From: Paraburkholderia sp. FT54
GTDB lineage: Bacteria; Pseudomonadota; Gammaproteobacteria; Burkholderiales; Burkholderiaceae
DNA length: 64,000 nt
Direction of reading: 5' to 3'
Assembly (NCBI RefSeq): GCF_031585635.1
Contig: NZ_CP134195.1
Coordinates: 2,976,001-3,040,000, forward strand
Shown: positions 1-64,000 of the stretch, piece after piece
Numbering within the stretch: position 1 is the first letter of the stretch
Layout: every line of letters begins with the position of its first letter
Notes under the pieces: generated by a model
What the model was told of the DNA's origin: nothing
What the model saw: only the letters and a program-made list of their open reading frames with translations
The model's database searches: none
Program-made: the position numbers and the translations under genes

Positions 1-1
1 G

Positions 2-646
2 GTGATTCCGCTCAATTCCGCCAACGGCGTCGAACGGCCGCGTCCGTTGGCGGTTATCGACGAACAAGTTTGCATCGGCTGCACGTTGTGCATGCAGGCC
101 TGTCCGGTCGATGCAATAGTTGGCGCACCGAAACAGATGCATACGGTGATCGCCGAACTCTGCACTGGGTGCGATCTGTGCGTGCCACCCTGCCCCGTCG
201 ACTGCATCGCCTTGCCGCCGGTCACCGGCGAAGCAACCGGTTGGGACGCGTGGAGCCAGGCCCAGGCCGACGCCGCGCGCGAACGCCATGACCGGCGCGA
301 AGCGCGTCTCGCACGCGAACGCGAAGCCGCCGAGGCACGTGCGGCAGCGCGGCGGGCCGGCAGCAGCCCCGCTGCTCAGGTTACCGATACAACGCAAGCC
401 GGCGACGCAGCGCCTTCGGCCGCGCCCGTTGCGGAAGACGCCGAAGCGAAGAAACGCGCGATCATCCAGGCCGCGCTCGAACGTGCTCGCAAGAAGAAAG
501 AAGAATTGGCGGCCAAAGGCCAAGGCCCGTTGAACACCGAGCGTGTGAGCGCGGACGTGCAGGCACAGATCGACGCCGCCGAAGCACGCCGCCGCCGTCT
601 CGGCCTCGCCGCGGACGACACCGGCACGCCGTCCGACAAGCGCTAA
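2..646 (+). CDS. rsxB: Electron transport complex subunit RsxB (RnfB), 5' truncated by window edge
   Basis: RnfB-type iron-sulfur protein of the membrane Rsx/Rnf electron transport complex, which in gamma-proteobacteria keeps SoxR reduced. Two ferredoxin-type [4Fe-4S] motifs of the CxxCxxCxxxCP form lie at about residues 24-35 and 54-65 of the visible frame (CIGCTLC and CTGCDLC). The last 120 residues are a charged Ala/Arg/Glu-rich tail, probably helical, as in Burkholderia RnfB. The frame is open to the first base and the N-terminal membrane anchor is absent, so the true start lies upstream. nth follows 18 bp later, the usual rsxB-nth order. Confidence 0.88.
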
Positions 647-664
647 CCGCATCGTCAGCCCAGC

Positions 665-1309
665 ATGAACGCGAACAAACGCCGCGCCATCTACGAGACG
701 TTTCAGAGTCTCACTCCTCATCCGACAACCGAACTCGAGTACACCACTCCGTTCGAACTGCTGATCGCCGTGCTGCTGTCGGCGCAAGCCACCGACGTGT
801 CGGTCAACAAGGCCATGCGCAAGATGTTCCCGGTCGCGAACACGCCGCAGAAGGTTTTCGATCTCGGCGAAGAAGGCGTGACCGGCTACATCAAGACCAT
901 CGGCCTGTATCGCACCAAGGCGAAGAACGTCATCGCGACGTGCCGCATTCTGCTCGACCAGTACGGCGGCGAAGTGCCCGAGGATCGCGAAGCGCTCGAA
1001 AGCTTGCCGGGCGTCGGCCGGAAAACGGCCAATGTGATCCTGAATACCGCGTTCGGTCATCCGACCATCGCGGTCGACACGCACATCTTTCGGGTTGCGA
1101 ATCGAACCGGTCTCGCGCCCGGCAAGGACGTTCGCGCAGTCGAAGCGGCGCTGGAGAAATTCACGCCCGCCGAGTTCAAGCAGGACGCGCACCATTGGTT
1201 GATCCTGCACGGCCGTTATGTGTGCAAGGCGCGCCGGCCTGAATGCTGGCATTGCGTGATCGAGCCGCTGTGCGAGTTCCGGCCGAAAACGCCGCCGCCC
1301 GATCTGTGA
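665..1309 (+). CDS. nth: Endonuclease III (DNA glycosylase/AP lyase)
   Basis: Base-excision repair enzyme that removes oxidised pyrimidines and cleaves AP sites. The 214 residues match the family length. The helix-hairpin-helix with the catalytic lysine (LPGVGRKTANVIL) is near residue 120, the catalytic aspartate is in AVDTHIFRVANR, and the C-terminal [4Fe-4S] ligands have the C-x6-C-x2-C-x5-C spacing (CKARRPEC..C....C). It lies directly behind rsxB, probably in one transcript. Confidence 0.97.
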   Translation: MNANKRRAIYETFQSLTPHPTTELEYTTPFELLIAVLLSAQATDVSVNKAMRKMFPVANTPQKVFDLGEEGVTGYIKTIGLYRTKAKNVIATCRILLDQYGGEVPEDREALESLPGVGRKTANVILNTAFGHPTIAVDTHIFRVANRTGLAPGKDVRAVEAALEKFTPAEFKQDAHHWLILHGRYVCKARRPECWHCVIEPLCEFRPKTPPPDL

Positions 1310-1455
1310 GCGGAGCCCGGCACCTCGTGAAACGCCGTGATGCCGCCAGCAGCCCGCGCCGCCCCGGCGTAAAATGACGCCCTGCCTCGTCGGCTTCACA
1401 GGTTGACGCTTGACAGGCTCACGTCACACGCCCCACTCAACGCACCGGCCTCACG

Positions 1456-1890
1456 ATGTTCAATCCCAGCCGCGACGAAGTCCGTCTCTTCTTCACCGAC
1501 ACCTGGCGCAAGCAGCGCAAAGGCGAAATTCTGACGCCGCTGGAGGCGATCGCCGCCGACTGGATCGTCGAGCATCCCGAATACCACGCCGACCTGACCG
1601 ACGGCGACGCCGCCCAGGCGCAGGACTATTCGCCCGAACGCGGCCAGACCAACCCGTTCCTGCATCTGTCGATGCATCTCGCCATCACCGAACAGCTGTC
1701 GATCGACCAGCCGCCCGGCATTCGCGCCGCGCACGAACGGCTCGCCGCTCGCCTCGGCTCGACCCACGAGGCGCAGCACGCCATCATGGACTGCCTCGGC
1801 GAAACCATCTGGGAAGCGCAGCGCACCGGCACGCCGCCGGATACGGACGCGTATCTGCAGCGCATCGAGCGGCGCGCCACGCGCGACTGA
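1456..1890 (+). CDS. DUF1841 family protein
   Basis: A 144-residue soluble protein starting MFNPSRDEVRLFF, with the conserved NPFLHLSMHLAI segment and the C-terminal EAQHAIMDCLGE.IWEAQR segment that I associate with DUF1841. This family is common beside nth in beta-proteobacteria. No biochemical function is known to me. It has its own ATG and is followed 46 bp later by a strong bidirectional terminator. Confidence 0.85.
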   Translation: MFNPSRDEVRLFFTDTWRKQRKGEILTPLEAIAADWIVEHPEYHADLTDGDAAQAQDYSPERGQTNPFLHLSMHLAITEQLSIDQPPGIRAAHERLAARLGSTHEAQHAIMDCLGETIWEAQRTGTPPDTDAYLQRIERRATRD

Positions 1891-1935
1891 GAGCGGCATC
1901 GGTCGCAGGGCACGCGAAAACCTCGCCCCAAAAAC

Positions 1936-1963
1936 ACAACACCCCGCCAAAGCGGGGTGTTGT
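1936..1963. terminator. Bidirectional Rho-independent terminator
   Basis: A perfect 12-bp stem (ACAACACCCCGC pairing with GCGGGGTGTTGT) with a four-base loop. It has a run of A on its left, which is T on the minus strand. It sits between the convergent DUF1841 gene and the cytochrome c genes. Confidence 0.85.
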
Positions 1964-2000
1964 TCAATCGGGAAGCCGCGCGGAAACCGCGCAAGCTCGC

Positions 2001-2384
2001 TTACTTCTTCTGCACCAGATCGCCATTCAACGATTCGACATAAGCGGCGATGTCTTTCATGTCGCTTTGCGACAGGCTTTGCACTTGCGCCTGCATGATC
2101 GGGTTGTTGCGGCCGAGGTGCGGGTTGCCGTTGCCCATCTGGTACTGGCGCAGCGCCCAGTAGACGTAATCGGAGTGCTGGCCCGCGAGTTTCGGATATT
2201 CCGGGCTCACCGGCTTGTTCAGATTCACACCGTGGCAAGCCGCGCAATTGTGGCTGTCGGACAGCACCTTGCCGTTGCCGGCGTCGGCGGCGTGCGCGAG
2301 GTTCGCTGCAACCAGACCGAGCACTGCCGCCGACGCGCATGCAGCCTTGACCACCGTGTGGAGTGCCTGTTGGGGCTTATTCAT
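2001..2384 (-). CDS. Periplasmic class I cytochrome c
   Basis: A 127-residue monoheme cytochrome c. Residues 1-33 form a Sec signal peptide ending AHA-AD. CAACH is the haem-binding CxxCH motif, and a distal methionine is likely in NNPIMQAQ. It follows a second small cytochrome c on the same strand with about 56 bp between them, so both are probably cotranscribed. Their short length fits the cytochrome c553 / cytochrome c4-half type. The redox partner cannot be read from the sequence. Confidence 0.9.
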   Translation of the reverse strand: MNKPQQALHTVVKAACASAAVLGLVAANLAHAADAGNGKVLSDSHNCAACHGVNLNKPVSPEYPKLAGQHSDYVYWALRQYQMGNGNPHLGRNNPIMQAQVQSLSQSDMKDIAAYVESLNGDLVQKK

Positions 2385-2440
2385 GAATTCTCCTATCCCG
2401 CGAATTTATTAGCCGAGTGACTGGATGGACGAGCCGCAGG

Positions 2441-2809
2441 TCACTTGTCGGGATTGCTCTTCGAAGAGGAATTTTGCGCTGCGTAGTAGGCCGCGATGTC
2501 GGCAATGTCCTGATCCGACAGCGACGCGGTGATGGCGCGCATTGTTTCGAAATGGCGGTCGCCCTTCTTGTAGCCATGCAGGGCGTTCTCGAGGTACGCC
2601 TGGTTCTGCCCGCCAAGCATCGGCACGCGGTAGACCTCAGGGTAAGCCGTGCGGTATTCAGGGATGCCGTGGCAGCCAATACACATTGCGACCTTGCCTT
2701 GGCCCGCCTTCGCGTTGCCGACCACGTCCGCTGCCTGCGCACCGGCCGTATAGCCCGCGAGCACCGTCAGCGCTGCGATCACGACGTGTTTGCCAACGAA
2801 TTTATTCAT
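2441..2809 (-). CDS. Periplasmic cytochrome c
   Basis: A 122-residue monoheme cytochrome c with a signal peptide (MNKFVGKHVVIAALTVLAG, cleavage after AQA) and the haem motif CIGCH. A candidate axial methionine lies in TMRAITA or PMLGG. The start chosen is the ATG giving a clean signal peptide rather than an in-frame start 15 codons upstream. It is the first gene of the two-cytochrome operon, and the two proteins may exchange electrons with each other. Confidence 0.88.
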   Translation of the reverse strand: MNKFVGKHVVIAALTVLAGYTAGAQAADVVGNAKAGQGKVAMCIGCHGIPEYRTAYPEVYRVPMLGGQNQAYLENALHGYKKGDRHFETMRAITASLSDQDIADIAAYYAAQNSSSKSNPDK

Positions 2810-3269
2810 AGCATGTAACCTGGCTTGAGGGGAAACGGGCGACCAGAAAGGCAACGGCCCGCGCCGTTATTCTTATAGGGTAGCCACGCAGGCCAAAAAA
2901 ATCGGGCTAATTGTACCGCGCCGCCGCGCCGAACGTCCACCGCGCGGGGCCGCGGCGCATCCGGCCGCCGCAAAGCCACGGCTAGCGCCGCTTTGCTCCG
3001 CCGCGCCCGATCCGCAAGGCGTCGCGGCTGCCATCGCATGCCGCCCGGTCGCGCCGGTTCGACACGGCATTCGACGCCGCATCCAGCCCGCTCTCGCCCG
3101 GCGCGCCCGCCCACCGGGCGCGCCGGGCGAGCGTCCGGCCGCTCGCCGGCGCCGCGTGCGTACTCGCCGCGCGCCACGGCACTGCGGGTGACACCTTACG
3201 CGAGGCGGTTTCAGGCCAACAGGCCTTCTGACTTATACTGGGTTTTTTCCTGGAAAAGAGCATCTCGCC
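2810..3269. other. Very GC-rich intergenic region
   Basis: About 460 bp between the divergent cytochrome c operon and the MoxR gene. Both promoters should lie here. Open frames exist on both strands only because stop codons are rare at this GC content. I see no coding signature and no clear repeat. Confidence 0.5.
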
Positions 3270-4112
3270 ATGCGTTTCGAAGGCTCATCGCAGTACGTCG
3301 CCACCGACGACCTCAAGCTCGCGGTCAATGCCGCGATGACGCTCAAGCGCCCGTTGCTGATCAAGGGCGAACCCGGCACGGGCAAAACCATGCTCGCCGA
3401 AGAGGTCGCCGCCGCGCTCGGCATGCCGCTCCAGCAGTGGCACATCAAGTCCACCACCAAGGCGCAGCAGGGTCTGTACGAGTACGACGCGGTGTCGCGC
3501 CTGCGCGATTCGCAACTCGGCGACGAACGCGTCAAGGACATCGGCAACTACATCGTCAAGGGCGTGCTGTGGCAGGCGTTCGAGTCGGAGGAACAAACGG
3601 TGCTGCTGATCGACGAGATCGACAAGGCCGACATCGAATTCCCCAACGACCTGCTGCGTGAACTCGACCGCATGGAGTTCTACGTGTACGAGACGCACGA
3701 GCTGATCCGCGCGAAACAGCGCCCGCTCGTGATCATCACCTCGAACAACGAGAAAGAGCTGCCGGACGCATTCCTGCGCCGCTGCTTCTTTCACTACATC
3801 AAGTTCCCCGATCCGGTCACCATGCAGCAGATCGTCGAGGTGCACTATCCCGGCATCAAGAAGGAACTGCTCGCGGCCGCCATGCAGAGCTTTTTCGAAC
3901 TTCGCAACGTCGCCGGATTGAAGAAGAAACCGTCCACCTCGGAACTGCTCGACTGGCTCAAGCTGCTGCTCGCCGAAGATATTCCGCCGGAAGCGCTGCG
4001 CTCGTCCGACCAGAAGCAGATCATTCCGCCGCTGCACGGCGCGCTTCTGAAGAACGAGCAGGACGTGAGCCTGTTCGAGCGGCTGATCTTCATGAATCGC
4101 AACAACCGCTGA
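3270..4112 (+). CDS. MoxR family AAA+ ATPase
   Basis: A 280-residue MoxR-type chaperone ATPase with Walker A GEPGTGKTM near residue 33, Walker B VLLIDEIDKAD near residue 113 and sensor IITSNNEKELPDAFLRRC near residue 150. MoxR ATPases work with von Willebrand factor A (VWA) proteins in the maturation or insertion of metal cofactors, and a VWA gene follows immediately. The operon starts here after a long GC-rich leader. Confidence 0.92.
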   Translation: MRFEGSSQYVATDDLKLAVNAAMTLKRPLLIKGEPGTGKTMLAEEVAAALGMPLQQWHIKSTTKAQQGLYEYDAVSRLRDSQLGDERVKDIGNYIVKGVLWQAFESEEQTVLLIDEIDKADIEFPNDLLRELDRMEFYVYETHELIRAKQRPLVIITSNNEKELPDAFLRRCFFHYIKFPDPVTMQQIVEVHYPGIKKELLAAAMQSFFELRNVAGLKKKPSTSELLDWLKLLLAEDIPPEALRSSDQKQIIPPLHGALLKNEQDVSLFERLIFMNRNNR

Positions 4113-4208
4113 TTGATCTTCGATTGATCGTTGACTGAGCGGCGGGCGCACGGCAGGCCGCGCCTGAAAAGCGCCGCCCCGACCATCCGCCGCCGCAGAG
4201 GACCCAGC

Positions 4209-5384
4209 ATGCTGATCGACTTCTTCTACTCGCTGCGCGCCGCCAAACTGCCGGTGTCGGTGAAGGAATACCTGACGCTGCTCGAAGCGCTCAAAGCCAA
4301 CGTGATCGCGCCGTCGCTCGACGATTTCTACTATCTTGCGCGCATCACGCTGGTGAAGGACGAGCAGTATTTCGACAAGTTCGACCAGGCGTTCGGCGCG
4401 TATTTCAAGGGCGTCGCGCAAGCCTCGGAACTCGCCTTCGAGGTCCCGCTCGACTGGTTGAAGAAGAAGCTGCAACGCGACCTGTCGCCGGAAGAAAAAG
4501 CGCAGATCGAAGCGATGGGCGGCCTCGACAAGCTCATGGAACGCCTGAAGGAACTGTTCGACGAACAGAAGGAGCGGCACGAAGGCGGCAACAAGTGGAT
4601 CGGCACGGGCGGCACGTCACCGTTCGGCAATGGCGGCTACAACCCGGAAGGCGTGCGCATCGGCGGCGACGCGGCGGGCAACCGCACCGCCGTCAAGGTC
4701 TGGGAAGCGCGCGCCTATCGCGACTACGACGACCAGGTGGAAATCGGCACGCGCAACATCAAGATCGCGCTGCGCCGTTTGCGCCGGTTCGCCCGCGAAG
4801 GCGCCGCCGAAGAACTCGATCTGCCCGACACGATCCGCAGTACCGCCGCGAACGCCGGCTGGCTCGACCTGAAGATGGTGCCCGAGCGGCACAACAAGGT
4901 GAAAGTGCTGATGCTGCTCGACGTGGGCGGCTCGATGGACGATCACATCAAGCGCACCGAGGAGCTGTTCTCCGCCGCCAAAGCCGAGTTCAAGCACCTC
5001 GAGTTCTACTACTTCCACAACTGCGTGTACGACTTCCTGTGGAAGAACAACCGCCGCCGTCACGCCGAGCGCATGCCGACGTGGGACGTGCTGCACAAAT
5101 TCACGTCCGACTACAAGCTGATCTTCGTCGGCGACGCGACCATGAGCCCCTACGAAGTGCTGCAGCCGGGCGGGTCGGTGGAGTACAACAACGCCGAAGC
5201 CGGCGCGGTATGGCTGCGCCGGCTCGCCGATCATTTCCCGCATCACGCGTGGCTCAATCCCGAACCGGAAGGCTTGTGGGCGTACCGGCAATCGGTCAGC
5301 GCGATCCGCGAGGTGCTCGGCCACCGCATGTACCCGCTCACGCTCGCCGGTCTCGATACAGCCATGCGCACGCTGAGCAAATAG
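4209..5384 (+). CDS. VWA domain-containing CoxE-like protein
   Basis: A 391-residue protein with a CoxE-like N-terminal half and a VWA domain in the C-terminal half. The MIDAS-type metal site is visible as DVGGSM near residue 241. The chosen ATG has AGAGGA about 7 bases upstream; an in-frame start 26 codons earlier has none. It is the expected partner of the preceding MoxR ATPase. The client protein is unknown. Confidence 0.9.
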   Translation: MLIDFFYSLRAAKLPVSVKEYLTLLEALKANVIAPSLDDFYYLARITLVKDEQYFDKFDQAFGAYFKGVAQASELAFEVPLDWLKKKLQRDLSPEEKAQIEAMGGLDKLMERLKELFDEQKERHEGGNKWIGTGGTSPFGNGGYNPEGVRIGGDAAGNRTAVKVWEARAYRDYDDQVEIGTRNIKIALRRLRRFAREGAAEELDLPDTIRSTAANAGWLDLKMVPERHNKVKVLMLLDVGGSMDDHIKRTEELFSAAKAEFKHLEFYYFHNCVYDFLWKNNRRRHAERMPTWDVLHKFTSDYKLIFVGDATMSPYEVLQPGGSVEYNNAEAGAVWLRRLADHFPHHAWLNPEPEGLWAYRQSVSAIREVLGHRMYPLTLAGLDTAMRTLSK

Positions 5385-5424
5385 TCCGCTCAGGTTTTAC
5401 CTTCAACGATAAGAAAGCATCTGC

Positions 5425-6645
5425 ATGAGTCCGTCTTCCACGCCCGATTTGTCCCCTGCCGTCACGCCGCCCGGGCGCCTCAATCCCTTCGCCGACACGT
5501 CGCTGTCGGCCATCGTCGCCGGTTTCGTCGCGATGATGACGGGCTACACCAGTTCGCTCGTGCTGATGTTCCAGGCGGGTCAGGCCGCGCATCTGAGCGA
5601 TGCGCAGATCTCCTCGTGGATCTGGGCGTTATCGATCGGCATGGCCGTCTGCACGATCGGCCTGTCGCTGCGCTTTCGCGCGCCGATCGTGATCGCCTGG
5701 TCGACGCCCGGCGCGGCGCTGCTGGTGTCGTCGCTGCCGCACGTGGCTTATGCGGAGGCGATCGGCGCGTTTATCGTGTGTGCGCTGCTGCTTACGCTGG
5801 TCGGCCTGACCGGCTGGTTCGACACGCTCATGAAGAAGATCCCGGCGGGCATCGCCTCGGCCTTGCTGGCGGGCATCCTGTTCGAGATCGGCATCGAGAT
5901 TTTCCGCGCCGCGCAATTCCAGACCGCGCTCGTGCTGGCCATGTTCTTCACCTACCTGATCGTAAAACGGCTCGCACCCCGCTATGCGATCGTCACGACG
6001 CTGATCGTCGGCACGGCGGCGGCCGGCGCACTGGGACTGCTCGACTTCAGCCGCTTCCACGTCGCGCTGGCGCAGCCGGTGTTCACGATGCCGGCGTTTT
6101 CAGTGGCGGCCAGCGTCAGCATCGGGATTCCGCTCTTCGTCGTCGCGATGGCGTCGCAGAACGTGCCGGGCATCGCCGTGCTGCGCGCGGACGGCTACAC
6201 CACGCCGTCCGCGCCGCTGATTTCGACCACCGGCATCGCCTCGCTGCTGCTCGCGCCGTTCGGCTCGCACGGCATCAATCTTGCGGCGATTACCGCGGCG
6301 ATCTGCACCGGCCCTGAAGCGCACGAGAACCGCAACAAGCGCTATACGGCGGCGGTGTGGTGCGGCATCTTCTACCTGATCGCCGGGATTTTCGGCGCGA
6401 CCATCGCCGCGCTGTTCGCGGCCTTGCCGAAGGCGCTGGTGGTCTCCGTCGCGGCGCTGGCGCTGTTCGGCTCGATCATGAGCGGGCTCGCCAACGCCAT
6501 GCAGGACCTGAAGCAGCGCGAGGCGGCGCTGGTCACGTTCATGGTGACCGCGTCCGGGCTGACTTTGTTGTCCATCGGCTCGGCTTTCTGGGGACTGGTG
6601 GCGGGCGTGCTGACGCAAGTGGTGTTGAACGCGCGGCGTGCCTGA
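5425..6645 (+). CDS. benE: BenE family benzoate/H+ symporter
   Basis: A 406-residue inner-membrane transporter with about 12 hydrophobic segments and the family segments AGFVAMMTGYTSS, PGAALL and FGSHGINLAAITAAICTGPEAH. BenE proteins import benzoate or similar aromatic acids by proton symport. No catabolic ben genes are in the window, so the substrate is inferred from the family only. It is 40 bp behind the VWA gene, on the same strand. Confidence 0.88.
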   Translation: MSPSSTPDLSPAVTPPGRLNPFADTSLSAIVAGFVAMMTGYTSSLVLMFQAGQAAHLSDAQISSWIWALSIGMAVCTIGLSLRFRAPIVIAWSTPGAALLVSSLPHVAYAEAIGAFIVCALLLTLVGLTGWFDTLMKKIPAGIASALLAGILFEIGIEIFRAAQFQTALVLAMFFTYLIVKRLAPRYAIVTTLIVGTAAAGALGLLDFSRFHVALAQPVFTMPAFSVAASVSIGIPLFVVAMASQNVPGIAVLRADGYTTPSAPLISTTGIASLLLAPFGSHGINLAAITAAICTGPEAHENRNKRYTAAVWCGIFYLIAGIFGATIAALFAALPKALVVSVAALALFGSIMSGLANAMQDLKQREAALVTFMVTASGLTLLSIGSAFWGLVAGVLTQVVLNARRA

Positions 6646-6999
6646 GGCGACCGCTGGACGAGGCGGCGGCTCGATGTCCAGCCGCTTGGTGTAGGCAAAG
6701 GCGGTTGGCAACATCGGTCAGCAAAAAGCGCTCGGCGGAATCGGTCAGCGCGAGATCGGTCGGCGGAAAATGCCGCCTGAAATCCGTGTGAACGGACCGC
6801 CGCGGGCAAGTGTCAATACCGCATCAGCCGATCCGCCATAGAATAGGAGCATCCGGCAGCGCTTTCCGTCAAAATTCCCCGGCAAGATGACGGGCAGTGC
6901 TGCAGCGTCACCCGCGGCCGCCGGATCTGGTTTGCGTTTCAGGCCGGCGGCGACCTCATTTCTCCTGAACCACGGCGCGCGCGCCCTGAAGGCCCGAAC
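6646..6999. other. Intergenic region upstream of tal
   Basis: About 350 bp without a supported gene. ATCGGTC(A/G)GC occurs three times between about 6713 and 6762 as short direct repeats. A TAGAAT hexamer near 6837 could be the -10 element for tal. Nothing else stands out. Confidence 0.4.
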
Positions 7000-7953
7000 A
7001 TGACAACCGCACTCGATCAACTCAAGCAATTCACCACCGTCGTCGCCGATACCGGCGACTTCCAGCAGCTCGCCCAGTACAAGCCGCAGGACGCGACCAC
7101 CAATCCGTCGCTGATTCTGAAAGCGGTGCAGAAAGACGACTACAAGCCGCTGCTCGAAAAGACCGTGAAAGCCCACGCGTCGAAGCCGGTCGGCGCGATC
7201 ATCGACCAGTTGCTAATCGCCTTCGGCACCGAAATTCTCAAGATCATTCCGGGCCGCGTCTCGACGGAAGTCGACGCGCGCCTCTCGTTCGACACGCAAG
7301 CCTCGATCGCCAAGGGCCGCGAACTGATCTCGTTGTACAAGGAGCACGGCATTGGCCGCGAACGCGTGCTGATCAAGCTGGCTTCCACGTGGGAAGGCGT
7401 CCGCGCGGCCGAAGTGCTGCAGAAGGAAGGCATCCACTGCAACATGACGCTGCTGTTCTCGCTCGCCCAGGCGGCCGCCTGCGCCGAAGCGGGCGCGCAA
7501 CTGATCTCGCCGTTCGTCGGCCGGATTTACGACTGGTACAAGAAGAACGCCGGCAGCGCGTGGGACGAAGCGAAAGACGGCGGCGCCAACGACCCGGGCG
7601 TCAAATCGGTGCGCCGCATTTACGCGTACTACAAGAAGTTCGGCTACAAGACCGAGGTGATGGGCGCGAGCTTCCGCACGCCGGGTCAGATTCTGGAACT
7701 GGCCGGCTGCGATCTGCTGACCATCAGTCCGGATCTGCTGCAAAAGCTGCAGGACAGCACCGATAAGGTGGAACGCAAGCTGTCGCCGGATATCGCCAAG
7801 GATGTGGATATCGAACGCGTGCCGGTTGATGAATCGTCGTTCCGGTTTCTCGTCAACGACGAAGCTATGGCGACTGAGAAGCTCGCCGAAGGGATTCGGG
7901 CCTTTGCTGCGGACGCGGTCAAGCTGGAAAAGCTGATCGAAGCGTTGCGTTAA
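7000..7953 (+). CDS. tal: Transaldolase
   Basis: Pentose phosphate pathway enzyme that moves a dihydroxyacetone unit from sedoheptulose-7-phosphate to glyceraldehyde-3-phosphate. The 317 residues match the TalB length. The N-terminal signature [12 protein letters not shown] and the Schiff-base lysine in [12 protein letters not shown] are present. It is monocistronic by spacing. Confidence 0.97.
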
Positions 7954-8183
7954 GGTTCGCTTGCGCTGGTTGAAACGGCGCTTTCCGCACGCGGCCCTGG
8001 ACTTTATGGTTCGGGGCCGTGTGGCGTTTACGGGCCTGCGGCGGGTGTGGGTGCATTTGGACCGCGTCGGGCATCGGTGTGCTTACGGCATTTAGTCACC
8101 ATTGTCGCCTGAGGGGCGGCTAGAATCTTCTGCAAGGGCGCTTCATGGTGGTCTATTAGCGTTGCCCCTGTGCGGGGCGGCAC

Positions 8184-8213
8184 CTACTTTCTTTGCCGCG
8201 GCAAAGAAAGTAG
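8184..8213. repeat. Perfect 30-bp palindrome within a Burkholderia-type intergenic repeat
   Basis: A perfect inverted repeat (left arm CTACTTTCTTTGCCG, right arm its complement). It sits in a longer block, about 8150-8300, with conserved-looking flanks (GTGCGGGGCGGCAC and AAGCGGGTCCCTCGC). From memory such blocks are dispersed in Paraburkholderia genomes; only one copy is visible here. Together with 7954-8438 it fills a gene-free gap between tal and the VOC gene. Confidence 0.7.
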
Positions 8214-8438
8214 GCAAAGAAAGCCGCTTCACACCGCTAATTCTTAAGCGGGTCCCTCGCGCAGCCACGCTAGTGGTACATCTGGAATCCGTGTCCTCGC
8301 ACATTCCGCGTGAGTGACAAGGCGCTCATTCTTCCGGCGGCGCTGCGCGCGCCGTCGCGGTTCTTCTTCGAACCGTTGGCTCTTGCAGTGGCTTTTCGCG
8401 GAGATCGCGCGCCGCTCACCCTGTTTCCGGAGACGATC

Positions 8439-8852
8439 ATGCTGGTTCAACCTTACGTGTTTTTCAACGGACGTTGCGAGGAAGCGCTCGACTATTACTG
8501 CGCGAAGCTCGGCGCGCAAGTGACCTTCATGATGCGCTACAAGGAGGCGCCGCCCGATCCGCAAAATCAGCCGCGTCCCGGTCTCGAAGAAAAGATCATG
8601 CACGCCAACGTGCGGATGGGTTCGACCGACTGGATGGCCTCGGACGGCCATTGTGACCCCGCTGCCACGATGAACGGCTTCAGCCTCTCACTGACCGCCG
8701 ACGACGCCGCCTCCGCCGAAAAATACTTCAATGCGCTCGCCGACGGCGGCCAGGTGACGCTGCCGTTTCAGCCGACTTTCTGGAGCAAGGGCTTCGGGAT
8801 GGTGGTCGACCGCTTCGGTCTCATGTGGATGGTGACAGTGCCGGAAGGTTGA
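8439..8852 (+). CDS. VOC family (PhnB-like) protein
   Basis: A 137-residue glyoxalase-fold protein of the PhnB/YdfO group starting MLVQPYVFFNGRCEEALDYY, with YKEAPPD in the middle and a WG/MWMV-type C-terminal strand. PhnB-like proteins lack a defined reaction. The ATG is preceded by GGAG, and the 43-codon in-frame extension upstream reads through repeat DNA, so it was discarded. Confidence 0.85.
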   Translation: MLVQPYVFFNGRCEEALDYYCAKLGAQVTFMMRYKEAPPDPQNQPRPGLEEKIMHANVRMGSTDWMASDGHCDPAATMNGFSLSLTADDAASAEKYFNALADGGQVTLPFQPTFWSKGFGMVVDRFGLMWMVTVPEG

Positions 8853-8867
8853 GGGCGATAGCCAGGA

Positions 8868-9992
8868 CTACGCCTTCAGCAAAGTCCTCGAATGCCGTTC
8901 GATGTTCCAGTTCGGCTCGGTTTCCAGCAACCGCTCGCGCAGCCGGTCCACCTGTTCGGCAAGCCGCTGGCCGAGCCAATACGGCCCCTGCAAGTCGGAC
9001 GGCAGCTTGAGCGCCGCGTCGCTGTCCCTCTGCGCAAGCGGCGACGCGGCCGGAATGCCGAAGCGCGTCGCCCGGCCAAAGCGCAGGCCGCGCGCCATCG
9101 CCAGCAAAATCGAACGCACGGTGCGCACCTCCAGGCCGCAGTGCGCGGCATACGCGGCACGCGCCACGGCGTCGGCTTGCATCAACGGACCCGTGGCGAG
9201 CAACTCCAGCGAACTGAGCACCGAGCGGTGCAGCCGCTGAATTTCTTCGAGCTTCGACTGCGGCAGGTCGATTTCCTTCGCCACCGAAGGCATCAGCGAA
9301 CGCAATTGCACGAGCCGCTTGTGGATCGCCAGAAAGCGCTTCACCTGCTCCTCCTCGCTGATCGTCTCGCCCTCCAGCAGCCGCGTGTAGACGCGCGCGC
9401 ATTCGCGCAGATTCGTCGCGAGTCCATAGCGCCACGAATAGGTGGCATGCAGCGGCAGCGCGAACGAAAACGCCAGCGCGATCACGATACCGATCAGCAC
9501 GTTCAGTGTGCGCCACAGGCCGACTTCGATCAGGTTGTCGCCGTGCCCCGCGACGATACACATGGTAATGGCCGTCAAGAGCCCGATATAGCCCGACGAG
9601 CCGATCGCGAACCACGCGCAGATACCCGCGACGATCGACATCAGCACATAGGTGAGCGGCGCCGACCCAGTGAGGTTCTGCAGCACGATCAGCGAAAGCC
9701 CGATCGACGCTCCGAGCAGCGTGCCGGCCGCCCGTTCGGCCGCCTTCTTGCGGATGTTGCCGTGATGCTGCAAGCCGCCGATCACCACCAGCAAGGTGAC
9801 CGAGGACCAGATGCCGTGCGGAATGTCGATCCCGGTGGTCGCCAGAATCGAAACCAGCATGGCCAGCCCGACGCGCAGACTGTGCAGCACCCTGGCGTGG
9901 CGATAGCGGTAGTAAGGTGACGTAACCGCGCGGACCATCCGGCTGAGCGCCGAGCGGCGTGGAATCACGGTGTGGGAATCGGCAGAAGCCAT
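8868..9992 (-). CDS. FUSC family membrane protein (aromatic acid exporter-like)
   Basis: A 374-residue inner-membrane protein. At least five hydrophobic helices fill residues 40-190 (LLVVIGGLQHHGNIRKKAAERAAGT is the FUSC signature region) and a long soluble C-terminal half follows. FUSC proteins include the AaeB and YccS efflux components. The start MASADSHTV is chosen; an in-frame start 26 codons upstream would add a stretch that overlaps the upstream terminator. The substrate is unknown. Confidence 0.82.
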   Translation of the reverse strand: MASADSHTVIPRRSALSRMVRAVTSPYYRYRHARVLHSLRVGLAMLVSILATTGIDIPHGIWSSVTLLVVIGGLQHHGNIRKKAAERAAGTLLGASIGLSLIVLQNLTGSAPLTYVLMSIVAGICAWFAIGSSGYIGLLTAITMCIVAGHGDNLIEVGLWRTLNVLIGIVIALAFSFALPLHATYSWRYGLATNLRECARVYTRLLEGETISEEEQVKRFLAIHKRLVQLRSLMPSVAKEIDLPQSKLEEIQRLHRSVLSSLELLATGPLMQADAVARAAYAAHCGLEVRTVRSILLAMARGLRFGRATRFGIPAASPLAQRDSDAALKLPSDLQGPYWLGQRLAEQVDRLRERLLETEPNWNIERHSRTLLKA

Positions 9993-10058
9993 GGCGGCGC
10001 GCTCGATGCGGTGATGGTCGGTCCCGCTATCCTGCCCTGGAGTGGCGCTATAAGACAA

Positions 10059-10086
10059 ACGCCCGCACACTTTCGTATGCGGGCGT
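10059..10086 (-). terminator. Rho-independent terminator of mctP operon
   Basis: A 9-bp stem (ACGCCCGCA / TGCGGGCGT) with a ten-base loop. On the minus strand it is followed by TTTGTCTTAT, the right orientation to end the DUF3311-mctP transcript. Confidence 0.75.
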
Positions 10087-10141
10087 TGCGGTTTTCAGGC
10101 TGTCGGGCCACGTGAAGCAGCACGGCATAAAGTGGGCATGA

Positions 10142-11692
10142 TCAGCTTTCGACCACGTCCAGATAGTCTTCCGGACGGGTACGGTCTTCGGCGCGCTGCA
10201 TGCCGGCGGCGCGCACCAGCAGGCTCACCACCACCGCCACCACCAGGTTCACGATTAGCGACCACACCGCCGCGTAGCCCGGAATCGCCATGCCGAACAG
10301 GTGGATCGTGAAGATCGAGCCGGCCAGCTTCAGCGAAATCGCCATCCACGTGCCGGTTGCGATGCCGACCGCCCAGCCGATCAGCAGGCCGCGGTAGTCG
10401 AGCACGCGCGTGTACAGACCCAGCACGATCGCCGGCAGCGTCTGGATGATCCAGATGCCGCCGAGCAGTTGCAACTGGATCGCATACGTGAGCGGCAGGC
10501 CGAGAATGAACGCCACCGCGCCGACCTTGACGATCAGCGAGACCAGCTTCGCGACATTGGTCTCCTGCTCGTGCGTCATGTTGCGGTTGACGAACTCCTT
10601 GTGGATGTTGCGCGTGTACAGGTTCGCGGCCGCGATCGACATGATCGCCGCCGGCACCAGCGCGCCGATGCCGATCGCCGCGAACGCCACGCCGACGAAC
10701 CACGACGGGAAGTAATGCAGGAACAGCGCCGGCACCGCGAAGTTCGGACCGAATGCCTTGAAGTACGGCGCGAACTCCGGCATGTCCTTCACGCCCGAGG
10801 CCAAGGCCATGAAGCCGAGCAGCGCGAGCAGGCCGAGCACCAGCGAGTAAGCCGGCAGCATCGCCATGTTGCGGCGGATCGTGTTACCCGAATTCGACGA
10901 CAGTACCGCCGTAATCGAGTGCGGATACAGGAACAGCGCGAGCGCCGAACCCACCGCGAGCGTCGCGTACGCGCTGTAGCCGTTCAGGCTCGACACGTCC
11001 GGCGCCTTGAGCAGCAGCTTGGCCGGCGGCACCACGCTGAAGATGTGGCCGAAGCCGCCCAGTTGCGGCGGAATCACAATGATCGCCGCGAAGATGGTGA
11101 TGTAGATCAGGATGTCCTTCACCACCGCGATCATGGCCGGCGCGCGCAGACCCGAGGTGTACGTGTACGCCGCCAGGATCGCGAACGCGATGATGAGCGG
11201 CAGATCGCCGACAAAACCCTTGGTGTCGAAACCGAGCGCGCCGATCACCACTTCGATACCGACCAGTTGCAGCGCGATATACGGCATGGTCGCGACGATG
11301 CCGGTCACGGCGATCGCCAGAGCGAGCATACGGCTGCCATAGCGCGCCGACACGAAGTCGGCCGATGTCACGTAGCCCTGCCGTTTGGCAATGCTCCACA
11401 GTTTCGGGAACACGACGAACGCGAACGGATAGATCAGGATCGTGTACGGCAGCGCGAAGAAACCGGTTGCGCCCGCACCGAATACCAGCGCCGGCACGGC
11501 GATGAAGGTGTACGCGGTGTACAGGTCGCCGCCTAGCAGGAACCATGTGACGATGGTGCCGAAGCGCCGGCCGCCGAGGCCCCACTCTTCCAGATGCGCG
11601 AGATCGCCGCGCCGCCAGTGGGCCGCGATAAAGCCGAGAATCGTGACGCCGACAAAAAACAGAACGAAGACGAAAGTTGCTATGGCGTTCAT
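10142..11692 (-). CDS. mctP: Monocarboxylate uptake permease, sodium:solute symporter family
   Basis: A 516-residue SSS-family permease with about 13 hydrophobic helices. The sequence (WGLGGRRFGTIVTWFLLGGD, GYVTSADFVSARYGS, PHSITAVLSS) fits MctP, which in Rhizobium takes up lactate, pyruvate and alanine. Its ATG overlaps the stop of the DUF3311 gene by one base (TAATG), indicating translational coupling. A DUF3311 partner directly upstream is typical of this subfamily. Confidence 0.88.
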   Translation of the reverse strand: MNAIATFVFVLFFVGVTILGFIAAHWRRGDLAHLEEWGLGGRRFGTIVTWFLLGGDLYTAYTFIAVPALVFGAGATGFFALPYTILIYPFAFVVFPKLWSIAKRQGYVTSADFVSARYGSRMLALAIAVTGIVATMPYIALQLVGIEVVIGALGFDTKGFVGDLPLIIAFAILAAYTYTSGLRAPAMIAVVKDILIYITIFAAIIVIPPQLGGFGHIFSVVPPAKLLLKAPDVSSLNGYSAYATLAVGSALALFLYPHSITAVLSSNSGNTIRRNMAMLPAYSLVLGLLALLGFMALASGVKDMPEFAPYFKAFGPNFAVPALFLHYFPSWFVGVAFAAIGIGALVPAAIMSIAAANLYTRNIHKEFVNRNMTHEQETNVAKLVSLIVKVGAVAFILGLPLTYAIQLQLLGGIWIIQTLPAIVLGLYTRVLDYRGLLIGWAVGIATGTWMAISLKLAGSIFTIHLFGMAIPGYAAVWSLIVNLVVAVVVSLLVRAAGMQRAEDRTRPEDYLDVVES

Positions 11693-11937
11693 TATCGTGC
11701 GCCCCCTTGCGGACGGCCGTCGGAACGCGAGCGCGTCTTGGTCTTGAAGTACACGAGCGCCGTGATGACTGCGCTGATCAGCACCCACAGGAGCTGATAC
11801 CAGTAGAAGAACGGAAAGTCGAACAGCACCGGTTCGACCTTGTTATATGACGGCACCCAGATCATCGCGATCCAGGGCAACAGCAGCAACCAGAGCCAGT
11901 TCTTGCTGGCCTTGTTCGCGTCGGCGTCGTGAGCCAT
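11692..11937 (-). CDS. DUF3311 small membrane protein, MctP partner
   Basis: An 81-residue protein with two hydrophobic helices (WLWLLLLPWIAMIWVPSYN and FYWYQLLWVLISAVITALVYF), the typical DUF3311 layout. It probably serves as a small accessory subunit of the downstream sodium:solute symporter, with which it shares a one-base overlap. It is the first gene of the operon. Confidence 0.88.
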   Translation of the reverse strand: MAHDADANKASKNWLWLLLLPWIAMIWVPSYNKVEPVLFDFPFFYWYQLLWVLISAVITALVYFKTKTRSRSDGRPQGGAR

Positions 11938-12358
11938 GACGTCTCCTCTTCCCTATTATTGAAATGTTGGCCCGTGTTTGACGGGAGGTGGATCCCATAG
12001 CGGATGGCCGCCCGGCGGATGGCCACGGGCGCCCCGAAGCTTCGAAAGAGTATAGGAGCGGCGAACTCGCGGTCAAGCAGGGACGACCCCAGCACGACCG
12101 TGCTTTCAGGGCGGGCGGGACCGTGTGTCGGCAAGAGGAGTTGAAGCGCTGCGGCGAGGCGCATCAGGCCGGGCAGCTTGGGTCTGACAGGCCGGCCCGC
12201 TTCGCGAGGAAGAGGACCGGCTGTTCAATGCGCGATAGATGACGGCGGCGAGCGTCGCGTGGGCGCAACGGCAAGCGGCACACCGGCCGAGTCATTCAGT
12301 GCATGCACTGGTTTGCATCGGACCGGCTTGCGCGGCCCGAGCGCTCAGGTAGTGGGAA
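11938..12358. other. Intergenic region upstream of the DUF3311-mctP operon
   Basis: About 420 bp. It should hold the promoter of the minus-strand mctP operon and the end of the ubiC-glycosylase-methyltransferase transcript. I see no gene and no convincing hairpin with a T tract. Confidence 0.4.
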
Positions 12359-13291
12359 TCACACCGAGAACGAAGCGCCGGTTTGCCCGGTCGATTCCTG
12401 CAGACCCTTGATCCACTTGCGCGCGGGCAAGCCGAGTTGCGCTTCGATCAGCTTCGCGCGCGCTTGCAGCGCCGCGAACGGCACCTCCAATGCCGGACCC
12501 GAGAACGCGATCGCAATGCGGTTGCCGTCGTGCACTTCCGGCAGCGCGACCACGCGGCCGTCGAAGGCTTCGTTCAGACGCTTCATGTTGCGCACGAAGC
12601 TCGGGTGATCGCCGAACAGATTCACCGTCGCCACGCCCGCGTCGGTCAGGCACGCGCGCACCGCACGATAGAAACCGACGCTGTCGAGCACGGGGCCGCG
12701 CGCGGTCGCATCATAGACATCGATCTGCAGTGCGCCGATCGTGCCGTGGTTGGCGCGGTCGTTGACGAAGTCCCATGCGTCGGTTTCGTGCACGGTCAAA
12801 CGGGCGTCGTCGTGCGGCAGTTCGAACATCGTGCGCGCGGCCACCACGACCGCCGGGTTCACTTCCACTGCTTCGACCTTCGCGCGCTTCAGGAAACGAT
12901 GCGCGAACTTGGTCAGCGCCGCGGCGCCCAGACCGAGCTGGACGATGCGCTTGGGCGTTTCGATGAAGAGCAGCCAGGCCATCATCTGCTGCGCGTATTC
13001 GAGTTCGATGTGATCCGGCTTGCGCAGACGCATCGCGCCTTGCACCCACTCCGTGCCGAAATGCAGAAAGCGCACGCCGCCCTCTTCCGAGAATGTCACC
13101 GGTGCAAAACGCGGCTTGCGCGGCGCTTCGATTTGCGGCGCGTCGTGCAGATCGTCGTCGTGCGAAACGCGCTTTTTGTTGCGCATGGCGTTGTGCTCTT
13201 TCTGCGTTTTCTGTTTTCCGCCGGCGACGTCGGCGTCGCGGTTGCGGAAGGCACGCGCTTCAGCCGAAGCGCGCTTGATCAATTTCGTCAT
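12359..13291 (-). CDS. Spermidine synthase-like (SpeE-fold) protein
   Basis: A 310-residue Rossmann-fold protein related to polyamine aminopropyltransferases. The cofactor-binding motif is IVQLGLGAAALTKFAHRF near residue 120, followed by AVEVNPAVV and a ALQIDVYDA acidic segment. The aspartate pair used for polyamine catalysis (DxxD) is not obvious, so true spermidine synthase activity is doubtful. The first 75 residues are a charged extension. The ATG overlaps the glycosylase stop by four bases (ATGA). Confidence 0.78.
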   Translation of the reverse strand: MTKLIKRASAEARAFRNRDADVAGGKQKTQKEHNAMRNKKRVSHDDDLHDAPQIEAPRKPRFAPVTFSEEGGVRFLHFGTEWVQGAMRLRKPDHIELEYAQQMMAWLLFIETPKRIVQLGLGAAALTKFAHRFLKRAKVEAVEVNPAVVVAARTMFELPHDDARLTVHETDAWDFVNDRANHGTIGALQIDVYDATARGPVLDSVGFYRAVRACLTDAGVATVNLFGDHPSFVRNMKRLNEAFDGRVVALPEVHDGNRIAIAFSGPALEVPFAALQARAKLIEAQLGLPARKWIKGLQESTGQTGASFSV

Positions 13292-13761
13292 GTAAGGATG
13301 TCGCGCCAAAGACGCAATTTTTGGTCGAACGAGAGCATAGCATTCGCCGGACTCGACGAAGGCAATACCAGGGTGACGTAACCCGCCGCGCCGATCACCG
13401 GCGCGAAGCGGCCCGCCGTCTTGCCGTTGAAGCAGACTTTCGCGAGCTTCGGCGCGTGGGCGCGCAACGAAGCGAAATCATTGGGGCTGGCATTGCGGAT
13501 CGCCGCGTCGAGACTGCCCTCGCGCGTACAGGCGGCGAGCACGTCCCACACGCCGATGCCATGCGCGAGCACGCGCCGCAGACGCGCTTCGTAGGTGAGT
13601 TCGGCGAGCGGCTCGTCGAGCACGGTGCCGAGCAGGCGCCAGAACTGGTTGCGTGGATGCGCGTAGTACTGCGTCGCCGCGAGCGACGCCTCGCCGGGAA
13701 AACTTCCGAGAATCAGCGTATGCGTATCCGCGGCGACGACAGGAGGAAAGCCGCGCAGCAT
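13288..13761 (-). CDS. DNA-deoxyinosine glycosylase (uracil-DNA glycosylase superfamily)
   Basis: A 157-residue protein of the uracil-DNA glycosylase/MUG fold with the active-site-type segment LILGSFPGEASLAATQYYAHPRNQFWRL (shown in parts: ILGSFPGE and YYAHPRNQFW) and the C-terminal VLPSSSPANA loop. The family removes hypoxanthine from DNA. The start overlaps the ubiC stop (TGATG). A longer in-frame upstream extension is just ubiC read in another frame. Confidence 0.85.
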   Translation of the reverse strand: MLRGFPPVVAADTHTLILGSFPGEASLAATQYYAHPRNQFWRLLGTVLDEPLAELTYEARLRRVLAHGIGVWDVLAACTREGSLDAAIRNASPNDFASLRAHAPKLAKVCFNGKTAGRFAPVIGAAGYVTLVLPSSSPANAMLSFDQKLRLWRDILT

Positions 13762-14444
13762 CAGCGGCCCGGTTCGTCGGACGCACGCGTTGCGGGATGC
13801 GCGCGCGATGCGGTGTGCTCCAGCGCACGGCCGTGTTCGCGCACACGCGGATGCGCGAGCCACTCGTGCGATGTGCTCGCCCCGGACAGCGTCGCCAGAT
13901 GCGTCCACAGCGCCGGCAACATGCATTCGGTCACCATCAGCGGCGCGCCGTGGCGCTCGAACACCGAGCGGCGCGCGACCAGCGCGTGCGGCGGCAACCC
14001 ATCGACTTCACGCGCCGCCAGACGATAGAGCGGATGCCGCGCGGTCAGCTTGCGGCTCACCAGCGACGAACGCGCCACGCTGCTATCGCTGTATAACAAC
14101 TCGGCCAGCGGTCGCGTGCGCAGGCGCCGCATGGCCTGCCACACGCCCGCGCTCGCGGCGAGCGGCGCAACGCTATGCGCGGCCACAAACGGCACGCCGT
14201 CGACGGACAGGACGACTTCCCGGACCCAGACCGGCGCACGCGGCACGAGCCCGAGCGCTGCGTTCTCGTCGGCCCACGGCAGCGCGACGCCTTCGCGCGT
14301 CACGCGCACCGCCACCGCGCCGAGCGCGCGCAGATGCGCGGTCAGTGAACCACCACGGGTCAGCCAGTCTTTCTGGGCGGCGCTCAAGCCGGGTAAGGGC
14401 GCGACGCGCCAGTGGGCGTCGTCGGCATCGAAACGGATAGACAT
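13761..14444 (-). CDS. ubiC: Chorismate pyruvate-lyase
   Basis: First committed step of ubiquinone synthesis: chorismate to 4-hydroxybenzoate plus pyruvate. The 227 residues contain [24 protein letters not shown] (substrate arginine) and the C-terminal [20 protein letters not shown] region with the catalytic glutamate. It is longer than the E. coli enzyme, as usual in Burkholderia. It leads a three-gene operon with 1- and 4-base overlaps to a glycosylase and a SpeE-like gene. Confidence 0.9.
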
Positions 14445-14683
14445 GGTGTCGGATTATAACGGCGTGGCTGTCGGACCATTCGCCAACACGCACGCCTTTC
14501 CGTTCAGCGGATTCCATCGAATCCGACATCGGTCGTGAAGCACTTCAACTGACGTGTCGAATTCAGATAGTTCCGATTCTCCGCGGCTCGCGTCGCGCGA
14601 TAAAACCTCCGTGCTTCGCAAACCGGCCGCCCGCGATCGAACGGCGCGCCACGTCAATGAATAATCAAGGAGAAAGCACGAAG

Positions 14684-15190
14684 ATGAAGAACATTCTGGG
14701 CGCAACCGCATGCGCAATCTCGGTCCTGTTGGTGGCGGGTTGCGCGTCTGCGCTGAACCGCGACACGGAGACGTCGTTGAACAAGGCTGTCGGCATCGAG
14801 GTGGCGCCGGTCGCCGGCGGTGTCGCGGTCAAGCTGCCCGAAACCGCGCTATTCGATTTCAACAAATCCGACGTGCGCGGCGATGCGGCCGCGGTCATCG
14901 ATCGTTCGGCCGTGCTGCTCAAGCGCAGCAAGAAACCGATTATCGTCGAGGGCTACACCGACAATGTCGGCACGCTCGAATACAACCAGCACCTGTCCGA
15001 AGACCGCGCGACCTCGGTGGGTTACGCGCTGGTGGCACGCGGCATCGCGATGGACCGCGTCCGTACGAAGGGCAACGCGTACAACAACCCGGTGGCCAGC
15101 AACGACACGCCCGAAGGCCGCGCGCTGAACCGTCGAACCGAAATCGTCGTGCGCGGGGAAACGATGGAGACGTTGATGGGAAAGAAGTAG
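14684..15190 (+). CDS. OmpA family outer-membrane lipoprotein
   Basis: A 168-residue lipoprotein. MKNILGATACAISVLLVAGC is a lipoprotein signal with lipobox LVAGC. The C-terminal 100 residues are an OmpA-like peptidoglycan-binding domain (FDFNKSDVR, VEGYTDNVGTLEYNQHLSEDRA, NRRTEIVV). AAGGAG lies about 11 bases before the ATG. The likely role is anchoring the outer membrane to peptidoglycan. Confidence 0.92.
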   Translation: MKNILGATACAISVLLVAGCASALNRDTETSLNKAVGIEVAPVAGGVAVKLPETALFDFNKSDVRGDAAAVIDRSAVLLKRSKKPIIVEGYTDNVGTLEYNQHLSEDRATSVGYALVARGIAMDRVRTKGNAYNNPVASNDTPEGRALNRRTEIVVRGETMETLMGKK

Positions 15191-15225
15191 CCGTCGGCCA
15201 TTTCGAGGCCGGCTTCAGATGAAAT

Positions 15226-15254
15226 CCCGGGCGCGGGTGAGGCCGCCCGGTTTT
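15226..15254 (+). terminator. Rho-independent terminator
   Basis: Stem CCGGGCG / CGCCCGG followed by TTTT, 36 bp behind the OmpA-like lipoprotein gene and reaching the stop codon of the convergent glycosyltransferase. Confidence 0.65.
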
Positions 15255-17074
15255 CAGCCGGCGACACAATCGCGCAATGCTTGCGCGACCTCGGCGAGCA
15301 CCGTATCCCAGCGCCCCAACTCGCGCTGCCTGAACAGACGCGCCGACGGATACCACGGACTATCGTCCCGCTCTGTCATCCAGCGCCAGTCGGTGAACGT
15401 GGGCACCAGCACCCAGACCGGCGTGCCGCATGCGCCGGCCAGATGGGCAACCGCCGTGTCCACCGTGATGACCAGATCGAGCGACTGCACGATCGCCAGC
15501 GTGTCGGCGAACGTGCAGATCTCCGGCCCGAGCCTGTGCATGCCGAGATCCGCGCGCCACGCGATCGCCTCATTCTGCGCCTCGCCTTTTTGCAGCGCGA
15601 ACCAGCTCACGCCGGTCTGCTGCAAAACCGGCAGCCATTGGCTCAGCGGAATCGATCGATAGCGATCGAGCCCATACGCCGGATTGCCCGCCCAGACAAT
15701 GCCGACGCGTTTTCCGAACGGACCGTGCGCCTCGCCCGGAGCGATTGCGTCGAGCCGCCTCTGCCAGCGTTGCGCCTGCGCCGGTTCGGCTCGCAGATAA
15801 GACGTCGCGAGCGGCAGCATCGACAGATCCAGCTTCATATGCTCCGGCATTCTGAGCATGCGACACCAGTAGTCGTACGGTCCGGGCGGCAAGGTGGTCC
15901 ATGCGGCATGCACGCCGGCCGCCCGGCGCGCAACGTCGCCCAATGGAGCCTCGACCCACACGTCGACCTGTGCGCCGCGCCGATGCAGCCAGTCGGCCAT
16001 CCGCAAGAACTGCAGTTGATCGCCGAGCCCCTGCTCGCCGACAAGCAGAAACCGGCGGCCCGCCACCGGCTCGCCTTGCCACTCCGGAAAAGCCGGCCGA
16101 GCCAGATCGTGATTTTCCGGCAAGGCTTCATGCCATCGGTATTGCCGCCAGCCGCTTGTGTAGTTGCCGGCACGCAGCTGTGCGGCCGCCAGGTTGAATT
16201 GCATCAGCGGATGATCGGGCATCAGCCGCGCGGCTTCGACGGCATGCGCATGCATGGCCGGGAACTCGCCCAGCATGTTGAACGCAAATGACATGTTGTG
16301 ATGCAGCCAGCCGTTGTGCGGATCGACGCCCAAGCCTTCAGTGGCGACGCTAATCGCATCCCTGAAACGCTCGACGCCGTTCAGGGCATAGGCCACCTGT
16401 TGTAACGCGGACGCGTCGGCGACAAAACGCGCGCGCAATTCGGCGAGCATGCCGTCGATCCCCGCGCCGCGCTGCGCTCTCGAGAACGCCGCAATCAGCT
16501 CGAGCGCGTCCGGCAGATGCGTCGAGTCGAGCGTCCATGCGCGCAGCCAGTAGTCCGCCGCGTCCTGGTAGCGTTCAAGATCCGTACTGATTTGTGCGAG
16601 CGCGCGAACGGCATGGTGCAACGACGGTTCGCGTTCGAGCGCTGCGAGGTAATGCTCGCGCGCTTCGACAAAGCGCTTCGAGAGCTTCAGGCAATCGCCC
16701 AGATTGCGGTGCAGGCTCGCGCTGCCGCCACCCAAAACCATGGCGCGGTGGTAGAACGCTTCGGCCGCGATCAGCTCGCCGCCCAGCGCGGCGATCAAGC
16801 CGCGATGCTCCCAGATATCCGCGCGCTCGGGCGCGACGTTCAATGCCTGATCGAGATACTCGCGCGAACGGTCGGGCCGGTCGACGCGAAATGACGCGAG
16901 GCCCAGACGGTGGAGCGCGTGCACGTTGTGCGGCTGCTCCGCGAGGACTCGCTGGTAGTCGGCAATGGCTTCGTGATGACGCCCAGTGGCGAAGCAGGCG
17001 TCGGCATGCGCGGCGATCGTGCCGACATCGTCGGAAGAACCGGTGCGGAGCGGAAAATCGGTTTTGTGCATCAA
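15254..17074 (-). CDS. TPR protein with glycosyltransferase family 9-like domain (copy 2)
   Basis: A 606-residue cytoplasmic protein. Residues 20-290 are tetratricopeptide repeats (for example HRLGLASFRVDRPDRSREYL and HRNLGDCLKLSKRFVEAREH). The C-terminal 280 residues carry a GT9/heptosyltransferase-like fold with FLLVGEQGLGDQLQFLR, VGIVWAGNPAY and ITVDTAVAHLAGACGTPVW. Such TPR-GT proteins glycosylate surface proteins or polysaccharides; the acceptor is unknown. It is 47 bp behind a sister gene of the same layout, so a tandem duplication is likely. Confidence 0.82.
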   Translation of the reverse strand: MMHKTDFPLRTGSSDDVGTIAAHADACFATGRHHEAIADYQRVLAEQPHNVHALHRLGLASFRVDRPDRSREYLDQALNVAPERADIWEHRGLIAALGGELIAAEAFYHRAMVLGGGSASLHRNLGDCLKLSKRFVEAREHYLAALEREPSLHHAVRALAQISTDLERYQDAADYWLRAWTLDSTHLPDALELIAAFSRAQRGAGIDGMLAELRARFVADASALQQVAYALNGVERFRDAISVATEGLGVDPHNGWLHHNMSFAFNMLGEFPAMHAHAVEAARLMPDHPLMQFNLAAAQLRAGNYTSGWRQYRWHEALPENHDLARPAFPEWQGEPVAGRRFLLVGEQGLGDQLQFLRMADWLHRRGAQVDVWVEAPLGDVARRAAGVHAAWTTLPPGPYDYWCRMLRMPEHMKLDLSMLPLATSYLRAEPAQAQRWQRRLDAIAPGEAHGPFGKRVGIVWAGNPAYGLDRYRSIPLSQWLPVLQQTGVSWFALQKGEAQNEAIAWRADLGMHRLGPEICTFADTLAIVQSLDLVITVDTAVAHLAGACGTPVWVLVPTFTDWRWMTERDDSPWYPSARLFRQRELGRWDTVLAEVAQALRDCVAG

Positions 17075-17121
17075 CGTCGATCAGTTGTCTGAGTTGCTCA
17101 ACCTGCCATGGCTTGCGCCGC

Positions 17122-18930
17122 TCAGGCTTTCCGGTCCGACGCCATCGTCGTCTTCAGACGCGCGGTCACCCGCTTGACCACCGGCGCCCATTGCGCGGGC
17201 TGCGGCTGTCGGAACAGATCGACCGAGTCATACCAGGGCTGCGTCTCTGCGTTGCCCCACGACCAGTGCGAGACGTGATCGAGCATCGCCAGCACGCGAT
17301 GCCCTAGCGCGCCGCCGAGATGCAACGGCGCGCTGTCGATCGTCACCAGCGCGTCCAGCGCGGTGAGATGCGCCGCCACGTCGTCGAAGCCGCTGTCATA
17401 GCCGCCGCTCAGATCGCACAGGCGATAACCCTGTGCGGCGAGCGCTGTCACATCGGCGTGGCGTCCGGGCGTGAGCGAATGGAATACGACATCCGGCAGC
17501 GCCAGCAGCGGCGTCAGCGCGGCAAGCGGGATCGACCGCTTCGCGTCGCGCCGGTGCGTCGGGCTGCCCGACCAGACGAGACCGACGTGCCACTTCGCAT
17601 TGGGCGCGTACACGCTGATCCGCTCGCGCCACGCCGCGACCTTCGACGCATCGGCCTGCAAGTAGGGCGCGCCGCGCACCTGCTGCGGCTCGAGACCGAG
17701 CACGAGCGGCAGACTCATGAGCGGCAAAGCGTAGTCCGGCGAGCCGAGCGGGCCCGCTTCGATCGACACGCAATCGGCATGGAAACGCGCGAACAGCGGT
17801 TGCAACGCGCGACGCACGGCGAGCACCAGCCGGCCGCCTTCGTCACGCACCCGTGCCGCCAGATGCGGAACGAAGCGCACCATCTGGATGTCGTCGCCGC
17901 TGCCCTGCTCGCTGTGCACGACCAAAGTCTTGCCGGCGAGCGCCTCGCCATGCCAGCGCGGGCACAGGCGCTTCATCACGCAGACGACGTTGTTCTGCTC
18001 GCGGTCTTCGCGCGCAAGACGCGCCTCGAAGCGCGGCCACGCGCTCGACCACGCGCCGCGCCGCAATTCCAGGTCTGCCAGATCGACGGCTGCCTGCACC
18101 GCTGACGGATCGAGCGCAAGTGCCGCGCGCAGCGCCGCCTCGCTGTCCTCGTAGCGCGCCTGCTCGTTGAGATACATGCCGATTGCCGCCAGCACGTCCG
18201 CATTGCCCGGCGCAGCGGCATCCACGGCGCGCATGGTGGCCTCCGCCGCTGCCGCGTCATCGCACTGCCATTGCGCGTGGCTGAGTTGCCATGCCATTTC
18301 CGCGTCGGCGGGATGGCGCGCAAGACTCTCGCGGCAGATGCGCTCGACCGTCGGCCAATCGCGAATTTCGCGGAACGCCAGCGCGAGTTGCAACGGCAAC
18401 GCAGGATCGACCGAGGGGTCGAGTGCATACGCCCGCATCAGCGCCGCGCGACGCTCGGCCCGCGCGCTCGTCTCGGGCAGTGCCGCCAACGCGATCGACA
18501 ACCACCACGGCGCGCGCGCGTCCTGCGGTGCTCGACGCTCGTAGGCACGCAACATGTGGGCGGCCGCCGAATGCGCGCCGCAAGTGTCGATCAACCACGC
18601 AACCCACTCGATGCTTGCCTCGAGCGGCTGCGCCGCCACCGCCCGCTCGCTGTTGCGCTGCGCGGCGCTGGTGTTGCCGAGCCCATCGGCAAAGAGCGCC
18701 ACCCGCGCATGGCGCGTGCCGTTCGCGCACGCTTGCGCCTGCGATGCGCTGTGATACGCCGCTTCGAATCGCCCTGCGCTCGCACACAGGTCGGCGTGCA
18801 ACTGCGGTGTCCCGCCGCCCACGGCGAATTCGACCGCACGACGCGCGGCGGCATCGAAGCCTTGCTCGCGCAGAATCGACCACAGGAGATGAACGGAATC
18901 GAGAGATACTGCCAGGGCGGAGTCGGACAT
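17122..18930 (-). CDS. TPR protein with glycosyltransferase family 9-like domain (copy 1)
   Basis: A 602-residue sister of the next gene. TPR-like helices fill residues 1-320 and a GT9-like domain follows with TLVVHSEQGSGDDIQMVRFV, VGLVWSGSPTHRRDAKRSI and VTIDSAPLHLGGALGHRV, ending in PWYDSVDLFRQ. The two proteins share domain order and catalytic segments but are diverged. It is the first gene of the pair, reading away from an unusually AT-rich intergenic region. Confidence 0.82.
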   Translation of the reverse strand: MSDSALAVSLDSVHLLWSILREQGFDAAARRAVEFAVGGGTPQLHADLCASAGRFEAAYHSASQAQACANGTRHARVALFADGLGNTSAAQRNSERAVAAQPLEASIEWVAWLIDTCGAHSAAAHMLRAYERRAPQDARAPWWLSIALAALPETSARAERRAALMRAYALDPSVDPALPLQLALAFREIRDWPTVERICRESLARHPADAEMAWQLSHAQWQCDDAAAAEATMRAVDAAAPGNADVLAAIGMYLNEQARYEDSEAALRAALALDPSAVQAAVDLADLELRRGAWSSAWPRFEARLAREDREQNNVVCVMKRLCPRWHGEALAGKTLVVHSEQGSGDDIQMVRFVPHLAARVRDEGGRLVLAVRRALQPLFARFHADCVSIEAGPLGSPDYALPLMSLPLVLGLEPQQVRGAPYLQADASKVAAWRERISVYAPNAKWHVGLVWSGSPTHRRDAKRSIPLAALTPLLALPDVVFHSLTPGRHADVTALAAQGYRLCDLSGGYDSGFDDVAAHLTALDALVTIDSAPLHLGGALGHRVLAMLDHVSHWSWGNAETQPWYDSVDLFRQPQPAQWAPVVKRVTARLKTTMASDRKA

Positions 18931-19192
18931 GGAAGTTCAGGGCGTTGTTGTTGTCATGCGCGAACGCGTAATCACAAAAATAGGATTCGGTGCTTTCAAT
19001 GCTTAGAGATTAGAAATAAGCCCGCATTGCTCCGAATAAAAATCGCGCGAGCATAAGACAAAACCGCGCATTCGCATCTCATAAACCAATCTCAATTTAA
19101 TGCCGTTGCTTCTATTTAGTTAGTTAACCATAATTAATTTCCGTCGACTACGAATAGCATCCTGCTAATCGATCAGGTTGACTCATTACAAC
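18931..19192. other. AT-rich divergent promoter region
   Basis: About 260 bp between the glycosyltransferase pair and a small plus-strand gene. It is far richer in A/T than its surroundings, especially 18970-19140 (for example AGTTAGTTAACCATAATTAA). This fits a promoter silenced by an H-NS-like protein and suggests the glycosyltransferases are regulated accessory genes. Confidence 0.5.
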
Positions 19193-19474
19193 ATGGAGCA
19201 TCGTTTGAATACGGCAAATCACAAGGAAACGTCCGACCGCATCGCACACCTGGCTGCGGTCGTGTTGCGGCGCGCGGGTGTCGCGCAATTGGAAAAAGAA
19301 CTGGCAGGTTCGGCGCTGGCGCAACACCACACGTCAAAACAGACCAGCAAGGCCATCGGCAGACTCGCGGCGAAAGTGCTGGTCGATCATGCTTCGTGTC
19401 ACGAGGCAAAGGAATTGGCCGGTTGCGTGCTTTCGCAAGTGCGTCATCTGGAGGGAACGGCGCCCGCGCGTTGA
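19193..19474 (+). CDS. Hypothetical protein
   Basis: A 93-residue protein (MEHRLNTANHKETSDRIAHL) that I do not recognise. It is predicted helical, with a Lys/His-rich centre and two weakly repeated units (VLRRAGVAQLEKELAGSAL and VLVDHASCHEAKELAGCVL). A TTG five codons upstream is an alternative start. It is divergent from the glycosyltransferase pair and ends just before a strong terminator, which supports expression. Confidence 0.5.
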   Translation: MEHRLNTANHKETSDRIAHLAAVVLRRAGVAQLEKELAGSALAQHHTSKQTSKAIGRLAAKVLVDHASCHEAKELAGCVLSQVRHLEGTAPAR

Positions 19475-19534
19475 GCACGCGCCTGAACCGGTCCAAGCGG
19501 ACTCAACTGTATTTCGCTGCGCCCGCGTCTGAAA

Positions 19535-19564
19535 AAAAATGCGCTGCCGAAGCAGCGCATTTTT
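19535..19564. terminator. Bidirectional Rho-independent terminator
   Basis: A 13-bp stem (AAAAATGCGCTGC / GCAGCGCATTTTT) with a CGAA tetraloop. It lies between the convergent hypothetical gene and htpG and has A and T tracts on either side. Confidence 0.9.
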
Positions 19565-19612
19565 CAATCCCACGCGTCAGTGCGACGCCGCGGATTCAAG
19601 CTCGACACACGC

Positions 19613-21511
19613 TCAATTCGCGCGCGCCAGCAGCAGCGCATTGGTGCGCTTCACGAAGCTCGCCGGATCGTCCAGCGCGCCGCCTTCAGCGAGCAAGGCC
19701 TGATCGAACAGCAGATGGCACCAGTCGTCGAAGTTCGCGCTGTCCGCATGCAGACCCTTCACCAGCGCGTGCTCCGGATTCACTTCGAGAATCGGATGGA
19801 ACGACGGCGCCTGCTGACCCGCGGCCTTCAGCATGCGTTGCAGGTAGCCGCTCATTTCGCCGTCGTCGGCAACGAGGCAGGACGGCGAATCGGTCAGGCG
19901 GAACGTGAGACGCACGTCCTTGGCCTTGTCCTTCAGCGCCTCCTTCATCTTCTCGACGAGCGGCTTGAACTCTTCGCCGACCTTTTCCTGCGCCTGCTTC
20001 TCTTCGTCGTTCAACGCGCCCAGATCGAGGTCGCCGCGCGCCACGCTTTGCAGCGGCTTGCCTTCGAATTCGTTCAGGAACGACAGAATCCACTCATCCA
20101 CGCGATCGGTCAGCAACAGCACTTCCACGCCCTTCTTGCGGAACACTTCGAGGTGCGGGCTGTGGGTCGCGGCCTGCCAGGTGTCGGCGGTCACGTAGTA
20201 GATCCTGGTCTGCTCGGGCTTCATGCGCGCGACGTAGTCGGCCAGCGACACGGTCTGCTCGGTCGTGTCCGTATGCGTCGAGGCAAAGCGCACGAGCTTC
20301 GCGATCCGCTCGCGATTGGCGAAGTCTTCGCCGATGCCTTCCTTCAGCACCTGGCCGAATTCCTTCCAGAAACCGGCGTACTTTTCCTTGTCCGCCTCGT
20401 TATCCGAGTTGGCCAGTTCTTCGAGCATGGACAGCGAGCGCTTGGTCACGCCTTCGCGGATCGCCTTCACATCGCGGCTTTCCTGGAGGATTTCGCGCGA
20501 CACGTTCAGCGGCAGATCCGAAGAATCGACCACGCCCTTTACGAAGCGCAGATACGCCGGCAGCAATTGCTCGGCGTCGTCCATGATGAACACGCGCTTC
20601 ACGTACAGCTTCAGGCCGCCGCGATAATCGCGGTTGAACATGTCGAACGGCGCGTGGGTCGGCACGTACAGCAATTGCGTGTACTCGCTGCGGCCTTCGA
20701 CGCGGTTATGCGTCCACGTGAGCGGATCCTGATGATCGTGCGAGAGGTGCTGATAGAACTGCTTGTACTGTTCGTCGGTGATGTCGTTCTTCGAACGCGT
20801 CCACAGCGCGCTGGCCTGATTGACGGTCTCGTCCTCGTCCTTCGTGACCATCTCGCTCTTTTCCGCGTCCCACTCTTCCTTCTGCATGAGGATCGGCAGC
20901 GCGACGTGGTCGGAGTACTTCTGAATGATCGACTTCAGACGATGCGACGACAGCAGGTCGTCTTCATCCGCACGCAGATGCAGCGTGATGGTCGTGCCGC
21001 GCGCGGCGCGCTCGATCTGCTCGACGGCGAAATCGCCTTCGCCCGCGCTTTCCCAGCGCACGCCTTCCGAGGCCGGCAAACCGGCGCGGCGCGTTTCGAC
21101 CGTGATCTTGTCCGCGACGATGAAGCCCGAATAGAAGCCCACGCCGAACTGGCCGATCAGCGCCGCATCTTTCTGCTGGTCGCCGGACAGTTTGCCGAAG
21201 AATTCCTTGGTGCCCGAGCGCGCAATCGTGCCGAGGTTGGCGATCGCTTCGTCGCGGCTCATGCCGATGCCGTTGTCGTCGAGCGTGATGGTGCGCGCGG
21301 CCTTGTCGTACGACACGCGAATCCGCAGGTTCGGATCGTTTTCGTACAACGCGCTGTTTTCGATCGCTTCGAAGCGCAGCTTGTCGGCCGCGTCGGACGC
21401 GTTCGAAATCAGCTCGCGCAGGAAAATCTCCTTGTTGCTGTACAGCGAATGGATCATCAGGTGCAGAAGCTGTTTCACTTCTGCCTGAAAGCTCATGGTT
21501 TCTTGTGCCAT
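19613..21511 (-). CDS. htpG: Molecular chaperone HtpG (Hsp90)
   Basis: A 632-residue bacterial Hsp90 with the GHKL ATPase site: the catalytic Glu region [16 protein letters not shown], the DNGIGMS motif and [10 protein letters not shown] lid/nucleotide segment. The middle and dimerisation domains follow. MAQETMSFQ is the accepted N-terminus, with GAGAGGAA upstream. A 57-codon in-frame extension is GC-rich leader. Confidence 0.97.
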
Positions 21512-21694
21512 GGTCGGACTTCCTCTCTGTTGCGAATGGGGTTCAAGTCGGGCGCGGCGCCGTTCGTTGCGGCCTGCCTGCCGGCGTGCCGTCGGCGTAA
21601 CGCCTGCGGGCCGCCGCCGCTGGGCCGAAGCGCCGGCCGCCGGATACGCCGACCGCCGGATTGTCCGCCTAATTGGGGGCAAGCCGGCGCGGTT

Positions 21695-23155
21695 TCAAGA
21701 GGCGCGGCGCGCCACGCTGTCGAGATAACGGCATAAAAAGGTTGCCAGCTCCGGATCGCCACAGTTGGCAATATTGAAGCGCATCCAGGTAGTCGACGAC
21801 TGCTGGGGTGAAAACAGGCTGCCGGGTGTGAGCAGAAAACCGGCTTCGTGGCCGGCGGCCGCCAGCGCGTCGGCGTCGACGCCCGTGTCGGCCCACAGAA
21901 ACATGCCGGCCATCGGCGTCAGGAACAGCTTCAGGCCGGTCTTCTCCAGCATCCGCACGGACTTCTCGCGCACGCCGTCGAGCCGCACGCGCAACCGTTC
22001 GACATGCCGCCGGTAGTGGCCTTCGGTCAGAATCTTGTACAGCACACGCTCGTTCAGTTCCGGGCTCGTCATGCCGACCAGCATCTTCTGGTCGCTCACC
22101 GCTGTGGCCACATCAGGCGCGCAGGCAATGAAACCGACCCGCAGATTCGGCGCGAGCGTCTTCGAAAAACTGCCGAGGTAAATCACGCGCTTCAACTGGT
22201 CGAGGCTCGCCAGCCGCGTGCCCGGATAGCTCGGCGGGCACAGATCGCCGTAAATATCGTCCTCGACGACGATGAAATCGTACGCTTCGGCGAGGCGCAG
22301 AATGCGGAACGCCTGGGCCGCCGTGAGCGACGTGCCAGTCGGGTTCTGCAGCACCGAATTGATCACCAGCATTTTCGGCCGCCACGTCTGCACGAGCGAC
22401 TCGAGCGCGTCGAGATCCGGGCCGTCCGGCGTGTACGGCATGCCCACCAGCCGCGCGCCCTGCGAGGCGAAACGCCCAAACATCTGAAACCATGCCGGAT
22501 CGCCGACGATCACCGCATCGCCCGGCTTCACGTAGATGCGCGAGATCAGGTCGATGGCCTGCGTGATACCGGACACCATCACGATCTGATCCGGCGACGC
22601 ACCGATCTCCAGTTCCTCGAGCCGCGTCTGCAACTGCTGGCGCAGCGGCAAAAAACCCAGCGGCGTGCCGATGCCGAGCATCTGCGCGCCGCTTTGCCGG
22701 CCGAGCGTGCGCAGAGCGTTGGTGATCAGGTCGCCGTCGAGCCAGCGTGCCGGCAGATAACCAAGCCCAGGACTGCGCTCGGGACGTGCGCCGGTATGCA
22801 GCATGTTGCGCAGGAGCCAGACGACGTCGATCGTGGCCGGCGCCGGCGCTGCCGCGATGAGTGGATGAATCTCGGCGGTGGCGCTGGCCGCGCCGCCCAG
22901 CCGCTCGCGCACATAGAACCCCGAGCCGCGCCGCGACTCCAGAAAACCTTGCGCCACGAGCCGTTCATACGCCTCGACCACCGTGAAGCGTGACACGCCC
23001 TTGTCGAGCGCGAGCTTGCGGATCGACGGCATGCGCATGCCGGGGCGGAACACGCGTTCCTCGATACGGCGGCGCGCCCACTGGACGAGCTGCTCGACCA
23101 GCGTCAGCGAGGCCGTATCGTGCGGGGCGGGAATCTGGGCGAGCGGGACTGACAT
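21695..23155 (-). CDS. MocR-type transcriptional regulator (GntR HTH fused to aminotransferase domain)
   Basis: A 486-residue MocR/PdxR-type regulator. The N-terminal winged helix is GMRMPSIRKLALDKGVSRFT followed by VVEAYERLVAQGFLESRRGSG. The C-terminal fold-type-I aminotransferase domain has the PLP lysine in YLGSFSKTLAPNLRVGF and the NPTGTS segment. Such proteins sense a PLP adduct and control amino-acid, GABA, taurine or PLP genes. It is divergent from the VOC-aminotransferase-RidA-PhzF cluster, a natural target set. Confidence 0.9.
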   Translation of the reverse strand: MSVPLAQIPAPHDTASLTLVEQLVQWARRRIEERVFRPGMRMPSIRKLALDKGVSRFTVVEAYERLVAQGFLESRRGSGFYVRERLGGAASATAEIHPLIAAAPAPATIDVVWLLRNMLHTGARPERSPGLGYLPARWLDGDLITNALRTLGRQSGAQMLGIGTPLGFLPLRQQLQTRLEELEIGASPDQIVMVSGITQAIDLISRIYVKPGDAVIVGDPAWFQMFGRFASQGARLVGMPYTPDGPDLDALESLVQTWRPKMLVINSVLQNPTGTSLTAAQAFRILRLAEAYDFIVVEDDIYGDLCPPSYPGTRLASLDQLKRVIYLGSFSKTLAPNLRVGFIACAPDVATAVSDQKMLVGMTSPELNERVLYKILTEGHYRRHVERLRVRLDGVREKSVRMLEKTGLKLFLTPMAGMFLWADTGVDADALAAAGHEAGFLLTPGSLFSPQQSSTTWMRFNIANCGDPELATFLCRYLDSVARRAS

Positions 23156-23165
23156 GGCGGCTCCA

Positions 23166-23206
23166 ACTGTACCGAACAGTATCGAATCGATTGTACCGTT
23201 ACTGTG
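23166..23206. promoter_or_regulatory. Candidate MocR operator
   Basis: ACTGTACCGAACAGT at 23166-23180 (an ACTGT-N5-ACAGT palindrome) is followed by TTGTACCGTTACTGT at 23191-23205, so TGTACCG occurs twice 23 bp apart, just upstream of the regulator start. Tandem half-sites are typical for MocR regulators. Binding is inferred. Confidence 0.5.
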
Positions 23207-23417
23207 CCGGTCGGCATCGCTACATTTGAGATAAGTAAAGGATGGAATGCGACGCGGCAAGCCTTACGACGCCCACACGCTCTCCGGCAAAACCCTGCCG
23301 AACACCCATCCGCATGGCCCGCCGATCCGGCAAACGGTTATGCTTACGGCCCCGGCAGCGTTGCCGCGACACCCGGCACGCTCCGGTTTACCGCAGAAAC
23401 CGTTTCCCCGATCCGTC

Positions 23418-24119
23418 ATGACTGCTCATCCGCTCCGCCTCGATCACCTCGTGATTTCCGTCCGCACCCTCGACGAGGGCACGCAGTACGTCGCCGACAG
23501 GCTCGGCGTCGCACCGGCCGGCGGCGGTGCGCATCCGCTGATGCGCACGCACAACCGCCTGCTGAACCTGTGGGGCGGCGTGTATCTGGAAGTGATCGCG
23601 ATCGATCCGCAGAGCGCGTCGCTGGACACTGCGCCGGCCGACGGCAGCGCGCCGCGCCCTCGCCTGTTCGCGCTCGACGACCCGGCCACGCACGCGCGGC
23701 TCGAAAACGGACCGTATCTGTCGCACTGGGTCGCGCGGGTCGAGCGGCCGAAACACCTGCCGACGTGGCAGGCACAGTATCCGCAGCGCATTCCCCCCGT
23801 CGTGCCGATGACGCGTGGCGATTTCACGTGGGGCCTCACCGTGCCCGACGACGGCGCGTTCCCCGCGTGGCAAGGTATCGGCGACGGCGTGCTGCCCTCG
23901 CTGATCCAGTGGGACACGACCAGGCATCCGTCGACGTCTTTGCCGGAAAGCGAGATTTCACTGAAAGCCTTGAAAGGCTTCCACCCGCAAGCCGACACGG
24001 TGGCGGAGCAACTGCGCTGGCTCGGCGCGACCCATCTGATCGCGTTGCAGCCCACGGACGGCGCGCCGGCGCTCATCGCCGAGTTTGAAACAGCAGACGG
24101 TCCACGGACCCTTGAATAA
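23418..24119 (+). CDS. VOC family glyoxalase-like protein
   Basis: A 233-residue protein with the Glyoxalase_3 layout: LRLDHLVISVRTLDEGTQYVADRLGV at the N-terminus (shown in part: LDHLVISVRTLDEG), NRLLNLWGGVYLEVIAIDP, and a degenerate second half. The reaction is unknown. An upstream in-frame extension of 57 codons lies in the regulator leader and was rejected. It starts the plus-strand cluster opposite the MocR gene. Confidence 0.8.
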   Translation: MTAHPLRLDHLVISVRTLDEGTQYVADRLGVAPAGGGAHPLMRTHNRLLNLWGGVYLEVIAIDPQSASLDTAPADGSAPRPRLFALDDPATHARLENGPYLSHWVARVERPKHLPTWQAQYPQRIPPVVPMTRGDFTWGLTVPDDGAFPAWQGIGDGVLPSLIQWDTTRHPSTSLPESEISLKALKGFHPQADTVAEQLRWLGATHLIALQPTDGAPALIAEFETADGPRTLE

Positions 24120-24190
24120 GCAGCGCGCGCGGGTCGCCGACTCGCGCGATAATTGAAGTTTGACCGGTTCCAGTACCAGCAGAGGAGACC

Positions 24191-25387
24191 ATGGACCAAA
24201 GCGACTTGAAAGCCCCCACGTGGCAATTGTCCGAACGCGCACGCAAGCTCACGAGCTCGGCGATTCGCGAAATTCTGAAGGTCACGGAGCGGCCCGAAGT
24301 CATCTCGTTCGCGGGCGGCCTGCCCTCGCCGGCTACCTTCCCGGCCGAACGCATGCGCGCGGCAGCGGACCGCATTCTGCGCGACGAACCCGCCGCGGCG
24401 CTGCAATACAGCGCGACCGAAGGCTTTCTGCCGCTGCGTGAATGGATCGCCAAACGCTACTCGGTGAACGGCGCGCAGATTCGTCCGACTCAGGTGCTGA
24501 TCACCACCGGCTCGCAGCAGGCGCTCGACCTTCTCGGCAAAGTGCTGGTGTGTCCGGACAGCCCGGTGCTGGTCGAAACACCGACCTATCTCGGCGCGCT
24601 GCAATCGTTCTCGATGTACGAGCCGCGTTACGTGCAAGTGCCGACCGATGAACAAGGCCTCGTCCCCGAAGGCCTCACGCCCGATCTGATGGCCGGCGCA
24701 CGCCTCCTGTATGCACAACCCAATTTCCAGAATCCGACGGGCCGCCGCCTGCCGGTCGAACGCCGCCGCGCGCTCGCCGAGTTCGCGAAGACCGCGCCGT
24801 TCCCGGTGATCGAAGACGATCCGTATGGCGCGCTCGACTACGCGGGCGAACCGCTGCCCACCATGCTGTCGATGGCGCCGGACCACATCGTCCATCTCGG
24901 TTCGTTCTCGAAGGTGCTGGCGCCGGGCCTGCGGGTCGGCTACATCATCGCGCCCGAAGAGCTGATCTTCAAACTCGTGCAAGCCAAGCAAGCCACCGAT
25001 CTGCACACGCCGAGCTTCACGCAGCGCATCGTGTACGAAGTGATCAAGGACGGCTTCCTCGACACGCATGTGCCGACCATCCGTGAACTGTATCGCGATC
25101 AATGCGCGGCCATGCTGGCTTCGCTCGAACGCTACATGCCGGCAGGCGTAAGCTGGAACCGTCCGGAAGGCGGCATGTTCGTGTGGGTGAATCTGCCCGC
25201 GCAGATCGACAGCATGAAGCTGCTGGAAGAAGCTGTCGCGCAGAACGTCGCGTTCGTGCCGGGCGGTCCGTTCTTCGCGAACGAAGCGCAACACAACACG
25301 CTGCGCCTGTCGTTCGTGACGGTGCCGCCGGCCAAGATCGACGAAGGCGTGTCACGGCTCGGCGCGCTGATCCGCGCGAAGATCTGA
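24191..25387 (+). CDS. PLP-dependent aminotransferase (2-aminoadipate/LysN-like)
   Basis: A 398-residue fold-type-I transaminase with VISFAGGLPSPATFP, NFQNPTGRRLP, the acidic PLP contact IEDDPYGALDY and the PLP lysine in HLGSFSKVLAPGLRVGY. It is close to the LysN/ARO8-type multi-substrate aminotransferases that use 2-aminoadipate, leucine or aromatic amino acids. AGGAG precedes the ATG. It is followed by ridA, whose product would clear the enamine by-products of PLP enzymes. Confidence 0.88.
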   Translation: MDQSDLKAPTWQLSERARKLTSSAIREILKVTERPEVISFAGGLPSPATFPAERMRAAADRILRDEPAAALQYSATEGFLPLREWIAKRYSVNGAQIRPTQVLITTGSQQALDLLGKVLVCPDSPVLVETPTYLGALQSFSMYEPRYVQVPTDEQGLVPEGLTPDLMAGARLLYAQPNFQNPTGRRLPVERRRALAEFAKTAPFPVIEDDPYGALDYAGEPLPTMLSMAPDHIVHLGSFSKVLAPGLRVGYIIAPEELIFKLVQAKQATDLHTPSFTQRIVYEVIKDGFLDTHVPTIRELYRDQCAAMLASLERYMPAGVSWNRPEGGMFVWVNLPAQIDSMKLLEEAVAQNVAFVPGGPFFANEAQHNTLRLSFVTVPPAKIDEGVSRLGALIRAKI

Positions 25388-25486
25388 ACGCTGCCGCGCG
25401 CTGTTCGTGTGTTTCATGCGCGCGGCGTGCATGATTTCGCCCGACCCGCGCATCCACCGAAATCCTCTACTGACGAAGGACACACC

Positions 25487-25951
25487 ATGGCTCAAGCAAA
25501 TGTGTACGACAAGCTCAAGGAACTGGGCATCGAACTGCCGACCGCCGGCGCGCCGGCAGCCGCGTATGTGATGAGCGCGCAAAGCGGCAACACGGTGTAC
25601 CTGTCCGGGCACATCGCCAAGAAGGACGGCAAGGTCTGGGCCGGCAAGCTCGGCGCTACCCTCACCACCGAGGAAGGCAAAGCCGCGGCACGCTCGATCG
25701 CCATCGACCTGCTCGCCACGCTGCACGCGCATGTCGGCGATCTGAACCGCGTCACGCGCATCGTCAAGCTGATGAGTCTCGTCAACTCCACGCTCGAGTT
25801 CACCGAACAGCATCTGGTCACCAACGGCGCGTCCGAACTGATCGCCGACGTGTTCGGCGAGCGCGGCAAGCATGCGCGCTCGGCATTCGGCGTTGCGCAG
25901 ATTCCGCTCGGCGCGTGCGTCGAGATCGAGATGATCGCCGAAGTCGAGTAA
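25487..25951 (+). CDS. RidA family enamine/imine deaminase
   Basis: A 154-residue member of the longer YjgH-like RidA group, with NTVYLSGHIAKKDGKVWAGK (in part: VYLSGHIAKKDG), the middle LNRVTRIVKLMSLVNST and the substrate-binding arginine in HARSAFGVAQIPLGA. RidA proteins hydrolyse reactive 2-aminoacrylate-type enamines. The neighbouring aminotransferase makes functional coupling likely. Confidence 0.9.
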   Translation: MAQANVYDKLKELGIELPTAGAPAAAYVMSAQSGNTVYLSGHIAKKDGKVWAGKLGATLTTEEGKAAARSIAIDLLATLHAHVGDLNRVTRIVKLMSLVNSTLEFTEQHLVTNGASELIADVFGERGKHARSAFGVAQIPLGACVEIEMIAEVE

Positions 25952-26150
25952 CGCAGTCGAAGTTGCGCGCCGCATTCTCGAATGCGGCCCGCAACGGTTG
26001 CCGGTTCGTCCGGCGCAGTGCAAGGAACGCGTCGCGAGGTGTCAGCCACCCGCGGCGCGTTTTGCATTTGTGGCGAGGTAGCTCGTTCCGCCGTCTACGG
26101 ATAGAATCCGCCAACCCTATCAATCCGTTTGATTCGCTGGACCGCGCCCG

Positions 26151-27041
26151 ATGCCCGCCCACACTGTCCGTTTCAAACAAGTCGACGTGTTCACGTCGGT
26201 GCCGTTCAAAGGCAATCCGCTTGCCGTCGTGTTCGATGCCGATGCACTCGATGCGAATCAGATGCAGGCCATCGCCCACTGGACCAATCTGTCCGAAACG
26301 ACTTTCCTGTTGAAGCCGACCGACCCCGCTGCCGACTATCGTGTGCGCATCTTCACTACGCATGGCGAATTGCCGTTCGCGGGTCATCCAACGCTCGGCA
26401 CCGCGCATGCGCTGCGCGAAAACGGCTATCAGCCGAAGCAGGCCGGCAAGCTGATGCAGCAATGCGGCGTGGGACTCGTCGAACTCGAGGTGCTGCCCGG
26501 TTCGGACGGCGCATGGGCCTTCGCGGCGCCGCCCGCGCGAGTCACGCCGCTTGCCGAAGATCGCTACGCGGCACTGTCTACGGCTTTACGTAGCGACGCG
26601 ATCGACTTCAGCGCGACGCCCTGCGCGGTCGACAATGGTGCGCCATGGCTCGTGGTGCGCGTCAATTCGGCGCGTGAATGCCTCGCGCTCGAACCCGATG
26701 CCGCCGCACTCGCCGACATGGTGCGTTCGGTCAATACGCATGGCCTCGCCGTCTACGGCCCGCACGAGGCCGGTGGCCCGGCTACTTTCGAGGTGCGCTG
26801 CCTGATGGCCGGTGGCAGTTTCGGCGTCGGTGAAGACCCGGTGACAGGCAGCGCCAATGCAGCGCTCGCGGGCCTGCTGAGTGCCCAGCAGTTGCGCCCG
26901 GGCTCGCACTATTCAGCCCGTCAAGGCACCGCGCTGGGCCGTGCCGGCCAAGTTTCCGTGCACTACGACGACGCGCGTCACAAGACGTGGATTGGCGGCC
27001 CGTCGGTGACGATTGTCGACGGCACATTCCGCTTGCCCTGA
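26151..27041 (+). CDS. PhzF family isomerase
   Basis: A 296-residue PhzF-type isomerase with FKQVDVFTSVPFKGNPLAVV at the N-terminus, the catalytic glutamate in WTNLSETTFLL, GHPTLGTAHAL and the signature VGEDPVTGSANAALAGLL. In phenazine synthesis PhzF isomerises DHHA, but most family members act on unknown substrates. No phenazine genes are nearby. Confidence 0.92.
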   Translation: MPAHTVRFKQVDVFTSVPFKGNPLAVVFDADALDANQMQAIAHWTNLSETTFLLKPTDPAADYRVRIFTTHGELPFAGHPTLGTAHALRENGYQPKQAGKLMQQCGVGLVELEVLPGSDGAWAFAAPPARVTPLAEDRYAALSTALRSDAIDFSATPCAVDNGAPWLVVRVNSARECLALEPDAAALADMVRSVNTHGLAVYGPHEAGGPATFEVRCLMAGGSFGVGEDPVTGSANAALAGLLSAQQLRPGSHYSARQGTALGRAGQVSVHYDDARHKTWIGGPSVTIVDGTFRLP

Positions 27042-27538
27042 CCGGCACGCACCTTGCCTCACTCATGCGTCGCCCGTGCACGTCGACCCAAGCGGCATAG
27101 GGTTCGCCCTGCCCCGCCGCGCCTGACCACAAAACGCCGCATCGTTTGCACTATTAAATGCGCCTTGCATTGGAAGAGGTCCGCTAAAGGCCTGGCACAC
27201 CTGAATGCTGACGCGCCTGAGCGCCGATTCCCGATGACATACTCGAATACGATCGCGAAACAGCGGCCTCAAGGCCGGCCGCACAGGGTGCCAGGCGTAG
27301 CGCACCGGGCAGCTTGCCGCGCCCTCGTATACCCGATGCCCGGCCCCTTCCTTAATCCAGTGGCATTAAGTAATATCAAGACGTACCCGATAACCTGCGG
27401 ATGGTCAGGCACGGCGCCACGCTTATCTCTTCTGCGCAGCAGTTCCGGCACCTTGGTCACCATGCAGCCACTCATGAAATCAGCGCAGTCGACGCTCGTT
27501 CGTTTGCAACCGGCCGGCACCCAGGCACGGGCCGCCCG
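27042..27538. other. Intergenic region before the GGDEF-EAL gene
   Basis: About 500 bp with no supported gene. TTTGCA near 27147 and an AT-rich TATTAAAT near 27151 hint at a promoter. GCGGCC..GGCCGGCCGC near 27264-27283 is a small GC palindrome. Confidence 0.4.
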
Positions 27539-29893
27539 ATGAGTCAATCCCGCTTCTCCGACCAGCGCGAAGCCAAAACCCGGCGCGACCCCGCAGTGTC
27601 GCGCCGGCGCGCTTTGCTGGCGATTCCCGCGCTCGGCGTATTGGTCCTGATCCTGCTTTGGACAGTGATCTTCGCGCGTCTGTCGGTCGAGAAAGAAGCC
27701 ACTTATCGTGAAGCCATGGCCTCTGCTGCCATTCTCTCAGCGGCGCTGGAGCAGCACACGGTCAAGGCGATTCACCAGGTCGATCAGATCACCCGCTTCG
27801 TCAAGTTCGAGTTCGAGAAAACGCCGAATCACTTCGATCTTGCGAGCACGGTGGAAAAGGGCGTCGTGCAAAGCGAGACGCTGGTGCAGGTGTCGCTGAT
27901 CGACGAACACGGCACGCTGATCGCCAACACGGCCGAACTCAATCCCAAGCGCATCGATCTATCCGACCGCGAGCACTTCAAGGTCCACGAACACGAGAAC
28001 GACGATCAGCTGTATATCAGCAAGCCCGTGCTCGGCCGCGTGTCCGGTCACTGGACGTTGCAAATGACACGGCGTCTGAATCATCCGGACGGCTCGTTCG
28101 CGGGCGTCGTGGTGGTCTCGGAAGATCCCAGCTATTTCACCACCGACTTCTACAACAACGCGGCCATCGGCCGCGACGGCGTGATCGCGGTGATCTCGGA
28201 CAACGGCGCCGTGCTCGCGCGGCGCACCGGCAGTGCCGAAACCGCCAACGGCGCATTCTCGGCGAGCGGCTCGTATCCGACCTCGGAGCATGTGTCGGGC
28301 ACCTACGTCGATTCGATCGACAACGTCACGCGCATCGTCTCGTACCGGCATATCGACGGTTATCCACTCGGCGTGCTGGTGGGTCTTTCGCAAGCCGAAG
28401 AGTTCGCCGACTACAACCACACGCGCAACGTCTATCTGCTGATGGCGGGTTTCATCTCGCTCGCCATGCTGAGCTTCTTCGCCGTTGCCACTGGCCTGAT
28501 CGGCAAGCTGCTCGGCCGCGAACGCGAGATGACGCATCTGGTCGAATATGATCTGCTCACCGGTCTGCGCAATCGCTATGCGACGCTGCAAACCCTGCGG
28601 CACGACGTGGCGCTGCCGGCCAACCTCGGCCGCCTCGCGATTCTCTTTATCGACCTCGACAACTTCAAGACTGTCAACGACACGCTCGGCCACAACGCCG
28701 GCGACATCGTCCTGCAAATGACGGCCTCGCGGCTCGCCGCCGCGGTCGGCGAAGGCGGCGCGTTGAGCCGCATTGGCGGTGACGAGTTCGTCGTCGTGAT
28801 CAAGGGCGACGACGTCGAGAAGCGCGCCGTCGCGCTCGCCGAAGCCGCGGCCGAAGCGTTCGCCAAGCCGTTCGAAGTGCGCGGCAGTTCGTTCGTGCTG
28901 CATGCGAGCATCGGCATCGCGCTCTACTCGGTCGCCAATGAGAGCGAGATCGACCTGCTGAAAAAAGCCGATCTCGCCATGTACAGCGCGAAAGACGCGG
29001 GCAAGAACTGCTATCAGTTCTATTCTCCGCAACTGTCGCATCGCGCGGATCATTTGATGAAGTGGGAACAGCAGTTGCGCGTGGCGCTCGCCGAAGGGCA
29101 ACTGTTCCTTGCCTATCAGCCGAAGATCGATCTGACGCGCCGCTGCATTACGGGTTTCGAGGCGCTGGTGCGCTGGAATCATCCGCAGCACGGTTTGATT
29201 CCGGCCAACGAATTCATTCCGGTTGCCGAGTCGACCGGCTTGATCGTGCCGATCGGCGACTTCGTGATCGAGACCGCTTGCCGGCAACTTGCGCTGTGGC
29301 AGCAACAGGGCTACGACACGCTGTCGCTCGCGGTGAATATCTCGGCGGTGCAGTTCTGGCGCGGCGACCTGTACGAAACGATCTCGCGCGCCATCGAGGA
29401 AAGCGGCATCTCCGCGCGCCGCCTCGAACTCGAAATCACCGAAACGGCGATGATGGAATATCCCGAACTCGTCTCCGAGAAGATCTTCGCGTTGAAGCGT
29501 CTCGGCGTGCGCATCGCGCTCGACGATTTCGGCACCGGCTATTCGTCGCTGTCCTATCTGAACCGTTTCTCCGTGGACACGCTGAAGGTCGACCGTTCGT
29601 TCATCCAGGCAATTCCGGGCGACCGCAGCGTCTGCGTGATGGTCACCGCGATCGTCAATCTGGCGCGTTCGCTCGGGCTCACGGTGGTGGTCGAAGGCAC
29701 GGAGACCGAAGAGCAGATTGCGTGGCTCGCCGCGCTTGGCCATATCGAGGCGCAAGGCTTCCTGTTCTCGCGTCCGGTGCCGGTGGACGCGATTCCGGCG
29801 CTGCTGGAACGCTTCGGCGTCTGCGGCATGACGGCCCGCCGCGCCGCGCATGAAGCCGACGACACCAGCAGCGTGTCCAGCACCAACACCTGA
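27539..29893 (+). CDS. Membrane-bound GGDEF-EAL cyclic di-GMP enzyme with periplasmic CACHE sensor
   Basis: A 784-residue protein. A TM helix near residues 25-48 and one near 300-325 bracket a roughly 250-residue periplasmic dCACHE-like sensor. Then comes a GGDEF domain with intact RIGGDEFVVV (diguanylate cyclase) and an EAL domain with FEALVRWNHP, NISAVQFW, ELEITETAMM and DDFGTGYSSLSYL (phosphodiesterase residues intact). Either or both activities are possible. The ATG at 27539 is chosen because an upstream frame has no family features. Confidence 0.93.
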   Translation: MSQSRFSDQREAKTRRDPAVSRRRALLAIPALGVLVLILLWTVIFARLSVEKEATYREAMASAAILSAALEQHTVKAIHQVDQITRFVKFEFEKTPNHFDLASTVEKGVVQSETLVQVSLIDEHGTLIANTAELNPKRIDLSDREHFKVHEHENDDQLYISKPVLGRVSGHWTLQMTRRLNHPDGSFAGVVVVSEDPSYFTTDFYNNAAIGRDGVIAVISDNGAVLARRTGSAETANGAFSASGSYPTSEHVSGTYVDSIDNVTRIVSYRHIDGYPLGVLVGLSQAEEFADYNHTRNVYLLMAGFISLAMLSFFAVATGLIGKLLGREREMTHLVEYDLLTGLRNRYATLQTLRHDVALPANLGRLAILFIDLDNFKTVNDTLGHNAGDIVLQMTASRLAAAVGEGGALSRIGGDEFVVVIKGDDVEKRAVALAEAAAEAFAKPFEVRGSSFVLHASIGIALYSVANESEIDLLKKADLAMYSAKDAGKNCYQFYSPQLSHRADHLMKWEQQLRVALAEGQLFLAYQPKIDLTRRCITGFEALVRWNHPQHGLIPANEFIPVAESTGLIVPIGDFVIETACRQLALWQQQGYDTLSLAVNISAVQFWRGDLYETISRAIEESGISARRLELEITETAMMEYPELVSEKIFALKRLGVRIALDDFGTGYSSLSYLNRFSVDTLKVDRSFIQAIPGDRSVCVMVTAIVNLARSLGLTVVVEGTETEEQIAWLAALGHIEAQGFLFSRPVPVDAIPALLERFGVCGMTARRAAHEADDTSSVSSTNT

Positions 29894-30057
29894 GCGCCGC
29901 GGCCCGCGCGGGTCGTCGGGTCTTCTACCCGCTGCGCCGCAAAACCGGCTACATTCTCGCTGTACTGCATCACAGCGCGATGCCGTCCGTCAGTCGCGCA
30001 AACCACTAAACGATGATCTCAAAGGACGGGCGCCCGCATGCGGGCGCGCGTGGCGCC

Positions 30058-31266
30058 ATGCAGATGATCACGAGCCAGGATGCTGTCAGACGAGGCGAAC
30101 GGGAACCGCTATGGACGCTGTTCCGGGTGGTATTCGGCCTGTCCGCGTTGTCATGGGGCGGCCTCGCGCTCATGGCGCAGCTTGAAAACCATTATGTCGA
30201 ACGCGAAGGACGTCTCTCGCGCGTCGCCTTCTCCGATCTGATCGCGCTCGCCTGGATGGTGCCCGGCCCGGTAGGCTGCAACGTCGCCGTGCAACTCGGG
30301 CACGCGCTGCGCGGACGCGCCGGCGCGTGGGTCGCGGGCATTGCCAGCGTGTTGCCCTTCTTCCTGCTGATGACGCTGTTCGCGATCTTCTATCGCACGC
30401 CGCTCGTGCGCGCCGCTGCCTCGCAAACCTTGCTCAATCACTTCAGCGTCGTGCTGGCCACGCTGATCGCGATCACCTGGTACAAACAGACGCGCGCCCT
30501 GGTGCGCGGCAAACTCGAATGGACCGCGGCCGTGCTGGGTTGCATCGCGCTCTTCTATGCGCGCAGTCCGGCCGCTTATGTCGTCATGCTCGGGACGGCC
30601 TTCGGCACCGGCTGGTTCGTGAGCCCGGTGCGCAACTCGCGCGTCGTCGTGTCGTTCGCGCGCGGCGACTGGCAGATGTTGAGCGCCCTGAGCGTGTTTC
30701 TCGCGCTGTTTGCGATGCCGTTGCCGCATGGCTATGAACTGGCGCTATTGTGGCCGCGGCTTGCGGGTGCCGGCATGACGTTGTTCGGCGGCGGATTCTC
30801 CGCGTTGCCCGTGCTCAAGACGCTGTTCGTCACGCCGGCGATCGGCGTCTCCGATAACGACTTCACGCTGGCATTCTCGCTGTCGCCGCTCTCACCCGGG
30901 CCGCTCCTGAACGTGGTGCCGTTCTTCGGCTATCTGGTGGATGGCTGGGTGGGCGCGCTGATTGCCACGCTCGCGTTGTTCGTGCCGTCGGGCTGTCTAG
31001 TCGTGCTGGCCCAGCGGCATCTGCATCAGTTGAAGGCCAATCCGCGCTTCGAGCACGGCATGCGGATCCTGCGCGCCGTCACCACCGCGTTTCTCGCGGT
31101 GGCCGTGCTGCGCATTGCCGCGCATGTGCCGTTCAAACCGGTTTATCTGCTGACCGCGCTGTTCTCCGCCATGTGCTTCGCCAAGCTGAAGGTGCCGGTG
31201 TACGTGGTGTACGGGACGGTGGCGGCGGTGTGCGGATTGTGGCTCGCGTATGGCGCGCTGATCTAG
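30058..31266 (+). CDS. ChrA-type chromate transporter family protein
   Basis: A 402-residue membrane protein made of two homologous CHR halves. The first has LSWGGLALMAQLE and WMVPGPVGCNVAVQLGH; the second has MTLFGGGFSALPVLKTLF and LSPGPLLNVVPFFGY. The family exports chromate or related oxyanions. The sequence is diverged from ChrA of resistance plasmids, so chromate specificity is uncertain. An in-frame ATG at 30013 would add 15 residues. Confidence 0.82.
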   Translation: MQMITSQDAVRRGEREPLWTLFRVVFGLSALSWGGLALMAQLENHYVEREGRLSRVAFSDLIALAWMVPGPVGCNVAVQLGHALRGRAGAWVAGIASVLPFFLLMTLFAIFYRTPLVRAAASQTLLNHFSVVLATLIAITWYKQTRALVRGKLEWTAAVLGCIALFYARSPAAYVVMLGTAFGTGWFVSPVRNSRVVVSFARGDWQMLSALSVFLALFAMPLPHGYELALLWPRLAGAGMTLFGGGFSALPVLKTLFVTPAIGVSDNDFTLAFSLSPLSPGPLLNVVPFFGYLVDGWVGALIATLALFVPSGCLVVLAQRHLHQLKANPRFEHGMRILRAVTTAFLAVAVLRIAAHVPFKPVYLLTALFSAMCFAKLKVPVYVVYGTVAAVCGLWLAYGALI

Positions 31267-31271
31267 ACGCC

Positions 31272-31730
31272 TCAAAAACCGCGCGACAGCACCGCGACAC
31301 CGATCGTCACCACGCCGAGCACGATATTGATCAGCACCAGACGACGGATCGTGCCGACGGCGCGCGCGCCATCCGGCCATTTTTGCGCCTGCACCGCGCG
31401 GCGGATGCGCGGGAACACGGCAAAACGGATGTGCCCGAAGATCAGCATCATGACGATGCCGAGGCCGGCCATGGCATGCAGCGGCCAGGTGGCGTGACCG
31501 CCGCCGAATTGCATCAGCAGGAAGCCGCCGGTGAGGAGAATCACCAGCACGGCGGCAGCGACCCAGTTGAAGAAGCGGCCGAACACCGATTCCCACAGCG
31601 GCAAGCGCAATTGCGGCGAGAGATCGGCAATGGCCGGACGCAGACAGAAATGAGCGAACACCATCCCACCTACCCACACTGCAACCGCGAGCAGATGGAG
31701 AAAGAGTGCGAGTTCGATAGCCTTGTTCAT
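31272..31730 (-). CDS. CopD-like membrane protein
   Basis: A 152-residue protein with four hydrophobic helices (for example ALFLHLLAVAVWVGGMVFAHF and WPLHAMAGLGIVMMLIFGHI) and histidines in helices 1 and 3, the pattern of the CopD/YggA-like copper resistance D domain. It converges on the ChrA-like gene with a 5-bp gap. Its function is not established. Confidence 0.8.
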   Translation of the reverse strand: MNKAIELALFLHLLAVAVWVGGMVFAHFCLRPAIADLSPQLRLPLWESVFGRFFNWVAAAVLVILLTGGFLLMQFGGGHATWPLHAMAGLGIVMMLIFGHIRFAVFPRIRRAVQAQKWPDGARAVGTIRRLVLINIVLGVVTIGVAVLSRGF

Positions 31731-31962
31731 GTTGTTTTCCTCTCCCGACGACGCCACACCGCTTATAACGAGCGGCTATTGAGCGCATTCGACCACGCGC
31801 TATGCACGCAGTTCCATGGCACTTGTGGCTTTCACGTCGTTTTTGTAGTTGTTATCGCAGCATGCCCACTGTCATGGCAATGCTGCTCCCCGGTTTTGCA
31901 CTATGCACGACAAGCGCCTCGCATGCTAGCAGACGCTTGCCGTGTTCCAGCGTCAAGTTTTG

Positions 31963-34287
31963 TCAAACGGCCAGCACCGGACGCATGCCTTCGAGCTTCA
32001 TCTTGCTCTCAGGTGCGCGGCCCTTGCGCGCCCGCTTGCCGATATGCGGCGCGAGCGCGGCGCCGCTCACCTTCTCTTCGTCGACGCGGCCGCCACGGCG
32101 CGTGCCGATCAGCACGACACCCGCGTTGTTGATGGCCAGCGCCTGCACCAGCGTTTCCTTGTCGTCGAGACCCATCAGCGTGACGCCGCGGCCGCCGCCT
32201 GAGAGCGTCTTCATCTCGTCGAGGCCGAACACCAGCAGACGCCCGCCCGAGGACAGACACGCAATGTTCGTCGCATCCGGCAGCATCGGCATCGGCGCGA
32301 GCGGCGCGGCGCCGGCGTCGATCGTCATGAACGACTTGCCTGCCTTCACGCGGCTCACCATGTCGCCGACCTTGGCGACGAAGCCGAAGCCGTTGCTCGA
32401 AGCAAGCAGCAACGCCTGATCCGCGGACGCCGCGTAGTAATGCATCAGATGGCTGCCCGACTCCAGCTCGATCAGCGATGTGACCGGCACACCGTCACCG
32501 CGGCCGCCCGGCAACATCGCCACCGCGACCGAATAGACGCGGCCGTTGCTGCCCCACGCGACCAGCGTGTCCGGCGTGCGGCACTGGAACGCCGCATAGA
32601 GGCCGTCGCCGGCCTTGAACGTGAAGCCCGCCGCGTCCAGACCGTGGCCCTTCAGCGCGCGCACCCAACCCTTCTGCGACACCACGACCGTCACCGGCTC
32701 ATCGACCACGCGCGCTTCGAACGTCGCGCGCTTTTCCTGCTGGATCAGCGTGCGGCGCTCGTCGCCGTATTGCTTGGCGTCGCCTTCGATTTCCTTGATG
32801 AGCAGGCGCTTCATCGCCGATTCGCTGCCGAGCAGTTCTTCCAGCTTGGCCTTCTCGTCGCGCAGTTCGGCGAGTTCCTTCTCGATCTTGATCTTTTCGA
32901 GCCGCGCCAATTGACGCAAGCGGATTTCGAGAATGTCTTCGGCCTGGCGATCGGACAGGTCGAACGCGGCCATCAACGCGACCTTCGGTTCGTCGGATTC
33001 GCGAATGATGCGGATGACTTCGTCGATATTCAAAAAGACGATCATCCGGCCTTCGAGGATGTGAATCCGGTCGTCGACCTTGCTCAAACGATGGCGCGTG
33101 CGGCGCGTCACCGTGGCGAAGCGGAACGCGATCCACTCGTGCAGGATTTCGCTCAAGCCCTTCTGACGCGGCCGGCCGTCGCCACCGACCATCACCAGAT
33201 TCAGCGACGCGTTGGACTCGAGGCTCGTATGCGCGAGCAACGTGTTCACGAAATCGGTCTGATCGATGCGGCTCGACTTCGGCTCGAACACGAGACGCAC
33301 CGGCGCGTCCTTGCCGGACTCGTCGCGCACCGCGTCGAGCAGCGCCAGCATGGTCTGCTTGGTCTGCAACTGTTCGGGCGTGAGCGCCTTCTTGCCGAGT
33401 TTGATCTTCGGATTGGTCTGCTCTTCGATTTCCTCGAGCACCTTCTGCGCGGCCGTGTTCGGCGGCAGTTCGGTGATCACCAGTTGCCACTGGCCGCGCG
33501 CGAGCTCTTCGATTTTCCAGCGGGCACGCACCTTGAGGCTGCCACGGCCGGATTCATACGCCGCGGAGATTTCCGCTTCGCTCGAAATGATCTGGCCGCC
33601 GCCTGGAAAGTCTGGACCCGGAATGTGCTGTACCAATTCCGCGTGCGTGATCTTGGGATTGCGGATCATCGCCACGGTGGCGGCCGCGACTTCGCGCAGA
33701 TTGTGCGAGGGGATTTCCGTGGCCAGACCCACCGCGATGCCCGACGCGCCGTTCAGCAGCACGAACGGCAAGCGCGCGGGCAGCAGCCTCGGCTCGTCGA
33801 ACTCGCCGTCGTAGTTCTTCATGAAATCGACCGTGCCCTGGTTGATTTCATCGAGCAGCAGTTTCGCGATCGGCGTGAGGCGCGCTTCCGTGTACCGCAT
33901 CGCCGCCGCGCCGTCGCCGTCGCGTGAACCGAAATTGCCCTGGCCGTCGATTAGCGGGTAGCGCATCGAGAAGTCTTGCGCGAGACGCACCAGCGCGTCG
34001 TACGCGGACTGGTCGCCGTGCGGGTGATACTTACCGAGCACGTCGCCGACCACGCGCGCCGACTTGACCGGCTTCGCGTTGTCGGACAGACCCATGTCGT
34101 TCATCGCGAACAGGATGCGGCGCTGCACCGGCTTCTGGCCGTCGCACACATCCGGCAGCGCGCGGCCCTTGACCACGCTCACCGCATAGTCGAGGTACGC
34201 GCGTTCCGCGTAGTTGCCGAGCGTGAGAAAGTCGCCCTCCGGGGGCGGCGGCTCGGTGAAAAGGTCGAGAGTGTTATCGTCGTCCAT
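31963..34287 (-). CDS. parC: DNA topoisomerase IV subunit A
   Basis: Decatenating type IIA topoisomerase subunit of 774 residues. The quinolone-resistance region [16 protein letters not shown] and the catalytic tyrosine in AMRYTEARL are near residues 90-135. C-terminal beta-propeller repeats follow residue 510. It lies 69 bp downstream of parE, on the same strand, as a parE-parC operon. Confidence 0.96.
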
Positions 34288-34356
34288 CTAGATTCCGTAT
34301 CCGTGTTTGGCGTGGAGTTTTTCGTGCGAAGTCAGAGCGCGGACAAAACCGCGCGC

Positions 34357-36342
34357 TCAGATATCCGCTTCCACTTCGTTGCCCTTTTCTTCCAGCCAGC
34401 TGCGGCGGGACGCCGCTTCGCCCTTGCCCATCAACATGGTCATGCGCGCGACCGTGGCGTCGTAGTCGAGTTCGCCGAGCGCCACCGGACTCAGGCGCCG
34501 CGTGTCGGGATTCATCGTGGTGTCCCACAACTGTTCCGCGCTCATTTCACCGAGGCCCTTGAAACGGCTGATAGACCACTGCGTATCGCGCACGCCGTCC
34601 TTGCGCAGCTTGTCGAGAATCGCTTCGAGTTCGCCTTCGTCGAGTGCATAGAGCTTCTGCGCCGGCTTCTTGCCGCGCGCGGGCGCATCGACCCGGAACA
34701 GCGGCGGACGCGCCACGCACACATGTCCGCGTTCGATCAGCTGCGGGAAATGCTTGAAGAACAGCGTGAGCAGCAGCACCTGAATGTGCGAGCCGTCGAC
34801 GTCCGCGTCCGACAGAATGCAGATCTTGCCGTAGCGCAGATTCGACAGATCGACCTTGTCGTCCGGGCTGTGCGGATCGACGCCGATCGCTACCGAAATG
34901 TCGTGCACCTCGTTATTGGCGAACAGGCGGTCACGCTCGGTTTCCCACGTGTTCAGCACCTTGCCGCGCAGTGGCAGGATGGCCTGGTATTCCTTGTCGC
35001 GGCCCATCTTCGCGGAGCCGCCCGCCGAGTCGCCCTCGACGAGGAACAGTTCGTTGCGGCCGATTTCCGTCGATTCGCAATCGGTCAGCTTGCCCGGCAA
35101 CACCGCGACGCCCGAGCTCTTGCGCTTCTCGACCTTTTGCCCGGCACGCGTGCGCGCCTGCGCCTGCTTGATGACGAGGTCGGCGAGCTTCTTGCCGTGT
35201 TCGACGTGCTGATTCAGCCACAATTCCAACGCCGGCCGCGCGAACGACGACACCAGCTTGACCGCGTCGCGGCTATTCAGCCGTTCCTTGATCTGCCCTT
35301 GGAATTGCGGATCGAGCACCTTCGCCGACAGCACGAACGACACGCGCGCGAACACGTCTTCAGCGAGCAGCTTGACGCCCTTCGGCTGCAGGTTGTGCAA
35401 CTCGACGAAGCTCTTCACCGCCTGGTACAGACCGTCGCGCAAACCGGATTCGTGCGTGCCGCCCGCGGGCGTGGGAATCAGGTTGACGTACGACTCGCGC
35501 ATGAGCGTGCCTTCCTCGCTCCACGCGACGACCCACGCGGCGCCCTCACCTTCGGCAAAGGTCTCTTCGCTCGCGCGCGAGTTTTCCGCATAGCGCTCTC
35601 CCTCGAACAGCGGAATCAGCAGGTCGCTGCCGTTCATGCCTTCGAGCAGATAACCGCGCAAACCGTCTTCGTATTTCCAGCTTTGCTGTTCGCCGGTTTT
35701 CTCGTTGATCAGCGTGACTTCGACGCCCGGCAGCAGCACCGCTTTCGAGCGCAGCAGTCGTTGCAGTTCGCCGAGCGGCAGGTTCGGCGAATCGAAGTAC
35801 TTGGGATTGGCCCACGCGGTGACGCGCGTGCCGGATTTCTTGTCGCCTTTCGCGGCGGGCCGCACTTCGAGTTCCTTGGCGACGTCGCCATTGGCGAAAC
35901 TCAGGTCGGCGACTTTGCCGTCGCGCCACACGGTGACGTCGAGGCGCGTGGACAGCGCGTTGGTGACGGACACGCCGACACCATGCAGACCGCCCGAGAA
36001 GGTGTACGCGCCGCCGGCGGCTTTATCGAACTTGCCGCCCGCGTGCAGGCGCGTGAAAACGATCTCGACGACCGGCACGCCTTCTTCCGGATGCAGACCG
36101 AACGGAATGCCGCGGCCGTCGTCTTCGACCGAGACCGAATGGTCCGCGTGCAGCGTGACCGTGATTTGCCGGCCGTGGCCACCAAGGGCCTCGTCCGACG
36201 CGTTGTCGATGACTTCCTGAATGATGTGCAGCGGATTCTCGGTGCGGGTGTACATCCCGGGCCGTTGCTTGACCGGCTCCAGGCCCTTCAACACCTTGAT
36301 CGACGCTTCGCTATACGCGGCGTTTGGCTTTTTCGTAGACAT
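34357..36342 (-). CDS. parE: DNA topoisomerase IV subunit B
   Basis: ATPase subunit of topoisomerase IV, 661 residues. GHKL motifs are VIDNASDEALGGHG, DDGRGIPFG and SGGLHGVGVSVTNALS. The TOPRIM metal sites are LVEGDSAGGSAKMGRD and LSDADVDGSHIQVLLL. It starts 28 bp downstream of two inverted DnaA-box-like sequences. Confidence 0.96.
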   Translation of the reverse strand: MSTKKPNAAYSEASIKVLKGLEPVKQRPGMYTRTENPLHIIQEVIDNASDEALGGHGRQITVTLHADHSVSVEDDGRGIPFGLHPEEGVPVVEIVFTRLHAGGKFDKAAGGAYTFSGGLHGVGVSVTNALSTRLDVTVWRDGKVADLSFANGDVAKELEVRPAAKGDKKSGTRVTAWANPKYFDSPNLPLGELQRLLRSKAVLLPGVEVTLINEKTGEQQSWKYEDGLRGYLLEGMNGSDLLIPLFEGERYAENSRASEETFAEGEGAAWVVAWSEEGTLMRESYVNLIPTPAGGTHESGLRDGLYQAVKSFVELHNLQPKGVKLLAEDVFARVSFVLSAKVLDPQFQGQIKERLNSRDAVKLVSSFARPALELWLNQHVEHGKKLADLVIKQAQARTRAGQKVEKRKSSGVAVLPGKLTDCESTEIGRNELFLVEGDSAGGSAKMGRDKEYQAILPLRGKVLNTWETERDRLFANNEVHDISVAIGVDPHSPDDKVDLSNLRYGKICILSDADVDGSHIQVLLLTLFFKHFPQLIERGHVCVARPPLFRVDAPARGKKPAQKLYALDEGELEAILDKLRKDGVRDTQWSISRFKGLGEMSAEQLWDTTMNPDTRRLSPVALGELDYDATVARMTMLMGKGEAASRRSWLEEKGNEVEADI

Positions 36343-36369
36343 GGTTGACTCGGGTGCGTCGGTTCATCG

Positions 36370-36404
36370 TTGTCCACAGGTCCTGTTCACAGGTCTGTGG
36401 ACAA
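36370..36404. promoter_or_regulatory. Inverted pair of DnaA-box-like sites upstream of parE
   Basis: TTGTCCACA at 36370-36378 and its exact complement TGTGGACAA at 36396-36404 face each other across 17 bp, 28-62 bp before the parE start codon. Each differs from the TTATCCACA consensus at one position. They could be DnaA sites or simply an operator palindrome. The rest of the 340-bp gap shows no gene. Confidence 0.5.
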
Positions 36405-36684
36405 TGCGTTGAGTTTTCAAAAAAAGCGAAACGAAACAACGGGGTTAGGTGGGGTGCCCGCAGGGCGGGCAAGCTGTTTTGTCGCCTGGCTTCCGTGGGC
36501 GCGCTCGACGGCGGCTCGCAGCCTGTCCTGCATCTGGCAGGGCGGACGACGTCGACGCTGGCGCAAACGCCAGGAAGCCTGTTCGCGGGGTATTTTACTG
36601 ATTTCACTACGAGCGGCAATTCACGACGTGCGGGATTGGCCTTCTGGATAAGGGACGGCGGTGATCCCGCGCCGCCCTTACGCC

Positions 36685-38625
<1,941 letters not shown>

Positions 38626-38805
38626 GGAGAATTGGAGAAGACAGCGATGAGTCGGAACTGCCCATTGTACCGGGCGCGCGGGCGGGTGCCTGCATGCCGG
38701 AAGAGATAGGTCAAATGGCCGGCTTGCCAAACGCGGACAAGCCCGGTGCACATGATGAAGATGCCGGGCGGCGCTTGCACGCGCCCGGCTGTCTCGTGCG
38801 GCGGC

Positions 38806-39207
38806 TTACTTCACGTGCACCGTGATCGTCTTGCTCATTTCCGGACCATACGAACGATGCGCGCCGTCACCGAATTGCAGCGTCAGCGTGTGGTCGCCCG
38901 GCGGCAGCGTCAGATCGGTTTCGGTCTGGCCTTTGCCGAAGTGCAGCGACTTGTCGTTCGCGGGGATGACCTCGCCCTTGGGCAGCGGCTTGCCGTCCAC
39001 CAGCAGATGATGGTGTCCCGTGCCCTCTGTCATCGTGCCGGCTGGCGCGATCTTCATGCCGTCGACGCCGAATACCACGTGGACGGGATTGCTGACGGTT
39101 GCGCCGTCCGCCGGCTGCACGAACGACACGCTTGCGGCCTGCGCCGCGCCGGATACGGCGAGCAATCCGGCCAATGCCGCACCGACCAACCATTTGTTTT
39201 TGAACAT
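38806..39207 (-). CDS. DUF4399 periplasmic protein
   Basis: A 133-residue secreted protein. Residues 1-24 are a signal peptide (cleavage AQA-AS). The mature part has VSFVQPADGATVSNPVHVVFGVDGM and the conserved GTGHHHLLVDG and LPPGDHTLTLQFGD segments of DUF4399. The His triplet could bind metal. It is the last intact host gene before the inversion breakpoint. Confidence 0.85.
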   Translation of the reverse strand: MFKNKWLVGAALAGLLAVSGAAQAASVSFVQPADGATVSNPVHVVFGVDGMKIAPAGTMTEGTGHHHLLVDGKPLPKGEVIPANDKSLHFGKGQTETDLTLPPGDHTLTLQFGDGAHRSYGPEMSKTITVHVK

Positions 39208-39365
39208 CGTTTTTCTCCTTTGTGGGAAACGAGAGTCATGCGCGGGCCATGTCGGCGACGACGGCGCCCTGGTGGCTAGGTCGATCGTCGCCGTTCATGC
39301 CGGGCGCCCCGGCGCGCCGGTCCAAAAGATCAGCTGCGGATCAGAGCATACACGCTGTGTGTGAC

Positions 39366-39371
39366 GGGATC
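39366..39371. other. Left breakpoint of the 12.9-kb inversion (GGGATC)
   Basis: GGGATC here is matched by GATCCC at 52264-52269. Left of it is host DNA; right of it the C-terminal part of a ParB-like gene begins mid-frame. Re-inverting 39372-52263 joins the two ParB-like pieces in frame. Confidence 0.7.
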
Positions 39372-39604
39372 TGGGCGATTACGACCTGCTTTCGTATGTG
39401 CTTTCGGTGAATCTCCTGCGCCGGCATCTGACGCCGGGCCAGCATGCGGCGATCGTCGCTGCTGCAACAAACTGGCTCGAGGCGCAGACGCACGGCGGCG
39501 ATCGTAAGTCAGCGCAAGTGGCAACGTTGCCGCTTGATACTATCGCCGACCGCGCGGCCAAGTCGGGCGCCAGCGAACGCACCCAACGCATGCCCGACCG
39601 CTGA
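39366..39604 (+). pseudogene. ParB-like phage protein, C-terminal fragment
   Basis: The open frame GATCTGGGCGATTACGACC reads DLGDYDLLSYVLSVNLLRRHL and continues through the helix-turn-helix region (LTPGQHAAIVAAATNW, LDTIADRAAKSGASERTQRM) of small phage ParB/Spo0J-like DNA-binding proteins. It has no start codon of its own. After RTQRM it hits a stop where related proteins continue with more helices, so the 3' end is deleted too. The missing N-terminus is at 52264-52462 on the other strand. Confidence 0.75.
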
Positions 39605-40406
39605 CAAGCCGAACAAGAGGAATGGTGCCTATTTGTTGTGGGTAGGCGGCCAGCGCGGCTACTTCAAAAACTTCGCAACCGACGACGACTATTGCGAATG
39701 GCGTTCAGATCGCCCAGTTTCGATTGCCGACCAACGAGCGATGGATGAACGCATCAAGCGCTTGCGCGATCAGGAATGCGCAGCGCGCGCCCAAGCGATT
39801 TCGGCGGCGCGGGCTCACTGGGAATCGCTGCCGATCCTCACTGATTGGCACGCATACATCGAGCGCAAGGGACTGACGCTGCAGGGATGCAAGGGCGTGC
39901 GCCTTGACGGCGACGATCTGGTTATCCCGATGTATCGCGGCGGCGCGCTAGTGAGCCTTCAAAACATTTCGATGGGCGGGGAAAAGCTTTATCGGAAGGG
40001 ATGTCCGACCCGGTGTGCTTCGTTCGTCATGTCTCGCGCGAAAAGTGCCGTCACCTGCTTCGTCGAAGGGTTCGCAACTGGTTTGGCGGTTTTTCAGATT
40101 GTGCCAAATTCATCGGTGGTCGTCTGCTTCGACGCACAAAACCTATTGGCGGTCGCGAAGGAAACCAAGATCCGCGGCATGGGCGTTGTGTGTGCCGATA
40201 ACGACTGGGAAACGCAACATGACAAGGGCATCAACAAGGGCGTCGAGAACGGCCGTAAGGCTGCCGAAATGATCGGTTGCGGTGTCTCGTTTCCGGAAGG
40301 TATCAAGGGCACCGATTGGGCCGATGCGTTGCAGGAGTGGGGCGATCGGGGTCCGGCGAAAGTCCGGATGCAGATCATGAAGGGCGCGAAGCTGGTTATG
40401 AAATGA
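39603..40406 (+). pseudogene. Phage TOPRIM primase, N-terminally truncated
   Basis: About 265 residues of a phage primase/helicase-associated protein. RNGAYLLW and GYFKNFATDDDYCEW correspond to the segment after the zinc finger. A TOPRIM domain follows with TCFVEGFATGLAVF, VVVCFDAQNLLAVA and GVVCADNDWETQ, ending in a deoxyribonucleotide-binding GTDWADALQ motif. The zinc-binding N-terminus is absent and the frame runs back into the ParB-like fragment, so a deletion fused the two. Confidence 0.72.
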
Positions 40407-40419
40407 AGGGAGGCGGTGC

Positions 40420-41388
40420 TTGGAGGTCAAAGACGATCCGCTTGAGCGTCAGACATTCATCAACACGACGCTCGGCGAAACCTACGAAGACCGTGGTGAT
40501 CGCGCGCTGAAAGAAGACGCATTGGTGGGCCGTTGCGAGGTTTGGCCAGCCGAAGTGCCGGACGGTGTGGCCGTCATAACTGTCGGCGTAGACACACAGG
40601 ATTATCGATTCGAGGTCGAGGTGATCGGATGGGGACGCAACGAAGAAAGCTGGTCGATCGCGCATGAGGTGATTGAGGGCGACATGGAAACGCCGGACCC
40701 GTGGAATCGTCTGGACGCGTTTCTCAAGCGTCTCTGGTATCGGGCCGATGGGCGTGGCTTCGAAGCAATGGCGGTGTGTATCGACTCGGGCGGACACCAC
40801 ACGCAGAAGGTTTATGACTTTTCGAAGGAGCGGCTCGGGCGTCGCGTGTGGGCGATCAAGGGCGAGTCGGCCGTTGGTGGAAAGCGCAATCCTGTGTGGC
40901 CGACGAAGAAGCCTAGTCGGCGCACGAAGGCCACGTTCCGACCAGTCATTCTCGGTGTGAATGCTGCCAAGGACGTGGTCCGCGAGCGGCTTCACAGAGA
41001 GGTGCCCGGGCCCGGGTACATGCACTTTCCGACTGACCGGGACATCAACTATTTTGCGCAGCTCACATCTGAGCGCGTGATCGTGAAGGTATCAGCCGGT
41101 CAGAAATTCCGCGTGTGGGATTTGCCGCCAGGGCGAGCCAATGAAGCGCTTGATTGCCGCGTCTACGGATATGCAGCGCTGTGCGGCTTATCGCATCTTG
41201 GCCTGAAACTTAATGCGACGGCTGACGAGGTAAAGGCAGCGCATACGTCATTGCCGTATGTCGCGCCGAAGCCTGAACCGGACACGCCAGTCGTAGAGGC
41301 GCCTATCGCCACAGCACCGCGTGGCCTGTCAATCACGGTCGCGGGGTCTGGCGGTTCAGGGCTCTCCAGAACAAGCCAACTTGCCTGA
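40420..41388 (+). pseudogene. Phage terminase large subunit (GpA-like), C-terminal nuclease half
   Basis: A 322-residue frame from a weak TTG start. It begins at the lambda GpA segment FINTTLGETYEDRGD and includes VGVDTQDYRFEVEVIGWGRNEE (nuclease DxQ..E region), CIDSGGHHTQKVYDF and GYMHFPTDRDINYFAQL. The N-terminal ATPase half, about 300 residues with Walker motifs, is missing, apparently by deletion against the primase remnant 13 bp upstream. A packaging motor without ATPase cannot work. Confidence 0.82.
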
Positions 41389-41400
41389 AAGGGACTTTTT

Positions 41401-41649
41401 ATGGGCGCTTACGACGGCCGCAGCCGAGCGGACCTGCAGGCGCAATTGACAGCGTTGCTGTCGGCATACGACCAACTGATTGCTGGTCAGCAGGTTGCGC
41501 AAGCCAGTTATTCGCAGAGTGACGGCGCGAAATCAGTCACTTACCGCGCGACCGATCTCGGATTGCTCGACGGCGCAATATCAGTGCTTCAGCAGAAGCT
41601 CGGCATCATCCGGCGCGCGCGCCGTCAAATTCGCTTCGTATATCGCTAA
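41401..41649 (+). CDS. gpW-like head-tail joining protein
   Basis: An 82-residue protein with two helices and a beta hairpin; the AQLTALLSAYDQLIAG start and GAISVLQQKLGIIRRARRQ end fit the lambda gpW family, which closes the portal after packaging. The stop codon overlaps the start of the portal gene (TAATG), the standard terL-gpW-portal order. Confidence 0.78.
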   Translation: MGAYDGRSRADLQAQLTALLSAYDQLIAGQQVAQASYSQSDGAKSVTYRATDLGLLDGAISVLQQKLGIIRRARRQIRFVYR

Positions 41650-41687
41650 TGGACAACCCCGTACAGATTCTTGGCCCAGACGGCAAC
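41649..41687 (+). pseudogene. Portal protein, N-terminal 13 codons
   Basis: The frame starts MDNPVQILGPDGN directly at the gpW stop. It ends at GGCAAC (41682-41687), where an inverted segment begins. Joining codon 13 to the minus-strand sequence starting at 42718 continues as ALPRSPNRASMLAGRSN, the normal body of a lambda-type portal. Confidence 0.75.
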
Positions 41688-42718
41688 CCTAAGGTTTCGC
41701 CCGGATACAGGTGGGTCATACCCACGTCACCAAGGCGCGTGCCCCGCTCTTTGTGATATGAGGACCGCTCCTGCTGGTACGCACTTACCTTGTTGCTTCC
41801 GGCAACCGCCTCTTCGACGAGCTCGCCATCGAAGGGGCTCTGGATATATGCGGCAAAGAACGCATTGACGATCGCGGCGTCGAGTTCCGTGCCGTCATAT
41901 TTGATCAGCATCTTGAAGCGCGTCAGCACCGGCGTGAGAAAACCAATACCGCGATGTTGCGCTGCTCTGTCGTGCTCAAAATGGTGAACGATGATCGGGC
42001 GCCCCCACTCCGTCTCGCGCAGGATGCGGTCCCAATGCACGGATTTGGCCGCACTGAACCAGTCGCCCTGGTGCGCGCGGCGAATGTAATATGCAACCGC
42101 TACACCGTCAGCATCGACTTCGACGCCGCCGCGCAGCACCTGCTGATCAAACTGCAACTGCGGATTCGACAGTCGGTCGGGATCAAGGATCTGCAGTGCC
42201 GTAGCGTACCGCGCGCGACCATAGCCGACACGCTCAGGCTTCCAGTGAAGCATCGAGAGGCTGTCGCCGTCGATCAACTGATGTCGGAAAGCCAACTGCA
42301 TCATTTGAGGGAACGTCTGCGCCCGCTGCGCATCGCAATAAAAGCCGCTGTCGTGCGCCCACGCGCGCCAGTTCGCTTCAACCTGCTGCCCCCACTCGTC
42401 TGCCCAGACGTGATCGAAAGCCTTGTTGCCGGTCAGCGCCTGCAGAGAACGATAGTCTGGCTTCGCGATCGGACGGAAGTCCGGGCCAATGACGTTGTCG
42501 ACGGTGCGCATTACCGCCGCGGTCGCCCATCCGTCGTTTCGGATCAAGTCCCGCGCACGCGAGACGATCCGGTCCCGATACATGTTGATCTCCCCATCGG
42601 GAGACCACAGGAACGGTTGCCAATCCTCTGTGTGCGCGCCGTACAGATCTGCGGCGTCGTAAGGCGCGTTGCTTCGACCTGCCAGCATGGACGCCCGATT
42701 CGGGCTTCGCGGCAACGC
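41688..42718 (-). pseudogene. Portal protein body, inverted and 3'-truncated
   Basis: About 343 codons of a lambda GpB-type portal (phage head vertex), read on the minus strand although terL and gpW are on plus. Recognisable segments: YDAADLYGAHTEDWQPFLWS, YRDRIVSRARDLIRNDGW, LAFRHQLIDGDSLSM, YYIRRAHQGDWF and HFEHDRAAQHRGIGFLTPVL. The C-terminal third of the portal is lost after YPGETLG. The right end is the palindrome GGCAACGCGTTGCC at 42711-42724. Confidence 0.82.
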
Positions 42719-42774
42719 GTTGCCGCCGTGCGGGGCGCTCCTGTTTCAAAAGTCCTGTGGGTTGAAAATCCTTT

Positions 42775-42822
42775 GTGCTACCATTGTGCTATCACGATTC
42801 AATGATAGTACGGTAGTAGCAC
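42775..42822. promoter_or_regulatory. Inverted repeat, likely Arc-type operator
   Basis: Two 20-base arms (42775-42794 beginning GTGCTACCA and 42803-42822 ending GTAGTAGCAC) are complementary at 16 of 20 positions with an 8-base spacer. They lie 28 bp before a ribbon-helix-helix regulator, so autorepression is likely. Confidence 0.6.
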
Positions 42823-42849
42823 ATAGGCAAGCACTCAGGAGAAATTTTT

Positions 42850-43065
42850 ATGGCTCGAACCGACCCTCAAGTGAACATCCGGATGCCGGTCGAATTGAAG
42901 GAAAAGCTCGAGGCAGCGACTTCTGAATCAAACCGCTCATTGAATGGCGAGATCATCGCGAGGCTTGAGGAATCATTTGAGCCGCGCGCAGCCGCCGTTG
43001 AGATTGGCGAAAAATCGATGGATGAAATAGAAGCCCGAATGCGACGGGCGATCAAAAACAAGTAG
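42850..43065 (+). CDS. Arc family ribbon-helix-helix DNA-binding protein
   Basis: A 71-residue RHH repressor: DPQVNIRMPVELKEKLEAAT forms the DNA-contacting strand and helix A, and NRSLNGEIIARLEESF is helix B, as in phage P22 Arc. The start has CAGGAGAAA upstream. Unlike its neighbours it is complete and has its own operator and terminator, so it may still be expressed. Confidence 0.85.
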   Translation: MARTDPQVNIRMPVELKEKLEAATSESNRSLNGEIIARLEESFEPRAAAVEIGEKSMDEIEARMRRAIKNK

Positions 43066-43072
43066 CACCAAG

Positions 43073-43095
43073 CCGCCTTAGAGGCGGTTTTTTTT
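43073..43095 (+). terminator. Rho-independent terminator behind the Arc-like gene
   Basis: Stem CCGCCT / AGGCGG with a three-base loop followed by eight T residues. Confidence 0.9.
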
Positions 43096-43118
43096 CGCCT
43101 CTACATAACGCGACCACC

Positions 43119-43142
43119 AGCCCTCTCCGGAGGGCTTTTTTT
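43119..43142 (+). terminator. Second Rho-independent terminator
   Basis: Stem AGCCCTC / GAGGGCT with a TCCG loop followed by T6. It lies 15 bp before the lysis-cassette gene and insulates it from upstream transcription. Confidence 0.85.
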
Positions 43143-43156
43143 ATTTCCGGGGATTC

Positions 43157-43516
43157 ATGGAAGCCAAAGACATGTTGACGATGCCCGATCCAGAGTTCCG
43201 CGCGCACGTTGTCGAATACCTCGTTGCGCACGATGCGGCGATTGCGGAGAACACCAAGGTCACTCGCAAGGTGGAGGCGACGGCCGATCAGGTCGCCGAG
43301 GACACCGCGCTCATTCGCAGCATTCTGGGCGACGTCGCCGCCGGCGCGCGGTTTATGTGTCGCTTAGCGGCCGCGTGGCGGTTCTTTCAAAAACAGGTCT
43401 TCCTGCCATTCGGGCTGCCATTGCTCGGGCTTTACGGGCTTTGGTACTACACGCAATTCCATCGCTTTCCCGCCTGGCTTGCTGACTGCTTCAAGTTCCT
43501 GATGGCGGTGCTATGA
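43157..43516 (+). CDS. Phage membrane protein upstream of endolysin (holin/antiholin candidate)
   Basis: A 119-residue protein with a charged helical N-terminal half (VARKVEATADQVAED-like coiled coil) and a hydrophobic segment FLPFGLPLLGLYGLWYYTQF near residues 80-100. I do not recognise the family. Its stop overlaps the endolysin start (ATGA), so it probably belongs to the lysis cassette. Confidence 0.65.
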   Translation: MEAKDMLTMPDPEFRAHVVEYLVAHDAAIAENTKVTRKVEATADQVAEDTALIRSILGDVAAGARFMCRLAAAWRFFQKQVFLPFGLPLLGLYGLWYYTQFHRFPAWLADCFKFLMAVL

Positions 43517-44064
43517 ACCTCACGCCGCAGATCATCGCGGCCGGCTGCGGCGCGGCGCCGTCGCGCGCGGCTCTGTTCGCACCGTTCATGCAACTGGCCT
43601 GTGACCACTACCAGATCAGCACGCCGCTCGACGTCGCTGCGTTTCTCGCACAGACCGGCCACGAGTCGCAGCGCTTGCTCTACACCCGGGAGCTCTGGGG
43701 CCCGACAGTCGCGCAGCGCGCGTATGAGCCGCCGTCCCAGAAAGCGAGCGATCTCGGCAACACGCAGCGCGGTGATGGCGAGCGGTTCTGCGGCCGTGGG
43801 CTTATTCAGGTCACCGGGCGCCGCAACTACACACTCGCCGCGGTCGGGCTTGACCTCGATTTGCTGAACCACCCCGAGTTGCTCGAACAGCCGGAGCATG
43901 CCGCGATGTCGGCCGCGTGGTTCTGGTTCAACAAGAAGCTGAGCGCGATCGCGCATGCGGGCGACTTCGTCACGCTGACCCGGCGCATCAACGGTGGCAC
44001 GAATGGGCTCGCCGACCGGCAGGCGCTTTATACCGCAGCGAAGAAAGCACTCGGCGTAGCCTGA
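43513..44064 (+). CDS. Endolysin, glycoside hydrolase family 19
   Basis: A 183-residue muramidase/chitinase-fold lysin. AAFLAQTGHESQRLLYTREL holds the catalytic glutamate (GHES) and FCGRGLIQVTGRRNY is the GH19 signature; a second acidic residue is near it. No signal peptide, so release needs a holin; candidates flank it. It appears intact. Confidence 0.9.
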   Translation: MNLTPQIIAAGCGAAPSRAALFAPFMQLACDHYQISTPLDVAAFLAQTGHESQRLLYTRELWGPTVAQRAYEPPSQKASDLGNTQRGDGERFCGRGLIQVTGRRNYTLAAVGLDLDLLNHPELLEQPEHAAMSAAWFWFNKKLSAIAHAGDFVTLTRRINGGTNGLADRQALYTAAKKALGVA

Positions 44065-44137
44065 CTACAAAACTCGCTCCGGAATATTCCGGAAATTATT
44101 CCTGCCACCTACGGGTGGCTTCTTTCGTTTACGGACC

Positions 44138-44623
44138 ATGACCGACGTTACCCAAATCCACGAAGAGAAAGAGACGTTGACCGTCGACGTCAACATCCCA
44201 GGCCACGAGCCGCGCAAGACGACGGCGCTTTTCGAGCGCACGCGCAAGGCGCTGATCGCGCGCGATGGCGGTCGCTGTTTTGTCTGCAATGCCACGGCGG
44301 AGGAGAGCGCTCATCCGCTCGAGGCGCACCACCACCCGATCGAGCGCTCGTTCGCCGAGATGATCGACTGGGAGCGGTTCAAGTTCGACGCGCAGGCCGG
44401 CGTGTGGGGCGACGCGATCAAGGCATTCGACTGGGACAACTTCACTGATTGGACCCAGTTCGTCGACGACATGACCGTCAACGGCATGTTGCTTTGCAAG
44501 GCGCACCACATCGGGAAAGACGACGGCATGCATGCGCTGCCGTTCCCGATCTGGATCGCGCAAAAGTACGGCAAAGAGGGCTATCAGTTCTCGGCTGCCG
44601 AAGTCATTCACCACGCAATGTAG
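44138..44623 (+). CDS. HNH-like phage protein
   Basis: A 161-residue protein with a zinc-finger-like HNH layout: GRCFVCNATAEESAHPLEAHHHPIE gives CxxC and the histidine cluster (in part FVCNATAEE and EAHHHPIE), and GMLLCKAHH gives the second CxxH. HNH nucleases often sit near cos/packaging genes, but here it follows the endolysin. Nuclease activity is inferred. Confidence 0.65.
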   Translation: MTDVTQIHEEKETLTVDVNIPGHEPRKTTALFERTRKALIARDGGRCFVCNATAEESAHPLEAHHHPIERSFAEMIDWERFKFDAQAGVWGDAIKAFDWDNFTDWTQFVDDMTVNGMLLCKAHHIGKDDGMHALPFPIWIAQKYGKEGYQFSAAEVIHHAM

Positions 44624-44631
44624 GAGCATTC

Positions 44632-44847
44632 ATGGCTCAAAACTCAGCAGTCGTCACCGGCGGCGTTGCGATCTCGACCGCCACCCTCATGCCCGCAGTC
44701 GAGTGGGCGCTAGCCTTGGCCTTTCACGTACCGGTACCGGCCAGTGTATCGGCGCTCGTCGCCGGCGTACTCGCATCCGGCGCGCATGCCGCACTGAACT
44801 ACATCGCCGCGCGCGTCGCCATGAAACAAGCCACTCCCGCGCAGTAA
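44632..44847 (+). CDS. Small membrane protein (holin candidate)
   Basis: A 71-residue protein with two hydrophobic helices (TGGVAISTATLMPAVEWALA and VSALVAGVLASGAHAALNYI) and a short basic tail (ARVAMKQ), a class II holin shape. AGGAG precedes the ATG. It lies between the endolysin region and a small lipoprotein that could be a spanin. Confidence 0.6.
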   Translation: MAQNSAVVTGGVAISTATLMPAVEWALALAFHVPVPASVSALVAGVLASGAHAALNYIAARVAMKQATPAQ

Positions 44848-44884
44848 CCTCCGCCGCGCCCGCGGCACTCTCTGGAAATCGCAC

Positions 44885-45313
44885 ATGAAACGCATTTTGC
44901 TGCTTGCGGCATGCATCGCCATGCTCGCCACTCTCTTTGGTTGCGCCACGGCTCCGCAGACACCCGCGCAGATCGCCGCGCGTGCGTGCCCGCTCGTGAC
45001 TGACGAACTCTCGACGCTTTCGCAAGCGGGCCTGTTCACCGGCGGCGCACAGGACACGCTGACGAGCAAGATCCAGCCGGCCGTCGACAAGGTATGCGTG
45101 GCGTCGTCGACTGTGACTCAGGTCAACCTGCAATCGCTATCAAAGGACGTCGCGCCGCTGCTCATCAACATAGTGAACGCCTCGCAGCTCGCGAAGGACG
45201 ACAAGTCGAAAGCCGTGCTTGTGATCGGCACCATTCAGGCGATGATCGACACCGCGCTCGCGACGGTCGTGCCGACGTCTACCGCGCCGGCATCGGGAGC
45301 GGTCGCATCGTGA
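44885..45313 (+). CDS. Phage lipoprotein
   Basis: A 142-residue lipoprotein with signal MKRILLLAACIAMLATLFGC (lipobox LFGC). The mature part is helical (LSTLSQAGLFTGGAQDTLTS, LQSLSKDVAPLLINIVN). Position in the lysis cassette suggests an outer-membrane lysis or exclusion role, but it is longer than usual o-spanins. The family is not recognised. Confidence 0.6.
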   Translation: MKRILLLAACIAMLATLFGCATAPQTPAQIAARACPLVTDELSTLSQAGLFTGGAQDTLTSKIQPAVDKVCVASSTVTQVNLQSLSKDVAPLLINIVNASQLAKDDKSKAVLVIGTIQAMIDTALATVVPTSTAPASGAVAS

Positions 45314-45690
45314 GTGAATTTCTGTCTGGCGATCTCGACGCCGATCTCATCAAGGAGTCGCCGCCGACGTGGCGGCTGAACGAGCCTGTCATCTATCAGT
45401 CGGATGTGGCGGGGCAGACGTTCACGGTGCCAGCTGGTTTCGTCTCCGATCTCGCTTCAGTGCCGCGCTGGCCGGTGATCTACTTGCTTGCAGGTGGGAC
45501 CGCCAACGAAGCGAGCGTCGTTCATGACTGGCTGTACTCCACGCACGCCGTGCCTCGCGCTGTCGCTGATGCCGTGCTTCGCGAGGCCTCAGCGGTAACC
45601 GGTGTGCCGGCGTGGCGGCGGTGGCTCATGTGGATGGGCGTACGGATCGGTGGCGGTGGTAACCATTGGAACGGACCGACCCCGGCTTGA
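45310..45690 (+). CDS. DUF1353 family phage protein
   Basis: A 126-residue protein with the DUF1353 hallmarks: FTVPAGFVSDLASVPRW, VVHDWLYSTHAVPRAVAD (metal-binding-like HDxLY) and a C-terminal hydrophobic helix. It occurs near lysis genes in many phages and resembles peptidoglycan-processing accessory proteins. The GTG start overlaps the preceding stop by three bases. Confidence 0.8.
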   Translation: MSEFLSGDLDADLIKESPPTWRLNEPVIYQSDVAGQTFTVPAGFVSDLASVPRWPVIYLLAGGTANEASVVHDWLYSTHAVPRAVADAVLREASAVTGVPAWRRWLMWMGVRIGGGGNHWNGPTPA

Positions 45691-45720
45691 TGTGGCGTCG
45701 ACGTCACCGCAGCGCTAGGC

Positions 45721-46557
45721 TTATGCGTCGCTATGAGTCCTGATGTCAGCGAGGAATTCGTTTATTACTGACTGCACTTGATCCTTCATGATATTGGCGC
45801 GCTTTCTGGCTTGAATTTCAAAATCGTCGCCATCGTCATCTACTTCGAGTTCTCGCCGAAGGGCGACTGAGGCCGGAACAACTAAGTCGATGATCGGGGA
45901 GAGTTCTGCAACTGTGAATTTTAGATAGTCTGCATGGAGTTCGTTTTTTTTGTTCGAAAGGTCAGCACGCTTGTCAGCAAGACTTTTCGCGAATTCCTGC
46001 TGCTGTTTGAAGGACCGTGATAGCACACCGAACGCGATGTCGTCGGTTTTGACAGCTTCGGTGAATGACCGCATGGCTGACAGAAGCCTTTTTATCTCGG
46101 TCTGTGAATCTTCGTACACAGCGTTTATGCTGCGAATTTCGGCTGCAAGGTTCTGAATCGGGAGTGCTTTGACCGACGCCCGTGTGAAGAGGCTCATAAA
46201 CGCTGCCATAACCTGAGTGATAGCGTTGACAGACTCGTTTGTGCAGATAAGTTGGACCTTTGCAGCCAAAGCTAGAAACGGTTGGATGCCCGCGGCAGGG
46301 TTGACGGAAGCTATGTCTATCTCCGGTAGCTTCCCAGTGTGTGCGTTAGCGGTCGAAAATTCGGCGACGAATTCGAGGTAGACGTCCCTGCGCAGGTCGG
46401 CCTTCCTTTGCCTCGCCTTCTCCCTCTCGTCATGACCGAACTGCTTGACCAGGCGATCCGTATTGCCTCGATTAGAAAGCCAAACACCGCCAAGAGTTAT
46501 GCATGACGCAACTACACCGGACCAAATCACGTCAGGCACACCAAGAAATTCAGCCAT
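45721..46557 (-). CDS. Membrane-anchored coiled-coil protein of unknown function
   Basis: A 278-residue protein with one N-terminal membrane helix (IWSGVVASCITLGGVWLSNR) followed by a long charged helical region (RLVKQFGHDEREKARQRKAD, QQQEFAKSLADKRADLSNKK). The start has GAGGCGAT upstream. It is visibly lower in GC than its neighbours, faces the late genes and lies between lysis and integration modules, the usual spot for an acquired cargo (moron) gene. No family recognised; a superinfection-exclusion or defence role is possible but unproven. Confidence 0.55.
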   Translation of the reverse strand: MAEFLGVPDVIWSGVVASCITLGGVWLSNRGNTDRLVKQFGHDEREKARQRKADLRRDVYLEFVAEFSTANAHTGKLPEIDIASVNPAAGIQPFLALAAKVQLICTNESVNAITQVMAAFMSLFTRASVKALPIQNLAAEIRSINAVYEDSQTEIKRLLSAMRSFTEAVKTDDIAFGVLSRSFKQQQEFAKSLADKRADLSNKKNELHADYLKFTVAELSPIIDLVVPASVALRRELEVDDDGDDFEIQARKRANIMKDQVQSVINEFLADIRTHSDA

Positions 46558-46689
46558 AGAATCGCCTCGTATTTTTTTGAATTTTATCCGACGCTGGGTA
46601 TCGCGCTTAAACATTCTTTCCCCCGCTGGCGCACTTCAATCTGTCATCTGAGGTGCGGCAGCGGCTCCATCAACTGGAGCGTCGATCTA

Positions 46690-46710
46690 AGCCCAGCCTC
46701 TCGCTGGGCT
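46690..46710. terminator. Rho-independent terminator-like hairpin
   Basis: Stem AGCCCAGC / GCTGGGCT with a CTCTC loop followed by TTTCGCTTT on the plus strand. It separates the xis-like gene from the coiled-coil gene. Confidence 0.6.
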
Positions 46711-46730
46711 TTTCGCTTTCTGCGACTGGC

Positions 46731-46943
46731 TCAACGACCGCCACTTTCTACCCACCGCTCGAATCCCTTCATAGAGATAAAGATGCCCCCATCGGGTGAG
46801 CGCAGGTACTCCCGACCTTCAACCCATTTCCCGTCTTCGATCTTCCTGCGAATCGCTTTCTGGCTTAGGCCAGTAATTATGGCGGCCAGTGCGATCGTGA
46901 CGTACGGGGCGGTCTTTACTTGCAAAGCTAATTCGTTGGGCAC
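46731..46943 (-). CDS. Excisionase-like DNA-binding protein
   Basis: A 70-residue protein from a GTG start (GGAGAG about 6 bases upstream). ITGLSQKAIRRKIEDGKWVEGREYLRSPDGGIFI (in part AIRRKIEDGKWVEG and YLRSPDGGIFI) is the layout of phage excisionases that bind next to att sites. It is in the integrase module, the most likely directionality factor for the integrase at 48226. Confidence 0.7.
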   Translation of the reverse strand: MPNELALQVKTAPYVTIALAAIITGLSQKAIRRKIEDGKWVEGREYLRSPDGGIFISMKGFERWVESGGR

Positions 46944-47095
46944 TGAGTCTCTCCGTATCGATTCGCATGGCGAGGTCACGACGAATCCCTGTCAACTGCT
47001 CGCATTCCTTCTGCGCGGCCTCTGGTCACTCATCGATAAATAGTGCGAGACCGGTCGCGACCCAGCCGGGCCGGGTGCTCTCCGTTTGCCTTCCA
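46944..47095 (-). other. Degenerate small coding remnant
   Basis: On the minus strand MSDQ (about 47036) changes frame into EAAQKECEQLTGIRRDLAMR, which runs without a stop into the xis leader. This looks like a small early phage gene broken by a frameshift, but the evidence is limited. Confidence 0.3.
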
Positions 47096-47227
47096 CTAGA
47101 TGCGGCTCGGTTCAGCGAGGTGGTCTGCGCGCAGCCATTCTGCAGTGCCAGCAATCGCTACCAGTTCGGCTACAACGAGATCGCAGAGCAACTCGGCTCG
47201 CGCGTCTTCTCGTCTGCCCAGGTTCAT
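47096..47227 (-). CDS. Small phage protein, 43 residues
   Basis: MNLGRREDARAELLCDLVVA followed by ELVAIAGTAEWLRADHL. The ATG overlaps the stop of the preceding small gene (ATGA), a strong sign of a real coupled gene in this compact module. Function unknown. Confidence 0.5.
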   Translation of the reverse strand: MNLGRREDARAELLCDLVVAELVAIAGTAEWLRADHLAEPSRI

Positions 47228-47459
47228 TTGCGCATGTACTTAGACCCAAGCGCACCGGCCCAATACTTCTTCCCGTCCTTGTCCATCGACCACGGGTCGG
47301 AATGTTCGCGGTGACTGCGCGCAACGTAGTCATCTCCTGTAGCGCTCAGTCGCACGCGCTCTTCGCGGCGATGCCGACGATGCCACTTTGCCTTGCCGGG
47401 GCCTCCGTCTCAGCTGTAGTGATCCCCAGTATCGGAATTTTGCGTCGGCTACGACTCAT
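47224..47459 (-). pseudogene. Small MSRSRRK-type prophage protein, frameshifted
   Basis: Frame 1 gives MSRSRRKIPILGITTAETEA and stops soon after. The -1 frame from the same point gives KAKWHRRHRREERVRLSATG then DPWSMDKDGKKYWAGA, matching the usual ending of this small family of uncharacterised prophage proteins. One base is missing in a CCCC run near 47396-47400. Confidence 0.55.
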
Positions 47460-47889
47460 CTCGGACCTCGTCCGCCCGGCGGGCATCCTCATAGTCGCCA
47501 ATGAACTCGCCCAGCGCGACAAGCAATCCCGCGAGTGGCCCGCCTTCGCTCGACTCCGGAAGATCAAGGAGTGCGTTCAGCACCGACACAGCACCGTCGT
47601 ACTCTGCCTCATTCGCGATCGGGTGCAGCAAAGCTTTCGCTTTTTGGACAATCAGATTTCGGTTCTCGTCACTCATCGTCCCCTCCTGGAACCAGCGTTG
47701 CTCCCAGACAGAGAGCCTGTCTTTTTTTAGATGTCGCCGGGGGTTGCCGCACATCCAGCAACTGCAGGGCGTCGGAGTGTCGACGACTTTGCCGAGTTCC
47801 TCCGACGTTAGTCGACGGCCCCACCAGTAGTAGCTGCGATTCCTTCTGATTCGCGCCCGGTCCGCCCGGCGCCGCGCTGTACCTGCCAT
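47449..47889 (-). CDS. Fused small zinc-motif protein and HigA-like N-terminal domain
   Basis: A 146-residue open frame. The first 70 residues match a small protein with the CSCWMCGNPRR motif. The rest, from MSDENRNLIVQKAKALLHPI, resembles the N-terminal region of HigA-type antitoxins (EAEYDGAVSVLNALLDLPES, LLVALGEFIGDYEDA). A strong AGGAGGGG lies just before that internal ATG (47676), so the second part can be made alone as a 75-residue protein. Translational fusion by loss of a stop codon is likely. Confidence 0.55.
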   Translation of the reverse strand: MAGTARRRADRARIRRNRSYYWWGRRLTSEELGKVVDTPTPCSCWMCGNPRRHLKKDRLSVWEQRWFQEGTMSDENRNLIVQKAKALLHPIANEAEYDGAVSVLNALLDLPESSEGGPLAGLLVALGEFIGDYEDARRADEVRDES

Positions 47890-47962
47890 GTCACACCTCA
47901 GTTTCGAGAGCTGAATGTGCGAAAGCCCGCTCGCGGCGGGCAATGGACGAATACTAGCAGGT

Positions 47963-48229
47963 TCAGATCCGAACGCCCATCTGTTCAAGTTCTTTTATCG
48001 CTTCCGCTCGGCGTGCATCGATGTAGTCGGCCAGATCCTGAATGTGAACTCCCTTGGCACTCTTTGCTGATCGCTCCATGCGTATCATCGGCAATTTCAC
48101 CTCGCCAATGTTTATCTTGCGAATAAGCTTGTCAGTGCTGAGGTGTGGGAAATAATCACGACATACGAGATCGATAGGGACGACAGCCGTTGCGTCATAC
48201 TGGGCCAGAAGCAGAAACACTGTTTTCAT
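47963..48229 (-). CDS. Pyocin activator PrtN family protein
   Basis: An 88-residue protein with MKTVFLLLAQYDATAVVPID, KLIRKINIGEVKLPMIRME and AKGVHIQDLADYIDARRAEA, the PrtN-family pattern. PrtN activates pyocin genes in Pseudomonas; integrase-linked relatives probably act as regulators or excision factors. The ATG overlaps the integrase stop (ATGA), so they are cotranscribed. Confidence 0.82.
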   Translation of the reverse strand: MKTVFLLLAQYDATAVVPIDLVCRDYFPHLSTDKLIRKINIGEVKLPMIRMERSAKSAKGVHIQDLADYIDARRAEAIKELEQMGVRI

Positions 48230-49431
48230 GAGCGTGTTTGGTCGGAGAGATAATCCGCCCACTGCTGCATCATCCTGCGGCGCTCAGGCAGGTACTCCGC
48301 GTGCACATAAGCAGCCGTTACCTGATTCCGTTCCGCATGCGCCAGTTGTCGATCGACGACGTCGCGGCTGTAACCGATCTCGCGCAATACCGTCGCCGCC
48401 AGCCCACGGAACCCGTGGCCGGTCATCCGGGATTTGTATCCCATGCGATACAGGGCGAAGAGCATGGTGTTGTTGGAAATGGGGCCGCGGCTCCTACCCT
48501 GAACGCTGTAGAAGACGTGTTTCTCGGCGCCGTTGAGTTTCCTCAATTCCGCAAGGACTTCGAGCGCCTGTTCCGAAAGAGGCACGATGTGCGGATCGCG
48601 CATCTTCATGCGCTCGGCCGGAATCCGCCATTCGCGAGCCTTTTCGTCGATCTCTGTCCAATCGGCGTTGATCATTTCGGTCGTGCGCACGAAAGTCAAA
48701 GCCATGAATCGGAGCGCCAGGCGCGTCACGACGTCGCCCTGATAGCCGGCGATATCGCGCATGAGTTGCGGGATCTCGATCGGCTTGACGCGCGCCATGT
48801 GCTTGACGCCGGCGCCTTTCTTCAGCACGGTTTCAGCGTCAATGTCGGCGGCCGGGTTGCGTGAGCATCGTCCGGTCATGATCCCGTACTGAAAAACGGC
48901 GCGGGAGCGCTGAAGGACGCGCTTGGCCGTTTCGCGCACGCCGCGGGCCTCAATCGTCCGGATGATCTCCAGCATGTGCGGCGCTTCGATGTCTCCGATC
49001 GGTTTGGCGCCGATTTTTGGGAACGCGTCGACTTCCAGCGAATTGATCACTTTGCCGGCGTAAACTTCGGTCCAGCCAGCTTTCTGCGACTCGAACCACT
49101 CGCGCGCCATAACTTCAAACGTTGACGACGCCTCGATCGCGCGAACGCGCTTCACTTCCTTTTTTTGCTCAGACGGGTCTTTGCCGGCGGTCAGCAGTTG
49201 CCGTGCAGCCAGACACGCTTTCCGCGCATCCGCCAGGCTGACTTCGGGGTAAACACCGAACGATGCCAGTTTTTCCTTCCCGTCAAAACGATACTTCATG
49301 CGCCAATAACGCGAGCCGTTCGGCATCACCTGGACATAGAGCCCCTTGCCATCTGCGAGTCGATAGGGCTGTTCTGCGGGCTTGGCCTTGCGCACCTGAA
49401 GCTCGCTTAGCGGCGCGATTTGCTTGGGCAT
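48226..49431 (-). CDS. int: Prophage tyrosine integrase (P4 type, DUF4102)
   Basis: A 401-residue site-specific recombinase. The N-terminal DUF4102 domain (LSELQVRKAKPAEQPYRLAD, KGLYVQVMPNGSRYWRMKYR) is followed by the catalytic domain with arginine I in TFVRTTEM, HGFRGLA (H-x-x-R) and the tyrosine in AAYVHAEY. The start MPKQIAPLSE is used. It lies 169 bp from the 3' end of tRNA-Arg with arm-type repeats between, so it should recombine there. Confidence 0.93.
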   Translation of the reverse strand: MPKQIAPLSELQVRKAKPAEQPYRLADGKGLYVQVMPNGSRYWRMKYRFDGKEKLASFGVYPEVSLADARKACLAARQLLTAGKDPSEQKKEVKRVRAIEASSTFEVMAREWFESQKAGWTEVYAGKVINSLEVDAFPKIGAKPIGDIEAPHMLEIIRTIEARGVRETAKRVLQRSRAVFQYGIMTGRCSRNPAADIDAETVLKKGAGVKHMARVKPIEIPQLMRDIAGYQGDVVTRLALRFMALTFVRTTEMINADWTEIDEKAREWRIPAERMKMRDPHIVPLSEQALEVLAELRKLNGAEKHVFYSVQGRSRGPISNNTMLFALYRMGYKSRMTGHGFRGLAATVLREIGYSRDVVDRQLAHAERNQVTAAYVHAEYLPERRRMMQQWADYLSDQTRS

Positions 49432-49435
49432 GATG

Positions 49436-49488
49436 TTGGGGGTATCAAATTTGGGGGTATTCGGCGATACACCCACCGATACCCCCAA
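49436..49488. repeat. Integrase arm-type repeats (TTGGGGGTAT)
   Basis: Two plus-strand copies (TTGGGGGTATC at 49436 and TTGGGGGTATT at 49451) face two minus-strand copies (TTGGGGGTATC ending 49488 and TGGGTGTATC ending 49475). The minus pair has the same spacing and near-identical sequence as the plus-strand pair at 62283-62303. Confidence 0.7.
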
Positions 49489-49599
49489 CCATTCTGGTTT
49501 GTGTTGGGAAGGTATGGGCAATGATGGCAGCAAAAAGCCCCGCAGCGCAAGGCATACGGGGCTTTTCTAGGCAAATCTGGGTGTTGCTGGGAAGCTAGT

Positions 49600-49674
49600 T
49601 GGTCCCCCTGACAGGAATCGAACCTGTATCTAGCGCTTAGGAGGCACTTGTTCTATCCATTGAACTACAGGGAG
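49600..49674 (-). tRNA. tRNA-Arg (anticodon CCU), prophage attachment site
   Basis: A complete cloverleaf of 75 nt with encoded CCA. Acceptor CTCCCTG/CAGGGGG with one G.U pair, D stem GTTC/GAAC, anticodon stem AGTGC/GCGCT with loop CTCCTAA (anticodon CCT), T stem ACAGG/CCTGT with TTCGATT. Its 3' end faces the integrase, the standard attB. Confidence 0.92.
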
Positions 49675-49731
49675 ATGGACCTTTGCAATGAGACGACCGA
49701 CCCCGTTCTGCTATCGCCTTGGGCTTGTCCC

Positions 49732-49920
49732 GTGGGCGTTTCGAGACGGGTAATCACAGCTTCAATCCTGCCAGTCGGCCCTCGTTGGCGCGCCAAGGTG
49801 CGCCAACGAGGGCACAGAGTATAGCAAAAACGTTCAGAACGAAAGGCGCTGCCGAGGCTTGGGTAAGAGAAAAAGAAGTCGAGATCGACGAGAGACAGAA
49901 CGCAATCCGTCGCCGGGACG
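49732..49920 (+). pseudogene. Degenerate second integrase, N-terminal fragment
   Basis: From a GTG the frame reads VSRRVITASILPVGPRWRAK then VRQRGHRV and stops; the next frame continues AKTFRTKGAAEAWVREKEVE. Together these match the N-terminus of another phage integrase family (x-GSWRAQVRRKGH-x-SKTFRTKAEAEAW). It is frameshifted and cut at 49920, where the GlxA gene ends. It also contains the 13-bp hairpin CCCTCGTTGGCGC/GCGCCAACGAGGG (49779-49812). Confidence 0.5.
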
Positions 49921-50883
49921 CTACCGCATTTCGGCGCGAAGCTCTCGCACCCCCCGCCCGAGCCTCTTACGCAGCAAAGTCCGCAATGTCGCCGAGTCGG
50001 CGTAGCCAACCTCGCTCGCAATGGTCTCGAGGTCGTAGCCAATCGAGACGAGGTTCTGCGCCCGTTCGATGCGCAGATCCTGGAAGAACGCCAGTGGCGA
50101 CTTACCAAGCACGGCTTCGGTACGGCGCTGCAAAGTGCGCGGTCCGACGGACAACGCAGCCGCTGCCGCCTGAAGCGAAAACCCCGAGGAAAGATTGTCG
50201 CGAGCCCATCGCTCGAATTGCGCGACCAACGGGTCGGCGTGGGCGAGGTAATCGGGAATGATGTATTCGGCCTGGGATGAACGCTTGTCAATGAGCATGA
50301 AGCGGGCAACGAGCGTCGCAAGTTCGGGACTTGCCTGACGCAGCAACCATAGCGCGAGGTCGAGATGGCCCATCGCGGAACCCGCCGTCACTACGCGATC
50401 CGAGGCGACGACCATGCGTGAATCATCCAGATTGACGGCCGGATAGCGTTGCCGGAAGAAAGGCGCCAGTGACCACGTGGTGGTTGCCTCGCGATCATCC
50501 AGAAGCCCGGCTTCGGCCAGCAGGAAAGTACCGATACAGGCGGCCGCGACGCCGACGCCGTCAGCGTGCCACGTACGCAGGTGCGCCATCGCGTCGCGCG
50601 CGTCTGGACCCTCCAGCGCCTCGATCAGGCGCTCCGGTTGCCTGACATTCGGCGCGGGCACCACCACCCAATCCGGGCGGCGAACGGTGCTTGCCGGTTC
50701 GACTGAAGTCGACAAGCCATGCGCAGTACGGATGCGTCGGCGCACGCCAACGAGCCTTACATCGAAGGGTGGTGCGGCGAATCCCTGGGCGGCGGCCAGT
50801 TCGTTGGCCGTCGCAAAAGTATCCAGTAGTACCGTGAGCCCGGTGTCGAACAGGCCGTCAAGCGCGAAGATGACCAATCGCAT
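49921..50883 (-). CDS. GlxA family transcriptional regulator
   Basis: A 320-residue regulator. Residues 1-180 form a DJ-1/PfpI-like amidotransferase fold (VGVAAACIGTFLLAEAGLLD with the nucleophile-elbow cysteine). The C-terminal 100 residues are an AraC HTH (FSLQAAAAALSVGPRTLQRR and LETIASEVGYADSATLRTLL). Such proteins control amine or amino-acid catabolism. It is divergent from a GNAT gene that may be its target. Confidence 0.9.
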   Translation of the reverse strand: MRLVIFALDGLFDTGLTVLLDTFATANELAAAQGFAAPPFDVRLVGVRRRIRTAHGLSTSVEPASTVRRPDWVVVPAPNVRQPERLIEALEGPDARDAMAHLRTWHADGVGVAAACIGTFLLAEAGLLDDREATTTWSLAPFFRQRYPAVNLDDSRMVVASDRVVTAGSAMGHLDLALWLLRQASPELATLVARFMLIDKRSSQAEYIIPDYLAHADPLVAQFERWARDNLSSGFSLQAAAAALSVGPRTLQRRTEAVLGKSPLAFFQDLRIERAQNLVSIGYDLETIASEVGYADSATLRTLLRKRLGRGVRELRAEMR

Positions 50884-51032
50884 GTCGCAAATAACGCCAT
50901 TAATGTCATTTGCGACTATAGCCTCGCTCCGATCGGACGTCTAGACTGCGTAGCAATGCGGCCAGGATAATGCGCTGGCTGAACGTTCAGCCAATCCACC
51001 AACACACAGCTGCGCTTGCAAAAGGAGAAAGT

Positions 51033-51758
51033 ATGAGTGGTTCAATAGAAGCTGACCTGGACCGTCCGATCTGGGTGGCCCTCACAACGAAGCAGGCGCA
51101 CCTTGGATATGGAGAGGCGCTTGCCCGTCGATACCACCCCGACGTGGCGCCCTTTGCTGCTTTGGCACGCGAAACGCCCGCGGCATACCAGACGCTTCTT
51201 CAGCTTCTGTTGCCTCACGAGCAGGCAGTCCTGCTATCCAATGAATCGACCGGTCCAATCGACGGGCTTCAAAAGACGGACGTGGGCGTGATCCATCAAA
51301 TGATCGCCCGGCACCGCGACGCAGGGAGCGCGGACGACCACGAGGTAAGCCGCCTGGGTGACGCGGATGTGAAAGACATGCTCGACCTGGTTCAAAAGAC
51401 CAAGCCCGGCCCTTTCGGCAAGCGAACTCGCGAGATGGGCAACTACATTGGGATCCGCGAGCGGGGGCGTCTTATTGCCATGGCGGGCGAACGGATGTGC
51501 GTCGACGGATACGTCGAGATCAGCGCCGTTTGCGTAGATGAAGATTATCGCGGAAATGGTCTAGCTGGCCGGCTCGTAAAAGTCTTGCGCAGAGAAATTG
51601 GGCAACGAGGGGCAACGCCGTTTCTCCACGTGTTCAGTGACAACATTTCGGCGATTGGATTGTATGAGCGTCTTGGCTTCGAATTGCGTCGCACGTTTCA
51701 CCTTATCCGCGTCGCACATGCTGATTCGCTTTCGACTTCAGTTCCTAAGTCCATTTAG
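51033..51758 (+). CDS. GNAT family N-acetyltransferase
   Basis: A 241-residue protein whose C-terminal 90 residues carry the GNAT fold: AVCVDEDYRGNGLAGRLVKV (acetyl-CoA motif RGNGLA) and FSDNISAIGLYERLGFELRR. The N-terminal half (PDVAPFAALARETPAAYQTL) resembles FR47-like acetyltransferases. AAAGGAG precedes the ATG. The substrate is unknown. Confidence 0.88.
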   Translation: MSGSIEADLDRPIWVALTTKQAHLGYGEALARRYHPDVAPFAALARETPAAYQTLLQLLLPHEQAVLLSNESTGPIDGLQKTDVGVIHQMIARHRDAGSADDHEVSRLGDADVKDMLDLVQKTKPGPFGKRTREMGNYIGIRERGRLIAMAGERMCVDGYVEISAVCVDEDYRGNGLAGRLVKVLRREIGQRGATPFLHVFSDNISAIGLYERLGFELRRTFHLIRVAHADSLSTSVPKSI

Positions 51759-51820
51759 CGAAAGGTCGAACTGGGACGAGGGCCGCGCGAAAAGCGCCGA
51801 AGCCCGTCCCACAAAGCAAA

Positions 51821-51849
51821 CGGCCCAGCAGTCAAAGCCTGCTGGGCCG
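51821..51849. terminator. Bidirectional terminator hairpin
   Basis: An 11-bp stem CGGCCCAGCAG / CTGCTGGGCCG with a 7-base loop, between the convergent GNAT and rubredoxin genes. The minus-strand side is followed by TTTGCTTTG. Confidence 0.75.
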
Positions 51850-51911
51850 TGCGAACCGTCGGCGCGCGCAAACAGATCAACGCGGCGCTCCGGCGACCGG
51901 ATAAAGCCGCC

Positions 51912-52103
51912 TCAGAACTCCACCACCGCAAACTCAGCCTTGCCCACGTCGCACAGCGGGCAGCGCCAGTCTTCGGGAATTGCGGCGAAGCGCGTGCCCG
52001 GCGCAATGCCTTCCTCGGGCAGACCTTCTTCCTCGTTGTAGATCCAGCCGCAAATCAGGCAGACCCAGCTCTTATATTCAGTCACTTCAATTACTTCGCT
52101 CAC
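51912..52103 (-). CDS. Rubredoxin
   Basis: A 63-residue iron protein with both iron-binding CxxC knuckles (CLICGW and CPLCDVGK) and the classic EDWRCPLC segment. It passes single electrons. It lies in the host block carried inside the 12.9-kb inversion; its upstream side runs to the right-hand breakpoint 161 bp away. Confidence 0.95.
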   Translation of the reverse strand: MSEVIEVTEYKSWVCLICGWIYNEEEGLPEEGIAPGTRFAAIPEDWRCPLCDVGKAEFAVVEF

Positions 52104-52263
52104 GACGCACTCTTCTCTGGTTCAATGCAATGATCCGCCCAGTCTGCCCCTTTTTTGGGCACGGCGGCGACCCGCAATATTACCGGAATTTGTCAATTCG
52201 ACCGAAAACTACCAACGCGGCAGAGCCGCGCAGCGCCCGGCACAACGCCAAACTCGCTCGACG

Positions 52264-52462
52264 GATCCCTTTCGGCAATCAGTGGGGAGATGCCAAGCTC
52301 AATGCAGGCCCGATACCGATTGCCACCGTCCAAGATTTTGCCGTCGTGAATGACAATCGGCTGAAGTTGGCCGTTGGTCTTGATGTCCGCCTTCAGCGCG
52401 TCGAATTCGGTACCTTCGAGGCGCGGGAAAAGCGTGCACAGAGGATGAAGTTCGAGTTCCAT
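52264..52462 (-). pseudogene. ParB-like phage protein, N-terminal fragment, ending at right inversion breakpoint
   Basis: MELELHPLCTLFPRLEGTEF, DIKTNGQLQPIVIHDGKILD and GGNRYRACIELGISPLIAE are the ParB/Spo0J N-terminal domain of a small phage protein. At GGGATC (52269-52264 on the minus strand) the homology stops and host DNA is read as PSSEFGVV up to a stop at 52193. The rest of the gene is at 39366-39604 on the plus strand, in the matching frame (AGG GAT CTG). Confidence 0.78.
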
Positions 52463-52569
52463 CAGCGCTCCGCCAGTCCCAGAGAACGGATCAGGAAGCC
52501 TGTTGCCGAAAGCGGCAAGACGCCGTGGTTATAGGCGGCGATGATGAAGCGCTTGAGAAGGGAGGCCAT
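52462..52569 (-). CDS. Small phage protein, 35 residues
   Basis: MASLLKRFIIAAYNHGVLPL followed by SATGFLIRSLGLAER. Its stop overlaps the ParB-like start (TGATG) and it begins 3 bp after the upstream gene, so it is part of a coupled operon. Basic and amphipathic; function unknown. Confidence 0.55.
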   Translation of the reverse strand: MASLLKRFIIAAYNHGVLPLSATGFLIRSLGLAER

Positions 52570-52572
52570 GCC

Positions 52573-52809
52573 TTAGGCAGCCTGCTTTTCAGCCATCGTG
52601 GCGCGATAACCTATCGGATCGGCCAGCCAGAGGTGTACTTCGGCCGCATAGTAGGCGGCACAGGTCTTGGAAAAGCGGACTGGCTGGGGAGCCCTGCCGG
52701 CGAGAACCAGCTTGCGCCAAGTCTCGCGGCCGACAGGCAGGAATGGCGCTATCTGGCGCCACTTGAGCAGGCCGACCTCAGGGAGGACCGGCGCGTTGGG
52801 ACTTTGCAT
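52573..52809 (-). CDS. AlpA-like small DNA-binding protein
   Basis: A 78-residue protein with a winged-helix/excisionase layout: LLKWRQIAPFLPVGRETWRK (helix-turn-helix), APQPVRFSKTCAAYYAAEVH and a WLADPIGY end, typical of AlpA-type phage regulators. It starts the operon leading to the ParB-like, primase and packaging genes in the ancestral order. Confidence 0.68.
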   Translation of the reverse strand: MQSPNAPVLPEVGLLKWRQIAPFLPVGRETWRKLVLAGRAPQPVRFSKTCAAYYAAEVHLWLADPIGYRATMAEKQAA

Positions 52810-52874
52810 ATTAGCTCACCGTGGGAATGTTGGTGAGCGAATAATGTCCCTCGCTGACTTTCCGATATAGATCG

Positions 52875-53732
52875 TTAGCTTGAGGACGTACTACCTTTGC
52901 TTGCAGACGTACCCTGTTTGCTTGCAGACGGGGTATATCCCATGTCTCTAAGCCAGCCATCAATCGTCTTTTCGGCCTGCTGCGCGCTCATTGAAGCACC
53001 AGGTATTGTCGTCGCGTAGGCAATTACCAGATCCTTGATTGCGAGGACGGCTTGCCGACGACTGCGATGATTACCCTCGTTGGCAAGCTGCAGGGCGTAT
53101 CGACGAACTGGCTCGCGCTTTTCTTTCTTCGCTGCCGCTCCTTTCAAGGCAAATTGTCGAGGCATCACTGTCAATGCGGCTTTCACCTGGCGATATTTGA
53201 CCGATGATTTCTTCTCCAGATCCAAGACTAGTAGGTTTGCCGCGTCAGCGCATTGCGTGATCACTGCATCAATGTCGCCGGCCTTATAGGCACGATGCAG
53301 ATAGAAGGCATAGATGATCAGTGCCATTCCAATCGCGGCCCTAAACGATGATCGTTCGACGAACTCAGGCGCCCAGACATGGCTGGACCATCCTTTCTTT
53401 TGGAAGACTGCATTGCAGGCCTTTGTTACGTCCCCGGTGACAAAGACGTCGACGAAGTCAGCGGAAAACAAATCAAGCTTCGCTATGTGACTACGTGTCA
53501 ACAGGTGCCATAGTGATCGAGTTGCCGCCTTCAGTTCAGTGGCTCGCCTGAAAGGAGCTTCTCGAGTTTTCGAGCGCAGCATCTTTTCACTGTAAGGAGC
53601 GCGTGCAAAAGCGCTTCCTCGTCGCATAAAGGTTGCGACGTTCGGATGGGGCCGATTTGTACGCACCCAATCTCTGACGTAGTTTTTCCCGCCAAATCCC
53701 AACGCGGAGATTTCTTCTTCGAACGGAAACAT
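52875..53732 (-). CDS. Hypothetical prophage protein
   Basis: A 285-residue soluble protein I do not recognise. The first 35 residues (FEEEISALGFGGKNYVRDWV) resemble the start of some phage antirepressor/Cro-linked proteins. The middle is helical and the last 30 residues carry a Ser/Thr-rich tail with SKQGTSASKGSTSSS. The ATG at 53732 has GAGGG upstream; a GTG five codons earlier is possible. Divergent from a DUF4224 gene. Confidence 0.55.
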   Translation of the reverse strand: MFPFEEEISALGFGGKNYVRDWVRTNRPHPNVATFMRRGSAFARAPYSEKMLRSKTREAPFRRATELKAATRSLWHLLTRSHIAKLDLFSADFVDVFVTGDVTKACNAVFQKKGWSSHVWAPEFVERSSFRAAIGMALIIYAFYLHRAYKAGDIDAVITQCADAANLLVLDLEKKSSVKYRQVKAALTVMPRQFALKGAAAKKEKREPVRRYALQLANEGNHRSRRQAVLAIKDLVIAYATTIPGASMSAQQAEKTIDGWLRDMGYTPSASKQGTSASKGSTSSS

Positions 53733-53870
53733 TGCGCCCTCACGCACCCTTGAATGTGGAACCGCGCCAACAGGGTAAGGGAGCCCTGCTTTCGCCCCGT
53801 CGGGCTAGGCGCGGTTGTGAACTATTATTGCAAACTTCCTGTCACTCCAACGGAGCCAGCGGTGACAACG

Positions 53871-54077
53871 ATGTTCCTGACCGAAGACGACCTTACCGAC
53901 CTCACCGGCAAGTGCCGGAACTCCGCGCGGATCCGGGTGCTGAACGGTATGTGCGTGCAGCACAAGATCCGTCCGGACGGCTCTGTAGCTATTCTACGAT
54001 CCCATGTAGAGCGGCTGTTCGGAGAAAAGCCGGCCAAGCCTTCTGAGCCAGAGTGGCAACCAGACTGGATGAAGTAG
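53871..54077 (+). CDS. DUF4224 family protein
   Basis: A 68-residue protein starting MFLTEDDLTDLTGKCRNSAR, the DUF4224 pattern of small DNA-binding-like proteins usually encoded beside phage integrases. A longer reading from 53754 runs through the divergent promoter region and was rejected. Only plus-strand gene in this stretch. Confidence 0.7.
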   Translation: MFLTEDDLTDLTGKCRNSARIRVLNGMCVQHKIRPDGSVAILRSHVERLFGEKPAKPSEPEWQPDWMK

Positions 54078-54104
54078 GCGCTCTTGCGAGCGCCGACGCC
54101 TCCG

Positions 54105-54326
54105 TCACTCGTATGCCGGGAAAATCTCTTTTGCCGCCCGCATCGCTCCTAGCAAGTGATAGGCAAGCTTGTCGACAGCCGCCTTGACCTCCGCGTACGT
54201 CGGTTTGTTGGGCTCCAGAAACTGGGGGCCATCGATGACCGGAGCCAACGGAGCGCCCTCGGTCGGACGTTCGCGGCGCCGGCCCTTCCGGAGAGGCCGC
54301 GGTGGCATGTGCAGGATGTCAGCCAT
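54105..54326 (-). CDS. Hypothetical prophage protein, 73 residues
   Basis: Starts MADILHMPPRPLRKGRRRER, basic and proline-rich, then a helical AEVKAAVDKLAYHLLGAMRA. The ATG lies inside the end of the upstream gene (8-bp overlap), so it belongs to the compact early operon. Family not recognised. Confidence 0.55.
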   Translation of the reverse strand: MADILHMPPRPLRKGRRRERPTEGAPLAPVIDGPQFLEPNKPTYAEVKAAVDKLAYHLLGAMRAAKEIFPAYE

Positions 54327-54795
54327 GTTCAGCCTCATGCACAAGGTCCAACAGGTTCTCGCCGAGTTGATGCAGATCGTCGCGAAGACCAGTCAGTGTG
54401 AACTTCACTGGCAGTTGATCGGCCGCGTCGTCGGGAAGCGCCTCGACCATGAATGCCACCACAGCTTGAATCCTGAATGCAAACATGCTCCGGGCGGTCA
54501 CTAGATCGTCGATGCGCTTGATGACCTCCCTGGATTTACCGTCCTCACGAACTGCGCTAACGGCCTCGTCGACACCAGCGTTGAACTCCTTTTCTACCTC
54601 TTCGACGAGATCCCCAAACTCCTCGTCGGACTGACCGACAGCCCGCGGCATACGCTTGGAGAGCCAGTGGCTCATCAACTCAGAATAGACGTGGGTCACA
54701 GCGTCGACGTCGCCGAAGATTGCACGGCCGTCGACGCGGGACAGCACGAGCGCTTCGTCTTTTGGTAAAGACGCGAGATTGACGGGCTTAGACAT
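54319..54795 (-). CDS. Hypothetical prophage protein, 158 residues
   Basis: Acidic helical protein (SDEEFGDLVEEVEKEFNAGV, VIKRIDDLVTARSMFAFRIQ). No motif recognised. It overlaps the genes on both sides by 8 bp, which supports coding. Confidence 0.6.
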   Translation of the reverse strand: MSKPVNLASLPKDEALVLSRVDGRAIFGDVDAVTHVYSELMSHWLSKRMPRAVGQSDEEFGDLVEEVEKEFNAGVDEAVSAVREDGKSREVIKRIDDLVTARSMFAFRIQAVVAFMVEALPDDAADQLPVKFTLTGLRDDLHQLGENLLDLVHEAEHG

Positions 54796-55102
54796 TCCTG
54801 GTCTCCCGCTTCGGATTTTCTACCTGGCCTGCGTCAAAGGACTCGTTTTCGATATGCCAATAGATGAGGTCGCTCAGGCACTCCACGGCTCCCGCCAGAT
54901 TCTGATTGTCGTAGTTGCTGATTGAGCTGCAGATCTCCCCATCGCAATCATCGCCGATGGAGTTATGAAGGATGCGGCCGATCGTCGCAAGGGCTCGCGA
55001 TGCTCGCGAGATATCGGCAAGCGCTGCGTTGCGGATGCGCATGAATTCCGGACCATCGTCCATCATCCACCGGTCCGCGCTAAGGGAAGGACGCTCAGAC
55101 AC
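54788..55102 (-). CDS. Hypothetical prophage protein, 104 residues
   Basis: GTG start with GGGAG seven bases upstream, overlapping the preceding gene by 8 bp. ALADISRASRALATIGRILH and AGAVECLSDLIYWHIENESF suggest a four-helix fold like the short DUF proteins that follow phage regulators. Related in style to the next gene upstream. Confidence 0.6.
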   Translation of the reverse strand: MSERPSLSADRWMMDDGPEFMRIRNAALADISRASRALATIGRILHNSIGDDCDGEICSSISNYDNQNLAGAVECLSDLIYWHIENESFDAGQVENPKRETRNV

Positions 55103-55496
55103 GGCTGCTCTCCCGGTGGCGCAGCATAGAAGACGCATCGGAGCCGATCTGGGTGAGCTCGCTGATGACGCGGACCTGGTCTGCGACTACGAACAGCAGA
55201 CTGCTGACGTTGTCGGGGATCTCGAAGTTTCCGGCACGCATGCGACCGGGCGTGAAATCCGCGTTGATCAGGCAACCGATATTCGAGACGGTATCGGCAA
55301 GGCCGTACGCCATGTGGCTGGCACAGTCCGCCGCTCCGCTCAGGAACCGGAGTTCGTCGGCGTCAAAATCCCGAACGCGGTTGAACAGGAAACTGAGAAC
55401 GGTGGATGGCGTCACCGGTCCCAGCGAGCGTTTCTCGGCCGGCGGTTGCGTGTTGTCGTTGGATTGCTCAGGACGAGCGGATGCTTTGGTAGTCAT
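55095..55496 (-). CDS. Hypothetical prophage protein, 133 residues
   Basis: FDADELRFLSGAADCASHMA and NVSSLLFVVADQVRVISELT form a helical protein similar in pattern to the 104-residue protein downstream. AGGAG precedes the ATG. It is the first gene of the minus-strand early operon. Confidence 0.6.
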   Translation of the reverse strand: MTTKASARPEQSNDNTQPPAEKRSLGPVTPSTVLSFLFNRVRDFDADELRFLSGAADCASHMAYGLADTVSNIGCLINADFTPGRMRAGNFEIPDNVSSLLFVVADQVRVISELTQIGSDASSMLRHRESSRV

Positions 55497-55789
55497 GGTG
55501 CGGACTCCTACGTTTAGTAAGAGCCTGCCCTGGCGCTGTCAAACGGGGTGGGCAGGCTGTGACAGGGTTGACAGACCGGAACGTAGGCACCGGCGAGCGC
55601 AAGCGCTCCCCCACCACAGCCCACCCGTAAAGTGGGTAAGCGTGATGATACAACGGACGTAAAAAAACCGCACAGAGCGGCGGTTGTCCGCCTACATTTC
55701 CGGGCTGTCAAACCCGGTCGCTCTTGTTTAAAGCGACAGTTGTAGGTTAGTTACCTGGCGCACAGACGTCAAGCGGAAATTTGTAAACA
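55497..55789. promoter_or_regulatory. Early-operon control region with hairpins
   Basis: About 290 bp without a gene. It holds several short inverted repeats (for example AGCGCAAGCGCT near 55598, AAACCGCACAGAGCGGCGGTT near 55666 and CGCTCTTGTTTAAAGCG near 55719). This is the expected place for the early promoter and repressor sites, but no repressor gene of the CI type is seen. Confidence 0.4.
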
Positions 55790-56125
55790 TTAACGGTCTT
55801 TCGACCGGCGCTCGCGTTCGCGGATCTCTTCTAGGGTCTTGTTGAAAAAATCCCGCAACGACTCCCTCTGCTCACCTGACAACCCGACCGCAACGTCAGA
55901 TCGTCGGGAGCGGGGCCGCCTGACCGGACTTGGGATCGGCTTGACGAGTTTGGCCTCGAGAAATGCATGCAGAGACGCGAGGTCGTAGACATACGTCTTG
56001 TGTCCGAGCTTATAACGCTTGATGAACTCTCCAGCTCTGTCGATCCGGCTGATTGCTGCGTACGGCACGCCGAGGAATTCGGCCGCCTCCTTCGCACTGG
56101 TGCGCTTTTTGCCAATCGCACTCAT
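55790..56125 (-). CDS. Helix-turn-helix (excisionase-type) protein
   Basis: A 111-residue protein with KEAAEFLGVPYAAISRIDRA as an HTH and YVYDLASLHAFLEAKLV as the wing, followed by a basic C-terminal helix (EIRERERRSKDR). Start MSAIGKKRTS chosen two codons after another ATG. Divergent from the plus-strand xis-like cluster. Confidence 0.65.
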   Translation of the reverse strand: MSAIGKKRTSAKEAAEFLGVPYAAISRIDRAGEFIKRYKLGHKTYVYDLASLHAFLEAKLVKPIPSPVRRPRSRRSDVAVGLSGEQRESLRDFFNKTLEEIRERERRSKDR

Positions 56126-56190
56126 CGTCATACTCCGTCCGAAAAATAGGGATGTTGTAGCATGCCCAGATTGTCATGCAGGAGGCTAGG

Positions 56191-56718
56191 ATGGCCGACA
56201 AGAAAGTTGACCGTTGGCTACCGCTCGAGGAGGCGGCAGCGGTAATGAATCGCAATCTGAGGATAATTAAAAGTCAGATGCGGAACGGTCGTATCCAGCG
56301 CGACCGGCACTTCCGGAGAGTTGGCGAGGGACAGTTCGAACTGAACGTCACGGAGTATCTTGAGTGGCTGAATGAGGAGAAGGAACGCCGCAAACTCCCC
56401 TTCATCGAACGCGTTCGGCTTAGCTGCGAAGACCACCAGCGCAACCTTGAAGAGATTGGTGCGATGCTGCCGAAACCGGATCCGAGTACGAAAGCGACGG
56501 CAACAAAACGGAGACCGAAGCTGATACCCGTCGGCGTATTGGCAGAAGAGACATTTGGCGAGTACGCGCCCTGTGCCAATACGCTTCGGAACTGGGTCAA
56601 GAATGGCCTGATCTATCCGATGCCTGCCCGGGTAGGCAATCGCCATTTCTGTAGCCCGGATGCCGAGTACTTTGACCCAGTGGTACAGAAGATTCGACGC
56701 ATGACCGGCGCTCGCTGA
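56191..56718 (+). CDS. Two-domain excisionase-like protein
   Basis: A 175-residue protein with two xis-like halves: WLPLEEAAAVMNRNLRIIKS at the N-terminus and EYAPCANTLRNWVKNGLIYP, PARVGNRHFCSPDA at the C-terminus. The second half resembles the frameshifted excisionase gene 200 bp downstream, indicating duplication. Confidence 0.65.
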   Translation: MADKKVDRWLPLEEAAAVMNRNLRIIKSQMRNGRIQRDRHFRRVGEGQFELNVTEYLEWLNEEKERRKLPFIERVRLSCEDHQRNLEEIGAMLPKPDPSTKATATKRRPKLIPVGVLAEETFGEYAPCANTLRNWVKNGLIYPMPARVGNRHFCSPDAEYFDPVVQKIRRMTGAR

Positions 56719-56735
56719 CAACTCGCACTGGAAGC

Positions 56736-56942
56736 ATGATCGTGGACAAGACCCCCGTCAAGTTATACCGCATAACCGACGTTATGAGGCTGCTGAGCGT
56801 TTCTCGAGCGACAGTCTATAGACTGGTCGACGCTGGCAAACTGACGAAGATAAAGATCGGCCGCCGCGCCAGCAGGGTCACTGCTGAGAGTATCGATGCA
56901 CTACTGGCCCAGAGTAACGAGAACATCAGCCATGGCAACTGA
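56736..56942 (+). CDS. AlpA/excisionase HTH protein
   Basis: A 68-residue protein: YRITDVMRLLSVSRATVYRL and VDAGKLTKIKIGRRASRVTA are the MerR-like excisionase domain. Its stop overlaps the start of the frameshifted excisionase gene. Confidence 0.75.
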   Translation: MIVDKTPVKLYRITDVMRLLSVSRATVYRLVDAGKLTKIKIGRRASRVTAESIDALLAQSNENISHGN

Positions 56943-57154
56943 GCATCCCAAACTGATCCCTCTCGAAGCGTGGGCAAAGCGGGTCTTTCGGCGAGTACGC
57001 ACCTGACCGCAATACCCTCTACAACTGGCGCCGCTTCGGCTTGATCGTGGCGCCGCCCATCCGCATCGGGAATCGCTACTTCGTCGAGCCCATCGCGGTC
57101 TATGCCGACAACGCCGGGGAGATGGCGCGGAGACACGGAGTCGGATCGCAATGA
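56932..57154 (+). pseudogene. xis: Excisionase gene with a single-base frameshift
   Basis: MATEHPKLIPLEAWAKRVF is followed in frame 0 by a stop at 57004-57006. In the +1 frame the family continues FGEYAPDRNTLYNWRRFGLI, PPIRIGNRYFVEPI to a stop at 57154. One extra T in GTCTTTCGG (near 56982-56990) causes the shift; GTCTTCGGC would give KRVFGEY. The stop overlaps the next start (ATGA), so the full gene once filled this space. Confidence 0.75.
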
Positions 57155-57429
57155 GCGAAACTTTTTTAACACCCGAGGAAATTGCCGAACTCACAGGCAT
57201 ACGAACGGGGCGGCGAGGCAAGACGCGTGAGCAATTGCAGGCTGAATGGCTGCGCACAACTGGGCTGCCGTTCTGGGTCAATGCTCGAGGACGGCCGACT
57301 GTTCCCCGCTCGGCGATCGAGGGCAAGCAGGCGAATGTCGAGCCACCAAGAAAGAAATGGCAGCCACAGGCATTGAACCCGGACGGGAGCCTGAAGCCGA
57401 ATCCTGACGGCTCCCTGAAGGAGGGCTGA
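57151..57429 (+). CDS. DUF4224 family protein
   Basis: A 92-residue protein: MSETFLTPEEIAELTGIRTG is the DUF4224 start and WVNARGRPTVPRSAIEG the conserved end. The last 30 residues contain a short repeat (NPDGSLK twice). Coupled to the xis gene by ATGA, the usual xis-DUF4224 pair next to P4-type integrases. Confidence 0.8.
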   Translation: MSETFLTPEEIAELTGIRTGRRGKTREQLQAEWLRTTGLPFWVNARGRPTVPRSAIEGKQANVEPPRKKWQPQALNPDGSLKPNPDGSLKEG

Positions 57430-57444
57430 GCGTGGACGCCGCAT

Positions 57445-57984
57445 TCATCTTCCTGGCGCAGTCTCGACACGCGAGCTGGAATAATCGAGATCCATAGCGC
57501 ACCGCTCGGTCCACGCTCGCCATTCGGCATAGCCTTCGGCCGGCGTCCCTCCCAACGCAACACGCTTGTCCAATTCGCCGAGATAGCGCCTGATGGATTC
57601 AGCACGATGCCAGCCATCGACTTCCATCATCAGATTGGCACGTTTAATGTCTTCTTCGAGGATACGCTTTCGCTCCTCAATCCAACGGGAGCGCTGCCGA
57701 TGGTTGCCCTTCCGCCGATTTGGTGGCTCCTGCTTCAGGAGATCGGCACGGCTGATCGTCTTTGGTTGATCTGCACTGCGCGGCGGTAGAGGTGCTTTAG
57801 CCTTTGCAAGTCCAGCGGCTAGATGCGCCCAGTATCCTTGATGAGGCAGTGGGATGCCCATGCGCGTACAGGCCCATTTGATGGTCGCGCGCGTGACGCC
57901 GTACCTTTCCCCGAGCTTGATCATAGGGAATTGCCAGACCTGCTCATAGAGTTCGTAACGGTCAAGCGATTGCTGTTTTGCCAT
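57445..57984 (-). CDS. Hypothetical prophage protein with N-terminal HTH
   Basis: A 179-residue protein. LYEQVWQFPMIKLGERYGVT and RATIKWACTRMGIPLPHQGY form an HTH-like start common to a group of island proteins. The middle is Arg/Lys-rich (RKGNHRQRSRWIEERKRILE). Function unknown. Converges on the DUF4224 gene. Confidence 0.65.
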   Translation of the reverse strand: MAKQQSLDRYELYEQVWQFPMIKLGERYGVTRATIKWACTRMGIPLPHQGYWAHLAAGLAKAKAPLPPRSADQPKTISRADLLKQEPPNRRKGNHRQRSRWIEERKRILEEDIKRANLMMEVDGWHRAESIRRYLGELDKRVALGGTPAEGYAEWRAWTERCAMDLDYSSSRVETAPGR

Positions 57985-58072
57985 CGGATCGCCTCCTAGA
58001 TTTCGACCGAAGCATAATACGTTGCCGGCTTCCCTCAGAAGCGACACAATCACGTGCGATCGGGGGATTCAA

Positions 58073-58351
58073 ATGAAAACGAAAATAGCTCTTGCGAGCC
58101 TGACCATGCTCGCTGCATGCACAACGGTCACCGATATAACACCGGCTGGCGACGGGCATTACACTGTCACGACCCAAGTCCGCGGCGGCATGACGCCATG
58201 GGGTGAGGTAAAGGCGTCGAGCCTAAAGCGCGCGGATGAGTACTGCACCCAACAAGGGAAGCAGATGCATCAGGTTGATATGCAGACGCATGGTATGCGC
58301 GGGTGGACGCCGCAGGAGGCTGAGCTCACGTTCGCGTGTACGTCCGGGTAA
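58073..58351 (+). CDS. Small lipoprotein
   Basis: A 92-residue lipoprotein: MKTKIALASLTMLAACTTVT has lipobox MLAAC, then HYTVTTQVRGGMTPWGEVKA and two cysteines. Possibly a moron gene on the prophage side. Family resembles a small YgdI/R-like exported lipoprotein; not certain. Confidence 0.65.
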   Translation: MKTKIALASLTMLAACTTVTDITPAGDGHYTVTTQVRGGMTPWGEVKASSLKRADEYCTQQGKQMHQVDMQTHGMRGWTPQEAELTFACTSG

Positions 58352-58380
58352 CATTTTTGCATACCGCCTACGGAGGCAAC

Positions 58381-58629
58381 ATGCAGAATGCTCCGCTTTT
58401 CCACGTCTTGTTGGATCATCTTGAGGCGATCGACGCGCCGCCTATGGAGATTCAACACTTTGTCGACCGTTGGTCCAAGCTAGGGCCGCACGGGCATCTC
58501 CCCTGCCCGGTCTGTTTCCTTAACGGCGAAGAGCAGCCGCTTGTACCACTCGATGCACAAGGAAGTATTGAGCCGGTCGTTTGCAAGGCCTGTGGCACGC
58601 GCTACGAAGTCCCAATCGATGAGAGCTAG
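58381..58629 (+). CDS. Zinc-ribbon protein
   Basis: An 82-residue protein with two CxxC knuckles (CPVCFLNGEEQ and CKACGTRYEV) 31 residues apart, the zinc-ribbon layout. MQNAPLFHVL is chosen as the start. Function unknown. Confidence 0.65.
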   Translation: MQNAPLFHVLLDHLEAIDAPPMEIQHFVDRWSKLGPHGHLPCPVCFLNGEEQPLVPLDAQGSIEPVVCKACGTRYEVPIDES

Positions 58630-58686
58630 CGAGACGCGTCGCCAGACAACATCGCTTCAAGCGTCAAGTGAAGACTGGGCTGTCGG

Positions 58687-58941
58687 TTATGGCTTGAGCC
58701 CGGGAGGCAACAGAGCGCTGATGATCGACACTGACTTTTGACACGTGTTGCCCACAGCCACAAATTGCGAATCAGCCGTTTGCGGATCACGCTCCATCTG
58801 AAGCGCAGCTTCCATTGCATCACGTTCACACCGCTGCTCAGCCGGCACAGCGACGGCGAGCATGAGCGCGGAATAGCCGATCGTCGCTGCCTCATAAACA
58901 AAAAACGTTGCTGCTGCCGCTGCGCCAATTGCTTTGATCAT
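58687..58941 (-). CDS. Small membrane/exported protein
   Basis: An 84-residue protein with an N-terminal hydrophobic helix (IGAAAAATFFVYEAATIGYS) and two cysteines downstream. Not recognised. Confidence 0.5.
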   Translation of the reverse strand: MIKAIGAAAAATFFVYEAATIGYSALMLAVAVPAEQRCERDAMEAALQMERDPQTADSQFVAVGNTCQKSVSIISALLPPGLKP

Positions 58942-59000
58942 TCCGCACTCCGATTTCAGGGAACACGTGCGTATTAACGGCCCCGTTACGGGAATCTTTA

Positions 59001-59261
59001 GAGCGCGGCGGCACCGATCACCCGGTTGAATCAGGTCGCATCTGGTGCAAGGCCAATGGAGGGCGTTTTGATTGGCAGGACCGCGCTCCACTCGGACAAA
59101 TAGCGGCTGAACTGGCGCCGCAGGTTATGGAGACGTTTGGGCTGACGGGAGAGCACTCGTTGGTGCCGCTCTTTGTCGATGGCTGGATGCTCGACTATGA
59201 ATCGCCGGTGATTTGCGGCATCCACCAAACATGCGCGGCGCGTCTGTTGCGCTCAAAGTAG
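59001..59261 (+). pseudogene. Coding remnant without a start codon
   Basis: An open frame of 87 codons with protein-like composition: VESGRIWCKANGGRFDWQDR, EHSLVPLFVDGWMLDYESPV, ICGIHQTCAARLLRSK then stop. No in-frame start codon precedes it in a plausible place. Probably a 5'-truncated gene; family unknown. Confidence 0.4.
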
Positions 59262-59348
59262 CGCTCTCGGCGCGCCAGTAATCTGCGGACACAATTCGGC
59301 CCGAACTTCGTTCCGCACCCCCGCTCTGATCTTTTAAGGGGGTGCAAC

Positions 59349-59651
59349 ATGCGCAGACTTCTCACAGTTATTGGTTTGGCCGTCGCCCTGTCGGGCTGCG
59401 TCGCATATCCTGCGGGCTACGGGTACGCAGACCTGGGATATGGTCCCGCCTATGTGCCCGCATACGGCTACGGAAGCATCAACGTCTGGGCTGGCGGTGG
59501 CGGTGGCGGAGGTTACCATCGCGGGGATTACCACCACGGCGGTTGGGACCACGGCCACGGACACTGGGACGGCGGCCATGGTGGCGGCCACGGTGGCGGC
59601 CACGGTGGTGGGCATGGCGGCGGCCACGGCGGCGGTGGGCACGGTCGCTAG
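59349..59651 (+). CDS. Gly/His-rich lipoprotein
   Basis: A 100-residue lipoprotein (MRRLLTVIGLAVALSGCVAY, lipobox ALSGC). A Tyr/Gly/Pro segment is followed by GGHGG-type repeats (HGGGHGGGHGGGHGG) with 16 or more histidines in the last 50 residues, a plausible metal-binding surface. Repeats are short in-frame GGCGGCCACGGT units and could vary in number. Confidence 0.75.
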   Translation: MRRLLTVIGLAVALSGCVAYPAGYGYADLGYGPAYVPAYGYGSINVWAGGGGGGGYHRGDYHHGGWDHGHGHWDGGHGGGHGGGHGGGHGGGHGGGGHGR

Positions 59652-59658
59652 TTGCGCA

Positions 59659-60405
59659 CTAGCAGCGCTCGCCGCGCACATCATCGACCAGAGGCACAAC
59701 GGCTAGTGTGAGCAGAACGATAGCGAGCGGCACGCTCGATACAAATCCCAGATATTTGAAACCGATGGCCCCCGCCAGACCGCCGGCAATAAACGAAAGA
59801 AGCAGCGAACCGAGCAGCGCGAGCTTCTGTTTGTCCGCCTTGACGATCCCTTCCCCGGCAATCGAGCGTGTATTCCAGTAGAGCATCTTGCCCAGTTCGA
59901 TGCCGACATCCGTTACCAGGCCGGTGACGTGGGTCGTACGAATCTCCGATCGCGAAATCTTCGTGATCATCGCATTCTGTAGCCCCATGACAAAGCACAG
60001 GACGCAGACGGTGGCAGGCAAGAAAAGAACCCGATGGTGTTCAAGGTTCGAGCCGAGCAGCCCGAAGCACAGCAGCAGAATTGCCTCAATCGCGAGCGGT
60101 GTCGCGTAGACGCTGTGCAGATTCCGCCGACGACCCCAATTGATCAGGATCGCAGACGCAGCCGCGCCAACAAGGAACGAAAAAAGCGAACTGAGCCCCG
60201 AAACGAAAAGGCTTGCATCGCCGAGCACGGCATTGTCAGCCAGCGACGAAACGATCCCGGACATGTGCGAAGTGTACTGACCAACGGCAAGAAATCCGCC
60301 TGCATTAGCCGCGCCGGCGACAAATGCCAGCGAACGCCCCAAACGACGGTTCGTCACGTCGGTCCGTTCCGGTGCCGTAAAGCCACGAAGATAATTGATG
60401 GGCAT
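59659..60405 (-). CDS. DUF1275 (YoaK) family membrane protein
   Basis: A 248-residue protein with about six hydrophobic helices, starting RSLAFVAGAANAGGFLAVGQ and SHMSGIVSSLADNAVLG, the DUF1275 hallmarks. Transport or channel role unknown. Convergent with and almost abutting the Gly/His lipoprotein gene. Confidence 0.88.
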   Translation of the reverse strand: MPINYLRGFTAPERTDVTNRRLGRSLAFVAGAANAGGFLAVGQYTSHMSGIVSSLADNAVLGDASLFVSGLSSLFSFLVGAAASAILINWGRRRNLHSVYATPLAIEAILLLCFGLLGSNLEHHRVLFLPATVCVLCFVMGLQNAMITKISRSEIRTTHVTGLVTDVGIELGKMLYWNTRSIAGEGIVKADKQKLALLGSLLLSFIAGGLAGAIGFKYLGFVSSVPLAIVLLTLAVVPLVDDVRGERC

Positions 60406-60801
60406 ACTGAGCGCTCAATTGTGCCGCTTGTGCGTACCGTCCGTCGGACGGCCTGACGCCGAAGATCGTAACATTCGTGAGGATGACATCCGGCATCGCA
60501 TTCGGCCGCCGGTAAGAGGCTCGCGGGCGACCCGGCCGTCCCCGTAGGAGCTCACCTGATCACGACGTCGGCTGATCACCGCTCGTACAAGGGTGGGGAT
60601 TTTTACTTCGACACTTCGGGGGAAATTACGCCCGACGTTGACAGACAAGATACAGAACCGGAGAACTGGCGTTTGTCACCTCTCGCGGGGCAAGGGGGAA
60701 GATCCAGAATATAAAGGATAGGTGCTCGCACCGCAGCCGGCCAAACCGACCCAGCCAAAAGGCCCCGCTACTTAGAGGCCTTTTGCCGGAAAAATTACCG
60801 A
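60406..60801. other. Intergenic region between DUF1275 and protease modules
   Basis: About 400 bp. It contains a terminator at 60757-60784 and a TATAAAGGATAG near 60710. I see no gene. Confidence 0.5.
60757..60784. terminator. Bidirectional terminator
   Basis: Stem AAAAGGCC / GGCCTTTT with a 12-base loop, 18 bp beyond the small partner gene of the protease; on the minus strand it ends in CCTTTTGG. Confidence 0.8.
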
Positions 60802-61020
60802 TTATGCGAATCTGGAATCAGCGCTGATGCGCGGGCGCGCGTCGATCCTGACCGGGTATCCGTCGAACGTCGACGGTACATCCCGCAGCACGTAGCCCGG
60901 CGCCACCCATATCTGAAGCAGATAGCCTGATTTTGTATCGGGCACAGCCGCAACATTTACCGTCCCTCGCGGGGCGGTGAGTGTTTCATACAGATGTTTT
61001 GCGGCATCCAGTGGCTTCAT
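60802..61020 (-). CDS. Small partner protein of the serine protease
   Basis: A 72-residue protein (MKPLDAAKHLYETLTAPRGT) starting 6 bp behind the protease stop, thus cotranscribed. VAPGYVLRDVPSTFDGYPVR recalls the protease's own N-terminal segment KAAPGDRMLKSLPAFSDGYR. It may be a free-standing copy of the protease N-domain acting as inhibitor, chaperone or substrate. The relation is by eye only. Confidence 0.6.
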   Translation of the reverse strand: MKPLDAAKHLYETLTAPRGTVNVAAVPDTKSGYLLQIWVAPGYVLRDVPSTFDGYPVRIDARPRISADSRFA

Positions 61021-61026
61021 GTTTTG

Positions 61027-62172
61027 TTAGACGTTGTGCCCGGCGACCAAGTTCATCCCGAATAAGGCCAGTATAGGAGCGATCGGCATAATCATCGAAA
61101 GTTTTTGACCCGGTGCCGATGAGTCTGCGCCACCAGCTACAACGATCCCAACAGCGTGACGCACCCCGCCCGCATCCGTGTGCACAACGAGCGACCCCGA
61201 ATCCCCGCCTTCCGAAAAACGATCTCCGATCCCGTGAACCAAAAACATATTGTCGAAGTATACGACACCGTTGAAGTTGTATTGGGGAGCAGCGTAGTTG
61301 ACGTTAGCGGGCCCGATTAGCTGGGATATGACACGGCCACGGGTATGCCCAGAACTGCGACCAACTTTCTCGATTTCCATGCCGGCACTTAGCGGCAGCG
61401 CTGTCGCCGGGGTGTCGTAGAAATTCTGCTGCATCGACGACACGAGCTGATCATTCGTGATTTGAAATACGGCGGCATCCTGGTTTTCCTGAGAATTGAC
61501 GACGGTAGGATCACCCATTAGCATCGTCAATTGCCGGGCGTGCACTCCTATCGTAAATGGATACGGATTGTGGGGCGATACGTCCAAAATGCCGGGCGCC
61601 ACAATCGGAAGGCCGGTGGGCGAATAGTTGCAACTGCCCGAAACATGATTATTGGACAAGCCGAATAGCTGCCCCGTGGCGTCACGCACCAGACATCCGA
61701 GAGTACCCGCGGCTTGCGCGTTGCCGACAGAAATCGAGCTTCCGCATGTGTAGCGTACGCCCCCGTTCGCGACATGTACTGCGCATGGAGTTGCGGCTTC
61801 GGCGACATTCGCCGGAGAAACGGCGTCAGGATTGCCTTGGCGGAAGCGCAATCGGTATCCATCCGAAAAAGCAGGCAACGACTTCAACATTCGGTCGCCC
61901 GGGGCAGCTTTATTGAGAAAGAGCGAAATTTCGCCTTTGCTGCCGTTCACACCGACAAATCGAATTTGCTTCTGGCGTAGAAACGCAACAGCGCCGTCCG
62001 TAAGTTGGTCAAATTCCGGGTGACCGTAAGCGTCCCCTGGAAAGTATGCCTCGGGCCGAAGCAACGACAGATCATGAGCCCAGCGCAGAACGCGCAGGGC
62101 CGCAGTATCTAGCGGCACCTTCGGCACTTGCAAAAGATCTTCAACTTTGATATCACCTACAACGTCGCCCAT
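61027..62172 (-). CDS. Trypsin-fold serine protease (NAL1-like), prophage cargo
   Basis: A 381-residue chymotrypsin-type protease without a signal peptide, so probably cytoplasmic. Catalytic residues: His in FGLSNNHVSG, Asp in QENQDAAVFQI and Ser in EGGDSGSLVV. VEKVGRSSGHTRGRV-type segment (IEKVGRSSGHTRGRVI) follows. Residues 1-135 form an extra N-terminal region (AVAFLRQKQIRFVGVNG, LPAFSDGYRLRF). It is near the prophage end, the usual cargo position. Bacterial NAL1-like proteases have no settled function; some trypsin-fold proteases serve in anti-phage systems. Confidence 0.8.
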   Translation of the reverse strand: MGDVVGDIKVEDLLQVPKVPLDTAALRVLRWAHDLSLLRPEAYFPGDAYGHPEFDQLTDGAVAFLRQKQIRFVGVNGSKGEISLFLNKAAPGDRMLKSLPAFSDGYRLRFRQGNPDAVSPANVAEAATPCAVHVANGGVRYTCGSSISVGNAQAAGTLGCLVRDATGQLFGLSNNHVSGSCNYSPTGLPIVAPGILDVSPHNPYPFTIGVHARQLTMLMGDPTVVNSQENQDAAVFQITNDQLVSSMQQNFYDTPATALPLSAGMEIEKVGRSSGHTRGRVISQLIGPANVNYAAPQYNFNGVVYFDNMFLVHGIGDRFSEGGDSGSLVVHTDAGGVRHAVGIVVAGGADSSAPGQKLSMIMPIAPILALFGMNLVAGHNV

Positions 62173-62282
62173 CTTGTCCCCGCTCCGATTTGTTATCCGG
62201 CGCTATTTAGGCACAATTGGCTGGTGTTCGCAATCTGACCGCGCGGCGGAATCGCACCCGTATTTCCTCAGGAGACGGATTT

Positions 62283-62303
62283 TAGGGGTATCGGTGGGGG
62301 TAT
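62283..62303 (+). repeat. Integrase arm-type repeats, far prophage end
   Basis: TAGGGGTATC and TGGGGGTAT in tandem with one helical turn between. Over 19 bases (GGGGTATCGGTGGG-GTAT) this matches the minus-strand pair at 49466-49488 with a single difference. It marks the second end of the element integrated at tRNA-Arg. Confidence 0.65.
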
Positions 62304-62350
62304 AGAAATCTCAAAAATGCCCGCAGCGCCCTGCCAGTCTTGACGTATGA

Positions 62351-62367
62351 ATTCTGTCAGGGGACCA
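62351..62367 (+). other. Candidate attR, degenerate copy of the tRNA-Arg 3' end
   Basis: ATTCTGTCAGGGGACCA versus ATTCCTGTCAGGGGGACCA at the tRNA 3' end (read on the minus strand at 49600-49618): CTGTCAGGGG-ACCA with one C and one G missing. It has the orientation expected after undoing the 12.9-kb inversion. The host copy would have lost selection after integration. Confidence 0.5.
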
Positions 62368-62369
62368 GC

Positions 62370-62922
62370 CATCAGCATGAAGGCCTATATCTGCCGAGAA
62401 AACTATTCGAATTGGCGTAAATTCGGCGTAATGCAAATTGCTTAGCGCCGACGCGCATGCGGATTTCCATTCGGCCAGCGAAGAGCTTACAGCTGGCACT
62501 CGCTCCCTGAACCCCTCCGTTCGGCGCACATCGCGTCACGCACCCGATACCAATGCGAGCAACCGTCCAGAGCACAGGTTGCGTTGCCCTGCCAACGTCA
62601 TTGACAGAGTTCATTGCGACCGAGTGCTCCACCTTGATCGCTGCCACTGCCGATCAGGCACGTAGTTCGAAACCCGGTGGCCGATTCGCGCCAAAGCATT
62701 GACTTGCGCGGCACTTCGTTCCTGGTGCCGCTGACCGGCGAGCACCAACCTCGGGCATCGATCCTAGCGCAAGTCCATTCTTTGCTCCGTCGTGGCAACT
62801 GGCACCGACAATGGCGGCTTGCGCCCGAATCGGCGCGTCCGCCATCGAGCCAGTCCATCACCTGACCGCCGGTCCGTCTCAGGTCGCGATGAAAGCCTCG
62901 CGCGTGCGTAATCTATTCGGCG
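62370..62922. other. Non-coding stretch outside the prophage end
   Basis: About 550 bp with no supported gene; the open frames on both strands lack recognisable protein character. Confidence 0.4.
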
Positions 62923-63290
62923 ATGGTTTCAGTTGGCACAATGGTTTCAGCCATGCTGGGCGGGGCATTGCGCGAAACCATGCTGAAACCATGTGGTCAC
63001 GTTTACCGATAGATAACGGCTATTTCGCTCAATAAATAGGCATAGTGAAACTATGAAACTGAGACGAAACTGGGCTTTGAAACCGCCTCAAACCCATGCT
63101 GGTCGGGGGTTTCAGCGAAACCGAAACCATGAAACCAAAAAACCGGACATATATATATACACATTCACAACCCGTAAGCCACACACAGAGAACCTTATAT
63201 ATGTATCTATCTATATTTCTATGGTTTCATGGTTTCATATATATAAGGCTTTGATTTGATTGATGAAACCGTGAAACCATGGGTGAAACT
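62923..63290. repeat. Iteron-like field of GGTTTCA / TGAAACC repeats
   Basis: About 17 copies of GGTTTC, GAAACC or GAAACT in both orientations, often as ATGGTTTCA or GAAACCATG, in 370 bp. The centre (63150-63180 and 63236-63246) is very AT-rich (ATATATATATACACA and ATATATATAAGG). Clustered short repeats beside AT-rich DNA are typical of phage or plasmid origins. Confidence 0.65.
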
Positions 63291-63787
63291 GCGTGGTTAC
63301 GGCGGTTACAGCGAGGAGGCGCCCTGGCAGACGCCACCATCGCAGCATTTTCAGGTGCACGCTTTTGTGGGAGGCGTGCGTGGTTGGCGAGAGCCTGCGT
63401 AGCAGGTTTTAAGGGGTCTGCACGGCGCTCTTTGGCATGGGCGATAGGGAGGGCTCGGTCCGACCCGCCCAGCGTCTTGTGGCGTGTTTTAAGCGATCTG
63501 CGACTTTGCGGAAACCCATTCCAAATCGGTTTGATGATCTACCCGAGTTTGGCGCCTCGCCGATTAAAGCCGGGAGGAAACTCGGCGGAAGAGGGACCAC
63601 AGGGCAGCCCGCGTCAACGAAGCTGCCCAGCGATTTGAGCTCTTAGATCACGGAAGCCAATTGGGCCGTCCAAGCCCGAAGGCGAGAACCGAGCTTGCTC
63701 TCAAAATTAACCGGTCGCCGGCGCAAAAATCGCACGCACGCTGCGTCGTGAAACGAAAATGTATCGAAACAGCCAACGTCAGTTCTT
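63291..63787. other. Unassigned stretch before the terminal gene
   Basis: About 500 bp with a hairpin-like GAGCCTGCGTAGCAGGTTTTAA near 63390. Short frames on both strands are not convincing. Confidence 0.35.
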
Positions 63788-64000
63788 ATGGCACGCCCTC
63801 CAGACCCCGCACGCCTCGAAGCGATCAAGACCATCCGCGAGCTTACGTGCATGCATGGCCCAGTCGATGGACCGCGTCGCGCTCGCCTGCGGTTTCCTGA
63901 CGTTCCAGTTCCCACATGGCACCGTTGGGTCAAGATGACGCGCGACGAGGATCGGAACCTGGTTGAAGAGGTGGCGGCCGTGGTTCCTCATCCGGCCCGG
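63788..64000 (+). CDS. Unidentified phage-type protein, 3' end outside window
   Basis: An open frame from ATG to the window edge (71 codons): MARPPDPARLEAIKTIRELT, ARLRFPDVPVPTWHRWVKMT, RDEDRNLVEEVAAVV. The PVPTWHRWV segment looks like a DNA-recognition helix, as in small terminase or regulatory proteins, but the family is not recognised. Confidence 0.5.
   Translation, partial: MARPPDPARLEAIKTIRELTCMHGPVDGPRRARLRFPDVPVPTWHRWVKMTRDEDRNLVEEVAAVVPHPAR

What the first reader, a model, noticed from the sequence alone, without database searches (positions are those of the whole stretch)
39366..52462. A ParB-like phage gene split on opposite strands marks a 12.9-kb inversion
The N-terminal domain (MELELHPLCTLF to PLIAE) is on the minus strand at 52264-52462 and the C-terminal domain (DLGDYDLLSYVLS to RTQRM) on the plus strand at 39366-39604. 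Both end at the 6-mer GGGATC in inverted orientation. Re-inverting 39372-52263 joins them in the same frame (GCC GAA AGG GAT CTG GGC). Seen directly: both halves, the shared 6-mer and the frame. Inferred: that they were one gene.
Basis: partly seen in the sequence, partly recalled or inferred. Interest (0 to 1): 0.85.

Follow-up and report, generated by a model that had tools for sequence, protein, structure and literature searches.

The report
Prophage gene split by chromosomal inversion
A 12.9-kb stretch of a soil bacterium's chromosome, carrying a tRNA gene and the end of a decaying virus genome, has flipped around and cut a viral gene in two; sister genomes show the unflipped order, so this is a clear but ordinary case of genome rearrangement.

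Summary
Confirmed. The pieces at 52264-52462 (-) and 39368-39604 (+) are halves of one ParB-like phage gene. Searched apart, both match PHROG 21315 in consecutive stretches, and each of the 120 listed proteins (of 1807 hits) holds both in order. In four intact prophage loci both halves lie in line on one strand, with the window's phage neighbours on the same sides. These are divergent neighbours 205-408 bp apart in 110 of 114 genus genomes with a strong DUF4399 match; in the window 12.7 kb separates them. G134 carries a related prophage in the same tRNA-Arg, uninverted. Only 6 bp are shared across the break; random breaks share that much in 0.27% of trials. This fits illegitimate recombination. 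The att copies now face each other, so excision should be blocked (inferred). The remnant also shows deletions and probably a second small inversion in its portal gene. Ordinary in kind. Sequencing reads were not available to exclude misassembly.

The parts
52264..52462 (-). N-terminal half of the ParB-like phage gene
   Evidence: ORF; Pfam ParB_N 19.6 bits, E 9.4e-4, below the 26.3 cut-off; PHROG 21315 positions 15-75; in order in 120 of 120 listed relatives
39368..39604 (+). C-side half of the same gene, itself truncated at its 3' end
   Evidence: frame read; PHROG 21315 positions 83-147; 120 of 120
39366..39371 (+). GGGATC at the left junction
52264..52269 (-). GGGATC at the right junction, inverted
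39372..52263 (.). inverted segment, 12,892 bp (ends ambiguous within 6 bp)
38806..39207 (-). DUF4399 gene, chromosomal, left of the left junction
   Evidence: PF14347 E 2.3e-37; survey
51912..52103 (-). rubredoxin gene, chromosomal, now inverted
   Evidence: PF00301 E 3.4e-22; survey
50970..51758 (+). GNAT acetyltransferase gene inside the segment
   Evidence: Pfam; not matched by DNA at this place in the compared relatives
49921..50883 (-). AraC-type regulator gene inside the segment
   Evidence: Pfam
49600..49674 (-). tRNA-Arg(CCT), the integration site; 49600-49621 is the 22-base att core
   Evidence: ARAGORN
48226..49533 (-). tyrosine integrase of the prophage
   Evidence: Pfam PF13356, PF22022, PF00589; 88% identical in G134 next to its tRNA-Arg
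43513..44064 (+). endolysin (lysis module)
   Evidence: PHROG 181 E 1.4e-61
41606..42715 (-). portal protein body, on the strand opposite to the terminase; the ORF's last residues lie beyond the homology
   Evidence: PF05136 E 9.8e-76, residues 26-346
41649..41687 (+). probable first codons of the same portal gene, left on the + strand
   Evidence: read, compared by eye with the Serratia phage portal start
40420..41388 (+). terminase large subunit (gpA), N-terminally truncated
   Evidence: PHROG 15 positions 662-957 of 1330
39444..40406 (+). primase fragment running on from the ParB piece
   Evidence: PHROG 2249 positions 86-320 of 802; Toprim_3
52573..52809 (-). small phage gene next to the N half, same neighbour in intact prophages
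   Evidence: 55-60% identical beside ParB in G134, P. phenoliruptrix and L062, 34% in G024
54319..55138 (-). two further phage genes on the N side
   Evidence: one or both found on the N side in G134, P. phenoliruptrix and L062

Best explanation
A prophage integrated in tRNA-Arg(CCT) just downstream of the rubredoxin gene. Later one end-to-end reciprocal inversion of 12.9 kb joined a break in the DUF4399-rubredoxin intergene to a break inside the prophage's ParB-like gene. It flipped rubredoxin, two accessory genes, tRNA-Arg, the integrase and the prophage's lysis-to-primase remnant, and left the two gene halves on opposite strands. Shown: the halves belong to one gene, the ancestral order at both breakpoints, and exact junctions with 6 bp of shared sequence. 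Inferred: that the exchange was illegitimate (microhomology-mediated or break-repair) rather than catalysed by a dedicated recombinase, and that it blocks normal excision because the two att copies are now inverted.
For: One gene. In 7 of 120 relatives the pieces are collinear with no gap (the codon shared by both pieces counted once); in 112 the relative is two residues shorter at the junction and in 1 five shorter. Neighbours: in P. phenoliruptrix LMG 22037 (L060; L044 is the same DNA and L063 lies within it), L062, G134 and G024 the gene sits between homologues of the 52573 gene on one side and the primase on the other. Chromosomal breakpoint: DUF4399 and rubredoxin divergent, 205-408 bp apart (median 307), in 110 of 114; the two window flanks sum to 324 bp (read coordinates). 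Aligned apart to relatives' intergenes the flanks meet with 3-9 bp overlap in 6 of 7 genomes; in G022 the right-hand alignment stops 22 bases short. G134: window 39368 matches L061 11629 and window 52258 matches L061 11620 in opposite sense, chromosomal flank 93% identical over 8.4 kb, tRNA-Arg and integrase next to them, ParB in one frame. Att: 22 identical bases at the tRNA and at G000:C1:3104560-3104581, 96-bp repeat at 89.6%, inverted; in G134 the weaker counterpart (75.7% over 107) is on the same strand as its tRNA.
Against: Reads were not available, so a misassembly cannot be fully excluded, although no repeat beyond 6 bp spans the break. No second strain of the species was available. 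In the phage collection the N piece hit 16 records and the C piece one other record only, so no single phage record there showed both. The Pfam ParB_N score is below its cut-off. Only one event was examined, so the microhomology argument rests on 0.27% under a simple random-break model.
Confidence: 0.92

Rival explanations
1. Site-specific inversion: a recombinase, for example the prophage or island integrase, recognised the intergene and the phage gene as pseudo-att sites and flipped the segment.
For: Two tyrosine integrases are nearby, and a 6-bp shared core is the size of some overlap regions (recalled, no call).
Against: The att core read does not occur at either junction; nothing longer than 6 bp spans the break. 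None of 110 other ordinary DUF4399-rubredoxin loci shows this flip.
Confidence: 0.05
2. Assembly error: the contig was joined wrongly and the cell carries the uninverted order.
For: No reads were seen; one genome per species was available.
Against: Both junctions are reciprocal and exact, with no repeat longer than 6 bp to mislead an assembler; the replicon is one 4.2-Mb contig of a 5-contig genome.
Confidence: 0.03
3. No inversion: two unrelated mobile elements each carry a ParB-like fragment.
For: The left element has its own integrase and tRNA, and the phage collection gives no record hit by both pieces.
Against: Collinearity in 120 of 120 relatives, shared neighbours, and the displaced DUF4399-rubredoxin pair.
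Confidence: 0.01

Closest known systems
Prophage-associated chromosomal inversions, e.g. pneumococcal lytA (PMC8637289, passages seen) and gonococcal prophage/repeat inversions (PMC3454330, passages seen)
   Same: A prophage supplies one breakpoint of a chromosomal inversion; prophage sequence is parted between places.
   Different: Those inversions run between sizeable repeated genes or repeat elements; here only 6 bp are shared and one end is a chromosomal intergene.
PHROG 21315 / ParB N-terminal domain-containing phage proteins
   Same: Both halves match in order.
   Different: The gene here is split and lacks the C-terminal part of its relatives.
tRNA-Arg(CCT)-integrated prophages of Paraburkholderia, e.g. 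G134
   Same: Same tRNA, integrase 88% identical, same flanking genes.
   Different: Here inverted, heavily deleted, and followed by about 66 kb of further inserted DNA before the far att copy.

Membership tests
Inversion by illegitimate (microhomology) recombination | Reciprocal exchange with ancestral order visible in relatives | tested here: met
Inversion by illegitimate (microhomology) recombination | Only a few shared bases, no long inverted repeat at the two breaks | tested here: met
   Exactly 6 bp across the break; best inverted match elsewhere in the two 606-bp flanks is 10 bp, E 0.27, and not at the break
Inversion by illegitimate (microhomology) recombination | No insertion sequence at the breaks | tested here: inconclusive
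   No transposase among the neighbouring proteins scanned with Pfam, but not every ORF was scanned
Programmed invertible segment (phase variation) | Inverted repeats of ten or more bases at the ends | tested here: not met
Programmed invertible segment (phase variation) | Both orientations found in the population | not testable with these tools
   No reads and no other strain; junction strings gave 0 hits in viral contigs
ParB-like phage proteins (PHROG 21315, ParB_N) | Profile match of both halves in order | tested here: met
ParB-like phage proteins (PHROG 21315, ParB_N) | Pfam ParB_N gathering score | tested here: not met
   19.6 bits against 26.3 for the 66-residue N piece alone; a cut piece may fall short for that reason
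ParB-like phage proteins (PHROG 21315, ParB_N) | DNA binding or partition activity | not testable with these tools
   No experiment

The most novel reading that the evidence does not exclude
The DUF4399-rubredoxin-tRNA-Arg block is a recurrent inversion spot in the genus (the window, and separately the G073/G082/G100 lineage), and in the window the flip turned the element's direct att repeats into inverted ones, so that integrase action could now flip about 79 kb back and forth instead of excising it: a trapped element made into a large switch.
Probability: 0.06. Interest if true: 0.55.

Novelty: new member of a known kind. Interest (0 to 1): 0.27.

Why it matters
It is an unusually complete example, with both breakpoints placed to within 6 bp, of how a prophage can become trapped by an ordinary chromosomal inversion, and it warns annotators that the two half-genes, the odd-facing tRNA and the displaced rubredoxin are one event. 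It opens no long-standing question.

Tried and rejected
Two elements with separate ParB fragments: rejected. Programmed inversion: no end repeats. An att copy inside the window beyond 52264: none found by the tRNA-side search; the far copy lies 64.6 kb past the window's end. Same inverted junctions in viral contigs: 0 hits each. Whether the G073/G082/G100 rearrangement used the same base of the intergene could not be told, because that intergene no longer aligns. The 76 integrase relatives in viral contigs were tested for further window genes in 11 loci only: one (L088) shares the lysis-side order, the rest give little beyond the integrase. Literature: searches were listings; passages were seen of PMC8637289 and PMC3454330, no paper in full. 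No report of this locus was noticed in those four listings, which is not proof that none exists.

Full report
The observation. The two pieces are present as stated. The C piece reads in frame from 39368 to a stop at 39602-39604. GGGATC stands at 39366-39371 on the plus strand and at 52264-52269 on the minus strand; the match across the break is exactly 6 bp, with a mismatch on either side. An early note of mine gave 52258-52263 for the second copy, which was wrong (note, corrected).

One gene. I searched the halves apart. PHROG 21315 is matched by the N half at positions 15-75 and the C half at 83-147. Pfam ParB_N matches the N half at 19.6 bits, below its cut-off of 26.3. With the intact protein of G024 as query, 1807 proteins passed E 1e-3 and 120 were listed; by BLASTP both window pieces match all 120, in order, with a junction that is gapless in 7, two residues shorter in 112 and five shorter in 1. 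Best cases: P0006 and P0008, where N 1-66 matches residues 1-66 and C 1-78 matches 66-143. Among 144 genomes of the genus 7 matched P0008 at E 1e-20: five in one open frame that spans both halves (G134, G024, G114, G085, G076), G000 at two places on opposite strands, and G061 with only the later part. Against: in the annotated phage collection the N piece hit 16 records and the C piece one, a different record.

Neighbours. In P. phenoliruptrix LMG 22037 (L060; L044 is identical and L063 is contained in it), in L062 and in G134 the gene lies on one strand with homologues of window genes 52573 and 54319 and/or 54788 on the N side and of the primase on the C side; in G024 the 52573 homologue (34%) and the primase (31%) flank it. 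In L045 (Burkholderia sp.) terminase and portal follow on the same strand.

The other breakpoint. DUF4399 (38806-39207) and rubredoxin (51912-52103) both read minus in the window, 12,707 bp apart. In 114 of 144 genus genomes with a DUF4399 match at E 1e-45, 110 have the pair divergent, 205-408 bp apart, median 307; the four others are G000, G073, G082 and G100. The 30 genomes without such a match were not counted. The window flanks add up to 324 bp. Aligned apart to the intergene of seven relatives, the two flanks meet with an overlap of 3-9 bp in six; in G022 one alignment stops short. Rubredoxin is followed on the same strand by tRNA-Arg(CCT) in 136 of 140; in the other four they are on different contigs, and four of 144 genomes lack the tRNA string.

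The uninverted sister. G134 (its 408,644-base contig has the length given for P0007, Paraburkholderia sp. BL25I1N1, an inference) matches window 31065-39368 at 93%, then directly window 52258-51804 in the other sense, then tRNA-Arg, the integrase (88%), a prophage with the ParB gene in one frame, homologues of window 58022 and 59659, and then the chromosome that in the window's genome lies beyond the far att copy. Its att repeats are on one strand (75.7% over 107 bp), about 40 kb apart.

The element today. The 22-base core at the tRNA recurs at G000:C1:3104560-3104581 in inverted sense, within a 96-bp repeat of 89.6%. Before the flip the two would have been direct repeats about 86 kb apart (arithmetic from these coordinates). 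A second integrase sits beside the far copy, so more than one element has used this site. Inferred: recombination between the copies would now invert about 79 kb, not excise it.

Decay. Compared with G024 (ParB, a helicase-like ORF, primase) and with PHROG profiles the window's ParB piece runs straight into an internal primase stretch, and primase runs into the C-terminal part of the terminase: deletions. The portal body reads minus although terminase reads plus; in Serratia phage BZS1 both read plus. Its first codons seem to remain on the plus strand at 41649-41687, and CGGCAAC is present at 41681-41687 (+) and 42719-42725 (-), which suggests a second inversion of about 1.03 kb. That comparison of the portal start was by eye.

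Mechanism. With 6 bp at the break (0.27% by chance), no longer repeat there, and no transposase in the neighbouring proteins scanned, I take illegitimate recombination as most likely. A recombinase at pseudo-sites is not excluded. Verdict: real, explained, ordinary in kind; new as an instance.

Noticed in passing
window 41649-42725: The portal gene also seems split on opposite strands, with CGGCAAC at both ends: a probable second inversion of about 1.03 kb in the same remnant.
   Followed up: partly
L064, L065, L036 (G082, G100, G073): The rubredoxin-tRNA-Arg block is inverted between DUF4399 and the downstream chromosome in these three genomes, without this prophage gene order; G100 also has a downstream stretch between DUF4399 and the tRNA. 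A separate, apparently older rearrangement at the same block.
   Followed up: partly
G000:C1:3036525-3104581 (window from about 60525, then L040-L043): About 68 kb of further DNA lies between the 59659 gene and the far att copy, absent from that place in G134, with a second integrase and an IS91-type transposase.
   Followed up: partly
window 49921-51758: An AraC-type regulator and a GNAT gene sit between rubredoxin and tRNA-Arg; the GNAT gene has a 78% DNA match at another chromosome place in G073 (L037), so the pair looks acquired.
   Followed up: partly
(G020): G020 has the rubredoxin and tRNA-Arg region twice on one contig, about 3.7 Mb apart.
   Followed up: no
window 61027-62172: A protease-like protein with a weak Nal1_C match (E 3.8e-10) in the inserted DNA.
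   Followed up: no
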